Assembly (NCBI GenBank): GCA_029834535.1
Contig: JAQMWT010000521.1
Coordinates: 168,857-232,856 of the forward strand
Direction: 5' to 3'
Source of the DNA: Chrysophaeum taylorii
Lineage: Eukaryota; Sar; Pelagophyceae; Pelagomonadales; Pelagomonadaceae
DNA: 64,000 bases
Below, piece by piece: positions 1-64,000 of the stretch (position 1 is its first letter; each line of letters starts with the position of its first letter). The position numbers and the translations under genes are program-made. The notes beneath the pieces were generated by a model. It searched no databases, was not told where the DNA came from, and saw nothing but the letters and a program-made list of their open reading frames with translations.

Positions 1-375
1 ACCGTCGCCGGCCTCGTCTTTGGTGCCTTCGGTGAGGCCAGCGCGGCGTGCCACGCTCTCTCCCAAACATGCGCAGAGCGCATCGCTGCGCGAACCTGGG
101 TGACAAGCGGCTGCGCCAACTTCACAGAGGCAAAGGCGGCCCAAACTCGCCGCATCTACCGTGAGTGGGGGATCGCCAACGCATTAGGCCGGGCTCGCTG
201 TGCCCTCACCGCCCTCACCCTTGTCGCCGCCTCGGGGAACCCCGCCCAGGCCGCCCGATCCCAGCAGGACGTCACCCTTCGTCGCACATACGTCCGGCGG
301 CAGCATGCGTACGACCTACGGGCGGGGCCCGTCCTCTCTTCGCCTGCCCCACGCCTCGGCGATGACCCCGACTAG
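1..375 (+). pseudogene. C-terminal fragment of a nuclease-like retroelement ORF
   Basis: The frame is open from the window edge and ends at a stop at 373-375. It matches the C-terminal third of the longer ORF at 34048-35216, including the GLVFGAFGEAS block and the R/A-rich tail ending GDDPD. The longer copy shows a PD...DIK arrangement like that of PD-(D/E)XK nucleases found at the C-terminus of some non-LTR retrotransposon proteins. This copy keeps only sequence downstream of that site. It is either 5'-truncated or continues to the left of the window. Confidence 0.6.
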
Positions 376-555
376 GTCCCGCGTACTTATCTCCGCCCGT
401 CAGGCACATCCCTCATACCCCACAAACCCACCCACATCCTTCATGCTCCCCACACACACCCCCCCCTCTTAGCAGTCGACATTTAAAGACAAACAGTCGA
501 CATTTAAAGGCAAACAGACAAACAAACAGACAAACATCTGTCGATTAGTAGTTAA
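376..555 (+). repeat. 3' tail of the nuclease-type retroelement with (GACA)n-like end
   Basis: The non-coding tail after the ORF contains the recurring block CCCCTCTTAGCAGTCGAC followed by ATTTAAAGACA and GACA/CAAA-rich simple repeats. It ends in ACATCTGTCGATTAGTAG. The same tail recurs near 1.7, 19.0, 20.3, 25.8 (minus), 28.8, 35.3, 45.7 (minus), 53.7 and 57.2 kb, which marks it as the 3' end of one repeat family. Confidence 0.6.
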
Positions 556-905
556 GACAAGTGAAGGCCAGTTAAGTTCACCTAGTCCCAATCTCTAACC
601 CCAGTAAGTTCACCTGGTCCCAGTGGTCCCACTGACTCCCAGTAAGTTCACCTGGTCAGTAAGTTCACCTAGTCCAAATCTCTAACCCCAGTAAGTTCGA
701 CGTAAACCCACTCGTGCTCACACCGCTCCTTCTTCGAGCTCGTCGCTCTCGCCTCCGCCAATCTAAGCTGCTTTGATCCGCACACGCCGCTAACCTTTGA
801 GTTTACTCTAAAAACCCCAGTAAGTTCACCTGGTCCCAGTAAGTTCACCTGGTCACTATATTCACCTAGTCCCAATCTCAAACCCCAGTAAGTTCACCTG
901 GTCCC
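556..905. repeat. GTAAGTTCACC minisatellite-like block at the end of a helicase repeat
   Basis: Irregular tandem copies of AGTAAGTTCACCTGGTCCC alternate with CTAGTCCCAATCTCTAACC. The block begins with GACAAGTG and lies beside a minus-strand helicase fragment. The same block precedes every helicase fragment in the window (9.4, 26.6, 27.7, 28.9/33.2 and 52.7 kb), so it is the 3' non-coding end of that element when read on the minus strand. Confidence 0.6.
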
Positions 906-918
906 AGTAAGTTCACCT

Positions 919-1553
919 ACAGTGCGCGCGTAGACGCCGGGAGGGGGCTTATCGGTATTGCGGAGCACGTGTGGAGTAGGGTGGAGTCGTTGAACAAGAA
1001 GAGGATATCCTCGGGGTTGCCGATCGACAGAGAGCCACGTAGAGCTGGACGTGGCAGAAGACGGGCTTGGGCAAGAGGACGCCGACCTCGCGGGGCGTCT
1101 GGCCCTGGCTCTTGGTGATCGTTTGGCGTCGGCGGGCCTTAAGGGATACAGGTTGGAGGAGCCTCGGTGACAACGACACGATCGATCATGTATCTGGTAC
1201 CGTTGCAGTGGCCGTGCGACGGGTCGAGGTTGCGAAGACTTTAAGCTCGCGATCAAAGTCAGCATGCCGTTGGTTGTCAGGGAGTTCAAAACTCGACTCT
1301 TGAGAGCGAGGCGTCGTCTTCCGACCCAACCTAGTCGGCCGAAAAGAACTCCGACGCCTCGTCTCCGGGAAAAAAGGCCGCGGTCATGCGCGCGTTGTCA
1401 GCATCGACAACATCGTTTCGACGGGGCGTGAGAATGGCGCGCTGAAAGAGCCGCCGCGGGTCGTGGAAACAGTCTGCGAGGTCGCCGTAGACGGCTTGGA
1501 GGATCAATGCCTGCCTGGCTCGTGGGCTTACCTGATCCTTACCCTAAATCGAG
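919..1553 (-). pseudogene. Pif1/Helitron-type helicase C-terminal fragment (copy H1)
   Basis: The minus-strand frame at about 949-1179 reads TITKSQGQTP, then [10 protein letters not shown], then QLYVALCR. This is the C-terminal motif of Pif1-superfamily helicases, including the helicase domain of Helitrons. Upstream in the same orientation (1200-1510) a second frame carries the AILTPRRNDVVDADNAR-like segment, which fits the preceding part of such helicases. The coding run is split between frames and no Rep domain is present. It is one of six copies of a repeated fragment, all on the minus strand. Confidence 0.6.
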
Positions 1554-1786
1554 GGCCCGTCCTCTCTTCGCCTGCCCCACGCCTCGGCGATGACCCCGAC
1601 TAGGTCCCGCGTACTTATCTCCGCCCGTCAGGCACATTCCTCATACCCCACAAACCCACCCACATCCTTCATGCTCCCCACACACACCCCCCTCTTAGCA
1701 GTCGACATTTAAAGACAGACAGACAGACTTCATGCTCCCCACACACACCCCCCTCTTTGCAGTCGACATTTAAAGACAGACAGACA
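1554..1786 (+). repeat. Two partial 3' ends of the nuclease-type retroelement
   Basis: Sequence from GGCCCGTCCTCTCTTCGCC through the CCCCTCTTAGCAGTCGAC block appears once, then its last part appears again. Both end in GACA-type repeats. The left junction follows CCTTACCCTAAATCGAGGG directly, the same upstream sequence found at other copies. Confidence 0.55.
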
Positions 1787-2076
1787 AACTAACTAACTAA
1801 CTCCAGACCTCTCCCGAGCATGGGAGCCAGGCCGGACCGACAGGAGCCAGTCCGGAATCACGGGCCTGTAGACGAGGAGCGCCGAAAGGTCGGTCGGCGG
1901 AGAGTGACCATCAAGCTTGTCGCAATGCGACGAGGAGACCGCGATGTGACTGACAACCAACTCGCCGATAACCTTCCGTCTTCGCCCCCCGGCCATACCC
2001 CGTCCCACTGCGAACGTTCCGGCTGCCAACCGGCCCGCCCGGGAGGCGAATAGGTGCCAACCTACGCCGGGAGGGC
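1787..2076 (-). mobile_element. Short LINE derivative (RIME-like), 5'-truncated
   Basis: About 290 bp, also present at 44227-44570 (longest) and in part at 29479-29671. On the minus strand it ends in a (TTAG)n tail. Its last ~65 bp (CCTGGCTCCCATGCYCGGGA region) match the 3' end of the full LINE at 53768-57222. Its other end matches that LINE's 5' region. It sits inside the GACA-type tail of a nuclease-type element. It has no coding capacity of its own, so mobilisation by the LINE is inferred. Confidence 0.6.
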
Positions 2077-2329
2077 GACAGACAAACATCTGTCGATTAG
2101 TAGTTAGGACTACAGGCGGGCGCCTCCACACTGAAAGTTACTGTATTTAATGTTGCAAGGGCAGTACCATGGACCGATCTCGACCAACGAGCGATGTGAG
2201 ACGCTCAGGAGTACTCCCGACCATTGTCCGAAAGTTTAGCGTGATCGTGGCATGGTGTGGGTGTAATGTCTAGCAGTACCCGACACTAAAAATTACCAGG
2301 CATGAGGAAGGGGAGGATGGCGAGCCGCA

Positions 2330-3325
2330 CTAGGTGTCGAAATAAGCATTATGACCGTAGCTCCCGAAGTGTCGGTGGGGTCGCTGCTTTGGGCGGGTCT
2401 CAAGTAGCTGGTTGGTTCGTGGCTGGGGCCGCCATTGGCGGCGACGATCGTGACCGATCTCGCGCTCGAATTCGGCGTCGCTGTCCTCCTCCTCCTCCTC
2501 CTTCTCATCTTCAGCATCAGCATCATCCGGCACGGCAAATGCAAGATCCTCCAGCGCCTTTTTGCACGCCTCCTTACTGCACTGCTTCCGTTTGAGGTCC
2601 CCGCAGATCTCGCAGTACTTGAGTTTGCTGGCGTCGCACGCGGCGCCGTTGTCAAGGCCGCAGACGCACCCGCCCTTGCAGCGCTGCCACGCCTCGAAGC
2701 ATGCCGAGAAAAAAAGCCGCGTCCATCGCGGCCCGCACAGGCCCCAGCACATCATGACAGTGTTGCACTCGAGGTAGTCGTAGGCCTCGGCCCAGCAGAT
2801 GAAGTCACACTCGCCGGGCCCCAAACTTCTTCTTGGAGTTCCCTTTGCTGTTGTCGGCGTAGTCCACGAACTGGGAGGTCTCGTCGAGGTTCAGGACAAG
2901 GCGGGGGTCCGATATGGCGCCGTGCTCGTCCATAATCCCCGCGGCCTCGATCTCGGCGCGAAGTGACTACGTGGATGCATGATGATGAAGTACTCCCACC
3001 TCGACCATCTCGTCGCAGTTCACGGCGGCACGCTTCGCCTCGATTATTTTGCTTGATCTTCGTGCTGATCCGGTGCGAGTTGCGGGCGAAGAAACCTATG
3101 AAGAATTCTTCCACGAGGGCGGATAGCCGCACACAAGTTTGTAGTTGGCGTTGTTGAACGGGACTTTCTTGCGGCGGCCGCCGCGCCGGTTCTGAAGTCG
3201 ATGATTGAGGAGTAAAATATGGCGCACTTTGACTCCGACTCTCCGCAGCTTGGCGCGGCGCGGGCCTTGTTGCTCTCAACATTCCATTTCACAGACGCCT
3301 GCTCCTCCTTTGGCGTGAGCAACAC
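2330..3325 (-). pseudogene. Broken transposase-like gene with Cys-rich C-terminal ORF
   Basis: On the minus strand the part from about 2965 to 2826 reads DPRLVLNLDETSQFVDY, which resembles the second catalytic Asp region of DDE_1-type transposases (NxDET). A frame change at the TTTGGGGCC run near 2820 leads into an open 165-residue stretch (2824-2330). That stretch has about 20 cysteines, several in CxxC pairs, and a polyacidic segment encoded by TCC repeats. The upstream part (3325-3044) is open in yet another frame. The transposase reading is an inference from one motif and the flanking inverted repeats. The Cys-rich segment is not recognised. Confidence 0.35.
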
Positions 3326-3609
3326 CCGGTCCGAGTTGGAGTGTGCGTCGCGGCTGTTTCATCAAACAAAACACGCTCCTTCAGTCTATCGTCGAGCTGT
3401 CGTCTCCAGGTGATGATGAGCTCAATCCAGTCTGGGTGGTCAGTCATGCACTTCTTGGCCCCTACTCCTTCCTTCTCGCAATACGCTAAGGCCTCCGCTA
3501 AGAAAAAAAAACTTTCTGCTGTTGCTGGCGTTTCTTTTCCGCAGCCGTTTTCTTGTTGAAAACTCGCGTCTAAGGAGCCGTTTTTTTCTCGCTGCCGCTT
3601 CTCCCGGGC

Positions 3610-3845
<236 letters not shown>

Positions 3846-4191
3846 ATAGGGGCCCGCCCAGGTTCCTTCCGTGCCTTGGGGCGCTTGCTTAGACCCACCA
3901 TCGGCTTGGCTCTGGTGGCCTTCCTAGCTGCGGAAGCTGAGTTTCGAAAGAGCGGGTAATTTTTGTAGTGTCGGGTGATTTTTAGTGTCGACCCGCCTGT
4001 ATAAGGCATGTGTTAAACCAACCGGTTTAAACATCTCCTCGCATCGGAGTTGACACAGAAATGCTCATAGAAGAAGAAAAGAGTGCAGGACGTCAGTTTG
4101 CGGTTAGGGAGCATTTTCTATGCCACGCGCTCGCTGGCTCCTGTTAGATTTGCACACGCCGGTGGCTGTTACGGTGACCATGTTCAATGGC

Positions 4192-4290
4192 GGACGGCAC
4201 AGGAGTTTGGGGAATGACTACGTGATCACAACGCAACGGACGGCACAGGAGTTTGGGGAGTGACTACGTGATCACAACGCAACGGACGGC
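4192..4290. repeat. 46-bp direct tandem repeat, two copies
   Basis: GGACGGCACAGGAGTTTGGG and the following 26 bp recur with one mismatch at a period of 46 bp (4192 and 4238), then a partial third copy. The surrounding 3994-4390 shows nothing else recognisable. Confidence 0.85.
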
Positions 4291-4394
4291 ACGTTCGAAT
4301 GGAAACGCGCGGCACGCGGCTGCACGCACTCAAGCACGGTTAAATACTTCAAGTCGGCTCATTGGGCTGAGCGGGCGCCGCTGTCATCGACGTC

Positions 4395-4660
4395 CAGATA
4401 TGGAAGCAGGAGAAAATGACTTCCACTGCCTCCGACTGGGCCGTCCATGGCGCTGCGCAGTTCCCCCTTATCGCCCTCCGACTTGATTGCCTCGCCGTCC
4501 TGTCCGCCAACGTCGAGCGCTGCTGCTGCAAAAGGCTCACAGGGTCGTCCATACCAAGTCCCGACACTGCCTCCACAACAAGACCGTTCATATCATCACC
4601 TACATCAACCTTCGCCTCCTCATCCAATGGGCGCTAGCGAGCTGACGTGGCGGTTCAAAA
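4395..4660 (+). pseudogene. hAT transposase C-terminal remnant
   Basis: Read across one frame change it gives an AVLSANVER block, then HTKSRHCLHNKTVH, then YINLRLL. This matches the hAT dimerisation region (VPxSSAxxER...HTKxRNRL...FxxxNLRL). A clearer copy lies at 44840-45260. Only the last part of the transposase remains. Confidence 0.5.
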
Positions 4661-5078
4661 CCTTAACCTTTTGTGTCAGTTTCTTACCGGATTAAAACTC
4701 ATAACGTACATCGTGGCTGTCGTCCTCGGTCAACCGGGGGACAAGAACGACTGAGAGGTGCGCGGTAGATTTTTTGTACTGGGGATGCATTATCACCGCG
4801 TGGAACTGGAGCTGCCCCGGCGTGTTTTTTTTTTTTTTTTGCAGACTCTCGTCGTTCGACGCGTTGCATCGAAATCGGTTCGGAAGAGGTCGGTGGCGAT
4901 GATACGATCGTTACGGGTTTGAAGCCTGCTGAGATTATGAGTCGTACGACGGCGTGCTGTGAGGTCGGGCAGCACCGCTGCCGTTCGCCTGGTGACGTGT
5001 TTGTTCGTGGCCAGTACGCATCGTTCTTGGTCGCGTCCGCGCGCATCGCTAATCGCCGGCCCGTTGACCTCGTGGCCT
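4661..5078. other. Unassigned stretch between hAT remnant and MITE
   Basis: It contains a poly-T run near 4827-4840. A minus-strand frame is open from 5078 to about 4793 and continues artificially into the MITE. I do not recognise the protein. No other signal was found. Confidence 0.3.
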
Positions 5079-5439
5079 TGTAGTGGTTTTCTCAGATACC
5101 CGCCCCTCCTGGCCGGACCGGGGGCCTCAACAACCCTTCCTCCCAACCCGAACCGAACCGCGGGTGAAACCACCACACGCCCGATCTCAGCGTAATACCT
5201 CACGCCATCTCGAAAAAAATCGGACAATCAAAAAAGAGGGTAATAGCAAGAAGACAGCAAGAAAGCAACACAAACACCTGGTACATTGCGTTCAGTGGAA
5301 GCGCAGGTGAGGGTGTCAAGATGACAGACACCCCCCCCATAATTGCAAGGTCAGTACCAGGGCAACAAACAACCAGGGTAAGTCATGTGGCAGGCAGGCA
5401 GGCAGGCAGGCAAGTGGGGGAATGGGCGTTACTGCCACA
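5079..5439 (+). mobile_element. MITE, family 1, copy C
   Basis: Begins TGTAGTGGTTTTCTC and ends GCGTTACTGCCACA, flanked by a 4-bp duplication GCCT. Related copies are at 19299-19645 (inverted), 19799-20120 and 35336-35482 (partial). It contains a short GGCA/GCAG array and no coding sequence of its own. The terminal repeats are short (TGTRG...CYACA). Confidence 0.7.
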
Positions 5440-6023
5440 GCCTTGTTGGGACGAGGTGGTCTGTTCGCGTTCGACCGGCGGAAATTGGTCGATGGAGGAC
5501 TTTCGACCTCCAACAGAAGTTGTCTTCCGGGCGCGACCATTTGAGCTCGCTCGTATGCTTGGAGCGAGGTCTCGCGGGTGACTCCACAATACTGTATCGA
5601 CACAAATTTAAATAGTAAGAAAGCTGGACGTCTTGCGAGTTATGAAAGGCTTCCTCGTTGCGCTCGTGTGGCTTGCTTTGGGCGCCCCTGCCCGCAGACT
5701 CTTCCCATGCGGCTCGAAGGTAGAAGCGGCTTGTCCAGAAGCTGGACACATCGCCCTTTGTTTTAATGAAAGCATCGCGGCTCGGCAGCACATTTTTTTA
5801 TGCGTCTCGCAGGCATTTTATTGGTGTCGGTCTGAGCGCCAACGATGGCTGCGAAGGCACAGAAGGCGACGCGCAGGAACACCGAGCGCAGCTGGTCCCG
5901 GTCGTGGTCCTTGCCACTTGCCACCCTTCCGAGCCCCCACGACCGTCTTACGTAAGATATATGGCGACCGGCAAGTTGGTGGTGGTGGTGGTGGTGGTGG
6001 TGGTAAGAGCGAAAATGAGGTCA

Positions 6024-6067
<44 letters not shown>

Positions 6068-6323
6068 GTACTACTACTAGTACTACTACTACTGAAAGTT
6101 TTTGCCCGGTAATGATGTAGCAAAACCTGGAAGGAAGAAGAATTCATTCCTGCAAGGTAGCGATGTTTCTTGGCGGTTTGGTTTTAATCGTCGGATTCTT
6201 TATTATTTGGACCGTTGTTTCAAAACCGCGGCAGAGCCGTGCACGCGGATCCGCACAGATATTTTTTAAGCAACAACAACAACAACAAGAAGAGGCCGAA
6301 AGTCATGACATAAAAAAAAAAAT
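5440..6323. other. Intergenic, with GGT and ACT trinucleotide arrays
   Basis: Holds (GGT)n at about 5977-6003 and (ACT)n at about 6024-6095. A plus-strand ORF at 5633-6112 starts with a hydrophobic stretch that could pass for a signal peptide, but it runs into poly-Gly and poly-Leu from the two arrays, so I do not call it a gene. The right part would be the 3' flank of the minus-strand sulfotransferase. Confidence 0.4.
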
Positions 6324-7094
6324 TCAGCGGTGCAGGAGGTCCTCCATGTCGTCGCGATTTTTCTGGTAGGGGTTGTAGTTGAGTTTAGGTCCGTCGATGT
6401 CGACGTGAAGATGGGCGTAAACCTTGGTCATGACGTCCGGGTCGGCGAAGATGCTTTCGGTAGTCACGAACAACCAAGATTCCGGGTAAAACCTGGAGTT
6501 GTCGCGCTGAAGACCGTACCAGGCTTCGAGCCATTCCTTATAGTGCTCGAAGGGAAATTCATTCTCTTTTTTAGCGAGTTCTTCGTCGGCGACGGTCCGG
6601 TCGCAATCCTTGCCGTAACACTTGGTGATGCTGGCCTTTCTCGAGCTCACGTATTGTCCGTACCGATCTTCTCGCTCCAAGACGATCTTGCGGACGTGAG
6701 GCGACTCGACGAGACAACGGTACTCGTCAGCTTTGAGGTGAAACGAGAAGAACTTGAAACCTTCGGCGCGCTTGTTGGTACGATGGAAGATGTAGTGCAT
6801 GAAGTCGCTCCGGTTTTGCTCGCGTCGTTCCACGGACCATCCCTGGCGCACCGTTGGGGGCGGGACGTTGCGCGGATGAAAGGCCTCCGAAAGCGCGGAG
6901 ACGTCAGGATGGCTGGATATGGTTATCTGCAAAGTTGAGCTCGCTGACCTCGCGCTGCTTATTATCACAAATTTCGTCTTGTTGTCGTCGGGCGGGCAAT
7001 ACGGCTCGACGGGGAAGGGCTTGTTCTTCCGGAACTCTGGCGTCTGCTCGTAGAACAAAGCCGTCGCCGCGCTCGCCACCAAAATCAATTTCAT
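6324..7094 (-). CDS. Sulfotransferase family protein
   Basis: A 256-residue protein predicted to transfer sulfate from PAPS to an acceptor. The N-terminus (residues 1-15) is hydrophobic, which suggests a signal anchor and a Golgi or secretory location. Residues 42-56 read FVIISSARSASSTLQ, which fits the 5'-phosphosulfate-binding loop after a beta strand. Residues 137-154 (IVLEREDRYGQYVSSRKA) fit the 3'-phosphate-binding strand-and-helix, with the typical Arg and Ser. The tail (EWLEAWYGLQRD, then VTTESIFADPD) follows the usual pattern of the family, where an LxYExLxxxP-like strand lies downstream. Length is normal for a compact eukaryotic or Stf0-like enzyme. Acceptor unknown. The 202-residue plus-strand ORF in the same interval is an antisense shadow. 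Confidence 0.75.
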   Translation of the reverse strand: MKLILVASAATALFYEQTPEFRKNKPFPVEPYCPPDDNKTKFVIISSARSASSTLQITISSHPDVSALSEAFHPRNVPPPTVRQGWSVERREQNRSDFMHYIFHRTNKRAEGFKFFSFHLKADEYRCLVESPHVRKIVLEREDRYGQYVSSRKASITKCYGKDCDRTVADEELAKKENEFPFEHYKEWLEAWYGLQRDNSRFYPESWLFVTTESIFADPDVMTKVYAHLHVDIDGPKLNYNPYQKNRDDMEDLLHR

Positions 7095-8198
7095 CTTTTT
7101 CTCGCCACGTGGTCTGCACTCTAATTTTCCCTATACGCCCTAAAGATCCTCCTCCAAATCTTCAACAAGATACTTTTTTTTGGACCTTTTTGACGACAAC
7201 TTCGCGCCAACCAGCCGTCGCATGGCGAATCTTCCTCTTCTTCTTCTTCTTCTTCTTCTTCTTCTCGAGCACACGGCTTGCCGCCTAAATCCTCGAAAGT
7301 CGTCGCCGAGTTTGGCGAGGCGTCCTCCATCAACTCGATCGATTCGATCGCGCGTTCTATAGAGCCATCGTCGTCGTTCGACCGATCTCTTCGCGTCGCT
7401 GGCACTCGACCGCAAAACAAGCCACTCGTGGCGGCGCGGTCGCGGTCCCTTCGGCACGAGACGACGCTCTTCGAGGTGCTACACTCGGGTTCCGTCGCGC
7501 GCCATTTCAAGGCAAGGCCCCCCCGAGCTGCGACGTCCGTCTGGTCGACCTCCGAGAGGTCGTCGCCAACCTCGTCGCGCGTGGACTACCCCCCCCTCCG
7601 ACGCGCTGCCCCCGGAGCGCGTCGAGCGTATTCGTGTCGACGGAGAATCCGAGCGCTCCTAATCAACTTGAGCCGTAGGATTCGTCGGCTCGCCGAACCG
7701 ATCGGCCCTCGGCCCCCGACGCGACTGCTTAACGACGTTCGTGCCGAGGTTTCCGTCTCGCGAAAGACGCCCATCTCGGAGCGCAGCGTTCGGACGGAGG
7801 TCCGCGTCGCTTGCCGGCGATCGCCAACCGAGGACTTGAATTTGCGAACGCAACCCGAGCACTTTCGTACGCAGCGGCCTAAGCTTCTTCGAGTATCTTA
7901 CCGCCCGCGTCGTCCGTCCTTCTCGCGAGGGCCCACCGCGGCAGCCGCGACTTTGCTTCGCCTCCTAGTTGTTGACGGCGGCGGCGGTAACTCGACGGTC
8001 GTTCCGAGCTTTTCGCGGTACTTCCGGAAGGGTCTCGAGACGCCCTGCCCTCGGGCGCGGAAAACTCCGTCGAGAGCCTCGGGTCCGGTCGCGCTCGACG
8101 GACTGCTGAGAGCAGGCTGTTGATGATATAGTCCTTTGGTCCTGCTTCCGAATTAACGGCCTGCCTGGGCACTTTTTGGTCGTTGAAGCGGGCGCCCT
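7095..8198. other. Possible divergent gene region, status uncertain
   Basis: Contains (TTC)n at about 7227-7265, which encodes poly-Glu on the minus strand, and a plus-strand ORF at 7278-8123 (281 residues) that is very rich in Arg, Ser and Pro. The first ~80 residues look protein-like; the rest has the composition of an out-of-frame reading of GC-rich DNA. No domain is recognised. It could include an exon of an unrecognised gene or simply the shared upstream region of the sulfotransferase and TXNDC9-like genes. Confidence 0.3.
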
Positions 8199-8447
8199 GT
8201 GTTTGTTTCTCCGCGCTCTGCCGGCCGAGGCCTAGGTCGACGGAAGGTTATCGACAACGTATTTTTCGACGATCACGGTATCCGTCCCGTCCCGGGGTCT
8301 TCTGAAGAACAGTCCCAGCGCCCCAGGTCGAGCGGCTTCGCAACGACGAAAGGGATGATGAAGCGTCCAGACGTCTGTCTCTCTCTCAGAGCGGGGCTAG
8401 GGTTTCAACTGTTATATAACCTAGGCCTAGGTTGTTGGAAGCAGCAT

Positions 8448-9086
8448 ATGGCTAGTTACCAGCACACGACGGGCTCCAAGGCGTCAAAGTTCTGCGAGAC
8501 GAGCGTCCAGGAAGCGTTGAGCGAGGAGGTGGACAAGCGCATGAACCGCGCTCTTGATGAACTCAAAGACAAGTACGCATCGGGGAATGCGTCGCGGGAA
8601 AGGTCCGTTCGCGGGCCAACCGGACCAGCTTATCAAGCCCAAGCCGCCGTCCCGGACGAGGTGGCAGTGCTGCGCGAGAAACGGCTCCGCGAGCTCAAGG
8701 CGTCATATGCCGAGCGTCGGGAAAATATTTTCAACGGTCACGGCCGCCTAGAGGAAATCGTCCAGGACGAGTTTTTGGCCAACGTCCTAAAATCGAAGCG
8801 CGTTCTTTGTTTGTTTTACCACGACGATTTCCCAGATTCACGGATAATGGAACATCATCTCCGCACCCTCGCGCCAGCTCATTTAGAAACTCGATTCCTT
8901 CGGATCAACGCTGCCAAGACGCCCTTTTTCGTGACCAAACTTCAGATCAGAGTCGTGCCGACGCTCGTCTTCTTTAGAGATGGCGTTGCGACGGCGAGAC
9001 TCGTCGGCTTCGACGGCCTCTCCGACGAGTCCCGCGAATTTCCGACGGCTAAACTCGCCTCCTGGCTCCTTCGCGCCGGCGCAATA

Positions 9087-9124
<38 letters not shown>

Positions 9125-9140
9125 TGATGATGATGATTAG
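8448..9140 (+). CDS. TXNDC9: Thioredoxin domain-containing protein 9-like (phosducin-like family)
   Basis: About 230 residues from the Met at 8448; the frame is open upstream to 8199, but homology begins at this Met and the resulting length fits the family (~226 in animals). A coiled N-terminal half (LREKRLRELKAS, LEEIVQDEFL) is followed by a thioredoxin fold: VLCLFYHDDF, then IMEHHLRTLAPAHLETRFLR, then VVPTLVFFRDG with the cis-Pro. TXNDC9/PLP3 proteins bind the CCT chaperonin and modulate actin and tubulin folding; they are not classical redox enzymes. The single Cys common in this family (RCK) is replaced by Ser here (DSR). The C-terminus is a run of about 17 Asp encoded by a GAC/GAT microsatellite. 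No introns are visible. Confidence 0.8.
9084..9138. repeat. (GAC)n/(GAT)n array encoding the poly-Asp tail
   Basis: A coding trinucleotide repeat that ends with the TXNDC9-like stop codon. Length variation here would change only the acidic tail. Confidence 0.9.
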
Positions 9141-9365
9141 GGGCTCTTAGTTACTGTACTAGACACTTGGTGTCGTCGCGATGGTATATACCAAGGTGGT
9201 GCCGTTTTTTCGGGCGCTGTCTCCGACGGTCGCGCTCAAAGTCAAAAGCCTTCGATTAACAACCATTTTTAGTTGCCCGCCCGCCGCCCACGCTCCTACT
9301 ACTTATTCTCCAGGCGCACGAGTGAATGGATACAGTGCGGTACTAATAAGCTCCGTTCATTTCCG

Positions 9366-9398
9366 CAGCAGCAGCAGCAGCAGCAGCAGCTGCAGCAG
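9366..9398. repeat. (CAG)n array
   Basis: A short CAG/CTG run. The flanks at 9141-9417 show no gene that I recognise. Confidence 0.85.
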
Positions 9399-9417
9399 CT
9401 GCACCAATTAGATAATA

Positions 9418-9950
9418 ACAAGTGCAGGCCAGTAACTTGTTCACCTAGTCCCAATCTCTAACCCCACTAACTTCACCTGCGCCCAGTAATAATAAGTTCA
9501 CCTGTTCGAAACCTGGTCACTAAGTTCACTTAGTCCCAGTCTCGAACCCCACTAAGTTCACCTGGTCCCACTAAGTTCACCTATAGTGCGCGCGTAGACG
9601 CCGGGAGGGGACTTGTCGGTATTGCGCAGCACTTGTGGGGTAGGGTGGTGTCGTCGTCGACCCAGAAGAGGATATCCTCGGGGTTGCCGACTCGACAGAG
9701 AGCCACGTAGAGCTGGACGTGGCAGAAGACGGGCTTGGGCAAGAGGACGCCGACCTCGCGGGGCGTCTGGCCCTGGCTCTTGTTGATCGTTTGGCGTCGG
9801 CGGGGCTTACGGGATACTGGTTCGAGGAGCCTCGGCGACACGATACGACACGACACGACACGACACGACTAGACACGATAGATGATGTATCGGGTGCCGT
9901 TGTAGTGGCCGTGCGACGGGTCGAGGTTGCGAAGACTTTAAGCTCGCGAT
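9418..9950 (-). pseudogene. Pif1/Helitron-type helicase fragment (copy H2), truncated
   Basis: Starts with CAAGTGCAGGCC and a short GTTCACC block (to ~9582), then a minus-strand frame with [10 protein letters not shown] and QLYVALCR. It breaks off at about 9950, where copia sequence begins. A short CGACA array (9837-9870) has expanded inside it. Confidence 0.6.
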
Positions 9951-12070
9951 TTCCGTACTGCGGGTGAAAATATCGCTAAGATTGTCAAGACGGGGACATG
10001 CTGGAGGGCTATAATTTTGTTGCGGTGATAGTGGGCCACGGTGGTGCGGTTATTGACATACATAGGAACGTTCAGCAGTAGCAGTAGCCAGCGGTGGAGC
10101 GGCGATCATCGGGGTTCTCGGCCCAGCTGGAGACGGAATAATCACAGAGACGAAAGGTAGAATGGCGACCTAGAACAAGGGCAAGATCTTGACTACCATG
10201 GAGGTAGCGGAGCGTCGTGTCATAACAGAAATAAACAAGACGCAACCGACAATAAAAAAAAGGTGATCGGAGGAACCGTGTGCAGGACAGTCAGCCGCAG
10301 AAAGACGAAGACCGTTTGGAGCGGGTGTCAATTCGGGTTTACGTGCTCGATCACGCGCGAGGCGAAGACCAACGGAAGTGTGAAGGCTTTGGGGGAAAAA
10401 AAAAAAACGCAAAAGGAAAGCTTGGGGTAATGGCCAATGCAAGAACGGGGGTGCGCCACAAGAAGATCATCAACGACGAGAACAAGGCACGACAGTAGAC
10501 TTAAGCATGAGTTTGTAGCTGCAAGTGTGTGTCGCCAGATCCGCGGAGAAAGCTACAATCATTGACAAGGAAGCGTTCTAAGTAAAGCCACCAGTGGGGA
10601 CATGCTTGCATGCAACCGTACCAAGAGCGACCGAGTTTGGAAATGAGCTTGGAGGTATCTTTCGGTTGGCTGGGAGCCGAGCCTTCGGGTGGCCAGACAG
10701 GGGCTTGTATGAAAGCAGAGATGACATCCAGCTTATGCTAATCCCAGTCATGAACGGCAACGAAGGTGAGAAAGAAGCGTATAGGTTGGCTACAGGACTG
10801 TACGTGTCGTGGTAAGCAATGCCGTGAACCTGGATGTAACCGCGGACAACGAGACGAGCTTTGTACGATTTGAAGCGGCTAGATTCATACTTCCTGCGGA
10901 GGACCCACTTTAAAGTGCAGATGTTGCCAGAAAAAAGTAGAAGGAACGCGAAAGACATCCCAGCAACCGAGCTGACTGAGGGAATGATATTCTTTGGCGA
11001 TGGCTTGTAACCGACGTGCAGGATTGGGATGGGCTAGAGCTTCGCGTAAATGAGTGGAAATGAGAGCGCCGTCATCAATGTAAGAATAGTGTGGCGAGTA
11101 GAGGACACGATGGGCTTCGACACATGGGGGGATCAACAAGGGTGTGGGCGAGACAGAGGGGAAGGAAGACATAATGAACTAACAAACGAAAGCTAGCATA
11201 ATTAACGTACAGGGAATGACAAGATGACACAGAATCGAAGGGAATGACAAGATGACACAGAATCGACATGAGATGACACAGAATCTTGTTTCTCCAGTTG
11301 TTTCTGAATAATGTGCGCTTTTGTCGACTTGGCGCGGTCGGCTCTGTTTGGCTCGACTTAGTTTTGCACTTTCCTCAGGAGGTTTTGGGCTCGTTGGTTT
11401 TGTCGGCTCTGGTTTGCTCGACTTTGTTGTGCACTTTTCTGTGGGGGTTGTTGGTTCTTCGGAGTTCATGAGCTCGTAGAATGGTCGGTTCACGTGATGG
11501 GGTGATCTGTCCCAGTGAAACCGGCGCATTCTCATCAAACACAGGGGACAAGGGGCGGAAGAACAGGTGACAATCGGGCAACAGCAGGAACAGGTGACAA
11601 TGGGGCAACAGTAGACGATAGCTTGGAAGCGTGATTCGAGTCAGAACAACGTTGAAGTTCCTTCGGTGGTTGACTTTGCAGGAAATCTGAGAATCGAAAC
11701 TATCAGCAAAATCGAGGTCTGAAGAACAATAGCGACAAAAGTGCCTGGGATGACGTGCGTTAGACGATTGTTGCCACTGAGAATCGCAGCGGGGTAAAGA
11801 TAGCGGGAACACAGGCTGGTACATATGAGGGCAGTGTACCAGACGTCTGATGAGAACGTGGCCTTTGGGCAGATATGGTGCATAGCGACCAGGTTATGAA
11901 GATGGTCGGAGTCGACAGAATCAAGTTGCCATGGGCACGACCGCGTCCTGTACGCGAAGATGGAAGACTTCTGACGCGCCAGCGTTGTAAGGAACGAACA
12001 CGGGTAGACCAGGCTTGTGCAACGAACACCTGCTACCACGTGACAACTGGAATGGGGCGTTACACTAGTT
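9951..12070 (-). pseudogene. Degenerate Ty1/copia element, second copy
   Basis: On the minus strand it carries the same sequence as the copia element at 28975-33160 but with large deletions and many stops. Recognisable pieces are the RT segment at 10958-10578 (GRFKSYKAR-like, HDTYSPVAN), the pre-RT segment at 11172-10885, and a protease-start remnant (VVAGVR) near 12030. That remnant abuts about 30 bp of LTR (12041-12070). It too shows protease sequence directly next to the LTR, with no gag between. Confidence 0.65.
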
Positions 12071-12074
12071 CTTC

Positions 12075-12508
12075 TCACAGGGGTACATATAGCCCCGGGC
12101 ACTCGCACGTACCAGGACCGGCATTCCTACCCTCACCTTTAGGTTATGGGCCCTTAAGGCGCTCGAGGCGGTTCGCGCGTTCGAATCCGCCCCACCGCTG
12201 CGCCGCAAGGAGTGTGTGAGTGCATTCGCGCAGCAGCTGCCGTCGCCAACTGCTGGAGCCCCATCGTCTAGAACACAGATTAGACCCCCCTCATCTGGGC
12301 GCTTTCACTTACCAGGACCGGATGTTCATCTCCGACGCAGATGTTCATCTTAAGCAGATGGCGTCGTCGTCTGCTGGGTCCCCACCGTCTCGCATACATG
12401 CTTGACTCGCCCCAGATGTTCACGTTTCACTATGATGGGGAAGCACAGGGGTATATATAGCCCCGGGCACTCACAGACACCAGGACCGGCATTCCTACCC
12501 TCACTTTT
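12075..12508. repeat. Pair of ~70-bp direct repeats with TATA-like core
   Basis: CACAGGGGTACATATAGCCC at 12077 and CACAGGGGTATATATAGCCC at 12446 each continue with GGGCACTC...ACCAGGACCGGCATTCCTACCCTCAC. The two copies lie about 370 bp apart. They might be short LTRs or duplicated promoter-like sequence. The interval also contains a hairpin around 12165-12190 with a tRNA B-box-like GTTCGAATCC. Confidence 0.5.
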
Positions 12509-12679
12509 TGCTTCTTACAATGTAGATAATCTCTCTCTCTCCCTTCTCAACGGAACGAACGCAACCTGATTTGCCTACATACTACACTTGTACAAATGAC
12601 GTACATCTAGACGAACTACTGCTATGCGCTCTGGCTTGACGGGTTCGTCCGCTTGGCGCCCTCGGGCAGTCAAGCGCCC

Positions 12680-13300
12680 GCAAAGGTGTTGCGTTTAAGA
12701 CGCGGCCATATCGACGTCGGAAGCGGTTGAAGGTGAGGTGGGCGGGAACGGTGCGGCGGGCGCGGGCGCGGGAGCGAACGGAGCGGGCGCCGCGGCTTTG
12801 GCCGAGGGGCGGAGTGTCCCGAGGAAAGCCTTGCGGAGCTCGGCGACTTTCATCTGGCGCGTGCCGGGCTTGCCGTCGGTCCTAGGGACTTGGAGCTTGA
12901 GGCCCATCAGCTTGGCCCTTCGCACGAGGTCCATCCTTTTTGCCGTCTCGATCGACGTTGGCGGCAGCTCCTCGCACAGGGCCGCGAGGGCATCACGTTG
13001 GGCATCTCGGGTGGCCTCCTGAGCAGCAAGCCGTTCGCCCGTCGAAGGCTGCGGCGCCGAGGGCTTGAACCACTTGACCCTGGCATACTTGTGTTCGAAC
13101 TGGTCGAGGAAGGCGTCGAGCTTCTTCCAGCCGATCTCGACGTAGTTGACCGGCCGCTACAGCTGCTCACCGCCGTTCAGCTGATTCTTGAACTTCATGA
13201 CAAGCCGATTCTTGATATTCTCGCGGGCGTACTTTTGCTTCTCGCTCCTCGCGCCCTCCTCGTGTATCTGGCAGCTGTCACCACTAACTAATAAACTAAA
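12680..13300 (-). pseudogene. Unrecognised broken ORF with SAP-like helices
   Basis: The minus-strand frame from about 13300 to 12695 is interrupted by a TAG near 13157. Downstream of it lie WKKLDAFLDQFEHKYARVKW and then MDLVRRAKLMGLKLQVP...KVAELRKAFLGTL, a helix-extension-helix pattern of the kind seen in SAP-like DNA-binding motifs. The end is Ala/Pro-rich. It is probably part of a mobile-element protein, but no family is assigned. Confidence 0.35.
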
Positions 13301-13321
13301 GGCCGGCCCAATGCATGGGGC

Positions 13322-13775
13322 GTCGGCTATTTACTCCCAGCACCGTGGCGCGTGCAATCAGAGTCGCCGGGCGGTCAGAGGGCACGTAGATGGTCTGTCG
13401 CCAGTTGCCACGGTCTTGAGCGAGGGAGTACCATATTTCACACATATCTTCGTGCTTATGTGAAATATTCGGAGTGCCTTGATGAGACACGGCCGTACGT
13501 GAACTATCTTCGCCTCGTTTTTGAGACCGCGGACATTCTGACTCACTGTCAACTTCGTCGTCAACTTCCTTCCTCGCTCCCCGGCCATACGTCGTCCCGC
13601 TGCGAACGTTCCGGAAGCCAACCGGCCCATTCGGGAGGCGAACAGGTGCCAACCTAAGCCGGGAGGACCGGTGCCCTCGCAAGGGAGGCGAACAGGTGCC
13701 AACCTACGCCGGGAGGACAGATTCCTTCACAAGGAGCGGGTTCAGAAGGCACCGTCCCCCATCGCGAAATGTATG
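13322..13775 (-). mobile_element. Internally deleted LINE derivative
   Basis: On the minus strand it starts with the LINE 5' sequence (GCGATGGGGGACGGTGCC), including a duplicated CAGGTGCCAACCT segment. It continues into an endonuclease N-terminal remnant (QNVRGL, as in the full LINE) and then jumps to the LINE C-terminal motif SLAQDRGNWRQTI. It lacks most of the endonuclease and all of the RT domain. Confidence 0.55.
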
Positions 13776-13799
13776 GCGCTATGTGAGACTTGAAGCAAG

Positions 13800-13890
13800 G
13801 GCTTATTGATAACCCCATGCTTGAAGCATCAATAACCCCCTTGCTTGAAGCAAGGGGTTATCAATAACCCCTTGCTTGAAGGTTGAGAGT
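13800..13890. repeat. Imperfect palindrome and triplicated TTGAAGCA unit
   Basis: The centre CCCCTTGCTT-G-AAGCAAGGGG is a perfect 10-bp-arm hairpin and extends imperfectly through TCAATAA on each side. The unit AATAACCCCxTGCTTGAAG occurs about three times. Confidence 0.8.
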
Positions 13891-14134
13891 AGAATCAGGG
13901 TAAGGGTCAAGAGCGCGTCATTTATCATCTTTTTTGCCATCGCGTGCGGCGAGTCGCGAACGACAAGGTTCCCACAACCGAAGTCTCTAGACGAAAGGGC
14001 CCACAGGTAGCCCGTAAGGAAAGGGGCAAATGAATCCAATCTTCTAGAAACTCCGTGCCGCGCTTCGTGCCCCTTGGCGGCGCCGAGTCCGTGTTCTGTT
14101 TCGGAACGTGCTGACTCAGCAACAAAATCCTTCT

Positions 14135-14330
14135 TTAAACTTCTCAAAACTTCTCAAAACTTCTAAAAACTTCTCAGAACTTCTCAAAACTTCTCATAAC
14201 TTCTCAGAACTTCTCAGAACTTCTCAAAAATTCTAAAAAAAAATCTCAAAACTTCTCAAAACTTCTCAAAACTTCTCAGAACTTCTCAATACTTCTCAAT
14301 GCTTCTCAATACTTCTCATATTATCAACGG
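14135..14330. repeat. AACTTCTCAA decamer minisatellite
   Basis: About 19 degenerate copies of a 10-bp unit. Between this array and the palindrome (13891-14134) nothing recognisable was found. Confidence 0.85.
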
Positions 14331-14357
14331 TCAAAATGTCTACCTATTAAGTAGAAA

Positions 14358-14422
14358 CTAGCGATAAGGGAATGACGTTAGGGGTACTGGATACGTGGTG
14401 CAGGGGTAAGTGTCATAGCTCA
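14358..14422. repeat. Fragment of the copia LTR
   Basis: ACTAGCGATAAGGGAATGAC and the following 45 bp match the inner part of the 98-bp copia LTRs at 28975 and 33063. No internal copia sequence is attached, so it may be a remnant of a solo LTR. Confidence 0.65.
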
Positions 14423-14619
14423 CAAGTAGTAAGGATAACTAAACTTTTAACCTTTGAGTTTACTCTTAAACCCTTTATTTTGACCGATTAAGGGTAAAGA
14501 TTCAGAGGAAGAGGTCCACAACCCAGTCTGTGTGAACCCAAGGTCTGAAACTAGGCCCTAATTTTGAAGTTCTGACTCGGTTCCCGACGAGCGTCACTCA
14601 AAAGCTTAAGTGTACAAGG

Positions 14620-17027
14620 TCAGTATATATCCTTCAACCAGTTCCCCCTCGATTCCCCCGATAATTTTATCGAGCTCAAAGCATCGTCGGTGGGTGTGGT
14701 ATCGGTATCGTCAGGCTCGTCATACTTGGCGAAGACGCCTTCGTTCCCAACGATTCCTTTGAAGTCACCTTTTCCCAGCTTGCGAATGAGATCGCCCACC
14801 TTGCCGTAGGAGCCCTTTGTCGTCTCCTGGATGACTTTGCGGCGGAGATGTGGGCGCGAGTTTCTTACGGCGGAGCGTCGCAAGCAACTCGCGCCCCGTC
14901 AGTCCGGCTGGCGGCTCGAAGTTGTGCTCGTATTGGCGCAGAGCAGCGACGAGAGCGGCGTGGTCCATCTGTGAGAGGGGGATCTTGTTGCCGGCTTCGT
15001 CGGTCTCGAAGAGCGTTTTGGTCGGGAGCTCGTTCTCGAGGCTCATGAGCTTCGCGATAGATTCAATGACGTTCTCCTTCTTCTTCTCGTTCGTGGCGGC
15101 CTCGTCCAGGAGCAAGCACTTCGGGATCGTGAAACTCCTCCTACCCAGGCCAGAGATGACGAGCCGCGAGTCATCGGCCACCATGTCGCCCCTTTTATTC
15201 TTCTTCTGCACTGGCGTCGCCGTCGTTTTCATTGCTTGGTCGACGACACCGCGGATATGGCGAGCGAGTCTGCCGATCAACTCGTCAGATCCGAAGATGT
15301 CCGGGGTGTGGTACGTCGCGTTGAGCTGGGCGTCGTGGTTGATGATGAGGTAGAGAAGCTCGACGCCGCGCTCGATGCTCTCCATGCAAGCATGCTGCAT
15401 GTTGATGCTCTCGACCGTGGAAATGCTGTGCGCTCGGCGAGTTCGCCGTGGATGTACTCGATGATCACGCCCACGAGCTTCGGCAGGTTCTCGTCGAGGT
15501 TGCGGCCGCGCTGAGATTGTCGACGTCGTGGATGAACTGGAGGAGCTCACCCGAATAGCCCAGCGCGCTGTAGCACATCGCCACGCGCTGGAACTGTGCC
15601 AGGACTTCGCGCGCGGTGACCGGGTCCATCTTGAGGCCGGGGATGTAGTAGACTGCGCACGCCAAGTCGTTCTCAAGGAAGTCGTTAAGGAGGCGGATGG
15701 GGCGCTTATCGAGGTTTGCCTGAAGGACCGGGAGGTAGGCCGGCCGAATAGCAAGCCACGCCATGTGGAGCACGAGGGTCGCATGGTAGTAGTCGACGAA
15801 ATGGAACTGTCGCGAGATCTTCCCCCAGGGGACCTCCTCGTCTTCGCCCAAGTTGCGGTAGATGCGCATATACTCGTCGAAGAAAAGCGACCGGACCCAG
15901 GACCACTAGTTATCGCTGTCGTGGCCCGACCCGATCACGAGCTTCTTGAGGACGGCCCCAGCGGCGTGCCAGAGTTTCGGGACCTGGAAGACGTAGTTGA
16001 AGGTATCGTACCCGGCCAAGCGGCTCATGAGAATGAGCGACTTGATCCGAGGGATTGTCTCGTGGTCGCCGGAAACGAAGTGGACACGTTTCATCTTCCA
16101 GGCCGGCTCGTCGCCCTGCTCGTTCGCATTGAGGTCGCCGTCCACTTTGGCGTCGCAGAAAATTTTGTGCACGTACGCTAGGGCCCGGAAATTGTCGAAC
16201 TTGTCGCTTGACTTGGCGTCGATCGCGCCGGCGCCGAGGTGCTTTCGACCCCCGAGACCGAACTTCTGGTCGGTCTTCCGGCGGCGCATGTCCTCGGGTT
16301 TCTTTTCCTCCTCCCTGTAGAACTGCTCACGGACAAGCTCCATGTTGGCCAGGACCTGGTTCTTCGCCAGTTGGTCCTTCCTTGTGAGTGCCGACCGAGG
16401 CCCGGCATTCTCCGCCGCGGCGGCGGCGGGGGGCTCGAGGTAGCGCTCGTCCAGGTTGTAGGTGATGCTGCCGATGGACAAGCCGACGAGCCTTTCGAGC
16501 TTCAGGATGAAAGGCGTCGTGTCCAGGTTCATGATTTAACAGAGGCCGGCCTTGTAAAGGACGCCCGTCCACGCGACCTCACCCGCGCCGAGCTTCCAGC
16601 AGTCGGTCTGAGGCGGATACTGTAGGGTGGCGATTACGAAGTCGATGACGGGGGCTACCCGTGCGCGGTGTTCACTGCCATGCGACGCGGAACCCGCGCC
16701 CTGGCGTTGCTGCTGATAGTTGTCGAGGGCGACAAATTTGGGTTCCGTAGCGTTGAGCCGAAGGAACGTGGAGACGCGAGAGAAGAAGGTCGCGAGCTGC
16801 CTTTTGCGCTGGCGATCAAGCGATGACTGCGACAAGATGATGCCAACGGAAGCGTTGAGCAGATTCGAGACGGTCCGAGTGACACCGCGCGCAGCGAGCA
16901 ACGGCGAGAGGACCCTCTGCGTGAAGTTCCAGTTGCGTTGGAAAGAGAACATGCCCATCTCGATCTGGAGCTGGACTACCGCGTCTGTAGGCACGTTGCC
17001 ATCCATCTGCGTCAGCATGTTGCGCAC
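14620..17027 (-). pseudogene. Transposon-type ORF, weakly DUF6589-like, in several frames
   Basis: Reading from 17027 downward, the open segments are 17027-16536, 16532-15906, 15869-15465, and about 15500-14765/14620 in changing frames. The second contains MKRVHFVSGDHETIPRIK, then WHAAGAVLKKLV. The third has DYYHATLVLHMAWLA, then LLNDFLENDLACAVYY and ELLQFIHDVD. This order (GDxxT motif, helical HA..WLA block, C-terminal helices) recalls the DUF6589 family found in transposon-like genes of fungi and protists. The resemblance is by motif order only. In-frame stops and frame changes mean it is probably inactive, though introns could explain some breaks. Confidence 0.35.
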
Positions 17028-17102
17028 AAAGCCCCAAAGTCGAGGGTGATTTTGCAGGACTCGGCGGGTCCTATGGTAGCGCTCGCCAACATCGAGCTTG
17101 TC

Positions 17103-17988
17103 CTACCACTCGTTAGTCAGATAGGAGCGGTCGAGGCGCCGGTCGTGAAGCTCGAGCCCGACTTGTAGGAACCAGCCATTCCAGCCGTAGGCCGAGGCGA
17201 GAACAGCCTCTCGTGGATCTGGGGCCCTGCGCAGAAAATCGTGCACTGACAGCCGCTGACTGTCCTCGTTGCGCAAAGCCACGACGCCCACCTTGGCGTC
17301 GCTCAGAGTAGCGTCGAGAGTTGCGAGCCTAGCGTAAGAGGTGGCCAATTCCGCTGCTACTTGGCTCCGAGCATCGTGCTCCCTCTGGAATGCTTGCAAG
17401 TGCACGCGGACTGCTGCTGCTCGGCGGTGACTTGCGCTTCCAGCCTAAAAGACCGCAGCTGGTCGGCGGCATAGGCCTCGGCCTTCTGGCGAGGGCGACG
17501 GCGTGTTGAGCTCGCTCGAGGTCGAGCTCCTGCGTCAGTCTCTTTATCTGATTGTTTTGGTCAACAAACCATTGATTATGCAGCTCGCGTTGGACACTGG
17601 CATAGTCGTGAGCGACCTTGAGACTGGCCTCCGCCTTCTTGCGGGCCTGACGGTCAGCGTCAGCCTGGCGGCGTCGCTCTTGCACTCGGGCCTCAGCAGA
17701 CGCACGTGCAGCGGCGGTGGAAGCCTCGGCGCGGTCGTCGGCGACGGCAACGGCACGCGCAATGTCTGCTTCGGCGCGCGCGACTTCCGCCAAGAACCAC
17801 GCCTGGGCCCCCGAGGCGCGGGCCTCGGCGTCCCAGGCGCGCACCCCCGCCGCCGAGGCGCGGTCCTCGGCATCCCGGACGCGCACCTCTGGCACCATCT
17901 CGACTCGGCGTCGAGCTTTATCAGCAACTCGACACAGCGCCTCGAGCTCGCACTCCTGCTTCTTTATCATGCTGGCGTTGAAGTTCAC
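17103..17988 (-). CDS. Coiled-coil protein segment of the same element
   Basis: From 17988 the minus strand encodes a long Ala/Arg/Glu-rich heptad-like region (repeated DAEARAS / RAEA patterns), open to 17329. A second frame (17405-17103) continues through a Ser/Leu-rich segment. It lies between the 18080-18880 ORF and the DUF6589-like part, in the same orientation. It may be the middle of one large protein. No catalytic motif seen. Confidence 0.35.
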
Positions 17989-18079
17989 GAGCTCTCGATG
18001 CTGGCGTAGTTCGACTTGAAGATCGTCGACCTGGTGGTAGGCGGCTAGCTCGGTCTCAGCCTGCTGCAGCTTGGTCTTC

Positions 18080-18880
18080 TTAACGTCCTCTTTCTCGTAC
18101 TCGAGGTGCCTGACGCGCGCTCTCAGCCTCGCGATCTCCGTTGAGTGATCCTAGGCTTCGAGCTTGGGCTTTTAAAGCCATGATGGCCTCGGGTTGCCGG
18201 TGCGGGGCTGGCGACGGCGTGTCGTCGTACTCCTCGTCCGACTTTGGCGGTGCTTTGCTCGGCGTCGACTGAGCCCGCCTCTTGTTGGTACTCGGCACTG
18301 GGTCGACGTGGGTCTCGGTGGAGGCCAGGGCCGTGGCGAAGTCGGGGGCCGCGGCGGGGACTGGGGCCTCCACAGCACGCGGCTTGGGATAGCCGCCGGC
18401 GCCGGCGCCGTACTCCGAGAGGATGGCCCACGTCGTTGGAATCGGCCAGTCCCAGGCATGACAGCTGCGTAGGTGGTTGGTCCCGCGGCTTCCGCCTGCG
18501 CCGCATTGGCAATGAATACGGCGGGGGTGGGTGAGGTCCGCGAATTTCGTCGGGTTACTGCAGTATGACCAGTGCCTCCGGCCAGCTGCATCTTTGCGGT
18601 GGTACCTTCGAAGAGTCGGACCAAGATCTCTATTGAGCGCGGCGTTGAGTATTTCGTGGTCGACAGTGAGAATTAGACGACTCGCACCATCGCGTCGTGC
18701 GAAGACAACGTCGATTTCCCACCAGCCTTGGGTGTCTAATGCCGTCGCTGCCGCCAAAATATCATCCGCAGCTGCTGCGAGAAGTGCCATAAGGACGCGG
18801 CGACAGCACGGTCTGATTAGCACCGTGTGCCCGCCGGACTTTGACCGACAGATGAGGTCGTGAATTTTCCGTAGACGCAA
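18080..18880 (-). CDS. Unrecognised 266-residue ORF, Cys/His cluster
   Basis: The N-terminal half contains WWEIDVVFARRDG, LTVDHEIL and a possible metal site (YCSNP...HCQCGAGG...CHAW). The second half is Pro/Ala-rich and acidic. It is the most upstream minus-strand ORF of the putative TIR element and may be the N-terminus of the same polypeptide. Function unknown. Confidence 0.35.
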   Translation of the reverse strand: MRLRKIHDLICRSKSGGHTVLIRPCCRRVLMALLAAAADDILAAATALDTQGWWEIDVVFARRDGASRLILTVDHEILNAALNRDLGPTLRRYHRKDAAGRRHWSYCSNPTKFADLTHPRRIHCQCGAGGSRGTNHLRSCHAWDWPIPTTWAILSEYGAGAGGYPKPRAVEAPVPAAAPDFATALASTETHVDPVPSTNKRRAQSTPSKAPPKSDEEYDDTPSPAPHRQPEAIMALKAQARSLGSLNGDREAESARQAPRVRERGR

Positions 18881-18899
18881 AGTCCGGCGTAGGTGACGC

Positions 18900-19045
18900 T
18901 CGTGCTTTCCGCAGACTCATGCACAAAACCACACACACCCTTTATGCACCACACACACACACCCCCTCTTAGCAGTCGACCTTTAAAGACAGACTCATGC
19001 ACCACACACACACACCCCTCTTAGCAGTCGACCTTTAAAGACGGA
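18900..19045 (+). repeat. Two partial 3' tails of the nuclease-type retroelement
   Basis: The CACACACACCCCTCTTAGCA block followed by GTCGACCTTTAAAGACAGAC occurs twice in succession. It abuts a coding fragment of the same family at 19047. Confidence 0.55.
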
Positions 19046-19298
19046 CTCCGAATACCTCGCTCACGCCCGCGGCATCGACGCCATCATCCCCCAGCCGGGC
19101 ACAGCACCACCGCCTGGCTTCTTGGGCCCTGTCGAACAGCGGCTACGTAGCTACGGCACCGTCGCCGGCCTCGTCTTTGGTGCCTTCGGTGAGGCCAGCG
19201 CGGCGTGCCACGCTCTCTCCCAAACATGCGCAGAGCGCATCGCTGCGCGAACCTGGGTGGCAAGCGGCTGCGCCAACTTCACAGAGGCAAAGGCGGCC

Positions 19299-19645
19299 TG
19301 TGGCAGTACCGCCCATTCCCCCCTACGTGCCTGCCTGCCACCTGACTTACCCTGATTGTTGCTCTGGTACTGACCTTGCATTTATGGGGGGGGTGTCATC
19401 TTGACATCTTGACACCCTCACCGGCGCTTCCACTGAGCCCAACGCACCAGGCATTTGTATTGCTTTCTTGCTGTCTTCTTGCTATTACCCTCATTTTTGA
19501 TTGTCCGATTTTCGTGATGGCGCGAGGTGGTTGCGCTGAGATCGGGCGTGTGGTGGTGTCACCCGCGGTTCGGTTTGGGAGAAAGGGCTGTTGAGGCCTC
19601 TGGCCTGGCCAAGAGGGGCGGGTGTCTGAGAGAAAAACCACTACA
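19299..19645 (-). mobile_element. MITE, family 1, copy A
   Basis: 347 bp, TGTGGCAGTACC...AACCACTACA, flanked by a 4-bp duplication GGCC at 19295-19298 and 19646-19649. The uninterrupted sequence at 34975-34990 confirms the empty site. Confidence 0.8.
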
Positions 19646-19798
19646 GGCCCAAACTCGCCGCATCTACCGTGAGTGGGGGATCGCCAACGCATTGGGCCGG
19701 GCTCGCTGTGCCCTCACCGCCCTCGCCCATGTCGCCGCCTCGGGGAGCCCCACCCAGATCGCCCGATCCCAGCAGGGACGTCACCCTTTGTAGTGGTT

Positions 19799-20120
19799 TT
19801 TCTCAGATACCCGCCCCTCTTGGCCGGACCAGAGGCCTCAACAACCCTTTCTCCCAACCCGAACCGCGGGTGAAACCACCACACGCCCGATCTCCGCGCA
19901 ACCACCTCACGCCATCACGAAAATCGGACAATCAAAAATGAGGGTAATAGCAAGAAGACAGCAAGAAAGCGATACAAATGCCTGGTGCATTGGGTTCTGT
20001 GGAAGCGAAGGTGAGGATGTCAAGATGACCCCCATAATTGCAAGGTCAGTACCAAGGCAACAATCAGGGTAAGTCAGGCGGTAGGCAGGCACGTAGGGGG
20101 GAATGAGCGGTACTGCCACG
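19799..20120 (+). mobile_element. MITE, family 1, copy B
   Basis: 322 bp, TGTAGTGGTTTTTCTC...GGTACTGCCACG, flanked by a 4-bp duplication CCTT (19795-19798 and 20121-20124). The empty site is seen at about 35113. Confidence 0.8.
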
Positions 20121-20460
20121 CCTTCGTCGCACATACGTCCGGCGGCAGCATGCGTACGACCTACCAAGGCGGGGCCCGTCCTCTCTTCGCCTACCCCACG
20201 ACTCGGCGATGACCCCGACTAGGTCCCGCATACCTATCTACGCCCGTCAGGCACATCCCTCCTACCCCACAAAACCACACACATCCTTCATGCACCACAC
20301 ACACACACCCCTCTTAGCAGTCGACCTTCAAAGACAGACAAACATCTGCCAATTAGCAGTAAGGATTGTGCCGCGGATTTCCCCACACAAAGATACGGAG
20401 AGCCGACACGCAAGAGTTAGCATGCCAAAATAATGGCCCCAAATCGATGACTCAGATTAG

Positions 20461-20943
20461 TTGTTGAAGTTAGGGCCTAGTTTCAGACCTTGGGGTCACG
20501 ATGGATCGTGCAGACGGCGAAGCGATGGCGATCGGAATTGGCGCGTCGACGAGCCACCCTCTCGCCGTCTACAGATGGTAGACTGGCGCGTGTGGCGCAG
20601 CGATGATATCCGTGTTAGAGGAAGGAGGTGGGAGACGACAACAACGATTCAGAGGCGACGCGACGATTCGCCGTCAAGCAACGAGCGCCACCAAAGGCAA
20701 AACTGGTACGAAGACTCCCAGGACCGGCGTCGCGCCGATCGAGACCGAAGCCCTTCGCAGTCCTACGAATCCCTGACCGTTCGGACGAAAAATGAACGTG
20801 CCGCCGCCGCCGCCGCCGCCACCACGAGGACTGGCTGCGCGACGGTCGAGACGCGGTGGATCGCTCTCGGTCGCCGAGGCGACAAGTGTCTGGCGCGAAC
20901 GATGACCGGCGGCGTGACTGGCGACACTTGCGCCATTCTATAA
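20461..20943 (+). other. Arg/Ser/Asp-rich ORF upstream of the RAP pseudogene
   Basis: 160 residues with SR/RD dipeptides and a poly-Ala run from a GCC array. It overlaps the right inverted repeat of the 14.5-20.5 kb element at its start. It may be the 5' part of the RAP gene, separated by a stop near 20941, or a chance open frame. Confidence 0.3.
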
Positions 20944-20987
20944 AGTCGCCGGCGCGACGACGGGGGGTTTGAGCGCTGCGTTGACGG

Positions 20988-22366
20988 TTGAAAAACGACG
21001 AGAGACGTGGCGTCGACGCTCGCTCGAGCCACACGCGAGCAAGCAGTGCCGAGGCACCGCGATGCCAACGAGTCATTTGGGGAAAGCAAATGACGGGCCG
21101 CGGTGCGACTCCCGAGACGATTCTCTCACTCTTCGCATCTCGAGGCAACGAATTCAGCGAATTCAGCGCTCGGAGGAACTCGTCGACTGCCGCGCACCGC
21201 GTTGCCAAGTTTGGAGGCCGAAACCGCGACACGCAAAAACGCGATCGCCGTGTGATGGCACTCGCAGCAGACGTTTTTCGGCGCTGCATTCGAGAGGTCG
21301 ATCCACAACACGTCGCTAAAACGGTGCGGGCCTTGGCGACGGCGGGCATCGAGGCACCTCGGCAGCTTTTCGCGGCGATTGCCGGCGCGGCTCCCGCGCT
21401 GCTGGACGAGTTTAAGCCACAGGAGCTTGCAAATACAGCGTGGGCCTTTGCGACGGCGGGCATCGAGGCACCTCACCAGCTCTTCGCGGCGATTGCCGGC
21501 GCGGCTCCTTCGCTGCTAGACGAGTTCAATCCTCAGGGGCTTGCTAACACGGTATGGGCCTTCGCGACGGCGGGCATCGAGGCACCTCACCAGCTCTTCG
21601 CGGCGATTGCTGGCGCGGCTTGTTCGTTGCTGGACACTTTCAATCCGCAGGACCTCGCAAACACGGCATGGGCCTTGGCGACGGCGGGCATCGAGGCACC
21701 TCGGCAGCTCTTCGCGGCGATCGCCGGCGTGGCTTCTTCGCGGCTGAGCGAATTTAAACCGCAGGACGTCGCCAACACGGCGTGGGCGTTCGTTCGCCTG
21801 CGTCGACTGGAAAGAGGACCCTGAGTTTTTCGACAAGCTCGGCTTCATAGCTCTCAAAGATCTTGGTGCCATCGATAATCGTGATTTGTCGCAGCTCCAC
21901 CTTGCTTCGCTGCACTTTCACCTCGAATGGCCCGAATACCGGAGCTCCCCGCTGTCAAAAGACCCGCAGATGCTCCTGGGGGCGTATCAACGTCAGGACC
22001 CATCACCGTCCCAACTCGAGCGCGACGTTGCGACCGCGCTCGACCGAGTTGGCTGGACGCGCGTCTTCGAGTACGTGACCGAAGGGGGGTTGTCTGTCCC
22101 TCGACATGGCTCAACCTGACACCAAGCGTGCGGTCGAAGTTGACGGGCCATTCCACTACCTCAAAAGAACGAACGTTAAGAATATGGTCGTATAGTCCCG
22201 ATTGTTGCGGCGGCTCGGTTGGGATGTTGCCTACATTCCATTTTTTGAGTGGGACGCTCTCGAGAGCGAGCATGAAAAGGACGCGTACCTCCGGGCGAGG
22301 GTGCTGCAAGTGTTGTCCGCGGACAACAACGGCGCAAGCAATACGCTGCACGTGTTTAAATAAATA
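20988..22366 (+). pseudogene. RAP-domain repeat protein, frameshifted
   Basis: The frame 20988-21824 has four ~37-residue repeats with the pattern ATAGIEAPxQLFAAIAG, then FxPQxLANTAWAF. This is typical of FASTK/OPR-like RNA-binding proteins of algae that act in organelle RNA metabolism. The conserved frame then continues in a different register (CVDWKEDPEFFDKLG...) and ends in a RAP domain: MAQPDTKRAVEVDGPFHYL, then RRLGWDVAYIPFFEWD and EKDAYLRARV, stopping near 22364. Three lesions are visible: a 4-nt duplication (GTTCGTTC) near 21788, a ~4-nt insertion near 22101 (GTCCCTCGAC), and an in-frame TAG at 22193. Role inferred from family only. Confidence 0.7.
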
Positions 22367-22816
22367 AAATGCCGCCGACTGCAGGGTAGGTAGTAAAGTG
22401 CAGTGAGAGGGGATGTTTGTTGTTTTGTGCGTGAACACCCAACACGACCGGGGCGGATTGGGAACGGACGGACATTTCGCGGTTCGACGATTTTTGCCTG
22501 CAGATTATTATTAGGCCAGACGGGCAAGGCGTGTGGCGTGAGCCGCGAGACTCGACCACCTTGTTGCGAGTGGCCTCTTAAGAAGGAGGTAAGGTCGCCT
22601 CCCTGTTGAAAGATGATGCCAACGTGTTCAAGGCACGTATGGTCAAGAAGTCAAAGAGGTCCACCACAAGGGAGGAGGAGGAGCTTGTTGTTTGGAGCAT
22701 ATGATGGCACATCCATCCAAAGAAAGATGTCTGTCTCAGGGAAAAATCTTGGAAAAGATACGAAACCACGTCGTCACCCCTGGCGTAATAATCGATCGCT
22801 CGCCGAATAATAAGAA
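22367..22816. other. Intergenic, nothing recognised
   Basis: No ORF with a known motif, no repeat shared with the rest of the window apart from short GGAG runs. It would hold the promoter of the LRR gene. Confidence 0.5.
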
Positions 22817-24700
22817 ATGGTTGACCACGGGGACGCATTGGTGTGCTTCAGAGAGCTCAAGCGACGACAGGTCGTCGATACCGATGATGATGATGAGTGT
22901 GTGGTATTGGACGAGATGTTCGAGGCCGCGTTCGAGGTGTTGTTTCGCGTGAAATTCGGAGCGAAGAGCAGGAAGAAGTTGTGCGAAGTTTTAGAGCGGA
23001 ATCAGAATGGAATGGTTGGCCAAGCGGAATTTCGAGCCTTCCATAGGGAGTGGCGCGCTTCTGGAAAATCGATGAGCGAATTTCTCGAGATAGAGGAGGA
23101 GGAGGAGGAGGAGGAGGAGGAGGAGGAGGAGGAGGAAACAGCGTTGGGGAGGAGCTCCTCGACTTGGAATCATCACCATCACCACCACCACCACCGCGGT
23201 CTGTTGCTCCTCGAAGGGAGCCTAAGACTCGCGTTTCCGATCGAGTTTTGTTGCCGCCTGCTGCGGCACGAAGTTCTTCAGTACGAGGAAGAAGATACGA
23301 AAAGGCAGTTGAAGATTTTCATCGCGGAAAAACTTTTGCCTTCCTTCTCGAATCTCCCGCTGTCGTCGGATCTGACTTCTTTGGTCAAAAAATACGATTA
23401 CCTCGCTTTGTCGAAATTCGAGGAGGAGTTCAGGAACTCGGGGGACAAGTGGCGGCTCAACGCGGATGCGCGAAGATGTCGGGAAAAGGCCCTGGATTTG
23501 TTTCTGAGCGGCGGGAGCCACCGCGAGAAAGTGGAGTGCATCACGGTGGCGATGATCGCGACGGCTTTCGAAGGCGGGTTGGGTGCGTCGGCGGAATATG
23601 TACACATCGAATTGAAGGAGTTGGTGGAGAGATTGTTGCAGGACGCGATGATTTCGAGAGCGATTCAGAATCAGCTGAACGGACATTTTTTTGGCCGCGC
23701 GAGACGAGAAGACGTGGTGAGGTCAGTTCTGCTCGTCGCCGTCCGGGAGCACGCGTTCGCCGTGACGCACGCCCAGCGCGATCCGACGAGGGAGGAGCCC
23801 CTCCTGCCGTCGGAGATTTTGTTTGAGCTTTTATCGCCCGGTTCTCGGGGGTATCTTCGGTCCTTAACCGCCCGAACCTTAGAATTAATTCCGGACGAGA
23901 TCGACAAACTAGGCCGATTTTCTCTCTTTCTTCGGTTGAAGTATTACTTCGAAAAACTGAGCATTCCGGATTCGCAGAAAAGCGCGGCTATTCTCGCAGG
24001 CTTGGAGCCTGCTTCAAAGGTCCTGCGGTTGGACAACAAGGACATCTCCGAGGACGACTTTTTCGCTAAAATCGCCGCCGCTCTCGCGTCGAACTCGACG
24101 CTCTCTGAACTTTCGCTGCACGCGACGAATATGAGAGACCCGGGCGCAACGAGAATCGCGGCAGCCTTGGCCCGAAACTCGAGTTTGAGAGTTTTGTACC
24201 TTACGTCAAACAAAATCGGCTTGGACGGCGCGTCCAAGTTGGCCGCCGCCCTCGCGCTTTCCAAAAATGCGGGGCTCGAGGCGCTGTTTCTCGGGTCCAA
24301 TAATATTGGCGACCTTGGTTGCGGGAAAATAGCGCGAGCCCTCGAATCCAACACCTCGCTCGAGAAATTGTATTTGTCTTACAACGACATAGGCAACCTC
24401 GGCGCAAAAAATTTGGCTGCCGCCCTGCCCTCCAACGCTACCCTCCGGGTCTTGTCTCTCTTCAGGAACAACATAGGCGACGACGGCGCCGCCAACCTGG
24501 CTGCAGCTTTGCCATCCTCGTCTCTCAAGGAGTTGCATCTCTACAAAAACAAGATCGGCGACGACGGCGCCTCGAAACTGGCCGCCGCGTTCGACAATCT
24601 CGAGAAAATCGACCTCTCCCTCAACCCCATCACCGCCTACGCCCGTTCAAAACTCCGCGAAATGGCCGCCGAAAAGCACACCCTCACCCTCTATATTTAG
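22817..24700 (+). CDS. Leucine-rich-repeat protein (RNI/NLRC3-like repeats)
   Basis: 627 residues, uninterrupted. Residues ~62-75 (ERNQNGMVGQAEF) resemble a degenerate EF-hand loop. A poly-Glu run (~93-107) from a GAG/GGA array and a poly-His run (~119-126) from a CAC array follow. The middle (~140-390) is helical and unrecognised, with KKYDYLALSKFEEEF and SEILFELLSPGSRGYLRSL. From ~395 to the end there are seven to eight 28-residue LRRs of the RNase-inhibitor type (LRVLYLTSNKIGLDGASKLA pattern), as in RanGAP and NLRC3-like proteins. A protein-interaction scaffold role is likely; no kinase or NACHT motif is visible. Confidence 0.75.
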   Translation: MVDHGDALVCFRELKRRQVVDTDDDDECVVLDEMFEAAFEVLFRVKFGAKSRKKLCEVLERNQNGMVGQAEFRAFHREWRASGKSMSEFLEIEEEEEEEEEEEEEEETALGRSSSTWNHHHHHHHHRGLLLLEGSLRLAFPIEFCCRLLRHEVLQYEEEDTKRQLKIFIAEKLLPSFSNLPLSSDLTSLVKKYDYLALSKFEEEFRNSGDKWRLNADARRCREKALDLFLSGGSHREKVECITVAMIATAFEGGLGASAEYVHIELKELVERLLQDAMISRAIQNQLNGHFFGRARREDVVRSVLLVAVREHAFAVTHAQRDPTREEPLLPSEILFELLSPGSRGYLRSLTARTLELIPDEIDKLGRFSLFLRLKYYFEKLSIPDSQKSAAILAGLEPASKVLRLDNKDISEDDFFAKIAAALASNSTLSELSLHATNMRDPGATRIAAALARNSSLRVLYLTSNKIGLDGASKLAAALALSKNAGLEALFLGSNNIGDLGCGKIARALESNTSLEKLYLSYNDIGNLGAKNLAAALPSNATLRVLSLFRNNIGDDGAANLAAALPSSSLKELHLYKNKIGDDGASKLAAAFDNLEKIDLSLNPITAYARSKLREMAAEKHTLTLYI

Positions 24701-24770
24701 GAGGAGGAGGAGGAGGAGGAGACAAAGAACATATCCTATCATATCATATCATATCATATCATATCGTCGA
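24701..24770. repeat. (GGA)n and (ATATC)n arrays
   Basis: A GGA run immediately after the LRR stop, then about eight ATATC units to about 24767. 24771-25005 shows no gene. Confidence 0.85.
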
Positions 24771-25005
24771 GGAGGCCGTGCCCGAGCCGCCGCTCGGCGA
24801 TGGCGACGAGGGGTGGGAGATTATTCAGCATAGCATACTTGGCTCCACCGCCATCCGGCGGATCTTCTCGAGACTAGTAGTACGGCTAGTTCTCGCCTTT
24901 TTTTGCTAGTAGATCGGGGCTGATTTTGTATCTAGAGGTTTAGGATGATTTACTAACTCGAGCGCCGATTGATTGGCTCGTTTACCTCGCTACACGTCAG
25001 CCAAT

Positions 25006-25144
<139 letters not shown>

Positions 25145-25217
25145 TCGGGTTAGTTCGCTACACGACGTCAGCAACAGTGCGCGAGGGTACGCGGTTTGGT
25201 AGCAGTAACCTCAGGAT

Positions 25218-25634
25218 GTGGTGCAAGCCCATCTTCAAGCTCCCGATCGTGAGGGCAGCTCTTCCTTCCGCGAGCTAGCTCGCCCTCCGCCGCTCGTCCG
25301 AAGCCCAATTGTCGAGCAACCAGCGCGCGAAGCTTCAGTCGACGACGCAAAACCGGTCCACAATACTGCGGACGACGATTTCGATCCGGTGACAACTGTC
25401 GAGGCCACCAACGACACTGTCATTCCTGCGCCCGCGCCTGCTCCTCGAGAGCCATTGTCTCAGCACTCGCGCCGCGCCGTCGTTCACGACCTCCAGATCA
25501 TCCACGCGCCCCCTGTAGACACGGCGCTCAGGTCGAAACCGACTCAGGTCGACGCGCAACCGCAGCCCAACGCCCCGACCAGGCAAATGAGGGAACACAC
25601 GAAGACCCACGGTGCAAGCGCAGCGGTCGCTTGA
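25218..25634 (+). CDS. Hypothetical 138-residue ORF
   Basis: Pro/Ala-rich with an acidic middle (DDDFDPVTTVEATND). No motif recognised. It lies between a microsatellite and a repeat remnant and could be part of a decayed element protein. Confidence 0.2.
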   Translation: MVQAHLQAPDREGSSSFRELARPPPLVRSPIVEQPAREASVDDAKPVHNTADDDFDPVTTVEATNDTVIPAPAPAPREPLSQHSRRAVVHDLQIIHAPPVDTALRSKPTQVDAQPQPNAPTRQMREHTKTHGASAAVA

Positions 25635-25754
25635 AACAGAGCGATACGATTGCCACTAGCAAGCACGGGCAGCGCGTTAGGAAGACGACGGCAGCCTACT
25701 GTCAATTGGACCCAGCTAAGTACTTGAACGCCAGGTTACCCGGAGCCTGGTCCT

Positions 25755-26600
25755 TACTACTAATCGGCAGATGTTTGTCTGTCTGTGTGTCTGTCTGTGT
25801 GTCTGTCTGTCTGTTTGTCTTTAAAGGTCGACTGCTAAGAGGGGTCTGTCTGTTTGCCTTTAAAGGTCGACTGCTAAGAGGGGGGTGTGTGTGTGGTGCA
25901 TGAAGGACGTGGGTGGTTTTGTGGAGTAGGAGGGATGTGCCTGACGGGCGGAGATAAGTATGCGGGACCTACTCGGGGTCATCGCCGAGTCGTGGGGCAG
26001 GCGAAGAGAGGACGGGCCCCGCCCGGAGGTCGTACGCATGCTGCCGCCGGACGTATGTGCGACGAAGGGTGACGTCCTGCTGGGATCGGGCGGCCTGGGT
26101 GGGGCTCCCCGAGGCGGCGACATGGGTGAGGGCGGTGAGGGCACAGCGAGCCCGGCCTAATGCGTTGGCGATCCCCCACTCACGGTAGATGCGGCGAGTT
26201 TTTTTTGGGCCGCCTTTGCCTCTGTGAAGTTGGCGCAGCCGCTTGCCACCCAGGTTCGCGCAGCGATGCGCTCTGCGCATGTTTGGGCGAGGGCGTGGCA
26301 CGCCGCGCTGGCCTCACCGAAGGCACCAAAGACGAGGCCGGCGACGGTGCCGTAGCTACGTAGCCGCTGTTCGACAGGGCCCAAGAAGCCAGGCGGTGGT
26401 GCTGTACCCGGCTGGGGGATGATGGCGTCGATGCCGCAGGCGTGAGCAAGGTATTCGGAGTGGACTTGCGCTGCGCGCCGATCGACAGGCGACGGGTGGG
26501 AGGGATGGAGGGCGTGGGCGGTGTATAACGAAGCGAGGGTTTTGAGGTCGTAGAGTTGCTCCTTGTTGTCGAACTTGGTGAAGTCTGTTTGTCTTTAAAG
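25755..26600 (-). pseudogene. Nuclease-type retroelement fragment, minus strand
   Basis: Read on the minus strand: a 5'-truncated start with FDNKEQLYDLKTLA (the DxK segment), then HSEYLAHACGIDAII, GLVFGAFGEAS, a frame break with a poly-A-like insertion near 26198-26205, and the usual R-rich end. The 3' tail with GACA-type repeats lies at 25770-25880. The (D/E)xK part is retained but the PD Asp upstream is missing. Confidence 0.6.
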
Positions 26601-26603
26601 GTC

Positions 26604-27614
26604 GACAAGTGCAGGCCAGTAAGCTCACCTAGTCCCAATCTCTAACCCCAGTAAGTTCACCTTGTCCCAATCTCTAACCCCAGTAAGTTCACCTGGTCCC
26701 AGTAAGTTTCATATAAGTTCACCTGGTCAGTAAGTTCACCTAGCTCACACCAACTCCTTTGAGCTCGTCGCTCTCGCCTCCGCCAATCTAAGCTGCTTCG
26801 ATCCGCACGCGCCGCCAACCTTTGAGTGAGTTTACTCTAAAAACCCTTTGCTCTAAAACCCCAGTATGTTCACCTGGTCCCAGTTTCACCTGGTCACTAA
26901 GTTCACCTAGTCCCAATCTCACACCCCAGTAAGTTCACCTGGTCCCAGTAAGTTCACCTATAGTGCGCGTGTAGACGCCGGGAGGGGGCTTATCGGTATT
27001 GCGCAGCACGTGTGGGGTAGGGTGGAGTCGTCGACCCAGATGAGTATATCCTCGGGGTTGCCGATCGACAGAGAGCCACGTAGAGCTGGACGTGGCAGAA
27101 GACGGGCTTTGCCAAGAGGACGCCGACCTCGCGGGGCGTCTGGCCCTGGCTCTTGTTGATCGTTTGGCGTCGGCGGGCCTTAAGGGATACAGGTTGGAGG
27201 AGCCTCGGTGACACGACACGATCGATCATGTATCTGGTACCGTTGCAGTGGCCGTGCGACGGGTCGAGGTTGCGAAGACCTTAAGCTCGCGCTCAAAGTC
27301 AGCATGCCGTTGGTTGTCAGGGAGTTGAAAACTCTACTGTAAAGAGCGAGGCGTCGTCTTCCGACCCAGCCTAGTCAGCCGAAAAGAACTCCGACGCCTC
27401 GTCTCCGGGGGAAAAAGGCCGCGGTCATGCGCGCGTTGTCAGCATCGACAACATCGTTTCGACGGGGCGTGAGAATGGCGCGCTGAAAGAGCCGCCGCGG
27501 GTCGTGGAAATAGTCTGCGAGGTCGCCGTAGACGGCTTGGAGGATCACTGTCTGGCTCTCGCGCCTACCTGATCCTTACTCTCGGGCCTACCTGATCCTT
27601 ACCCTAAATCGAGG
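26604..27614 (-). pseudogene. Pif1/Helitron-type helicase fragment (copy H3)
   Basis: GTTCACC block at 26604-26955, then minus-strand helicase end with [10 protein letters not shown] (27229-26990 frame) and upstream FNSL/AILTPRRND remnants to ~27546. It ends at CCTGATCCTTACCCTAAATC. It forms a direct tandem pair with H4. Confidence 0.6.
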
Positions 27615-27669
27615 GACAGACAAACAAACAGACAAACAAACAAACAAACATCTGTCGATTAGTAGTTAG

Positions 27670-28631
27670 GACAAGTGCAGGCCAGTAAGTTCACCTAGTC
27701 CCAATCTCTAACCCCAGTAAGTTCACCTGGTCCCAGTTTCGTATAAGTTCACCTGGTCAGTAAGTTCACCTAGCTCACACCAACTCCTTTGAGCTCGTCG
27801 CTCTCGCCTCCGCCAATCTAAGCTGCTTTGATCCGCACGCGCCGCCAACCTTTGAGTTTACTCTAAAAACCCTTTACTCTAAAAACCCCAGTATGTTCAC
27901 TCACCTGGTCACTCAGCTCACCTAGTCCCAATCTCAAACTCCAGTAAGTTCACGTGGTCCCAGTAAGTTCACCTATAGTGCGCGTGTAGACGCCGGGAGG
28001 GGGCTTATCGGTATTGCGCAGCACGTGTGGGGTAGGGTGGAGTCGTCGACTCAGAAGAGCATATTCTCGGGGTTGCCGATCGACAGAGAGCCACGTAGAG
28101 CTGGACGTGGCAGAAGACGGGCTTCGCCAAGAGGACGCCGACCTCGCGGGGCGTCTGGCCCTGGCTCTTGTTGATCGTTTGGCGTAGGCGGGCCTTAAGG
28201 GATACAGGTTGGAGGAGCCTCGGTGACAACGACACGATCGATCATGTATCTGGTACCGTTGCAGTGGCCGTGCGACGGGTCGAGGTTGCGAAGACTTTAA
28301 GCTCGCGATCAAAGTCAGCATGCCGTTGGTTGTCAGGGAGTCGAAAACTCGACTGTAAAGAGCGAGGCGTCGGCTTCCGACCCAACCTAGTCTGCCGAAA
28401 AGAACTCCGACGCCTCGTCTCCGGGAAAAAAAGGCCGCGGTCATGCGCGCGTTGTCAGCATCGACAACATCGTTTCGACGGGGCGTGAGAATGGCACGCT
28501 GAAAGAGCCGCCGCGGGTCGTGGAAATAGTCTGCGAGGTCGCCGTAGACGGCTTGGAGGATCACTATCTGGCTCTCGCGCCTACCTGATCCTTACTCTCG
28601 CGCCTAACTGATCCTTACCCTAAATCGAGGG
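27670..28631 (-). pseudogene. Pif1/Helitron-type helicase fragment (copy H4)
   Basis: Nearly identical to H3 and separated from it by ~55 bp of GACA-type tail. An open minus-strand run from 28564 to 27950 spans the segment but mixes frames relative to the helicase motif (28235-28005 frame). Confidence 0.6.
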
Positions 28632-28896
28632 ACAAACAGACAGACGATGACCCCGACTAGGTCCCGCGTACTTATCTCCGCCCGTCAGGCACATCCCTCA
28701 TACCCCACAAACCCACCCACATCCTTCATGCTCCCCACACACACCCCCCCCTCTTAGCAGTCGACATTTAAAGACAAACAGACAGACTTCTTTCACGCTC
28801 CCCACACACACCCCCCTCTTAGCAGTCGACATTTAAAGACAAACAGACAGACAGACAGACAAACAAACACACAAACATCTGTCGACTAGTAGTTAA
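28632..28896 (+). repeat. 3' tails of the nuclease-type retroelement
   Basis: Two tail copies in succession, starting respectively at GATGACCCCGACTAGGTCCC and at TTTCACGCTCCCC. They end in GACA repeats and ACATCTGTCGACTAGTAG. Confidence 0.55.
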
Positions 28897-28974
28897 GACA
28901 AGTGCAGGCCAGTAAGTTCACCTAGTCCCAATCTCTAACCCCCGTAAGTTCACCTAATCCCAGTAAGTTCACCT

Positions 28975-29072
28975 TGTTACAACTGGAATGGGGCGTTAGA
29001 CTAGCGATAAGGGAATGACGTAGGGATACTAGATACGTGGTGCAGGGGTAAGTGTCATGGCTTCCTCACACA
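28975..29072 (-). repeat. Copia 3' LTR
   Basis: 98 bp, TGTTACAACTGG...CTTCCTCACACA on the plus strand, so TGTGTGAGG...GTTGTAACA in element orientation. It differs from the other LTR at about one position. Confidence 0.8.
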
Positions 29073-29245
29073 GGTGCTGGAAAAGAAAGAAAAGGAGGGG
29101 TAAGTGAGGTCCTCACACAGGTGCTGGAAAAGAAAAAGGAAGAAGGAAAAAGGGGTAAGTGAGACGCTCACAGAGGAGAAGCTTTGAGAGGAAGACGTCA
29201 ATAGAGGCATTGTGGCAGAAAGAAACAGGAGATATCAGGGCGACG

Positions 29246-32200
29246 TCACGAGGTGAGGTAACGAGCACGAAGCCGGAGAAAGGAAGGAGCTTCCGTACTG
29301 CGGGTGAAGATATCGCTAAGGTTGTCAAGGCGAGGAATGTGTTGGAGATCAATGATGTGGTTGCGATGATATTCGGCGGTGCTGTAAAAGCGAATGTCAA
29401 TATGGCGTGTGCGCCGTGTAAGACATTGGATACGGACTTGGGTGACGGTGGTGCTATTATCGACATACATTGGTACCGTAAGGTTATCGACGAGTTGGTT
29501 GTCAGTCACATCGCGGTCTCCTCGTCGTATGGCGACAAGCTTGATGGTCACTCTCCGCCGACCGACCTTTCGGCGCTCCTCGTCTACAGGCCCGTGATTC
29601 CGGACTGGCTCCTGTCGGTCCGGCCTGGCTCCCATGCTCGGGAGAGGTCTGAAGTTTGTTAGTTAGTTAGTCATTGGTGCCGTGTGACGAGGGAGATCAA
29701 AGTCATCAAAAAGTTTGAGAAGCCAAGAGAGCTCAGCAGTAGCGGCGTAAAGAGCGAGCAATTCAGCTTCAAAAGAAGAGCGTCTAAGGAGGTACTGCGA
29801 GCGGGAGCAGTAGGCTATCATAGAGCCAGCAAGGAGAAAACAAAAACCAGTTGTGGAGTGGCGGTCATCAGGGTCGTCGGCCCAGCTGGAGTCGGAATAA
29901 CCACAGAGACGAAGGGTAGAATCGCGACCAAGAATAAGGGCAAGATCCTGAGAACCGTTGAGATAACGCAGAGTGCGGGATAAAGCGTACCAGTGGGGTT
30001 TACCAGGATTGTGTGAAAAACGCGCACACTGATTGACGGACCAAGTGATATCAGGGCGAGTCATAATGGAAATAATTAGGATACAGCCAACAATACGACG
30101 AAAAGGGATGCGCGCCATGAAGATGTGATCTGGAGAACCAGGAGCAGCACAATCAGCCGCAGAAAGATGAAGACCTTTGGGAGCGGGAGTCAGTTCAGGT
30201 TTAGTGTTGATGAAGCGATGTTCGGTAAGGATTTCACGGATAGCATGGGATTGGTCAAGAGTGAGTGTTCTTCGAGGGCGATCACGCGTAATGCGAAGAC
30301 CAACGTAAGTGGTGAGATCAAGCTCGTTGACGTCAGTGAAGGTTCTGAAACGGAGGAAGAAGGCTTGGTAATGGCCAAGGCAATGACGAGGGTGCGCCGC
30401 AAGAAGATCATCAACGACAAGAACGAGACGTAGGATAACGGTGGAATTAAGCACGAGCTTGTAATTGCAAGTGACACCAGATCCGCGGACGAAGCCACAA
30501 TCATTGACTAGGAAGCGTTCCAAATAATGCCACCAATTGCGACAAGCTTGTTTGCAACCATACCAAGAGCGACGGAGCTTGTAAACGATCTTGGAACCAT
30601 CGGTGGGTTGGCGAGGAGCATAGCCTTCGGGTGGCCAGACATAGATGTCTTCGTCAATGGGAGCTTGGATAAAAGCGGAGCTGACATCCAACTTGTGCAA
30701 ATCCCAGTCATGAACAGCGACAAAGGTTAGAAACACACGTATTGTGACGATGTTGGCAACTGGCGAGTAGGTGTCGTGATAATCAACGCCGTGAACCTGG
30801 GTGTAACCGCGGACATCGAGGCGAGCCTTGTACGATTTGAAGCGGCCAGAGTCATACTTCTTGCGGAGGATCCACTTGAGGGTACAAATGTTCCCAGAAA
30901 AAGTCGAAGGAACGCGAACAACATCCCAGCAACCAAGCTGACGAAGGGAATGATATTCTTTGGCGATGGCGTGCAACCAGCCAGGACGCTCAGGATTGGT
31001 CTGAGCTAAAGCTTCACGTAAATGGGTGGAAGTAATGTTTGAGTCGTCAATGTATGAATACTGAGAGGTTTCTTCGGAAGCAGAGTAATAAACATGTGCA
31101 TGGGGATCAACAAGGGTGTTAGCCAAACAAAGGGGAAGGAAGACATAATGAACTAACAAACGGAAGCTAGAATAAGAGACATACAAAGAGTGACGGGAGG
31201 AAACAGAAACGACAGAGGAAACAGAATCGTCATTGTGACAGGAGGAAACAGAATCGACATTGCGTTGTTGACAAATGCCAGTATGAAAGTTTGTTGGTTT
31301 TTGTAATGCGCTTTGGTCGACTTTGCGCGGTCGGCCCCGTTTGGCTCGACGTAATGGTGCACGTTTCGTATTGTCCGTTGACGGTTGTGGTATTGTTTCA
31401 GGGGTGATCAGCCCCGATAAGGCCGGCTCCTGAGCATCAAAAACAGGAGACAAGGGAGCAACGGCGGAAGATAAACGAGGGTCATAATAAAATAAGTCAG
31501 GAAAACGAGAATCCACAAGAGGCGGAGGAAGGGGTTGGGAGGACAGAGACTTACGCATAGCAAAATTTTCGTCAAAAACAACGTCAATCGAGGTGTGGAT
31601 GACGGGACCAGTGGCGCGTTGAAGCAATATGCGATATCCAGGGCCGGCAGAGGGATACCCAATGAAGATACCTGTTATAGCTTTGGTAGGCCATTTGTCG
31701 CCAGTAAGAATTGCAGCAGGACAGCCCCAAACTCGAAGAAAATCGACACGGGGGAGAGTTTCATGTAGCATTTCATATGGCGTCATATATCCAGGGTTAG
31801 AGGCGTTTGGCATGCGCTCAGAGATGAAGTCAGCCGTTTCCATGGCCCAACGCCAAAAATCAGGTGGACGGTGCGCATGCACCAAAAGAGTGCGAGTAAT
31901 ATCAGCAGTTGCGCGATGAGAGCGTTCCACAACACCAGAAAAAGCGTGCGCCTGTGAAGTTTTGGACTGAGCTGCAGGAGCACGTTTGAGAGCGATGTTG
32001 TTGCCCAGACAGAAGGTTTCGAATTGGCCCATAAGAGAGCGGTCACGATCGGTGTAGATGAGGGCAATGCGATATCCAAATGGGCGAACCACGGTAGACA
32101 GAAAAGTTCGAGTTGACGAGCGTTCGTAAGTGCATCGTGTCGTGGAGCAAAGTAACGTGTGCGGCGGCGCGTATGGTCATCGACAAACGTGAGGATTGCT

Positions 32201-33063
32201 CTGTCTTGATAAATCAAGGAAGGGGCGCCTGCGAACATGAGATCGGCGTGGATAATAAGATAGGGCGCAACGGCACGTGGACGAGACAAAGGCTCGGAGG
32301 CAGGAAGCAAGGTGGAAGTGGAGGCATGTGCTTTACGTTGGCCAACATGCGCAGCATGCATTTTACCTAGAGCACAAGCAGGACAAAAAGAAAGAGACGC
32401 GGAGCTCGGGAAAAGGGGTGCGCCAACAGCGAGAGAAGACAAACGTCGGATATAAGAGGGACTATAGTGACCAAGACGAGCATGCCAAAGGTCGAAGGTA
32501 AGTTGAGTGCGCTGAGACACAGCGGGAAACGCACAAGGGTCATGTACGCGAGGGCAAGAAGAAAATGCCACAAAAGGTGAAACGAAGTCCGCGTAGGGCG
32601 CAACGGTCGTATTGCCGATCCAACAGACGATCAAAAGAAGACCACAGCGACGAAGCAGGGGAATAACGTGATGCGTTTGACGGTGACGTAAAATGCGTTG
32701 CGGATGAGCAGGGCCAACAGCCTGAATCGTGTGACAATCGTAACCAACTTGCTCAAGGGCATGATCCGAAAGGATCCGTTTGTCACCAAGGCCAGGAGAA
32801 ATGAGGGTATGCGGGAACGCGACATGGATACCATGAGGGGCGGAAAGAGTGGGTGGAGGAGAAGGAAGACCACGATTGTCGAGAGGACCAATTGAAGGAA
32901 ACGTTAAGTGAGCAGTGCCAGAACCAGAAACAGTGCCAGTGCCGATAGCAGAAGTGATTGAATGCTGTTGAGTGTTGTCAAGGTCAGTGAAACCAGCAGA
33001 AGAATTGAAGCGATTGACGTTTGCGCCGGTATCGTGGACGACGAGGCGAACACCTGCTACCAT
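29246..33063 (-). pseudogene. Copia pol: protease, integrase, RT, RNase H
   Basis: 33063-31783: protease with VVHDTGANV near its N-terminus; integrase zinc motif (HARLGHYSP...CPACALGK) and the first core Asp (IHADLMF). A frame change near 32.1 kb leads into 32092-29663: the rest of the core (SGVVERSHRAT), the GxGYR-like C-terminal motif, RT with HDTYSPVAN, KLDVSSAFIQAP and LVLVVDDLLAAH, and RNase H with GYSDSSWADD. The usual YVDD Tyr is replaced by Val. RNase H is cut at 29671 by a 193-bp insertion and finishes at 29478-29246 (RTRHIDIRF, LSDIFTRS). No capsid-like or zinc-knuckle gag precedes the protease. Confidence 0.85.
29479..29671 (+). mobile_element. Short LINE derivative inserted in the copia RNase H
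   Basis: 5'-truncated copy of the 44227-44570 element ending in GTTAGTTAGTTAG. Flanked by CATTGGTACCG (29468-29478) and CATTGGTGCCG (29672-29682), an 11-bp target duplication with one mismatch. Confidence 0.8.
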
Positions 33064-33160
33064 GTTACAACTGGAATGGGGCGTTAGACTAGCGATAAGG
33101 GAATGACGTAGGGATACTAGATACGTGGTGCAGGGGTAAGTGTCATAGCTTCCTCACACA
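33063..33160 (-). repeat. Copia 5' LTR
   Basis: 98 bp, nearly identical to 28975-29072. The protease ORF starts two bases outside it. Confidence 0.8.
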
Positions 33161-34047
33161 CCTAGTCCCAATCTCTAACCCCAGTAAATTCGGCGTAAAC
33201 CCACTCGTGCTCACATCCACTCACCCACTCTCCTTTGAACTCGCCGCTCTCACCCTCGCCAATCTAAGCTGCTTTGATCCGCACATGCCGCTAACCTTTG
33301 AGTTTACTCTAAAAACCCCAGTAAGTTCACTTGGTCCCAGTAAGTTCGCCTGGTCACTAAGTTCACCTAGTCCCAATCTCTAACCTCCGCAAGTTCACCT
33401 GGTCCCAGCAAGTTCACCTACAGTGCGCGTGTAGACGCCGGGAGGGGGCTTATCGGTATTGCGCAGCACGTGTGGGGTAGGGTGGAGTCGTCGACCCAGA
33501 AGAGGATATCCTCGGGGTTGCCGATCGACAGAGAGCCACGTAGAGCTGGACGTGGCAGAAGACGGGCTTGGGCAAGAGGACGCCGACCTCGCGGGGCGTC
33601 TGGCCCTGGCTCTTGTTGATCGTTTGGCGTCGGCGGGCCTTAAGGGATACAGGTTGGAGGAGCCTCGGTGACACGACACGATCGATCATGTATCTGGTAC
33701 CGTTGCAGTGGCCGTGCGACGGGTCGAGGTTGCGAAGACTTTAAGCTCGCGATCAAAGTCAGCATGCCGTTGGTTGTCAGGGAGTTGAAAACTCGACTGT
33801 AAAGAGCGAGGCGTCGTCTTCCGACCCAACCTAGTCGGCCGAAAAGAACTCCGACGCCTCGTCTCCGGGAAAATAAGGCCGCGGTCATGCGCGCGTTGTC
33901 AGCATCGACAACATCGTTTCGACGGGGCGTGAGAATGGCGCGCTGAAAGAGCCGCCGCGTGTCGTGGAAATGGTCTGCGAGGTTGCCGTAGACGGCTTGG
34001 AGGATCAATGTTCGCGCTCCTACCTGATCCTTACTCTGAATCGGGGG

Positions 34048-35216
34048 GCGTCCTCGTCGACCCCACCATCTCGACGCCCGTGCTCATACCCCAACTCCAG
34101 CGTGCTCTAACCTCCCAGCGCGAGACAGCTCGGGCCATTGCACTCCGGCGCCTTGCGGCCACCCTTCCCATCACCGATGCACTTCGAGTAGCGGCGTCCT
34201 CATGGGATCGCTTCTCGACCACGTTCATCAGCTCGTGGCCCAGCTCCGCCCGTCAAATCCCCAACCGCTGCTGGGCTGAGATGTGTGCCCAGTACTTTGG
34301 CTACCCCTCTCCAGCTTGTTCGGGCCTCGTGGGCACTCGCATTCTGGGCACTGACGTCGTTCTCGACGCTCACGGCAAGGTGCTTCTCACGCAGGCCAAC
34401 CTTGTCAACCGCGGAGGAGCGCGGACCACCTGGCATGACGGCCAGCTCGAGTGCGTCCTCTGCAGCCTCAAAGAGGCCGGCATCCCAGCCCTGTCCGAGG
34501 TTTTCGGCATCTTTGCTGACGTCGTCGCCCCTACCATTCGCACGCGCCTCTACGGCCGGTACCGAGGCAATCTCGCCCGTCGCCACGTCGTCCCAGACAT
34601 CCTCACCACGCTCGACAACAAGGAGCAACTCTACGACATCAAAATCCTCGCTTGGGGTTCGTTGTACACCGCCCACGCCCTCCATCCCTCCCACCCGTCG
34701 CCTGTCGATCGGCGCGCAGCGCAAGTCCACTCCGAATACCTCGCTCACGCCCGCGGCATCGACGCCATCATCCCCCAGCCGGGTACAGCACCACCGCCTG
34801 GCTTCTTGGGCCCTGTCGAACAGCGGCTACGTAGCTACGGCACCGTCGCCGGCCTCGTCTTTGGTGCCTTCGGTGAGGCCAGCGCGGCGTGCCACGCTCT
34901 CGCCCGTGCATGCGGAGAGCGCATCGCTGCGCGAACCTGGGTGGCAAGCGGCTGCGCCAACTTCACAGAGGCAAAGGCGGCCCAAACTCGCCGCATTTAC
35001 CGTGAGTGGGGGATCGCCAACGCGTTAGGCCGGGCTCGCTGTGCCCTCACCGCCCTCACCCATGTCGCCGCCTCGGGGAACCCCACCCAGGCCGCCCGAT
35101 CACAGCAGGACGTCACCCTTCGTCGCACATACGTCCGGCGGCAGCATGCGTGCGACCTACGGGCGGGGCCCGTCCTCTCTTCGCCTGCCCCACGACTCGG
35201 CGATGACCCCGACTAG
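34048..35216 (+). CDS. Nuclease-like C-terminal part of a non-LTR retroelement protein
   Basis: The longest copy of this repeat family, about 390 residues. Visible order: ARTTWHDGQLECVLCSLKEAG (helix common in these proteins), RRHVVPDILTTLDNKEQ, then LYDIKIL (a PD...DxK pair as in PD-(D/E)XK nucleases), then DRRAAQVHSEYLAHARGID, GLVFGAFGEAS and an Arg/Ala-rich end. Such domains occur downstream of RT in several algal non-LTR elements. The RT itself is absent, so the copy is 5'-truncated at 34048, right after CCTTACTCTGAATCGGGG. The upstream Met at 34008 belongs to the neighbouring helicase repeat. Nuclease activity is inferred from the motif pair only. Confidence 0.55.
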
Positions 35217-35335
35217 GTCCCGCGTACTTATCTCCGCCCGTCAGGCACATCCCTCCTACCCCACAAACCCACCCACATCCTTCATGCCCCCCCCACACCA
35301 CCCCCCTCTTGGCAGTCGACATTTAAAGACAAACA
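35217..35335 (+). repeat. 3' tail of the nuclease-type element
   Basis: Standard tail: GTACTTATCTCCGCCCGTCA ... CCCCTCTTGGCAGTCGACAT, then a short AAAGACAAACAG end where a MITE fragment begins. Confidence 0.55.
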
Positions 35336-35482
35336 GAAAATCGGACAATCAAATGAGGGTAATAGCAAGAAGACAGCAAGAAAGCAATACAAATGCCCGG
35401 TCCATTGGGTTCAGTGGAAGCGCAGGTAAGGGTGTCAAGATGACAGGCAGGCAAGTGGGGTGGAATGGGCGTTACTGCCACA
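35336..35482 (+). mobile_element. MITE, family 1, partial copy D
   Basis: The right 147 bp of the family (GAAAATCGGACAATCAAA... to GGCGTTACTGCCACA). The left half is missing. Confidence 0.65.
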
Positions 35483-35726
35483 CCTCGCTCCCCCCTCGGG
35501 ATGGCCCATCGACGCGGAGGCGACGGTCGATGAGCCTGCCCCGGACGACCATGAGCCGTCTCAACAGCAGCACGAGGGCGCAGTCGAGCTTGCTTCCCGT
35601 TTGAAGGTCATTCTGAAGGCGGTCATCAACGAGCGATCGCGAGACACACTCAAGATTACAGTATGAGTCTTGATAAGGGTTGTAGTATGCGGCAGGACAG
35701 CGTCGCCCCCCCCTAAACCACCACTT
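35483..35726. other. Intergenic, ending in a C-rich minisatellite remnant
   Basis: An unrecognised GC-rich stretch with GAGGCGACGGTCGATGAGCC. Near 35699 is GTCGCCCCCCCCTAAACCAC, which matches units of the array at 43951-44095 on the other side of the LTR element. Confidence 0.4.
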
Positions 35727-35900
35727 AGAGAACAGTAAAAATCACTGTGCCTCTGGTAGAGAATGGTGGCAGTGGTTGTGCCACTCTTATCGCCCTGTCT
35801 CTAACGACACAAAGAGCAGCACGGTGTTCGACACAGCGATTTTGGGTTGTTTAGTGTGAGTGTGATGTTAAGGGGGGGGTCCTAACCCTAAATAGAATTT
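35727..35900 (-). repeat. 3' LTR of the 35.7-43.9 kb element
   Basis: AGAGAACAGTAAAAATCACT...CCTAACCCTAAATAGAATTT on the plus strand. Inside it, in element orientation, lies TAGAGATAGA, which might be a short purine tract or the LTR edge. Confidence 0.7.
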
Positions 35901-36888
35901 TCTATCTCTACGCCCTCGCAGATTGAACTCGGTGATGAGCGAAATCTGGGACAAACAAAACAAATGTCTGGCCAGAGACAAATAGACGTTGAGTTGTGAG
36001 GAGGCGTTGAAGGAAAGTGTGCGAAGTGCATGAGAGAGATAGAGGAGAGGGTGAGAGCAGGTGAGTGTGAGTGAGAAAGGAGAAAGAGCGCGAAGTTGAA
36101 CGTGGAATAGGTTGAGAGGGGAAGAAAAAAGGAGGTGGATGATCAAGGAAAAGAAAAAAAGCATCGATCGTAAGGAAGGAGAAAAGTGGGGGAAGATGCT
36201 AAGAGGATACGTGGAGGAAAATGCTCGGTAGGCTAATGATGAAGTATGGCGAATTCTGTTCGAGAGACCAGATCATCATCTTGTTCAGTGACTGATGAGA
36301 TAGGGGACGGTGCGTGCCGGTGGATAAATCCTAAGTGGCTGGGGGATCATCGGAGTTGAACGGGTGGTCTAACAAATAACAACAGGAGGGATCATGGGTC
36401 AGGCAGTCGGGAATTGTGCAGCAGACCAATGGTTGATCGAATGGCGAATAATGAGAGTGGCCGTAGGGATGAGATTCTATTGTGGCTAATGTAGGGCTAA
36501 TAAAGGTTTGACGATATGACGGAGCGCCAGCATTATCCCATTAAGGGATATGACCATTTAACCAAATCGGTTTCGACATGGTAAGGTAATCGTCGTAATG
36601 AGAGCGAGTAAGGCGGAGCTGTTCCTGGAAGATGAGACAACCAGAATTGCCTGTCACACACGTGTCGAAGCTGTCGTCCTGGGTGTTGCGTGGGACAGCT
36701 GAAGTTAGGCTATGAGCGTGCAAAGTAATATGCGGATAATCGTAGTGCGATTATGATATCGAGATAAAGTTGTCTGGGGTTGGCCATAAATTTGAAAACT
36801 ACAAATTTGCTGTAGATTTGGGGTTGTAGTCTCGTGTAAGTCGCCAGTGGCTATCATCGAAAGATGATTGGGCGGAGACTGAAGTTTG

Positions 36889-38862
36889 CTAGTGTATCGC
36901 GTATGATGGTGGATACAGGCGTGTGTCCTGTGCTGAAGAGTCGGTGCCCTGTGCAGAAAATGCAGAAGAGTTGGGCAACAGAAGGAAGTGCCTGAAGGCG
37001 ATGGACTGTTTGAAGATATTGTCCGTGCCAGGGGAAGAGTTGACTTCGAAGGTATGGTCAAAGTCGCATCTTTTGTGTTCTATTCTACAAAGTAATCCTG
37101 AACTGTGACGATCGACGGATCCAGTATTCACTTCGTGTCCGGAGTCGTTTTCATCCGAATCAAACTTCCCTTGATGTACAAACGCGAGAGAGCGTGGTGC
37201 ATCCCTGGTGAATCGTGCAGTGACTGAAAGGTGAGACATTCGACAGAAGGGTGTTGTCGATATGCGAGAGCTGTACAGTATACAACGTGTAGGGAGCGTA
37301 TGTTTCAAGAGAGGATTAATCTGTGGACGGGGAATGTCCGAAGAATGAACATGATGTGAGGTCCTGTCCATAATGCGAGAACTGTCCGATAATGTGTCAT
37401 GCGATACTGTGACTAGCAGCGAGTGTGTGGGAATGAAGAAGTAGATAGGCATGGCAGTTAACTTCCCTTGATTCGTAACACAGCTGGGTGGGGCTAGCGG
37501 TGTGCGGCAGTGGCATTTGGTGGAATGCTGAGAGTAGAGCGCGTGTCCAACCCGTGGAGATTCGGTGTTATCCTCGCGGGTGCTACGGAAAGCGTCGACT
37601 GGGTGCGAATTACAATGGCGGCTGTTGGGCTCAGAGTTCTGCAAGATGGAACCTGCAGTGTGAATGGAGAAGAGCGAACCGGGTGCGTCGTAGGATCGTA
37701 ATACGCGAGTGTAGTCTGAGCTGTGTCCGAAGCATGATTCTGATAGCAATGTCGACAGATGCGAGATATGATCATAACTGGACGAGGATTTCGCGTGAAG
37801 TTGTGTTGTAACCGGACCATAGTGGTGCAGAGCTTCAACGTCAAGCATAGTGCTGGGAGGGACGTGAAAAGAGGTGAGCAAAGGGCTCTGCGTGCGGCTA
37901 TCATTTGGTGGCGGGCATTTATTGCGCGAGACTAGCGATAACTGCGACGTGTGGCTTTGGCGTGACAGAACTTCGTTTGCATATGGCAGCATGCTGGATA
38001 AAACCGAGCGAGGGTGGAATGCTGAAACTTGAGAGGTGTGACCTGCATTAGACTAACGGAAGAGCGTTGGAAGCTCTGAATTGCATTGATGACGGAACTT
38101 AGTGTCATCACAAATCGTCGGGGATTTGGTCGTCGGGTGTCGCGTTGAAGCGGGGAGGAACGACGAATGCTCATCAGGTATTGGCGTGTGACAGAGGTCC
38201 TTAGAAAGAGGGACTTCGGTACGTGCCTTGAATTGAGTTCCGATGTAGCCAGAGTAGCCATCGGAGGCATGACTGATACGAATCGAAACGAATCTTGTCG
38301 TCGGTGGAAAATTAATGCGCCCTCGTAATTCGAACTGGGTGAAATCTTCGAATTGCCGGTGAGACGGAGAGACCATGGTTGCGAAACGATTGCAGAGCCG
38401 GGCGGCGGTCGGAGGAGGCGCTTGAGCGGTGGCTGAGACGACAGTGTCCTGCGTATCATGAATCAAAAGGTGTTCGGGCATCGTACTGTGCGAAAAGCGA
38501 GCGTGCGTCTCAGTTGACTGTGAGTGTACCATGGGTATGGCGCAATGTTCGTAGTCTAAACCGAGAGGGGCGGTGAGCGTGCCGTCGCGAGTGCATAGGA
38601 GCCTGTGCGGTGTCTGAGCTGTAATCGGAATATGGCATATGACGTCATACAAAGCGATGGGAGCTGTATCAGACGTGATGGGACTGGCTAGTAGTGCCGG
38701 GAGCAGCATGTCGGGGGTAGTGCTCAGAGATGAGGGTGGAACGCAGTCCACTTCTATCTTGGTTGCCGTGTGTCGCGGTACTATGGGCGTAAACATCCGA
38801 CATGAGGTAAATGCTTGTGTCCCAAACGAGAATGCGAGTATAGTCGCATGGGAAGGTTGCAT
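36889..38862 (-). CDS. Unrecognised ORFs in the 3' half of the non-autonomous LTR element
   Basis: Two long minus-strand frames: 38862-38053 (269 residues) and 37992-36889 (367 residues). The first contains FELRGRINFPPTTRFVSIRI, which loosely echoes ALRGRISIGDLTG in the ORF upstream at 40535-38781. The second is Ser/His/Thr-rich with no motif. Sequence between 35901 and 36888 has no convincing ORF. It may be decayed coding sequence. Confidence 0.3.
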
Positions 38863-40535
38863 TTTGTCTCAGCTGCAGTCAAGAGCTTTGGAGGAAGCCA
38901 ATGGAGAAACCACGAGCACATGGGTGGCGTCTTGTGGCCAAAGTTCCTGTGGGACTGGTTGAGGTGACTCCAAAGTAGGATTCCTTCTTGGATATGACTC
39001 AAGCGTTGCAATGAGTTCATGCTCGAGATCATAGTCGTCCAATAGATGACTCGAGGTGGTCGCGAATGAGCGATATGTCGACCTGGTGGGGAGACCGATG
39101 TGGTGCAGTGACCTGACTGGCTGAGGTAGCCGTGCTGGTAAGATTCCAGCGGGTGCGTTTGACTCTGCAGAGTGCTGACATTGGCTTGTGCCTGATCTGC
39201 AGTCGTGCAGGGAGGCGAGATCGTCTGTGCTAATGCGGATTGCAGCGTCAGGGAAGGGTCGGGTGCCTGGGAGGCTGAAAGGCGGCCTTTGTCTTCCAGA
39301 GGCGAAGGGAACAAGCAGAGCTGTAGCTTCGTCTCGTCGTGGTCGGATAGGCGCAATGAGCTTGTGCGCGTGATCGCGGTGCGCTTACCTGTGTCTTCCT
39401 GATGTACCTTTGTGTCTTGAGGTGGTGCTTCTGCGAGCGGGACATTTCTTAAGGATTGGTCCATCGGATGGGGTGCATCAGCTATGAATGAGACAGGAGC
39501 CAGTAGCAGTGCAAGGTCAGGTGACAGAACGTGTGCGTGGTCGAGTAATTGAGCGTTGGACCTGAGCATCGTCTGCATAGTCTGGAACCGTGCTGTGCAG
39601 TTGGTTTGCGTTGTCTCGTCTGCTACAACAATGAGCTGGCTGGTGTAGCTGGCCGTTGTGGTCTTATCTTTCGTCTTGTCGTCCAATCGGGACTGCGAGA
39701 TAGTACTCGTTGGTATGTGCGAGACTATAAGTAGCTGTTGAGCAGCTGTTGAGAGCCGAGTGCTCTCTTGTCTGGCAGTTTCTGTGGTTTTGGAGTTCCA
39801 GAGACATGACTGCGCAGCTTCAGACGTCTTGGCGTTGGGGATTGCCTTAAAGTGACTCGTAAGTTCAAAGTCGGACGTCGGAAAATGCATCGATAGACCT
39901 GTGAGGTCACCAATTGAAATACGCCCTCGTAAGGCGTGCGCGACGTGGTGCGGGCGCGAGCGACTTATGTTGGTGATCTGAAGGTCGTGAGATACGTTGC
40001 GGCGCGGAGCGTCGGGGGGAATGACGAATGTCATGGTGTTAGAGGCGGTGACGCGGAGAGCATCGAAAAACGTGTCATGCTCCAAGAGCAAAAGCGCGTT
40101 ATGCGGGTGGTCCGAAGTCAGTGCAAAAAGGGGTGTGGCTCGCGGCTGACCTGTCTGCAAGGTAGGGCAGATGGGCGCGTGAGTTGAGATCCCGTGGTGG
40201 AGAGTATCCGGCCTGGAATGCTTGGGGTCCAGTGCGGGAATTCGAAAAGAGGGGTCGCCGAAGGAGAGTGCAGTAGAACCAAGGGCGATGTAAGGGTCAG
40301 TCCTGCTGGGTGCATCCTCAATAGCGGAGATGCTGGGACCAGAGCAGTGAGTGCCGTAGAGACCAGGGTTGGCCTTCGGCGTGTAGAGCATTCGAAGGTG
40401 CGGGCATGTGACATGCGCCCTCAAATGAGGAGTGACGTGCTGAGCGATATGACGCTTTTGAGGGAGGCAACGTGCGTGACTTGTGTGCATGTTTGTGGTG
40501 GAGCCGGCAGCTGGCGTGGAACGTTTGTCGTACAT
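38781..40535 (-). CDS. Unrecognised 584-residue ORF in the LTR element
   Basis: Open, with MTFVIPPDAPRRNVSHDLQI and HALRGRISIGDLTGLSMHFP in its centre. The latter resembles a segment of the next ORF downstream, so a duplicated module is possible. No similarity to pol domains. Composition (Ser, Thr, Pro, His) matches that of the other ORFs of this element. Confidence 0.35.
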   Translation of the reverse strand: MYDKRSTPAAGSTTNMHTSHARCLPQKRHIAQHVTPHLRAHVTCPHLRMLYTPKANPGLYGTHCSGPSISAIEDAPSRTDPYIALGSTALSFGDPSFRIPALDPKHSRPDTLHHGISTHAPICPTLQTGQPRATPLFALTSDHPHNALLLLEHDTFFDALRVTASNTMTFVIPPDAPRRNVSHDLQITNISRSRPHHVAHALRGRISIGDLTGLSMHFPTSDFELTSHFKAIPNAKTSEAAQSCLWNSKTTETARQESTRLSTAAQQLLIVSHIPTSTISQSRLDDKTKDKTTTASYTSQLIVVADETTQTNCTARFQTMQTMLRSNAQLLDHAHVLSPDLALLLAPVSFIADAPHPMDQSLRNVPLAEAPPQDTKVHQEDTGKRTAITRTSSLRLSDHDETKLQLCLFPSPLEDKGRLSASQAPDPSLTLQSALAQTISPPCTTADQAQANVSTLQSQTHPLESYQHGYLSQSGHCTTSVSPPGRHIAHSRPPRVIYWTTMISSMNSLQRLSHIQEGILLWSHLNQSHRNFGHKTPPMCSWFLHWLPPKLLTAAETKCNLPMRLYSHSRLGHKHLPHVGCLRP

Positions 40536-40553
40536 TCCAGTGATGCGAAAATG

Positions 40554-42083
40554 CTAACAGAAGCGGTTCAGGTGGAGCGAGTCTGTGCACAGTACGCGGA
40601 GAATGTTTGCTGAGAGCGCAACGTCGATTATCCGGAGGCAGCGCATGTGTGTGGCGTCCAGAAGAGAGCTATGCAAGGAGACATAAAGGACCGAAGTGGT
40701 CGCAATGGAATCGTGCATAGTTTGCGGCTGATCGGGTCGTTCAGAACTTTCGAAATCTGTGTCTGTTACAGCAGCCATGGGGAAAGCTTTCCAGAAGCTT
40801 GGTCGCGGTGAGACACAAGGATGGGCAGCCGAACGGATTGCGCCCTCTGACTGAAAGTTGTGGAGCGGGTGATCAGGTGCTGCGACTGGTGCTCGTGCGA
40901 AAACATCCATCGAATCGTGAAATGGTGGTCGCAGATGGGTCCATGCAACCTGCTGAGCAGTGTCATACAGTGCATCCGGCCGAGAAGGTGGATGGTGGGT
41001 GCAGCAGCGAGCGCCGGTGAGCGGCAGTTCGCGCCTGTCTTCGGGGAGAGAAGGCGGTGAGGCGGAACCAGCTTCAAATTGATCGGGAGCTGCTGATCGA
41101 GAGATATCGAACAAGGCGGGAGTGCCTGGTGAATCTGAGCTGATACCTGCAGGTGCGGTGAGTGCCTGCGAGTATTTTGACCGTGGGACCGTTGACAGCG
41201 TGTCTTGTCCTTGTGGGTACGGCATTGCGGGGTCATTGATGGTGCTTGGATCAGGCGGCTGATCTGGAATGGTCGGGGAGACCATCTTCGAGACTAGTGA
41301 AGTGGGTCTTGCTTCTTCGCTGTATGCATCATACCAGGGGGCTGAATCCGAGGGGATGTTGTCAGTAGCCTGCGGCTCTTGTGCCTGGGGCATAGAGTAC
41401 GGCGGAGCCTTGGGTCCTTGAGTGTGGTTGCCATAGTCGATGTAGGCGCAATACTCGGGAACATCTCGAGGTGTCTTGTTCTTCGACTGGTCGAAAGTGG
41501 GAACGAGGTGGCTTGGTGTTTCTTCGACAAGATTGCTTCCTGGGCCGTTGTGCCCGAAGAGAGAAGAAGCCCTTATGCATGTCTTGGCAGCATGATGGTG
41601 AGCATGACCATCAGGCAAAGAGCTGTCTTTTGATAATTCGGAACTTGTCGACTCTTGATGTTGGTGGTCTTGTTTCTTGTTGGGACTTTGCACGTAGTGA
41701 TCGTCGCTGGTGGTAGGGGTACGGTCGCCGGTGTTGGATGGACGCCCTCGCAAGTCGGACGCGGGGATGTGGTCGAGTTGGGATGAACCAGGTGGCTGAG
41801 AAGGCGAGCGGGTGCAAAGGGGCTCAGGGGGTGCCAGAGAGGCGAAGAGTGATTTGGCAGAGGAGGAGGGGCCAGAGATGGCGGGAGGTTGAGAACTGAG
41901 AGACGGAGTGGGTGGTGAACCAGGAGAACCAGGTCCGGGGCATCCGTGGAGGTGGTGATGATACTCGGGGAGAGTCGGGGGAGAGGCATTGGAGGTTGGT
42001 TCGGAAGGGGATGAAGGTTGGTTGTGGATGGGGAAAGGAGGTGAAAGATGCGATGCAGCATCGTTGGTGGGGGGGGGTGGCAT
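40554..42083 (-). CDS. Pro/Ser-rich 509-residue ORF in the LTR element
   Basis: Low-complexity N-terminus (Pro/Ser/His), then unrecognised sequence (EYCAYIDYGNHTQ, RPDALYDTAQQVAW). No transmembrane or catalytic signature. It begins right after the coiled-coil ORF and could be a continuation of it by frameshift. Confidence 0.3.
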   Translation of the reverse strand: MPPPPTNDAASHLSPPFPIHNQPSSPSEPTSNASPPTLPEYHHHLHGCPGPGSPGSPPTPSLSSQPPAISGPSSSAKSLFASLAPPEPLCTRSPSQPPGSSQLDHIPASDLRGRPSNTGDRTPTTSDDHYVQSPNKKQDHQHQESTSSELSKDSSLPDGHAHHHAAKTCIRASSLFGHNGPGSNLVEETPSHLVPTFDQSKNKTPRDVPEYCAYIDYGNHTQGPKAPPYSMPQAQEPQATDNIPSDSAPWYDAYSEEARPTSLVSKMVSPTIPDQPPDPSTINDPAMPYPQGQDTLSTVPRSKYSQALTAPAGISSDSPGTPALFDISRSAAPDQFEAGSASPPSLPEDRRELPLTGARCCTHHPPSRPDALYDTAQQVAWTHLRPPFHDSMDVFARAPVAAPDHPLHNFQSEGAIRSAAHPCVSPRPSFWKAFPMAAVTDTDFESSERPDQPQTMHDSIATTSVLYVSLHSSLLDATHMRCLRIIDVALSANILRVLCTDSLHLNRFC

Positions 42084-43592
42084 CTAATGAGGTGAGAATG
42101 GTGTGGAGGACGGCGTTGGTTTCAAAGTGGGAGTTGCGGATATCAGCGTGAGCAGTTTCGAGTGCCTTGAACTGGGTGTGGGTGAGATGGAGTTCCGCGC
42201 GGGTGTAGTCCAATTCGTCGGCTTGGATGGCGAGCTGGGCAGTGGCGAAAGCCAGGGCGGCGTCGGCGATGGTGAGTTTGGCGGCTGTGGAGGACAAAGC
42301 GTTGTCCTTGCGAATGAGCGTGGCCTTGGTTGCGGCCAAGTCAGCGCTTTGGGAGCGGAATGCAGCCTGAGTGGTGGCCAACTCGCGTTGGAGCGCAGAC
42401 GAGGGTGCATTGGAACTTTGAGAAAGGAGGTGAGTTTTTGCTTGGGTGGAGACGGAGGAATGGTCGTAGCCGTGGAGTGCGTAGTCACGCGGGTGGAGAT
42501 GAAAATCGGGGGAACAGCAACTTTCGAAAGGTGATGAAGGTCGGTCAGGATGGTCCGATGGTTGGGCGGCAGTAGCTTGAGCCGCGGAAGGAGCTGGGGT
42601 AGGAATGGAAGTGCCGGGGCCGTCGTGGCCGTAGGTGGCATGGTCTTGTGGATGGAGAGGAAAGTCCTGAGGAGAGCGACTAGTGGAAGATGATGGATAT
42701 CGGATAGGAGAATCCGACGGTGGGGCGGCAGGAGCTCGAGCCGCGGTGGGGGCTTGGTCAGGGATGACGGTGCCGGGGCCGTCATGGCCGTAGGTGGCAT
42801 GATCATCAGGAAGGGGCTGAGTGGTGCGGCGAAGGGATTGACGAGGATGTTGGGAAACTTGAATAGATGGTGAAGGGAGAGTCGCCGATAGTGGGGAGTT
42901 AGGCTCCAGTGAAGGAGGTGGAGGCTCCGGTGGGGTTGGTGGAGTGAGGGAGTAATGTTTAGTGGTGGTGGTGGAGGAGTGTTCAACATTGCTGGTGCGA
43001 TATTCGAACAAGGTGGAGTGTCCTCGTGAATGTGGGGTGTGCCAGGTTGTGGAGTAACCTTGGCTATGCCTGGGTCCGGAGGGAAGGCAGTGGGGTCTGA
43101 GACTTTGCCGTGGGGTGTTTGACATCCTGTGGGGTTGTCGGCAGGAGGTGGGTTCTGTTCATGTTCGAGAACGTTTTGAACAGTAGGAGGGGGTGTGACC
43201 ATCGAGATGATCGGGTCTTGGGTCGCGACTTCGTGAGAAGTTTGCTTTTGCTTGAGGGGAGTTGCCGGAAGAACAGCTGGTTGGGGAGCTTGTTCAAATT
43301 GCTCGTCTTGATCGAGTTGCATGTCTTGATCGAGCTGCTCATCTTGAGCTGCGATTGCGGCAGCGAATTTTTCGGCGAGCGCAGCTCTTACGGCTCTTAG
43401 ATTAGCGCGATCAGAGGTGATCCGATTATACAAATCATCTAGGAGCAGTTCGAGCGGTTGCCTGAAAGCTTGGAGCTCTTGTGGTGTAGCGAATTGCTTT
43501 GCTGATTCCAGACTCGGGACTTGTCGATCGTGAGTCGCCATGTTGTCGGGGTTGCGTTTTGCGCGTTGTTGTTTGCCTTTCACACTTTTCAC
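41824..43592 (-). CDS. Gag-position protein with tandem repeats and coiled coil
   Basis: Starts at 43592 close to the 5' LTR. The N-terminal ~130 residues (helical, then D/E/Q-rich LDQDMQLDQDEQFEQ) are in one frame. From about 43.1 kb a second frame carries tandem units beginning DHATYGHDGPGT (two clear and one degenerate) and then a coiled coil (ALQRELATTQAAFRSQSADL...). The position and coiled coil suggest a capsid-like or structural role, but no gag family is recognised. Confidence 0.4.
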
Positions 43593-43762
43593 ACTTTGTT
43601 CACCAGTAGCAAGCGATGGGACTTGACTACGGTCTTTTTGACTTCAGGAACTTCAGGAGATTGCTCTTACCTGGAAATCCTGGGTCTTTGTCCGAGACGT
43701 CGATCGAGACCGACGTCTTTCGGAGGACGTTCCTCTACCAGTACCGGACTGGGTCCAAACCT

Positions 43763-43939
43763 GGAGAACAGTAAAAACCACTGTGCCTATGGTAGAGAAT
43801 GGTGGCAGTGGTAGTGCCACTCTTATTGCCCTGTCTCTAACGACACAAAGAGCAGCACGGTGTTCGACAAAGCGATTTTGGGTTGTTTAGTGTGAGTGCG
43901 AGGTTAAGGGGGGGGGTGTCCTAACCCTAAATGGCATTT
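43763..43939 (-). repeat. 5' LTR of the 35.7-43.9 kb element
   Basis: GGAGAACAGTAAAAACCACT...CCTAACCCTAAATGGCATTT, about 90% identical to 35727-35900. Confidence 0.7.
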
Positions 43940-43950
43940 CACTTTTTCTA

Positions 43951-44095
43951 CGGTCGCCCCCCAAAAAACAACATGTTATTAAGGTCGACCCCCCAAAATC
44001 ACCACTTTCTCTACGGTCGCCCCCCAAAACACCATATTTTCGAGGTACCCCCCCAAATACATATAGAATCCAACGTTGTCACCCCCCCAATTCCT
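43951..44095. repeat. Degenerate C-rich minisatellite
   Basis: Units of GGTCGCCCCCCAAAA plus CACCA-type spacer, four to five copies. The LTR element appears to have inserted into this array, since a similar unit lies beyond its other end. Confidence 0.7.
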
Positions 44096-44226
44096 GCATT
44101 TCCCTTTTTTTTTTTAGTTTTCGGCTCTGTTAACGGCCTTGGCTTTAATTACTAGTACCGAAATCAATCACCGGTGACAAAGGTATTCGTCAGATGCGAC
44201 TATCCTTACCCTGATCGCCGACTGCT

Positions 44227-44570
44227 GTTGCGATGGAGGACGGTGCCTCATGAATCCTGAGCCTTGCGAGGGCATCCGCCCTCCCGGCGTAGGTTGGCAC
44301 CTATTCGCCTCCCGGGCGGGCCGGTTGGCAGCCGGAACGTTCGCAGTGGGACGGGGTATGATGGCCGGGGGGCGAAGACGGAAGGTTATCGACGAGTTGG
44401 TTGTCAGTCACATCGCGGTCTCCTCGTCGCATGGCGACAAGCTTGATGGTCACTCTCCGCCGACCGACCTTTCTGCGCTCCTCGTCTACAGGCCCGTGAT
44501 TCCGGACTGGCTCCTGTCGGTCCGGCCTGGCTCCCATGCTCGGGAGAGGTCTGAAGTTAGTTAGTTTAGT
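44227..44570 (+). mobile_element. Short LINE derivative (RIME-like), longest copy
   Basis: Begins GTTGCGATGGAGGACGG like the full LINE, retains ~150 bp of its 5' region (CGCCTCCCGGGCGGGCCGGT block), then its own middle, then the LINE 3' end and GTTAGTTAGTTTAG. A 104-codon frame is open through it but is not conserved between copies. The flank at 44571-44839 has short AACCGCGATA-type repeats and nothing else. Confidence 0.65.
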
Positions 44571-44839
44571 CACTGGTGACTAACTTTTTCACCGGACAAT
44601 AACCGCGATCAACCGCGATAAACCGGGATCAATCGGGGAAAACTCCACGATGGCTGTTGGCTCCCACAAAACGGCCATAGATCGTTCAGATTCGAGTTGT
44701 GTAGCCACATCGGGCTGTTGGGGGCCGCAGTGCAGCGTGACGACGCCGTGTCGATCGACGTGCTCGGATTTGGAGCACCCAGGGACATCATGAACAAGGG
44801 CGAGAGCTAGAGTGCAGAACACGCCCACGTGGGCAAGTC

Positions 44840-45260
44840 CGGCGCATCACCATGGTCGACTTGGAGATCTGGAAGGGAAATAAGACGACATCCTCCCTTG
44901 CAGAATGGCGCGTCGCCTGTCGTAACCAGTTTCCCAAGATCGCCCCCATTGCCGAGCAGCCTCCACGTGCTCGCTGTCCAGTCTGCCGATGTCGAGCGCG
45001 CCTGCAAGGCCCACGAGGTCACCCACACCAAGGCCCGCTCCTGCCACTATGCATACACGGTGTACATGCTTCTCTTCACGCAGATCAACCTCTGCCTCAT
45101 TAACAATTGCACACCGCCGAGATCGGCGACTTCCTCCTGCAGTGCGTTACCGGCGAGGACGACCGCGCCACCGCCGACGAAGACAACGACGTTGAGATCG
45201 TCGACGACCCCGCCGCCACCCCTGCCGACGACGACGACGCCGGCGGCTGGATAAGAACAA
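44840..45260 (+). pseudogene. hAT transposase C-terminal fragment
   Basis: With small frame shifts it reads SLAEWRVACRNQFPKIAPIA, then LAVQSADVERACKAHEVTHTKAR, then VYMLLFTQINLCLIN and an acidic end. This is the hAT dimerisation domain (xxSADVER...HTKxR...LxxxxNL). The rest of the transposase is missing. A poorer copy lies at 4395-4660. Confidence 0.65.
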
Positions 45261-45709
45261 GAAAAAACAAGTAAGATCGGCAAGCTCAACACCACCAAGC
45301 TCAACACCACCAGCCCCACTCTGTGTACCCCCTATGCCCCTCTCGCTCCTTTGTCTCCCCTTCCACGTTTCTTCCTTCTGGCTCTTTGAGCTTGGCAGTT
45401 GTGCTTTTTCTTCCTCTACGACCGTGCAGTCTGACTCTTTTTGCCTCGGAGTTGCACAGTTACATCAAAAATAATGAACCACGCGATGTGGCGGGACGAA
45501 AGTCGCGCGGCGAGAAGTCGCGCGGCGGGGGGGGGCGCTGGGTGAGCACCTGGAGCCAGGCGTGCGTAGTCAGGGCGGGGACGCGCGACGCACGAGCGGC
45601 CCGCACGAGCGAGCGAAAGGCAAAGAACGGCGGGCAGCAGCGCCGCAGACAGGCTCGTGATAGTAGGGGGGTAAGCTGACGTGGCGGCGAAAAACATAAC
45701 CCCCCCCTG
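45261..45709. other. Intergenic, no gene recognised
   Basis: Short ORFs on both strands without motifs. It contains CGCGCGGCGAGAAGTCGCGC, a small inverted-repeat-rich GC patch. Confidence 0.4.
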
Positions 45710-45805
45710 AGTTAGTCTTTAAATGTCGACTGCTAAGAGGGGGGGGGGGGTGGGGGGGGCATGAAGGATGTTGGGTGGGTTTGTGGGGTAGGAGGGATGT
45801 GCCTG
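45710..45805 (-). repeat. 3' tail fragment of the nuclease-type element
   Basis: On the minus strand: GTGCCTGAGTT side, then CCCC...CTCTTAGCAGTCGACATTTA and AAGACTAAC. It lacks coding sequence. Confidence 0.5.
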
Positions 45806-45859
45806 AGTTAGTCACTAATGTATAATAACCGGATAATCCGTTTGTTAAAAAACTAGCCC

Positions 45860-46125
45860 TCTTAGAGACAGGGTCGGATAAGAAAGTTCGTACGAGCCGT
45901 TAACTATGTTTCAGTTTGTACTAAGACATACTCAACGGATCGCTGAGCTATGTTCATTTGTACTCAAGCAGTATGTGCCGCCACGCCGCGAGATCGTCGC
46001 GATGGAACTAGTCCCCATAGTGAAGTCGGCATCCGTTCGTCCCCTCACGCAAAAAAAGGAAAAAGCCCACGCGTTGTAGGACCCGTCGTTGCGGCGCGGG
46101 CTAGTCTCGTTTTCTTATCCGACCC
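45860..46125. mobile_element. Possible MITE with AGGGTCGGATAAGAAA inverted ends
   Basis: AGGGTCGGATAAGAAA at about 45870-45885 is inverted at 46109-46125 (TTTTCTTATCCGACCCT). About 255 bp, no ORF. Its right end touches the LTR start of the methyltransferase element. Confidence 0.4.
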
Positions 46126-46320
46126 TAGAGATAGAAAATTTGATTTAGGGTTAGTACCCCCCTATCCTAGGGTTAGCTCTCTTACTTCTATCACTTTTAA
46201 ATCAAAAAACGCTGTGTTATTCACACCGTGCTGTCCTCGTTGTTAGAGCACAGGACAAGGGCAGACTACCACTGCTCTCACTCTGCTGAAGGGTAACACA
46301 GTTGTGATTACTGTTCTCTA
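46126..46320 (+). repeat. 5' LTR of methyltransferase retroelement, copy 1
   Basis: TAGAGATAGAAAATTTG...GATTACTGTTCTCTA. The left edge is uncertain by ~10 bp, because TAGAGATAGA could also be read as the end of an internal region. It is homologous to the LTRs at 57344-58017 and, inverted, 35727-35900 and 43763-43939. Downstream (46321-46345) no exact tRNA primer site is evident. Confidence 0.65.
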
Positions 46321-46404
46321 GGTCACGGGCACCAGTCCGGTCTCAGCAGAGTACCAGGATTTCCAGTCGAGTTCCGCTACCCGACGTTCCCGAACCAAAA
46401 CAAG

Positions 46405-48576
46405 ATGCCGACAAATCAAGAACTCCAAAGGAGTTACAGCAACATGCTCGAGCATTGAAAGATCAAGAAGCTCGCTTAGAGGCAAAGCATCAAAGCGAGT
46501 TGCAAGCACAAGCTCAAGCAAACGACGCTCGCATCCAAGCACTCGAAGCATGTTTAGTGCAATACAGCCACCACCTGCCGTCGCCGCAGCGACTGCTCCC
46601 CCCACTCCAGCTCAACAAGACCCCAAGAACAAGGCCAACACCTTCAGTGACCCACCAAGCTCTGTCCTCAAGTCCATGGACGGCGCTCAAGTCACCCCCC
46701 AAATGCTCTCGTTTCGCGTTATGCAGTTGTTCGTTGAACACCTCATGCCCGGAACCGGCATCACGCAATACTTCCTGCAAGGCTTCTACACGTGGGAATC
46801 CGTCTTACGCGGATCTAACGATCTAGCAGACGCTCTCCTAAGCCACTGCATCAAGGAGTATGACAAGGACCCCGACAACTATGCCACAGCCGGCAATACT
46901 CAAGATTTCCAACGTCGCTTCGTCTACTACAAGGGCGTCTACCGCAAGTTCGGCAAACACTTCCTTGAGACTGTATACGACAAAAACTCCAAGAACTCAA
47001 AGACCAAGACAAAGATACGGCCGATACAACGAAAGGAAAGCTATATCCCATCACGCAACCCCACCTCCAAGGAAAAGAAGCCGACTTCATCGTGTACCTC
47101 CGCGAGACCGTGCACCCCCTCTTTCGCCGTTTCCTGCATGCCGGTAGCGACTCCGTCAAGCACCCAGCATACGACGAGATTGATGCACTCGGATCCTCCC
47201 ATCCGATAGGACTCGAATTCGTACTCCAAGTATGTCTCGCACTTGACAAGCACACGGGCCAGAACCACGTCCATCATGCGCATTATGTCTTCAATCCCTT
47301 CCTGGACACGCCGTTCAACCCGGAGATCCACGAACCAGCGCACTATATAGATTTTATGTGCCACGTTCAACAAAAGCTCCGTCAAACTACCGACGACACT
47401 TCTCTCCAACTCAGCGACAGCACGATACAACAAGAAATCCACAAGATGCTCCGCTTCAAGTACCTCCCAAGCTTACTTGACTCCCGCGCCCCAACCCACA
47501 TAATAGGTTTTGCACGTCTTGCAAACTGCCTTCGTACCCCCAACGACTCGCTGTTACTCGACGAAGACAAGGAGGCTACAAGCAATTTACCCAAGTTGAT
47601 CGCCCGCATCACGGTTATCTCAACCTTTGAGCGCAACTTTTGGGCTCACCTCGAGCCTCACCCCACCCTCAACTTCAAGCCGTTGCGATTCGTCACTGAC
47701 TTCGGTCGTCTGCCGACCAAAGATAAAGACAATCCACGTTTTCGCTCCCGCCGTCATGGCCTTAACCTCACCGAAGATGACGACGACAACTCCCCCTCTG
47801 AAGATGATATCCCTCCGGATCCTGATGAAGCACCCCCTGAAGACACCGACCCTGTTGCCGTTTTTCTCACGGAAGCCAACCTCGATCCAGATGACGACAC
47901 TGCTCTCATCCAACACCTTCACGCTTACCGCAAGAAGCAACTCTCACGCCACCCCAAGAAACCTCCACCCAAAAAGCCCCCTAATCCTCGCTCACCGTCC
48001 TACTACGACATCAATGACAGCCCTAAGCCCAAGGCCACCCCTGTCACCCCAACCAAGAACAAACAACACCCCCGTGCTTCTCCCGTCACCCCTGACAAAC
48101 GCGAGCACCCGCACCTCCGCAAAGTCACCTTTCCTACCCAAACGCACCCCCCAAAGCCATCCACTCCTGACCAACGGTTCAAGGTCCCCCTCCGTGATGT
48201 TCGTCGCAAGCTCCAAACCATCCGGAACCTTAGTCAAGCCGGCCGTCAACACACCTCCAACTCGGATCGTATGACCAAGCTCATCAACCTCATCACCACT
48301 ATCTCCGACGAGATACTCCTCTCCGAGGCTGATTCTGACGCCGCCGATTTTCTTCCGTTGTTATCATCCGACCCGCAGGATGATCCAACAGATGAGGGCG
48401 AAGCCGACGACGCTGATGACCAAGGCCAACTCGGTTTTTACGATGATCATGGTCAACTATGCCTATACGATGATCAAATCCCCGAAATCGAAGACGAAGA
48501 CGATGCCGCCGAAGACTACGCACAACGTCACCAAGACTATATGCGTGCTCTACACCGGAGCCAGCTTTTTCGATGA
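46405..48576 (+). pseudogene. Gag-like ORF, copy 1
   Basis: About 724 codons in total. A one-base loss near 46428 (CAAAGGAG against CAAAAGGAG in copy 2) and further shifts near 47.0 kb split it into frames 46550-47209 and 47092-48576. Features: N-terminal coiled coil, a Pro/Ala linker, a conserved helical core (LSFRVMQLFVEHLMPG, YTWESVLRGSNDLADALL, HPLFRRFLHAGSDSVKHPAY), an acidic DDDDNSPSEDD stretch, a basic Pro-rich region, and an acidic end (YDDQIPEIEDEDD) stopping at RSQLFR. No CCHC knuckle. The capsid role is inferred from position. Confidence 0.6.
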
Positions 48577-49693
48577 AGGTTGACGACGACGCCTGTGCCG
48601 CCAACCAAACTTTACTAAATCAGGCACCAAGCCTCACGATGAAAAATTTCCCAGCATCATCGACACTTTCCCCTCATCGACACTTTCCCCCAGAGTCGCA
48701 GATTTTCTTTGTGCCACTTACACCGCAGGAATGGCCCCCACAAAGACCAACTCGCTGCACGGACGCAATGGACCCGGCACTGTAGTTTCTTTAATTGACG
48801 GTGGCGCATCTTTTTGCTTCACGCGAACAATACAACATTTTGGTCCCGAGTCCATACGCAGGATTCCCGAACATACCATCCGCATGGGCAGAGGCACCTT
48901 AACCAGCCATTTCATCGGTGTCAAACCGCTGTACTTGCAGGCTGCATGTCTCTCCTCAAAGGATATCAAAGACTCCACAGGCTACGCATTATACTTAGTC
49001 TTTTTGGTCGTCCCGCACTTCAGGCCAGGTTTGCATTTTATAGCGACCTCTCAACTGAAAGCTCTGAACGTCCAAGCAACAGACCCACCGCTGCCGCACG
49101 AACCATACTTGTATGAACTTCCGACCACTTCCACTTCAGATCCTCATGATTACAAAACGCTTCTAGGCACAACCGCAGTAGTTCTCGCCAATCGCCAAAC
49201 TAATGGTCTATTGTCCCTGCCATCCCATCAAAAGCAAACTTTCCATGCTGTGATCAGTTTCCACACCGGAGCAAAAATGTCCCTCAAAGATGAACTTACA
49301 AACATAACTCAGAAAGTAGCAAAGACGCGCTCGCAATCTCACCTCCTCGATTTCGCCAAACTGCAAAACCACTCTGCTTTCCTTACGGAATTAATAGGAT
49401 TGCTGCGTACTTTCGTCCAATATGCATTCACTGGCTCGGCGGACCTCTCTGTGCAAGCACAGCCCCCTCCGCTATGCACAGCCATTACTGCAGGTGGACT
49501 TCACCAAGTGGGCTTCGCCTCTTTTCGCCAACGCCTCGACAAACGCATCATTGTCGTTGCCACCTGTGAAATCAACCCAACTATGCGCGCCCGCGCGCAG
49601 CAACAGTTCCCGCACGCTCTGCATTATAAGGATCTCCGAAAACTCACTGCCGCCTTGCAAGCCGGCAAATTACGACAACATACCTCAACTTGA
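48573..49693 (+). pseudogene. Protease and start of DNA methyltransferase, copy 1
   Basis: Starts with an ATG that overlaps the gag stop (ATGA at 48573). After a frame change near 48.7 kb the 48731-49693 frame has LIDGGASFCFTR, a retropepsin-like DxGAS motif, followed by MGRGTLTSHFIGVKPLYL. Further on are the first methyltransferase motifs: TAGGLHQVGF (motif I Gly loop), VVATCEINP (motif II acidic residue) and HYKDLRKL (motif III). It stops at 49693 just before the catalytic region, which lies in the other frames. Confidence 0.75.
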
Positions 49694-49694
49694 C

Positions 49695-52158
49695 TTGGCT
49701 GTCTTCACCTTGCCTTGTCAACACGTGAAACGCCATGAAAGACTACGATGGCTATGCCACTCCAGCAACTGCCGACCTCTTCGTCAAAGAACAAATTCGC
49801 TTTGTTCGTTGCACGCTCCCGACATACACCATTGTCGAGAACGTACCACAAAACCCGAAAACCCACCAAGAGTACGTCCAACTCGCAAAATGCTATCAAA
49901 GCATGGGTTACTTCAGACACTCCGGTGTCTACAATGCCTCCGCCCTTGGCGACGTCATAAGCAAGAATCGACACCTCGCTGTCTTCGCTCGGCACCCGCT
50001 AAACGGCTACAACCTCGAGAAAACCGCTTCTCCCTGGTTAATATCTCCTCCGAGCATGGTTCCCCTCCTGGATCCAAGTCACACTATCCCAGAAGATCTA
50101 TGGATATCCAACCCCGCTCTTCGCGGCACAGTGACCAGCTATACCTTGGATTACTATCAGCACAAAGCCACTTTCTCATATGCACCCGCCAATGCTGCTC
50201 AACTCTCGATTTCCGAGAACGCACGTATCTGCCAAATGCTTGCACGCCTGAAGAAGCCCTTCACGGATCTAGGCCTGGACGCCGACGGCACCCCCTATGC
50301 CTCGATGACCACCATCCCACATCTCTTGGTATTTACATTGCTGCACAATCATTTGTCGCAACACCCTACTCTCGCCGCCTGGAACACACTCCGCTGTTTT
50401 CACGCCTCCGAGTCACAATGTGCTTTCCACCTGGATGGTGCCATCTCCGGCACTGCCGCCACCGCCGTCGCATGTGGCTACTTCCCGCGCGCATCCCTCA
50501 CCTTGCATTCACGCCCCCCTCAGATATTGGACTGCTCACACCAACCCGCAGTCTTTTCCCCAACGCACACCTTCTCCCTGGATGTCCCCAAGGGCACCGC
50601 CTTTCTGGTCGTAGCCTACACCAACTCCTTGGCCGCTGCTCACAGCTGCTCGCGCCCCTCCACGTGGGTCTACTACATGAATCGCTCGCATCCCGGCTTT
50701 GCCGCGATCGATTCACGAGGGCGAATCACTCTCGATGACCCCATGGGACTCATAATGTCCGAAGCACGTCCCACTTACGCGGACTATGTCGGCCACATCG
50801 GCGACACGCTCCAGAAAAGCACCAAGTGCTACTCGGTCACTGGCTCGTACCCAACCAACACGAGCTACTCCAACGCACTACTGCTGATCTCGCCCGACCA
50901 CATCCGATACGCGACTCTCAACGAAATCGCAAAATTTGGACACCACTCGGACCCGGAACTGCTTCGCTTGTTCCAACAGCACCCGCCGTACTTCGCGTTT
51001 AAGGCACTGGCCAACGCCGTCCCGCACAACATGCTGCAGGCTAAGTACAGCGCTGTCCTCGCACTCCACGAATCGCATCACCACGTGAACCTTCACATCG
51101 AATGGGCAACCATACGCAACGGCATCCCCAGTCCCGGAGACATCAATCAGGTTGCAGAATTCTTCTTGAACATCTCCAGCCGTCTCTTAGCAGTGGAGGA
51201 CCTCCACCTCACCTCGCTCTTCAAAGCTTTTGCAGTGTATGCCCACCATGCTGCGATCCGCAAGCCACGCAAATCGAAAAACCTCGAGACGCTACTTGCC
51301 GAGGCCACAGTTGCAAAAGTCAGAGTCGACAAGCGACCCAGCCCCCCTAGCGCTTCGACTGCAGCTCTGCCCCCCTTGCACAAGCCTGGCACCACTCAGC
51401 ACGCAAAAAGAGTGCTTCTGGTCACTCGCTGGCACCGCATTCACCACCAGCAACCCGAGATTCTTCGCCGCACGATTGCCGCTAACGTAACGAACCTCCG
51501 CCCAGGTGATGATCGGTATCTGCAAGACTGCAGCGAATGCAAGCGCTGTCAATCGCATGTCAGCTTCCGCCATAAGAACGCTTCCTGGTCACAGGATGAA
51601 CTGGCCTACGCTCCTGGCCAACATCTCCACATGGATGTATCCTACCCGAGCATCAGCAAATGCTATGGTGGATTCCGCTACATAATGCACTTCGTGTGTG
51701 TTATTTCGGCACACAAATGGGTATACTTCCTGAGGAAACTGGACGCGCAGGACGTTCTTGCTGGCATCCTCTACGTGGTCAACGTGATTAAGGTCGAATT
51801 CGATGTAAGTGTGAAAATCATCTCATCTGATGCTTTTTCCACATTCCGCTCCGAAGCTTTTCACCCGCTCAAGGTGCAACTTGGTATCCAGTTTCAAATC
51901 ATTGGTCGCCACCTACACCAGCGGAACTTAGCGGAAAACATCATCAAAGAAAATACCCGGGGCACTGTCGTTCGCCTTCTGAATCTGCGCAGCGTCCGCA
52001 TTGAAGGAAAGCCCATTAGCGCCGAGTATTACCACCCGTTTGCTCTGCTGCATAAGATCCAAGCAGACAATCAGCGCTCTCTCATGGATTGCCCTCTCGC
52101 ACTCACATGCCCTGCACCGTCCCCAGGCGCATTATGTCATCTACGGCACCACTCTTGA
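49695..52158 (+). pseudogene. Cytosine-5 DNA methyltransferase and copia-type integrase, copy 1
   Basis: The catalytic motif LDLAVFTLPCQH lies at 49691-49724 with Cys codon 49716. A small frame change leads into the 807-residue frame 49735-52158: YTIVENVP (motif VI, 49828-49848), SKNRHLAVFAR (motif VIII), a ~330-residue variable region likely to include the target-recognition domain, and FKALANAVPHNML (motif X, ~51000). Then a linker, the integrase zinc region (RWHRIHHQQPEIL...CSECKRC), and the integrase core with HMDVSYP, KIISSDAFSTF and RNLAENIIKENT as the D, D and E positions. The family would methylate cytosine in DNA and insert cDNA. This copy is frameshifted. Confidence 0.85.
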
Positions 52159-52634
52159 AGCTCCTCCCCTTTGGCGAACCTGTCACATTCGTATACCCGC
52201 AAAGCCAAAAACTGGAACCCTCCAGCGTCTCCGCCTCTTACCTTCATAGCAACAACTATCTACCGAATCTCCCTGGCACGGACCGATTTATCCGTGATGT
52301 TCACAGCTCTATCCTGCTTGTACATCAAGGGCGATATGGAAAAATCGTCACCTCGAACGACTTCCACGTCGATGCGGACATGGTAGTCAATCGCAACAAG
52401 GAAATTGAGCGCATCAAAGCACAGGCGCAGTTTCCAGCAGAAGCACGGCAAGAGGACCCGCTTCCAGCTAGAAGCGACCAGCCAATGCCGGAACATAGAC
52501 AGGAACCGCAAAAAGAGGGCGAGACTCATGACAACAACCATGATGACAAACCCGATGACGAAGACAAGGGCAAGGAACCAGATCAAACCTCTGCTACTGG
52601 TCCAAGTCCCGTCAGCGACGAGACACCTGAATAG
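52089..52634 (+). CDS. Integrase C-terminal region and acidic tail, copy 1
   Basis: The 181-residue frame continues the integrase after a frame change near 52.1 kb: FGEPVTFVYPQSQKLEPSS, then HQGRYGKIVTSNDFHVDADM, which resembles the GKGY...VxxRDVxFDE block that follows the core in copia integrases. In ordinary copia elements RT begins soon after. Here the protein ends within about 75 residues in an acidic, Pro/Gln-rich tail (ETPE stop at 52632), followed closely by the 3' LTR start. Confidence 0.65.
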   Translation: MPSRTHMPCTVPRRIMSSTAPLLKLLPFGEPVTFVYPQSQKLEPSSVSASYLHSNNYLPNLPGTDRFIRDVHSSILLVHQGRYGKIVTSNDFHVDADMVVNRNKEIERIKAQAQFPAEARQEDPLPARSDQPMPEHRQEPQKEGETHDNNHDDKPDDEDKGKEPDQTSATGPSPVSDETPE

Positions 52635-52690
52635 GACTTCTCCTTCCTCAACAGGCCACCTCCGCCGGATGGAAGCAATCTAGAGATAGA

Positions 52691-53630
52691 CAAGTGCAGG
52701 CCAGTAAGTTCACCTAGTCCCAATCTCTAACCCTAGTAAGTTCACCTGGTCCCAGTAAGTTCACCTGGTCAGTTAGTTCACTTAGTCCCAATCTCTAACC
52801 CGGCGTAAACCCACTCGTGCTCACACCCACTCACCCCACTCTCCTTTGAGCTCGTCGCTCTCACCCCCGCCAATCCAAGCTGCTTTGATCCGCACGCGCC
52901 GCCAGCCTTTGAGTTTGAGTTTTCTAAAACCCTAGTAAGTTCACCTGGTCCCAATGTCTAGACCCAGTAAGTTCACCTGGTCCCAGTAAGTTCACCTACA
53001 GTGCGCGTGTAGACGCCGGGAGGGGGCTTATCGGTATTGCGCAGCACGTGTGGGGTAGGGTGGAGTCGTCGACTCAGAAGAGCATATCCTCGGGGTTGCC
53101 GATCGACAGAGAGCCACGTAGAGCTGAACGTGACAGAAGACGGGCTTGGGCAAGAGGACGCCGATCTCGCGGGGCGTCTGGCCTTGGCTCTTGTTGATCG
53201 TTTGGCGTCTGCGGGCCTTAAGGGATACAGGTTGGAGGAGCCTCGGTGACACGACACGATCGATCATGTATCTGGTACCGTTGCAGTGGCCGTGCGACGG
53301 GTCGAGGTTGCGAAGACTTTAAGCTCGCGATCAAAGTCAGCATGCCGTTGGTTGTCAGGGAGTTGAAAACTCGACTGTAAAGAGCGAGGCGTCGTCTTCC
53401 GACCCAACCTAGTCGGCCGAAAAGAACTCCGACGCCTCGTCTCCGGGAAAAAAAGACCGCGGTCATGCGCGCGTTGTCAGCATCGACAGCATCGTTTCGA
53501 CGGGGCGTGAGAATGGCGCGCCGAAAGAGCCGCCGCGGGTCGTGGAAACAGTCTGCGAGGTCGCCGTAGACGGCTAGGAGGATCAATGTCTGGCTCGCGC
53601 GCCTACATGATCCTTACCCTGAATCGGGGA
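52691..53630 (-). pseudogene. Pif1/Helitron-type helicase fragment (copy H6)
   Basis: GTTCACC block to ~52998, then minus-strand helicase end with [10 protein letters not shown] and QLYVALCR (53267-53028 frame) and upstream segment AILTPRRNDAVDADNAR to 53586. It truncates the 3' LTR of the element at 46126-52690. Confidence 0.6.
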
Positions 53631-53767
53631 ACAAACCCACCCACATCCTTCATGCCCCCCACACACACCCCCCTCTTAGCAGTCGACATTTAGAGACAAA
53701 CAAACAGACCAACATCCTTCATGCCCCCCACATCCTTCGAGCACCACACACACACCCCCCTCTTAGC
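53631..53767 (+). repeat. 3' tail of a nuclease-type element, target of the LINE
   Basis: Two partial tails. The second stops at CCCCCCTCTTAGC, where the LINE begins; the tail resumes at 57223 with TAGCAGTCGACCTTTAAAGA. Confidence 0.6.
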
Positions 53768-53849
53768 TAACTAACTAACTTCGGACCTCTCCCGGGCATG
53801 GGAGCCAGGCTGGGCCGGCAGTAGCCGGTCCAGGATCACAGAGCAAAAA

Positions 53850-56153
53850 TCACACAGTTGGGGTAGAGGCGAGGGATGAAAGTGCGTGGATGGCGGACCG
53901 CCACTGCGCGCGGTCTTGTGCGAGGTCGTGCCACGAGTTGAAGGGGATGTCGCATTTCCGGAGTGCCTTGGCGAGCGACCTCCCGTACGTCATCTGCGGA
54001 GCCCCCGGTGGGTGCTTGGAGCGGACCCAAGACGAGAGCATCTTGCGAGGGAGTCGGGAGAAGGGCATGCGGGCGACGTGACCGGCCCAGCGGAGCTGGC
54101 GGCGCGTGACGTAGACGTCGATGGACTCGAGGCCGAGGCGCCGCAGCAGGATCTCCGTTGAGATGTGGTGGAACCAGGTGTGTTTCCGGGTCACACGACA
54201 CATGACGCGGGCGCACTGCGCGTGGAAACACCGCAGCCGGCGGAACAGGACCTCGGTGAGGCACCACGATTCCGCACCGTGAAGGAGGATGGCCAGGACG
54301 AGCGAGACATAGACGAGGCGCTTGGCGCGAGCAGAGACGGACTTCGAGGCGAAGATGCAGTCCCGCAAGGCACCGAAGGCCTGAGACGCCTTCTTGATCC
54401 GCGCGTCGACGTCTGAGTCGTCGCGGCAGTCGCGCGAGAGGACCGAGCCGAGGTACTTAAACTGGTCGACGACCGGTATGAAGCGGCCGCGCCCGAGCTC
54501 GATGTCCGAGAGGTTCGTGTCGTCGAACGACTTTGGGTCGCCGTACAGGTGTGCCGGGCGAGCGACGAACAGCATCTCCGTTTTGGACGCCGCTTTCGTG
54601 TGTCGGTTGCCGCAATGCACCTCCATGCCCCAGGCGTCGCAGTGTTCGATGAGGCGCGGTGTCTCGCTGGCGGCGATGTGGCGGTCCCAGAAGAGAAAGG
54701 CAACGTCGTCGGCGTACGCCGATTCATCGAAGGGAAACTCGTCGCCGCGAGCGGACCAACCCCGGTTCGTCATCTGAAAGTCTTTCCGCGTACGGTAGAC
54801 ACACGGGGCGCGGCCATGGCGTCGTCGAAACGACGTCGTCAGTGCCGCCATGAACAGCACGAACAGGACGGGGCCCAGGACGTCGCCCTGCTTGACGCCG
54901 ATGATCGAGTCAACCGAGGCGACGACACCGCTGACCGAGAAGTGGACCTGGATTCGGTGGAGGCCCTTGATGACTTCGACGAGCTTCGGCGGGACGCCGA
55001 ACTTCAGGAGCACCTCCCAGAGAAGCTCTCGCGGGACGCGGTCGAACGCCTTAACGAAATCGATGAACAGTACCCACGAGTCCTGACCGTGCTCACGCCG
55101 CTTCTTCAGCGCTAGCTTGAGCGAGAAGGTGGCGTCGGACGTACCGCGCTCGGGTCGGAAGCCACATTGGGACTCGTGATCGAGGGCCTCGCAGATGACG
55201 TTGAGTCGCGCACGGACGATGTTCGAAACGATCTTCTGCGCGACCTCGAGCATCATGATCCCGCGGTAGTTGCCCGGCAGGGAGAGGTCCCCCTTTTTGG
55301 GGAGAATCCCGAGGAGGCCTACGTCCCACTCGGCCGGCTGGACTTCGGACTCCCAGAACTCGAGGACTACACGCTCCAACAGCGGGAGCGTGCGAGCGTC
55401 GGTGGCGAGCGCCTTCCAGACCTCCGCGCGCAGGCCCGATTCGCCGGGCGCGGTGCAGTTCAGCTGACCAACGGCCCGTTTTATCTCCTCCTGCATCGGT
55501 GGTTCCCCGAGTTCCGGACGGATCGGCAACTGGTCAACGTCGTTGATCACGGTGGGGTCGTAGCGAGCTTGTCGACTGTAGAGCTGCTTGAAGTGCGCCT
55601 TGAACACGTCGGCGTTCTCCTGTGGCGACGAGCACCTGCTACCGTCGGCCTTCGTCATCTGCACCTGCCTAGCCAATGTGGTCTTCGTGAGACCGCGTCG
55701 GAGCCGTCCGACCGTATTCCAGTATTTCGAGGTGCCGCCGAGCGACTCGCTTCCCGCGTTGAGTCCGGCACACAGACGAGCAATCCATCGCTCTTTCGCC
55801 CGTGCTACGGCCTTCGCGAGCCGCGACTTGATCGCCCGAAGGTCGTCGAGGATCGTGGACGCCGAGCGAAGACGGCGCCGGGCACCGAGCGAGAGCACAA
55901 ACGCGTGGAGGGAGTTGCGTCGCTCGATCAGAGGCTGGAGCTCTTCCGCCGCGTCCTCAAACCATCCGGGTCGGAGGCGTCGGGTCTTCGGCAGTAAGGC
56001 GTCAGAGGCCGAGGCCGCCACCCGCGCAAGGCGGGAGTACGGCGAGGACGGCGAGCCCTGGTCGGCGTCGGGTACCTCGTCCGTGGCGTCGGTCGGTGCG
56101 TCGTCGGTCGCGTTGTCATGTGACCCACGGCCCAAGCCGAAGATGTCGAGCAC
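53850..56153 (-). CDS. LINE reverse transcriptase ORF
   Basis: 767 residues, uninterrupted. RT motifs: PKKGDLSLPGNYRGIMML (motif 2 region), LFIDFVKAFDRVPRELLW (catalytic Asp), IIGVKQGDVLGPVLFVLFM, SAYADDVAFLFW (YADD), and VDQFKYLGSVLSRD. The C-terminus has a HHISTEILLRRLG...LRWAGHVARMP block and SWHDLAQDRAQWRSAIHA. It overlaps the endonuclease ORF by 38 bp in another frame, so expression would need frameshifting or re-initiation, unless a one-base change split a single ORF. It copies its RNA at a nicked target in the nucleus. Confidence 0.9.
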   Translation of the reverse strand: MLDIFGLGRGSHDNATDDAPTDATDEVPDADQGSPSSPYSRLARVAASASDALLPKTRRLRPGWFEDAAEELQPLIERRNSLHAFVLSLGARRRLRSASTILDDLRAIKSRLAKAVARAKERWIARLCAGLNAGSESLGGTSKYWNTVGRLRRGLTKTTLARQVQMTKADGSRCSSPQENADVFKAHFKQLYSRQARYDPTVINDVDQLPIRPELGEPPMQEEIKRAVGQLNCTAPGESGLRAEVWKALATDARTLPLLERVVLEFWESEVQPAEWDVGLLGILPKKGDLSLPGNYRGIMMLEVAQKIVSNIVRARLNVICEALDHESQCGFRPERGTSDATFSLKLALKKRREHGQDSWVLFIDFVKAFDRVPRELLWEVLLKFGVPPKLVEVIKGLHRIQVHFSVSGVVASVDSIIGVKQGDVLGPVLFVLFMAALTTSFRRRHGRAPCVYRTRKDFQMTNRGWSARGDEFPFDESAYADDVAFLFWDRHIAASETPRLIEHCDAWGMEVHCGNRHTKAASKTEMLFVARPAHLYGDPKSFDDTNLSDIELGRGRFIPVVDQFKYLGSVLSRDCRDDSDVDARIKKASQAFGALRDCIFASKSVSARAKRLVYVSLVLAILLHGAESWCLTEVLFRRLRCFHAQCARVMCRVTRKHTWFHHISTEILLRRLGLESIDVYVTRRQLRWAGHVARMPFSRLPRKMLSSWVRSKHPPGAPQMTYGRSLAKALRKCDIPFNSWHDLAQDRAQWRSAIHALSSLASTPTV

Positions 56154-57129
56154 TTTCGAGCACCACCGGCGCCGGAATCCGAAGCGCGTGCTTTCTGAGC
56201 GCAGGGGAGCGTAGGCGCGCCAGAGAGGGCCGTGTGCCAGGAGGCCGTGCGAGGCGGACTTTGACGCGCAGGATGCACTTGAGAGCGCGGTGGTCCGAGT
56301 CCACGAGGCTGCTGGTCAAACCCACATCAGCGAACCGGTGCACGTCGCGCCGCCGTGAGATCATGTGATCGAGCTGGTACGTTTTCCAGGAGCGCGGGTG
56401 CAGCCACGACGCGTAGGCGCGCTTGCGGAAGAACGTGCCGACCGACGCCAGACGCCGTGTTGCGAGGAACGTGTGGAGACGGCGGCCAGCGTTGTTGACG
56501 TAAGGCGCCCCGTAGGGCCCACAGGGGCCGTCGACGACGTACTTGGAGCGCACGCCGAGAGCCGCGTCCCCGTCCATCCCCAGGACGAGGATGTCATCCG
56601 GCCGCCGCGCTTGAAGCGCAAGGTCAATGTCGTCGAAGAACGCGTCCCACTTCTCGTCAGGCGCGGTTCCGACTGGAGCGTAAGCGCTCATGACGAAGAG
56701 GCCGAGGTCTCGATCGTCATCGTCCTGGACATCGAGTCGCAGCGCAATAACTCGCGCAGATGCGCGGATAACGGTGCTGCCGCTCGCGTGCCACGCCTGT
56801 TGCGCCGCAGGGGACAGCACCACGGCCACACCCTGGCTGCCGCGGGAAGACTGCTCGGAGGCTGCCAAACCGGAACAAACAGCGACGTAGCCGTGTCGCT
56901 CGAGCGACTCGTTGCCGGTGAGCCACGTCTCCTGCAACGTGGCCGCGAAGATGTCCCGCCGCCGTAAAGATGCGAACAACTCTTCCTTCTTCTCGTCGCG
57001 TCGCAGACCGCGAACGTTTTGGTCCACGAATAATCGACCCGTCCGTCGCGTTCTACCCAACCGAGCGAACCCCATCCCAGCGCAGACTTTCCGGGTGCTA
57101 ACCGGCCAGCCCGGGAGGCGGGCAGGCAC
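56116..57129 (-). CDS. LINE AP-like endonuclease ORF
   Basis: 337 residues. Motifs of the exonuclease-endonuclease-phosphatase fold in order: VDQNVRGLRRDEKK (Asn), ATLQETWL (Glu), VMSAYAPVG, LVLGMDGDAALG, KTYQLDHMISRR (Asp-His) and LVDSDHRALKC (Ser-Asp-His). It nicks the target site to prime reverse transcription. The true start may be the Met at residue 19 (MGFARLG), since the first residues are encoded within the conserved 5' block. Confidence 0.85.
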   Translation of the reverse strand: MPARLPGWPVSTRKVCAGMGFARLGRTRRTGRLFVDQNVRGLRRDEKKEELFASLRRRDIFAATLQETWLTGNESLERHGYVAVCSGLAASEQSSRGSQGVAVVLSPAAQQAWHASGSTVIRASARVIALRLDVQDDDDRDLGLFVMSAYAPVGTAPDEKWDAFFDDIDLALQARRPDDILVLGMDGDAALGVRSKYVVDGPCGPYGAPYVNNAGRRLHTFLATRRLASVGTFFRKRAYASWLHPRSWKTYQLDHMISRRRDVHRFADVGLTSSLVDSDHRALKCILRVKVRLARPPGTRPSLARLRSPALRKHALRIPAPVVLESARHLRLGPWVT

Positions 57130-57222
57130 CGTCTCACTCCGGGACGGCCGGGGCCGCCGCAGGGAGCAGGCGTATTAGGCGCCGTCCTCCATCGCAACCA
57201 TAAGGTTAACGATCGCAAGGGC

Positions 57223-57239
57223 TAGCAGTCGACCTTTAA

Positions 57240-57318
<79 letters not shown>

Positions 57319-57343
57319 ACACATCTGTCGATTAGTAATAAGG
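57223..57343 (+). repeat. Remainder of nuclease-type tail with (GACA)n
   Basis: TAGCAGTCGACCTTTAAAGA, then a (CAGA)n array at 57239-57318, then ACATCTGTCGATTAGTAATA. It joins 53631-53767 across the LINE. Confidence 0.7.
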
Positions 57344-57826
57344 AAATCTGAATTAGGGTTAGTACCCCCTATTCTAGGGTTTCCACGCGCAGTGCGCCCG
57401 CGTCATGTGTCGTGTGACCCGGAAACACACCTGGTTCCACCACATCTCAACGGAGATCCTGCTGCAGCGCCTCGGCCTCGAGTCCATCGACGTCTACGTC
57501 ACGCGTCGCCAGCTCCGCTGGGCCGGTCACGTCGCCCGCATGCCCTTCTCCCGACTCCCTCGCAAGATGCTCTCGTCTTGGGTCCGCTCCAAGCGCCCAC
57601 CGGGGGCTCCGCAGATGACGTACGGGAGGACGCTCGCCGAGGCACTCCGGAAATGCGACATCCCCTTCAACTCGTGGCACGACCTCGCACAAGACCGCGC
57701 GCAGTGGCGGTCCGCCATCAACGCCTTTTCATCCCTCGCCTCTACCCCAACTGTGTGATTTTGCTCTGTGATCCTGGACCGGTTCCTGCCGGCCCAGCCT
57801 GGCTCCCATGCCCGGGAGAGGTCCGA

Positions 57827-57859
<33 letters not shown>

Positions 57860-58017
57860 TTATAGGGTTAGTTCTCTTAACTTTGCCACCTTTTGATTTA
57901 AGAAAACGCTGTGTTATTCACACCGGCTGTCCTCGATTAGGAGACAGATTCGAGGACAGACTACCACTGTTCTCACGCTCTGCTGAAGGGTAACACAGTT
58001 GTGATTACTGTTCTCTA
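57344..58017 (+). repeat. 5' LTR of copy 2, interrupted
   Basis: AAATCTGAATTAGGGTTAGT... to 57381, then from 57863 to GATTACTGTTCTCTA at 58017. Joined, it aligns with 46136-46320. Downstream, GGTATCAGCAGAGCC (~58038) is reminiscent of a primer site complementary to an initiator-Met tRNA (TGGTATCAGAGC) but has extra bases and is ~20 bp from the LTR. Confidence 0.65.
57382..57862 (+). mobile_element. 5'-truncated LINE fragment inside the LTR
   Basis: 481 bp, starts within the RT C-terminus (HAQCARVMCRV), keeps the stop (57758) and the full 3' end with a (TTAG)n tail. Flanked by TAGGGTT (57375-57381 and 57863-57869). Over 95% identical to the full LINE by eye, so a recent insertion. Confidence 0.85.
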
Positions 58018-58102
58018 GGTATTGGGCACCAGTCCCGGTATCAGCAGAGCCTCAGGATTTCCAGACAAGTCCCGCTCACTGACGTTCCTGAACCCAAGCA
58101 AA

Positions 58103-60272
58103 ATGCCAACCAATCAAGAACTCCAAAAGGAGATGAAAGAACAAGAAGCCCGTTTCAAAAGAGACATGCAACAACAAGCTCAAGCGTACGAAGCTCGGCA
58201 TCAAAAAGAGATGCAAGACCAAGAAGCTCGCTGGATGGCTCAATTAAGCGCGTTGGCCACCCAAGTGCAAGCAACGCAAGCACCACCACCTGCCGTCGCT
58301 GCTGCGGCTCCGCCTCCCACTCCGGCTCAACAAGATCCCAAGACTAAAGTTAACACCTTTAGTGACCCACCAAGTGCCGTTCTCAAGTCCATGGACTCGG
58401 CGCAAGTCACACCCCAAATGCTTTCGTCTCGCGTCATGCAATTGTTCGTCGAACATCTCATGCCCGAAACATGTATAACTCAGTTCTTCTTACAGGGCTT
58501 CTACACGTGGGAATCCGTCCTGCGCGGATCTAATGATCTCGCTGACGCTCTCCTAAGCCACTGTATCGACGAATACGACAAGGACCCCGACCACCACTCT
58601 ACCGCCGGGAACACGCCAGATTTCCAAGGCCGTTACGTCTACCATAAGGGTGTACACCGCAAGTTCGGCAAGCACTTCCTGGACAACGTCTACGAGCCAA
58701 AGCCCCAAGAATTCAAAGACAAAGACAAGGACCCGACCGATATGACGAAAGGTAAGTTATATCCGATCACCCAACCCCACCTCCAAGGAAAAGAAGCCGA
58801 CTTCATCGTATATCTCCGCGAGACCGCACACCCCCTATTTCGCCGTTTCCTACATGCCGGTAGCGACTCCGTCAAGCACCCAGCATACGACGAAATCGAT
58901 GCACTCGGATCCTCCTGCCCGATAGGACTCGAATTTGTGTTTCAAGTTCGCCTAGCACTCGACAAGCACACGGGCCAGAACCACATCCACCATGCGCATT
59001 ACGTCTACGATGCCTTTCTGGACACGCCGTTCAACCCTGAAATGCATGAGCCTCCTCACTACGTCGACTACATGCGCCATGTCCAGCAGCAACTGCGCCA
59101 GATAACAACCGACGCTTCTCTCCAACTTCCCGACGACAAGATCCTCGAAGAAATCCACCAAATTCTCCGCTTCAAGTACCCCCCAAGCTTGCTTGACTCC
59201 CGCGCCCCAACACACATCAAGGGCTTCGCACGTCTTGCTAACTGTCTGCGCACTCCCAACGACTCGCTGTTACTCGACGAAGACAAGGAAGCCATCCACC
59301 ACCTTCCTAAGCTCGTCGCTCGCATCACCGTCATTTCAACGTTTGAGCGCAACTTTTGGGCTCACCTCAAGCCTCACCCAACTCTCAACTTCAAGCCTTT
59401 GCGCTTCGTCACTGACTTTGGTCGTCTGCCAACAAAGGACAAAGACAACCCCCGTTTTCGCTCCCGCCGTCATGGTCTCCACCTCACCGAAGACGATGAT
59501 GACACCTCTCCCTCTGAAGACGACACCCCACCGGACCCCGTTGAAGACACCGACCCCGTCGCTGTTTTTCTCACGGAGGCCAACCTTGATCAAGATGAAG
59601 ACAATGACCTCATTCACCAACTCCACGCCTACCGCAAGAAGCAAATTTCGCGGCACCTCAAGAAGCCCCTACAAACAAAAAGCCTCCAAATCCTCGCTCC
59701 CCGTCTTACTACGACATCAATGACAGTCCTAAGCCCAAGGCCACCCCTGTCACCCCACCGAAGAACAAGCAACGTCCCCGCGCTCCTCCTGTCACCCCTG
59801 ACAAACGCGAGCACCCGCATCTTCGCAAGGGCACCTTCCCCACACACCTCATCCACCCAAACCATCTACTCCTGACCAGCGCTTCAAGGTCCCCCTTCGT
59901 GAAGTCCGTCGCAAGCTCCAAACCATGCGGAATCTTAGCCAAGCCGGTCGCCAACATACGTCCAGCTCCGAGCGCATGAACAAACTAATCAACCTCATCA
60001 CCACCATCTCCGACGAGATACTTCTCTCCGAAGCCGAAAACGCCTCCGCCGAATTCCGCCAGATGTTAACGTCCGATCCCCAGGAAGATCCACCTGATGA
60101 GGGCGAAGCCGAAACCGATGAACATCTCGGTTTCTACGACGACAACGGTCAGATAGACCTCTACGACGACCTCATTCCCGAAACCAATGATGAAGATGAC
60201 TCCGCCGAAGACTACGCAAAACGTCACAGTGTCTACATGCGCGCTCTCCACCAGAGTCGGCTTTTTCGCTGA
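58103..60272 (+). pseudogene. Gag-like ORF, copy 2
   Basis: Open from the Met at 58103 (MPTNQELQKEMKEQEARF) to about 59670, then a frame change at the AAAAACCTCC-type basic region leads to 59925-60272, ending RSRLFR-like at the same place as copy 1. The N-terminal ~60 residues form a clear coiled coil. It keeps the same core blocks as copy 1, which supports this as the family's structural protein. The frame is also open to 58022 within the leader. Confidence 0.65.
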
Positions 60273-61063
60273 TGGTTGCCGACGACGCCTGTGCCGCCAA
60301 CCACATCTTACTCCAGCAGGCACCAAACCTCAAGATGACGAATTTCCCGACATCATCAACCATCTCACCCAGAGTCGCAGATTTTCTTTGTGCAACTTAC
60401 ACTCCAGGAAAGACATCAAAGAAGATGAACTCGCTGCACGGATGCAATGGACCCGGCACTAAAACCTCATTGATTGACGGTGGCGCATCTTTTTGCTTTA
60501 CGCGCACAATACAAAACATTGTTCCTGAATCCATACGCCAGTTTCCCGAACACACCATTCATATGGGACGAGGCACCCTTACCAGCCACTTCATCGGTGT
60601 TAAACCGTTGTATTTGCAGGCGGCAGGTCTCTCCTCCAAGGATACAAAAGACAAAACCGGTTACGCTTTATATTTCGTATTTATGGTCGTCCCGCAATTC
60701 AGGCAAGGTCTTCAAGTTATCGCAACATCTCAGCTCAATGCTCTGCATGTACAAGCAACAGATCCGCCACTGCCCCGCGAGCCATACCTTTGTAAACTTC
60801 TAAAGTCCTCAACCTTCGACCCGCACGATTATACAACACTTCTAGGAAAGACCGCCGTCGTACTCGCCACTCGCAAACCAAACAGCCTGTTGTCCCAGCC
60901 GTCCCATCCAAAGCAAACATTCGCAACTGTGCTCAGTTCCACACAAGAAAACGAATGTCGCTCAAGGATGAGATTGCACACATCACACAGCATGTCGCCA
61001 AGACACGCTCAAAATCGCACATGCTTGATTTCGCCAAGTTACAGAACCATTCCCTGTATCTAA
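60272..61063 (+). pseudogene. Protease and linker, copy 2
   Basis: Starts at an ATG that overlaps the gag stop as TGATG (60270-60274). 263 residues, with LIDGGASFCFTR and the following MGRGTLTSHFIGVK block intact. The end (after ATVLSS) is out of frame relative to copy 1. Confidence 0.7.
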
Positions 61064-62841
61064 ACGAACTGCACAACCTCGAACATCCTGTCGTCCACTA
61101 CGCCTTCAATGGCACCGCAGACCTCTCTGTGCAAACACCACCCCTACCTCATAGCAGCTATTATTGCAGGTGGACTCCACCAGGAAGGTTTCGACACTTT
61201 TCGCAAACGATTCGACAAACGCCTTACTGTCGTGGTCACCTGCGAAATTAACGATATCATGCGCACCCGTGCGCAACAACTCTTCCCGCACGCCCAGCAC
61301 TATGCGGACCTAAGGAAACTCAATGCCGCACTCCAAACCGGCAAAATACGACTACCTACATTCGACCTGGCAGTTTTTACATTGCCCTGTCAACATCTGA
61401 GTGTAATGAAAGAATACGACGGCTATGCCACTCCGGTCACCGCCGACCTTTTCGTCAAAGAACAAATCCGCTTCGTTCGTTGCACGCTCCCGACCTACGC
61501 CATTGTCGAGAACGTACCTCCCAACCCTCGAACTCACCACGAGTATGCTCAACTCAAAAAGGTTATCAGCGCTTAGGGTACTTCCGCCACTCCGGCGTCT
61601 ACAATGCCTCTGCCTCTGCTTTTGGTGACGTCATCAGCAATACACGCTATCTCGCTGTGTATGTCCGGCACCCTCTCACCGGCTACAACCTCGAGAAAAC
61701 CGCCTCTACTTGGTTAACCTCGCCTCCGAGCATGGTTCCTCTCCTGGACCCCAGTCACACCATCCCTGACGATCTCTGGATCGCCAAACCCGCCCTTCGT
61801 GGTACAGTGCCCCGCTCCACCTTGGACTACTACCAGCACAAGGCCACCTACTCCTACAAGCCCGCCAACGCCTCGAAACTCTCGATTTCCGAAAATGCCC
61901 GCATCTGCCAAATGCTCGCACGTCTCACCAAGCCCCTCGCGGATCTCGGTCTAGATGCCGACGGCACCCCCTACGCCGCAATGGCGTCCATATCCCACCT
62001 CCTGGTTTTCACACTCCTGCACCACCATTGTCGCAACACCCCACTCTCGCCGCTTGGAACACCATCCGCTGTTTTCATGCCTCAGAGTCCCAATGTGCTT
62101 ACCATTTGGATGGAGCCATCAACGGCACCGCCGCTACTGCCGTCGCATGTGGATACTTCTCGCGCGCCTCCCTCACACTACATTCCAGGCCCCCTCAGAT
62201 TTAGGACTGTTCCCATCAACCCGCAGTCTTCTCCCCAACGCACTCCTTTACCCTGGATGTTCCCAAGGGCACCGCCTTTCTGGTCGTCGCCTACACCACG
62301 CCTTGGCCGCCGCTCACAGCTTCGCGCCCGTCCACTTGGGTCCACTATATGAATCGTTCGCATCCTGGCTTTACCGCGATCGACTCACAAGGGCGAATTA
62401 TCGATGACCCAAGGGACTCATCATGTCCAAAGCACGTCCACTTACGCGGACTATGTCGGCCACATCGGAGACACGCTTCAGAAAAGCACCAAGTGTTACT
62501 CGGTCACTGGCTCGTACCCAACCAACACGAGCTACTCCAACGCCTTGCTGCTGATCTCTCCAGACCACATCCGCTATGCGACCCTCAACGAAATCGCAAA
62601 GTTTGGACACCACTCGGACCCGGAACTGCTCCGACTGTTCCAACAGCACCCGCCGTACTTCGCGTTTAAGGCACTGGCCAACGCCGTCACGCACCGTGGC
62701 AGGCAAAGTACAGCGCTGTCCTCGCATTCCACGAATCGCACCACCACGCGAACCTTCACGTCGAATGGGCCACGATACGCCATGGCATCCCAGCCCCGGA
62801 GACATCAACCAAGTTCTCGGCCATCTCCAGCCGTCTCTTAG
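61064..62841 (+). pseudogene. Cytosine-5 DNA methyltransferase, copy 2
   Basis: 61109-61576 holds motifs I to VI in one frame: IAGGLHQEGF, VVVTCEIND, HYADLRKL, FDLAVFTLPCQHLSVMKEYD (Cys codon 61388) and YAIVENVPPNP. A shift near 61560 leads to 61480-62352 with NTRYLAVYVRHP (motif VIII) and the variable region, then another shift to 62404-62841 with DHIRYATLNEIAKFG (motif IX-like) and KALANAVTH (motif X, where copy 1 has P instead of T). The first half is cleaner here than in copy 1. Confidence 0.85.
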
Positions 62842-64000
62842 CAGAGGAAGACCTGAACCTCACCTCCCTCTTCAATGCCGTTGCAGATGCTCACCATGAT
62901 GCGATCCGCAAACCAAGCAAATCGACAAACCTCGAGACGCTTCTTGCCGAGGCAACCGTCGCTAAAATCCGAGTCGACAAGCGACCCAGCCCCCCCAGCG
63001 CTTCGACTGCTGCTCTGCCTCCCTTGCACAAGCCCGGCACCATTCAGCACGCCAAAAGAGTGCTTTTGTTCACTCGCTGGCACCGCATACACCACCAGCA
63101 ACCAGAGATTCTTCGCCGCACGATTGCCGCTAATGTAACGAATCTCCGCCCAGGTGATGATCGGTATCTGCAAGACTGCAGTGAATGCAAGCGCTGCCAA
63201 TCGCATGTAAGCTTCAGTCACAAGAAAAATTCCTGGTCGCAGGATGAACTGGCCTATGCTCCTGGCCAACACCTCCACATGGATGTATCATACCCGAGCA
63301 TCAGCAAGTGCTACGGCGGATTTCGCTACATCACGAACTTCGTGTGTATTATCTCAGCAAACAAGTGGGTCTATTTCCTGCGGAAATTAGACGCAAAGGA
63401 TGTTCTGGCCGGCATCCTCTATGTGGTCAATGTGATTAAAGTCGAATTCGATGTCAGTGTTAAGATCACATCGTCTGATGCATACTCAACTTTCCGCTCT
63501 GAAGCCCCCCCCCCCCTCAAGGTGCATCTTGGCCTCCAATTTCAAATCCTTGGTCGCCACCTCCACCAGCGGAACTTTGCTGAGAACATTATCAAGGAAA
63601 ACACCCGAGGCACCGTAGTTCGTCTCCTCAACCTTCGCAGTGTACGCATCGAAGGAAAGACTATTGTCGCTGAGTATTATCACCCATTTGCTCTCCTGCA
63701 TAAGATCCAAGCCGACAACCAGCGCTCTCATGGACTGCCCTCGCGCACACACATGACATGCACCGTTCCCCGGCGTATCATGTCACCCATGGCACCGCTC
63801 TTGAAGCTTATCCCCTTTGGCGAACCTGTCATTTTTGTCTACCCTCAAAGTCACAAGCTGGAACCCTCCAGCGTCTCCGCCTCTTACGTTCATAGTAACA
63901 ACTCTCTCCCGAACCTCCCCGGAACGGACCGATTTATCCGAGATGTTCACAGCTCTATCTTGCTTGTACATCAGGGGCGATATGGAAAAATCGTCACCTC
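62842..64000 (+). CDS. Copia-type integrase, copy 2, partial
   Basis: An open frame with no stop to the window edge. Contains TRWHRIHHQQPEIL and CSECKRC (zinc region), then HMDVSYPSISKCYGGFRY, KITSSDAYSTF and RNFAENIIKENT as the D, D, E core. A C-run near 63505 replaces a few residues (EAPPPL). The last segment (RYGKIVTS) matches the post-core block of copy 1. Confidence 0.8.

Follow-up and report, generated by a model that had tools for sequence, protein, structure and literature searches.

Two damaged elements lie in the window, which is the whole stretch of 64,000 nt of Chrysophaeum taylorii DNA that was analysed. Both are copies of a Ty1/copia LTR retrotransposon that carries a C5-cytosine methyltransferase (MTase) in Pol, in the order protease–MTase–integrase (Table 1). 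Copy 1 covers 46126-52677 and copy 2 57858-64000, where the contig ends and truncates it. All motifs named in the original prediction were found in both copies and in the stated order. The extent proposed there, 48573..52634, was too short, as copy 1 begins with an LTR from 46126 and includes a gag at 46969-48576. In neither window copy does the MTase occupy one open frame. Copy 1 shows two frame changes in this region, at about 49675-49680 and 49727-49729, and the catalytic lobe of copy 2 stays in a single frame up to motif VI and is disrupted beyond. Homology of copy 1 to the better-preserved element described below ends at 52677, and the reverse transcriptase (RT) is absent. The putative protease of the window copies is named from motif and position, since Pfam searches of the window pieces gave no match there. 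No RNA families were found in the 64,000-nt window at gathering scores.

Table 1. Features of the two MTase-bearing elements and of an ordinary copia element in the window.
Feature	Position	Strand	Remarks
Copy 1 5' LTR	46126..46320	+	~195 bp, TAGAGA...TCTCTA ends; matches C96/C104 LTRs; limits by eye
Copy 1 gag-like open frame	46969..48576	+	535 aa, no Pfam match
Copy 1 protease region	48665..49480	+	LIDGGAS 48791-48811; no Pfam match
Copy 1 C5-methyltransferase region	49487..51165	+	limits mapped from P0001 312-871
Copy 1 MTase motifs I–VI	AGGL 49490-49501, CEIN 49565-49576, LPCQ (IV) 49710-49721, VENVP (VI) 49834-49848	+	
Copy 1 MTase motifs VIII–X	RHLAVFAR (VIII) 49969-49992, RYATLNEIAKF (IX) 50905, ANAV (X) 51010-51021	+	
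Copy 1 integrase core (rve, PF00665)	51607..51897	+	E 0.00015, 22.4 bits, below cut-off 32.6
Copy 1 downstream Pol segment	52080..52676	+	matches P0001 1173-1371, one stop
Copy 2 5' LTR, truncated	57858..58017	+	
Copy 2 gag-like region	58019..60272	+	split over two frames
Copy 2 protease region	60233..61160	+	LIDGGAS 60470-60490; one stop close to its end
Copy 2 C5-methyltransferase region	61163..62840	+	limits approximate; PF00145 25.6 bits
Copy 2 MTase motifs I–VI	AGGL 61166-61177, CEIN 61241-61252, LPCQ 61382-61393, VENVP 61505-61519	+	
Copy 2 MTase motifs VIII–X	RYLAVYVR 61645-61668, motif IX 62572, ANAV 62677-62688	+	
Copy 2 integrase region	62887..64000	+	truncated by contig end, before reverse transcriptase
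Contrast copia element, same host	29663..33153	-	RVT_2, gag_pre-integrase; no methyltransferase detected

A better-preserved copy (L009) was found elsewhere in the same 70.8-Mb genome. Its gag matches that of copy 1 at 80%, and its 1952-aa Pol frame (P0001) reads protease, MTase, integrase and copia RT. The protease motif lies at residue 80, followed by PF00145 at 349-475 (E 1.1e-7, 34.6 bits), the integrase rve at 1016-1110 (17.2 bits, under the Pfam cut-off) and RVT_2 at 1686-1933 (E 1.6e-38); RNase H follows after one stop and was recognised because it matches the last part of P0002, a Pol that belongs to a different data set. The copia order, with the integrase upstream of the RT and RNase H last, is thereby present. 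RVT_2 was also detected in L010 and L015; in L010, as in L009, a single open frame runs through both MTase and RT. No copy was seen open all the way from gag to RNase H. With LTRs of ~200 bp and a 5-bp target-site duplication (TSD) in the better-preserved copy, the assignment to a copia-type LTR element is borne out, as is the predicted position of the MTase between protease and integrase; the usual copia layout, in which the integrase directly follows the protease, is ruled out for P0001 and P0002. An LTR pair with TSD was present in two of the three copies for which both flanks were fetched (CTCAC in C96 and TATCC in C104, read by eye), and the third, C314, showed only repeats of 89, 60 and 40 nt.

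Searching the genome with the MTase of the better-preserved copy returned at least 89 match rows (78 scored of 770 first-look candidates), so that the presence of this domain in the element is not a matter of chance. Two RT copies seemed to be without MTase among the nearby matches listed: C534 carries one on inspection, and for C131 only the start of an MTase was seen, differently oriented. A host MTase gene that overlaps the repeat by accident, or an assembly artefact, is hardly credible. That neither window copy is intact and that one runs into the contig end would fit such an origin, but many dispersed copies exist, insertions are flanked by TSDs and P0002 has the same order. Since the MTase of L009 and L010 lies in the same frame as the RT, a host gene merely overlapping the repeat, which the original prediction had named as a possible refutation, is ruled out. 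Prokaryotic or viral contamination was also rejected: pattern scans of viral contigs and prokaryote genomes confirmed no relatives at the sensitivity of the scans, and further retroelements, as well as an LRR protein, are encoded on the same contig.

The sequence match to C5-MTases is remote, and the domain is divergent yet genuine. A match of the window pieces to PF00145 (curated cut-off 22 bits) had been anticipated. This holds for the N-terminal part of copy 2 (25.6 bits, E 1e-5) and, at E <= 1 and 1e-8 at best, for 13 of the 14 members of our alignment A1, but not for copy 1 alone (13.3 bits, E 0.056), which falls below the cut-off because the two frame changes split its catalytic lobe. 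TIGR00675 matched 13/14 A1 members as well, with scores far under its cut-off, and the PADLOC profiles, whose matches are bacterial DNA MTases, gave a type II MTase (E 5.3e-9). Ten MTase genes were fetched for hhalign, two of which were omitted as they were cut by the fetched stretch. Against the remaining eight phage and plasmid enzymes and the host DNMT2, the catalytic lobe (~20% identical to the enzymes compared) reached a probability of 96.7; the motif IX-X part reached 83.7 alone and 43.8 with the whole domain aligned, and reversed decoys <=0.2. In a PDB profile search (best match E 0.0044) the 25 sequences listed include HhaI, HaeIII and DNMT1, and neither DNMT2 nor DNMT3 is among them. 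The MTase region had no match, at the limits set, in word-limited searches of 5.8 billion proteins, where P0002 was likewise not among the matches listed. AlphaFold2 models of the two window pieces as single sequences had a pLDDT of 32.

The key residues occur in order, namely the Cys of motif IV, the Glu of motif VI and the Arg of motif VIII, followed by motifs IX and X. Motif I is partial, consisting only of AGGL, which is gapped in 2/14 rows and lies outside the hhalign match. Motif IV Cys and Gln occur in all 14 A1 rows and the motif VI Glu-Asn in 13; copies outside A1 read LPCL (L020), FECN (L036) and PQCN (L038) at motif IV. The canonical C5-MTase motif IV is PPCQ, here LPCQ, and that of DNMT3 is PCN. 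The invariant CQ in A1 therefore argues against DNMT3.

Purifying selection acts on the MTase within the family (dN/dS ~0.16), at a level similar to that on reverse transcriptase and integrase. A1 keeps 14 of the 19 MTase rows of a first comparison, leaving out L036, L038 and L039 (local frame changes) as well as L020 and L025 (incomplete); the values from 19 rows (0.15-0.26) are less clean, as three frame-changed copies were included. The median was 0.198 for all 14 rows (90 pairs) and 0.164 for nine clean copies (36 pairs), a strict set that further omits L010, L014, L017, L023 and L042. Five chosen pairs gave 0.107-0.144 with upper 95% limits up to 0.208. Elsewhere in the element, values of 0.123 (integrase), 0.152 (RT) and 0.213 (gag) were obtained. 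It is quite improbable that the fold has lost catalysis and was retained for a structural or nucleic-acid-binding role in Pol. LPCQ in place of PPCQ, the altered motif VI of P0002 and the weak sequence scores would fit such a loss; however, the motif IV Cys and Gln are identical in 14/14 A1 rows and in P0002, the motif VI Glu aligns there, and, when the MTase is divided into three parts, dN/dS is lowest in the catalytic lobe (0.136, strict set). Judging from the selection seen in the better-preserved relatives, methylation is probably part of the way of life of this element family.

P0002 has the same domain order as P0001, and its MTase is 29% identical over 485 columns; copy 2 matches it at 37% (E 2.2e-17). 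Aligned with 13 A1 rows (without L023; alignment A3), P0002 shows the same motif IV Cys and Gln and reads NEMVPP, not ENVPP, at motif VI. The RTs of P0001 and P0002 form one clade with 100/100 support, apart from 40 copia proteins without MTase match. In a second host lineage, with RTs ~42% identical, an MTase-sized gap of 2.2-2.6 kb, seen at C560:52240-54824 and C214:9749-11975, separates protease and integrase; no MTase was among the matches listed for this gap. Tentatively, and with somewhat less than even confidence, these comparisons could reflect an old copia clade, spread over two data sets and two lineages within this host, whose Pol has a bacterial-like C5-MTase among its core domains, under roughly the same constraint as integrase and RT. 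If so, self-methylation of the cDNA would be an obligate step in the replication cycle of that clade, and the capture would be independent of that in DNMT3-bearing elements.

Retrotransposons are normally victims of cytosine methylation. From the sequence evidence we consider it fairly likely that this copia family took up a C5-MTase as a standing Pol domain which methylates the element's own new DNA and so aids its persistence. The enzyme would be made as part of Gag-Pol and would sit in the virus-like particle, or be cut loose within it; that the protease releases it, as had been suggested, is conceivable from its position only. Cytosines of the new double-stranded DNA would be methylated before or at integration, with the ~300 residues that separate motif VIII from motif IX possibly serving in target recognition. 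Such a mark might let the cDNA pass for host DNA or influence which chromatin state the new copy takes on, and thus help the element to persist. Methylation of its own or of host DNA, as originally predicted, is plausible and agrees with the proposal published for other such elements (PMC5890265).

The enzyme may instead be active on RNA, such as the genomic RNA or the primer tRNA, in the manner of DNMT2; we regard this as unlikely. In the particle, Pol accompanies both the RNA and the tRNA primer. Such folds can be tRNA enzymes, as the host's own DNMT2, which matches tRNA(cytosine-38) methyltransferases, illustrates. The element also carries no clear CpG footprint, and an RNA target was proposed for the LINE form by de Mendoza et al. 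(PMC5890265). Among the 25 PDB sequences listed, however, are DNA enzymes (HhaI, HaeIII, DNMT1) but not DNMT2, and the PADLOC matches are bacterial DNA MTases. Slightly less probable still is an action in trans on host chromatin, or repression of the element itself, as copy-number control. An MTase+SNF2 protein of the DNMT5 type is also encoded by the host, whose cells may therefore maintain 5mC, and self-limitation is among the possibilities in the 2018 paper (PMC5890265), but with at least 89 match rows the family is not a low-copy one. A methylation footprint of the favoured self-methylation was sought in CpG and C/T context counts and no clear one emerged: CpG observed/expected was 0.97 in the element vs 1.15 in the other sequence compared, and the strands disagree in C/T counts at fourfold sites.

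Cytosine-methyltransferase retrotransposons are already known among LINE, DIRS and Gypsy elements (PMC5890265). KnitGypsy-Dnmt3, described there from Klebsormidium nitens by de Mendoza et al. (2018), is likewise an LTR element present in several copies, and its Pol polyprotein includes a C5-MTase under purifying selection (MTase Ka/Ks < 0.2; here median 0.16-0.20). It is of Gypsy type with a DNMT3-class enzyme, whereas the present family has a copia RT (RVT_2), its MTase between protease and integrase, PCQ at motif IV and HhaI, HaeIII and DNMT1 but no DNMT3 among the 25 PDB sequences listed. SymbioDIRS-Dnmt3 and SymbioLINE-Dnmt are also retrotransposon-encoded C5-MTases of an alga (Symbiodinium) in many copies, and SymbioDIRS enzymes methylated CG in yeast; according to the same report they belong to a DIRS element with tyrosine recombinase and a LINE without LTR, and their enzymes to DNMT3 or an orphan class (PMC5890265). 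One sentence in a 2025 article in Mol Biol Evol places some DNMT3 members in 'LTR Copia and DIRS' retrotransposons, citing the 2018 paper, which calls its LTR element Gypsy (PMC12344493). The enzyme is called DNMT3 in that article and its section 5 describes no copia element, while the domain found here is unlike DNMT3 by motif IV, taken against the canonical form. On these sequence criteria, the known cases are here joined by a new one, a copia lineage whose enzyme is apparently not a DNMT3.

The characters of DNMT-encoding retrotransposons as a functional kind, namely an in-frame MTase, multiple copies and purifying selection, are all present. Copia extends the range of element classes described so far (LINE, DIRS and Gypsy), and the kind of enzyme differs by motif IV, which together suggest recurrent, selected capture of MTases rather than an accident. 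With its own MTase under selection and retained across a split that leaves 29% identity, the family makes it testable whether self-methylation of cDNA aids integration, hiding or persistence. Ordinary Ty1/copia elements, such as the one at 29663-33153 in the window, have RVT_2 in common with it, show no MTase match and are only 26% identical in the RT.

All motifs from protease to integrase that the original prediction had listed are present in both window copies of the MTase-copia family, and in the stated order. Its reading of an element with a C5-cytosine methyltransferase (MTase) domain in Pol is real and correct, and we hold the identity of element and domain to be nearly certain. A match to PF00145 was obtained for copy 2 (25.6 bits, cut-off 22) and not for copy 1, which stays below the cut-off with 13.3 bits. 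In copy 1, frame shifts near 49675 and near 49727 flank the LPCQ motif, and homology stops at 52677, upstream of the reverse transcriptase (RT). In copy 2 a single frame, with one stop immediately upstream of the MTase, spans the protease and the catalytic lobe as far as motif VI and is broken beyond it. The window makes up the final 64 kb of contig C521 in an assembly of 70.8 Mb and 697 contigs. Directly after the 3' break of copy 1, at 52681, stands TAGAGATAG, the LTR start string of the family, followed by unrelated sequence. Inverted arms, 384 and 85 nt long with complementarity of 98% and 96%, bound the LINE-like element, and the leucine-rich-repeat protein is probably a host gene.

Features of the window with position, strand and supporting evidence
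Feature	Position	Strand	Evidence and remarks
MTase-copia copy 1	46126-52677	+	repeat comparison
MTase-copia copy 2	57858-64000	+	repeat comparison; runs past contig end
Copia element without detected MTase	29663-33153	-	RVT_2 E 2.1e-34, gag_pre-integrase E 3.9e-10; in-host contrast to MTase-copia
LINE-like element between copies 1 and 2	53764-57843	-	RVT_1 E 2.9e-25, weak Exo_endo_phos
Leucine-rich-repeat protein	22814-24697	+	LRR_6 E 2.6e-26
Weak DUF6589 match	15906-16532	-	E 4.5e-5, under cut-off

The fragments in the window are explained by the structure of better-preserved copies in the same genome. In L009, the copy on contig C96, a gag frame of 578 aa is followed by a Pol frame of 1952 aa. 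PF00145 covers residues 349-475 of this Pol (E 1.1e-7) and RVT_2 residues 1686-1933 (E 1.6e-38), with rve between them at 1016-1110, where its 17.2 bits fall short of the cut-off; the protease motif LIDGGAS is at 80, and RNase H lies downstream, beyond one stop. The copy L010 exhibits a similar frame of 1868 aa with PF00145 and RVT_2, and no copy showed a frame open from gag through RNase H. Short LTRs of about 195-208 bp flank the copies on C96 and C104. Three of these four LTRs have the ends TAGAGA...TCTCTA and one has TTGAGA...TCTCTA, and 5-bp duplications were recognized by eye (CTCAC on C96, TATCC on C104). The third copy with both flanks, on C314, yielded no repeats beyond those of 89, 60 and 40 nt. 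The gag and Pol frames, which differ, overlap around CTTTTTC (window 48537-48576; L009 3597-3633), and just after this run an ATG of Pol overlaps the gag stop, as TGATG in L009 and ATGA in copy 1. Therefore, Pol could possibly start either by frameshifting or by stop-start reinitiation.

Among the 14 members in the MTase alignment, 13 match PF00145 and 13 match TIGR00675, for which the scores lie far below the curated cut-off. Cys and Gln of motif IV occur in all 14 rows, Glu-Asn of motif VI in 13, AGGL in 12 and ANAVP in 11; a different motif IV string is found in three of the five rows excluded from the alignment. Among PADLOC models, a type II MTase matches best (E 5.3e-9). The PDB profile search gave weak but specific matches to HhaI (E 0.0044), a further bacterial cytosine MTase (0.016), HaeIII (0.03) and DNMT1 (0.5), with no DNMT3 among the 25 sequences listed. 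Noise presumably accounts for the match to yeast DOB1 helicase (0.2). Profile-profile comparison with eight phage or plasmid MTases and the host DNMT2 gave a probability of 96.7 (E 3.6e-10 for one comparison) for the catalytic lobe, starting just past motif I. The C-terminal part, with a motif IX-like RYATLNEIAKF and ANAVP as motif X, reached 83.7 on its own (E 8.1e-6) and 43.8 with the whole domain aligned, compared to 0.2 at most for reversed-column decoys. The target-recognition domain of C5-MTases sits between motifs VIII and IX, which are separated by 304 residues in L009.

For nine clean copies (36 pairs) the median dN/dS of the MTase was 0.164, with 0.136 in the catalytic lobe, 0.189 in the middle and 0.140 in the C-terminal part. 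All 14 aligned rows (90 pairs) gave 0.198, the highest pair being 0.61, and five chosen pairs gave 0.107-0.144 with bootstrapped upper limits up to 0.208. Medians in a looser set were 0.123 for integrase (9 copies), 0.152 for RT (5), 0.157 for protease (8), 0.213 for gag (5) and 0.259 for the whole MTase (19 copies, frame-changed rows included). The MTase is therefore constrained much like the other enzymes of the element.

When the integrase-to-RT part was compared with a protein database, 243 matches resulted, of which the best 120 were listed. The best, P0002 (ENA, 2396 aa, 34 member sequences), comprises protease, MTase, integrase, RT and RNase H, of which Pfam detects only RVT_2. Its MTase carries GGL, LPCQ, NEMVPP, RYMTIRDAAKL (motif IX) and ANAVP (motif X) and is 29% identical to that of L009 over 485 aligned columns. 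Among 121 proteins, the family MTase profile, which itself included both, matches only P0002 and the L009 Pol. As genome query, the P0002 MTase retrieves the family with at least 86 matches (86 scored of 461 candidates); its identity to window copy 2 is 37% (E 2.2e-17). A tree of 46 RT rows joins the RTs of L009, a further locus (L015), P0002 and one further host RT in a clade with support 100/100; branches in this tree are long, and the RT of the window's own copia is a long row of odd composition. Outside the clade are the remaining 42 rows, which comprise the MTase-less copia of the window, entered twice, and 40 copia proteins out of the 119 others listed.

This further host RT (L019, minus strand) belongs to lineage B, a sister lineage of copia elements with low copy number; nine of its 133 match rows exceed 60% identity, L019 included. 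The distance from protease to integrase in lineage B, 2.6 kb on C560 and 2.2 kb on C214, would leave room for an MTase, and no MTase match in these spacings occurred among the genome matches listed, including those for the L009 and P0002 MTase queries. On C681 an MTase-copia copy appears to have inserted into a lineage B element and split it.

An active role of the MTase in the replication cycle is made likely by its place in Pol, by selection and by its age. Because Pol enzymes act on cDNA within the particle, the likeliest substrate would be the element's own cDNA; RNA as the target, action in trans and a loss of catalysis are less likely possibilities. We regard the putative self-methylation as somewhat favoured. 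A CpG footprint was not found, with observed/expected 0.97 in the element versus 1.15 in other sequence, nor was a methylation footprint at fourfold sites, where counts conflict between strands.

Retrotransposons with cytosine MTases are a known kind, of which the MTase-copia family is a further form. According to a 2018 report, LINE and DIRS forms occur in Symbiodinium and a Gypsy form in Klebsormidium; the SymbioDIRS enzymes methylated CG in yeast, the KnitGypsy result was an inconclusive negative, and own cDNA was likewise proposed as substrate for SymbioDIRS (PMC5890265). A 2025 paper cites that work and places DNMT3 members within LTR Copia and DIRS elements (PMC12344493). Such a copia element is not described in the passages matched by word search in papers on microeukaryote DNMTs (PMC9998398), accessory domains of retrotransposon polyproteins (PMC6338049), stramenopile epigenetics (PMC3145265) or Ectocarpus transposons (PMC12477816), the last mentioning an N4C/N6A methyltransferase in a DNA transposon. 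Among the titles and abstract starts listed from the open-access literature, none was recognised as describing a non-DNMT3 C5-MTase placed between the protease and the integrase of a copia element.

Copy numbers in the genome are lower bounds throughout: at least 89 match rows for the L009 MTase (78 scored of 770 candidates), at least 111 matches at 73-100% identity for its RT (107 of 1503) and at least 57 for PF00145 (123 of 474). A stop-free coverage of at least 540 of 560 MTase residues is found in 17 of the 89 rows listed; among these, C231, C37 and C668 contain local frame changes, as do C314 and C315 by eye, and C328 is without motif I. The top two PF00145 matches are host genes. One, on C634, is a DNMT2 with a match to its human counterpart (E 3.9e-39); the other encodes a DNMT5-type protein with MTase and SNF2 parts (L028 on C621), in which motif IV reads SCVDYS by eye instead of PCQ. 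The host DNMT2 adjoins a light-harvesting protein gene that matches algal antenna proteins (best VCPI-6, E 3.7e-18), and the host is therefore most likely an alga whose plastid is of the red lineage. An identical score of 148.1 bits is shared by dozens of RVT_2 matches in the genome, which suggests that another copia family multiplied recently in a burst.
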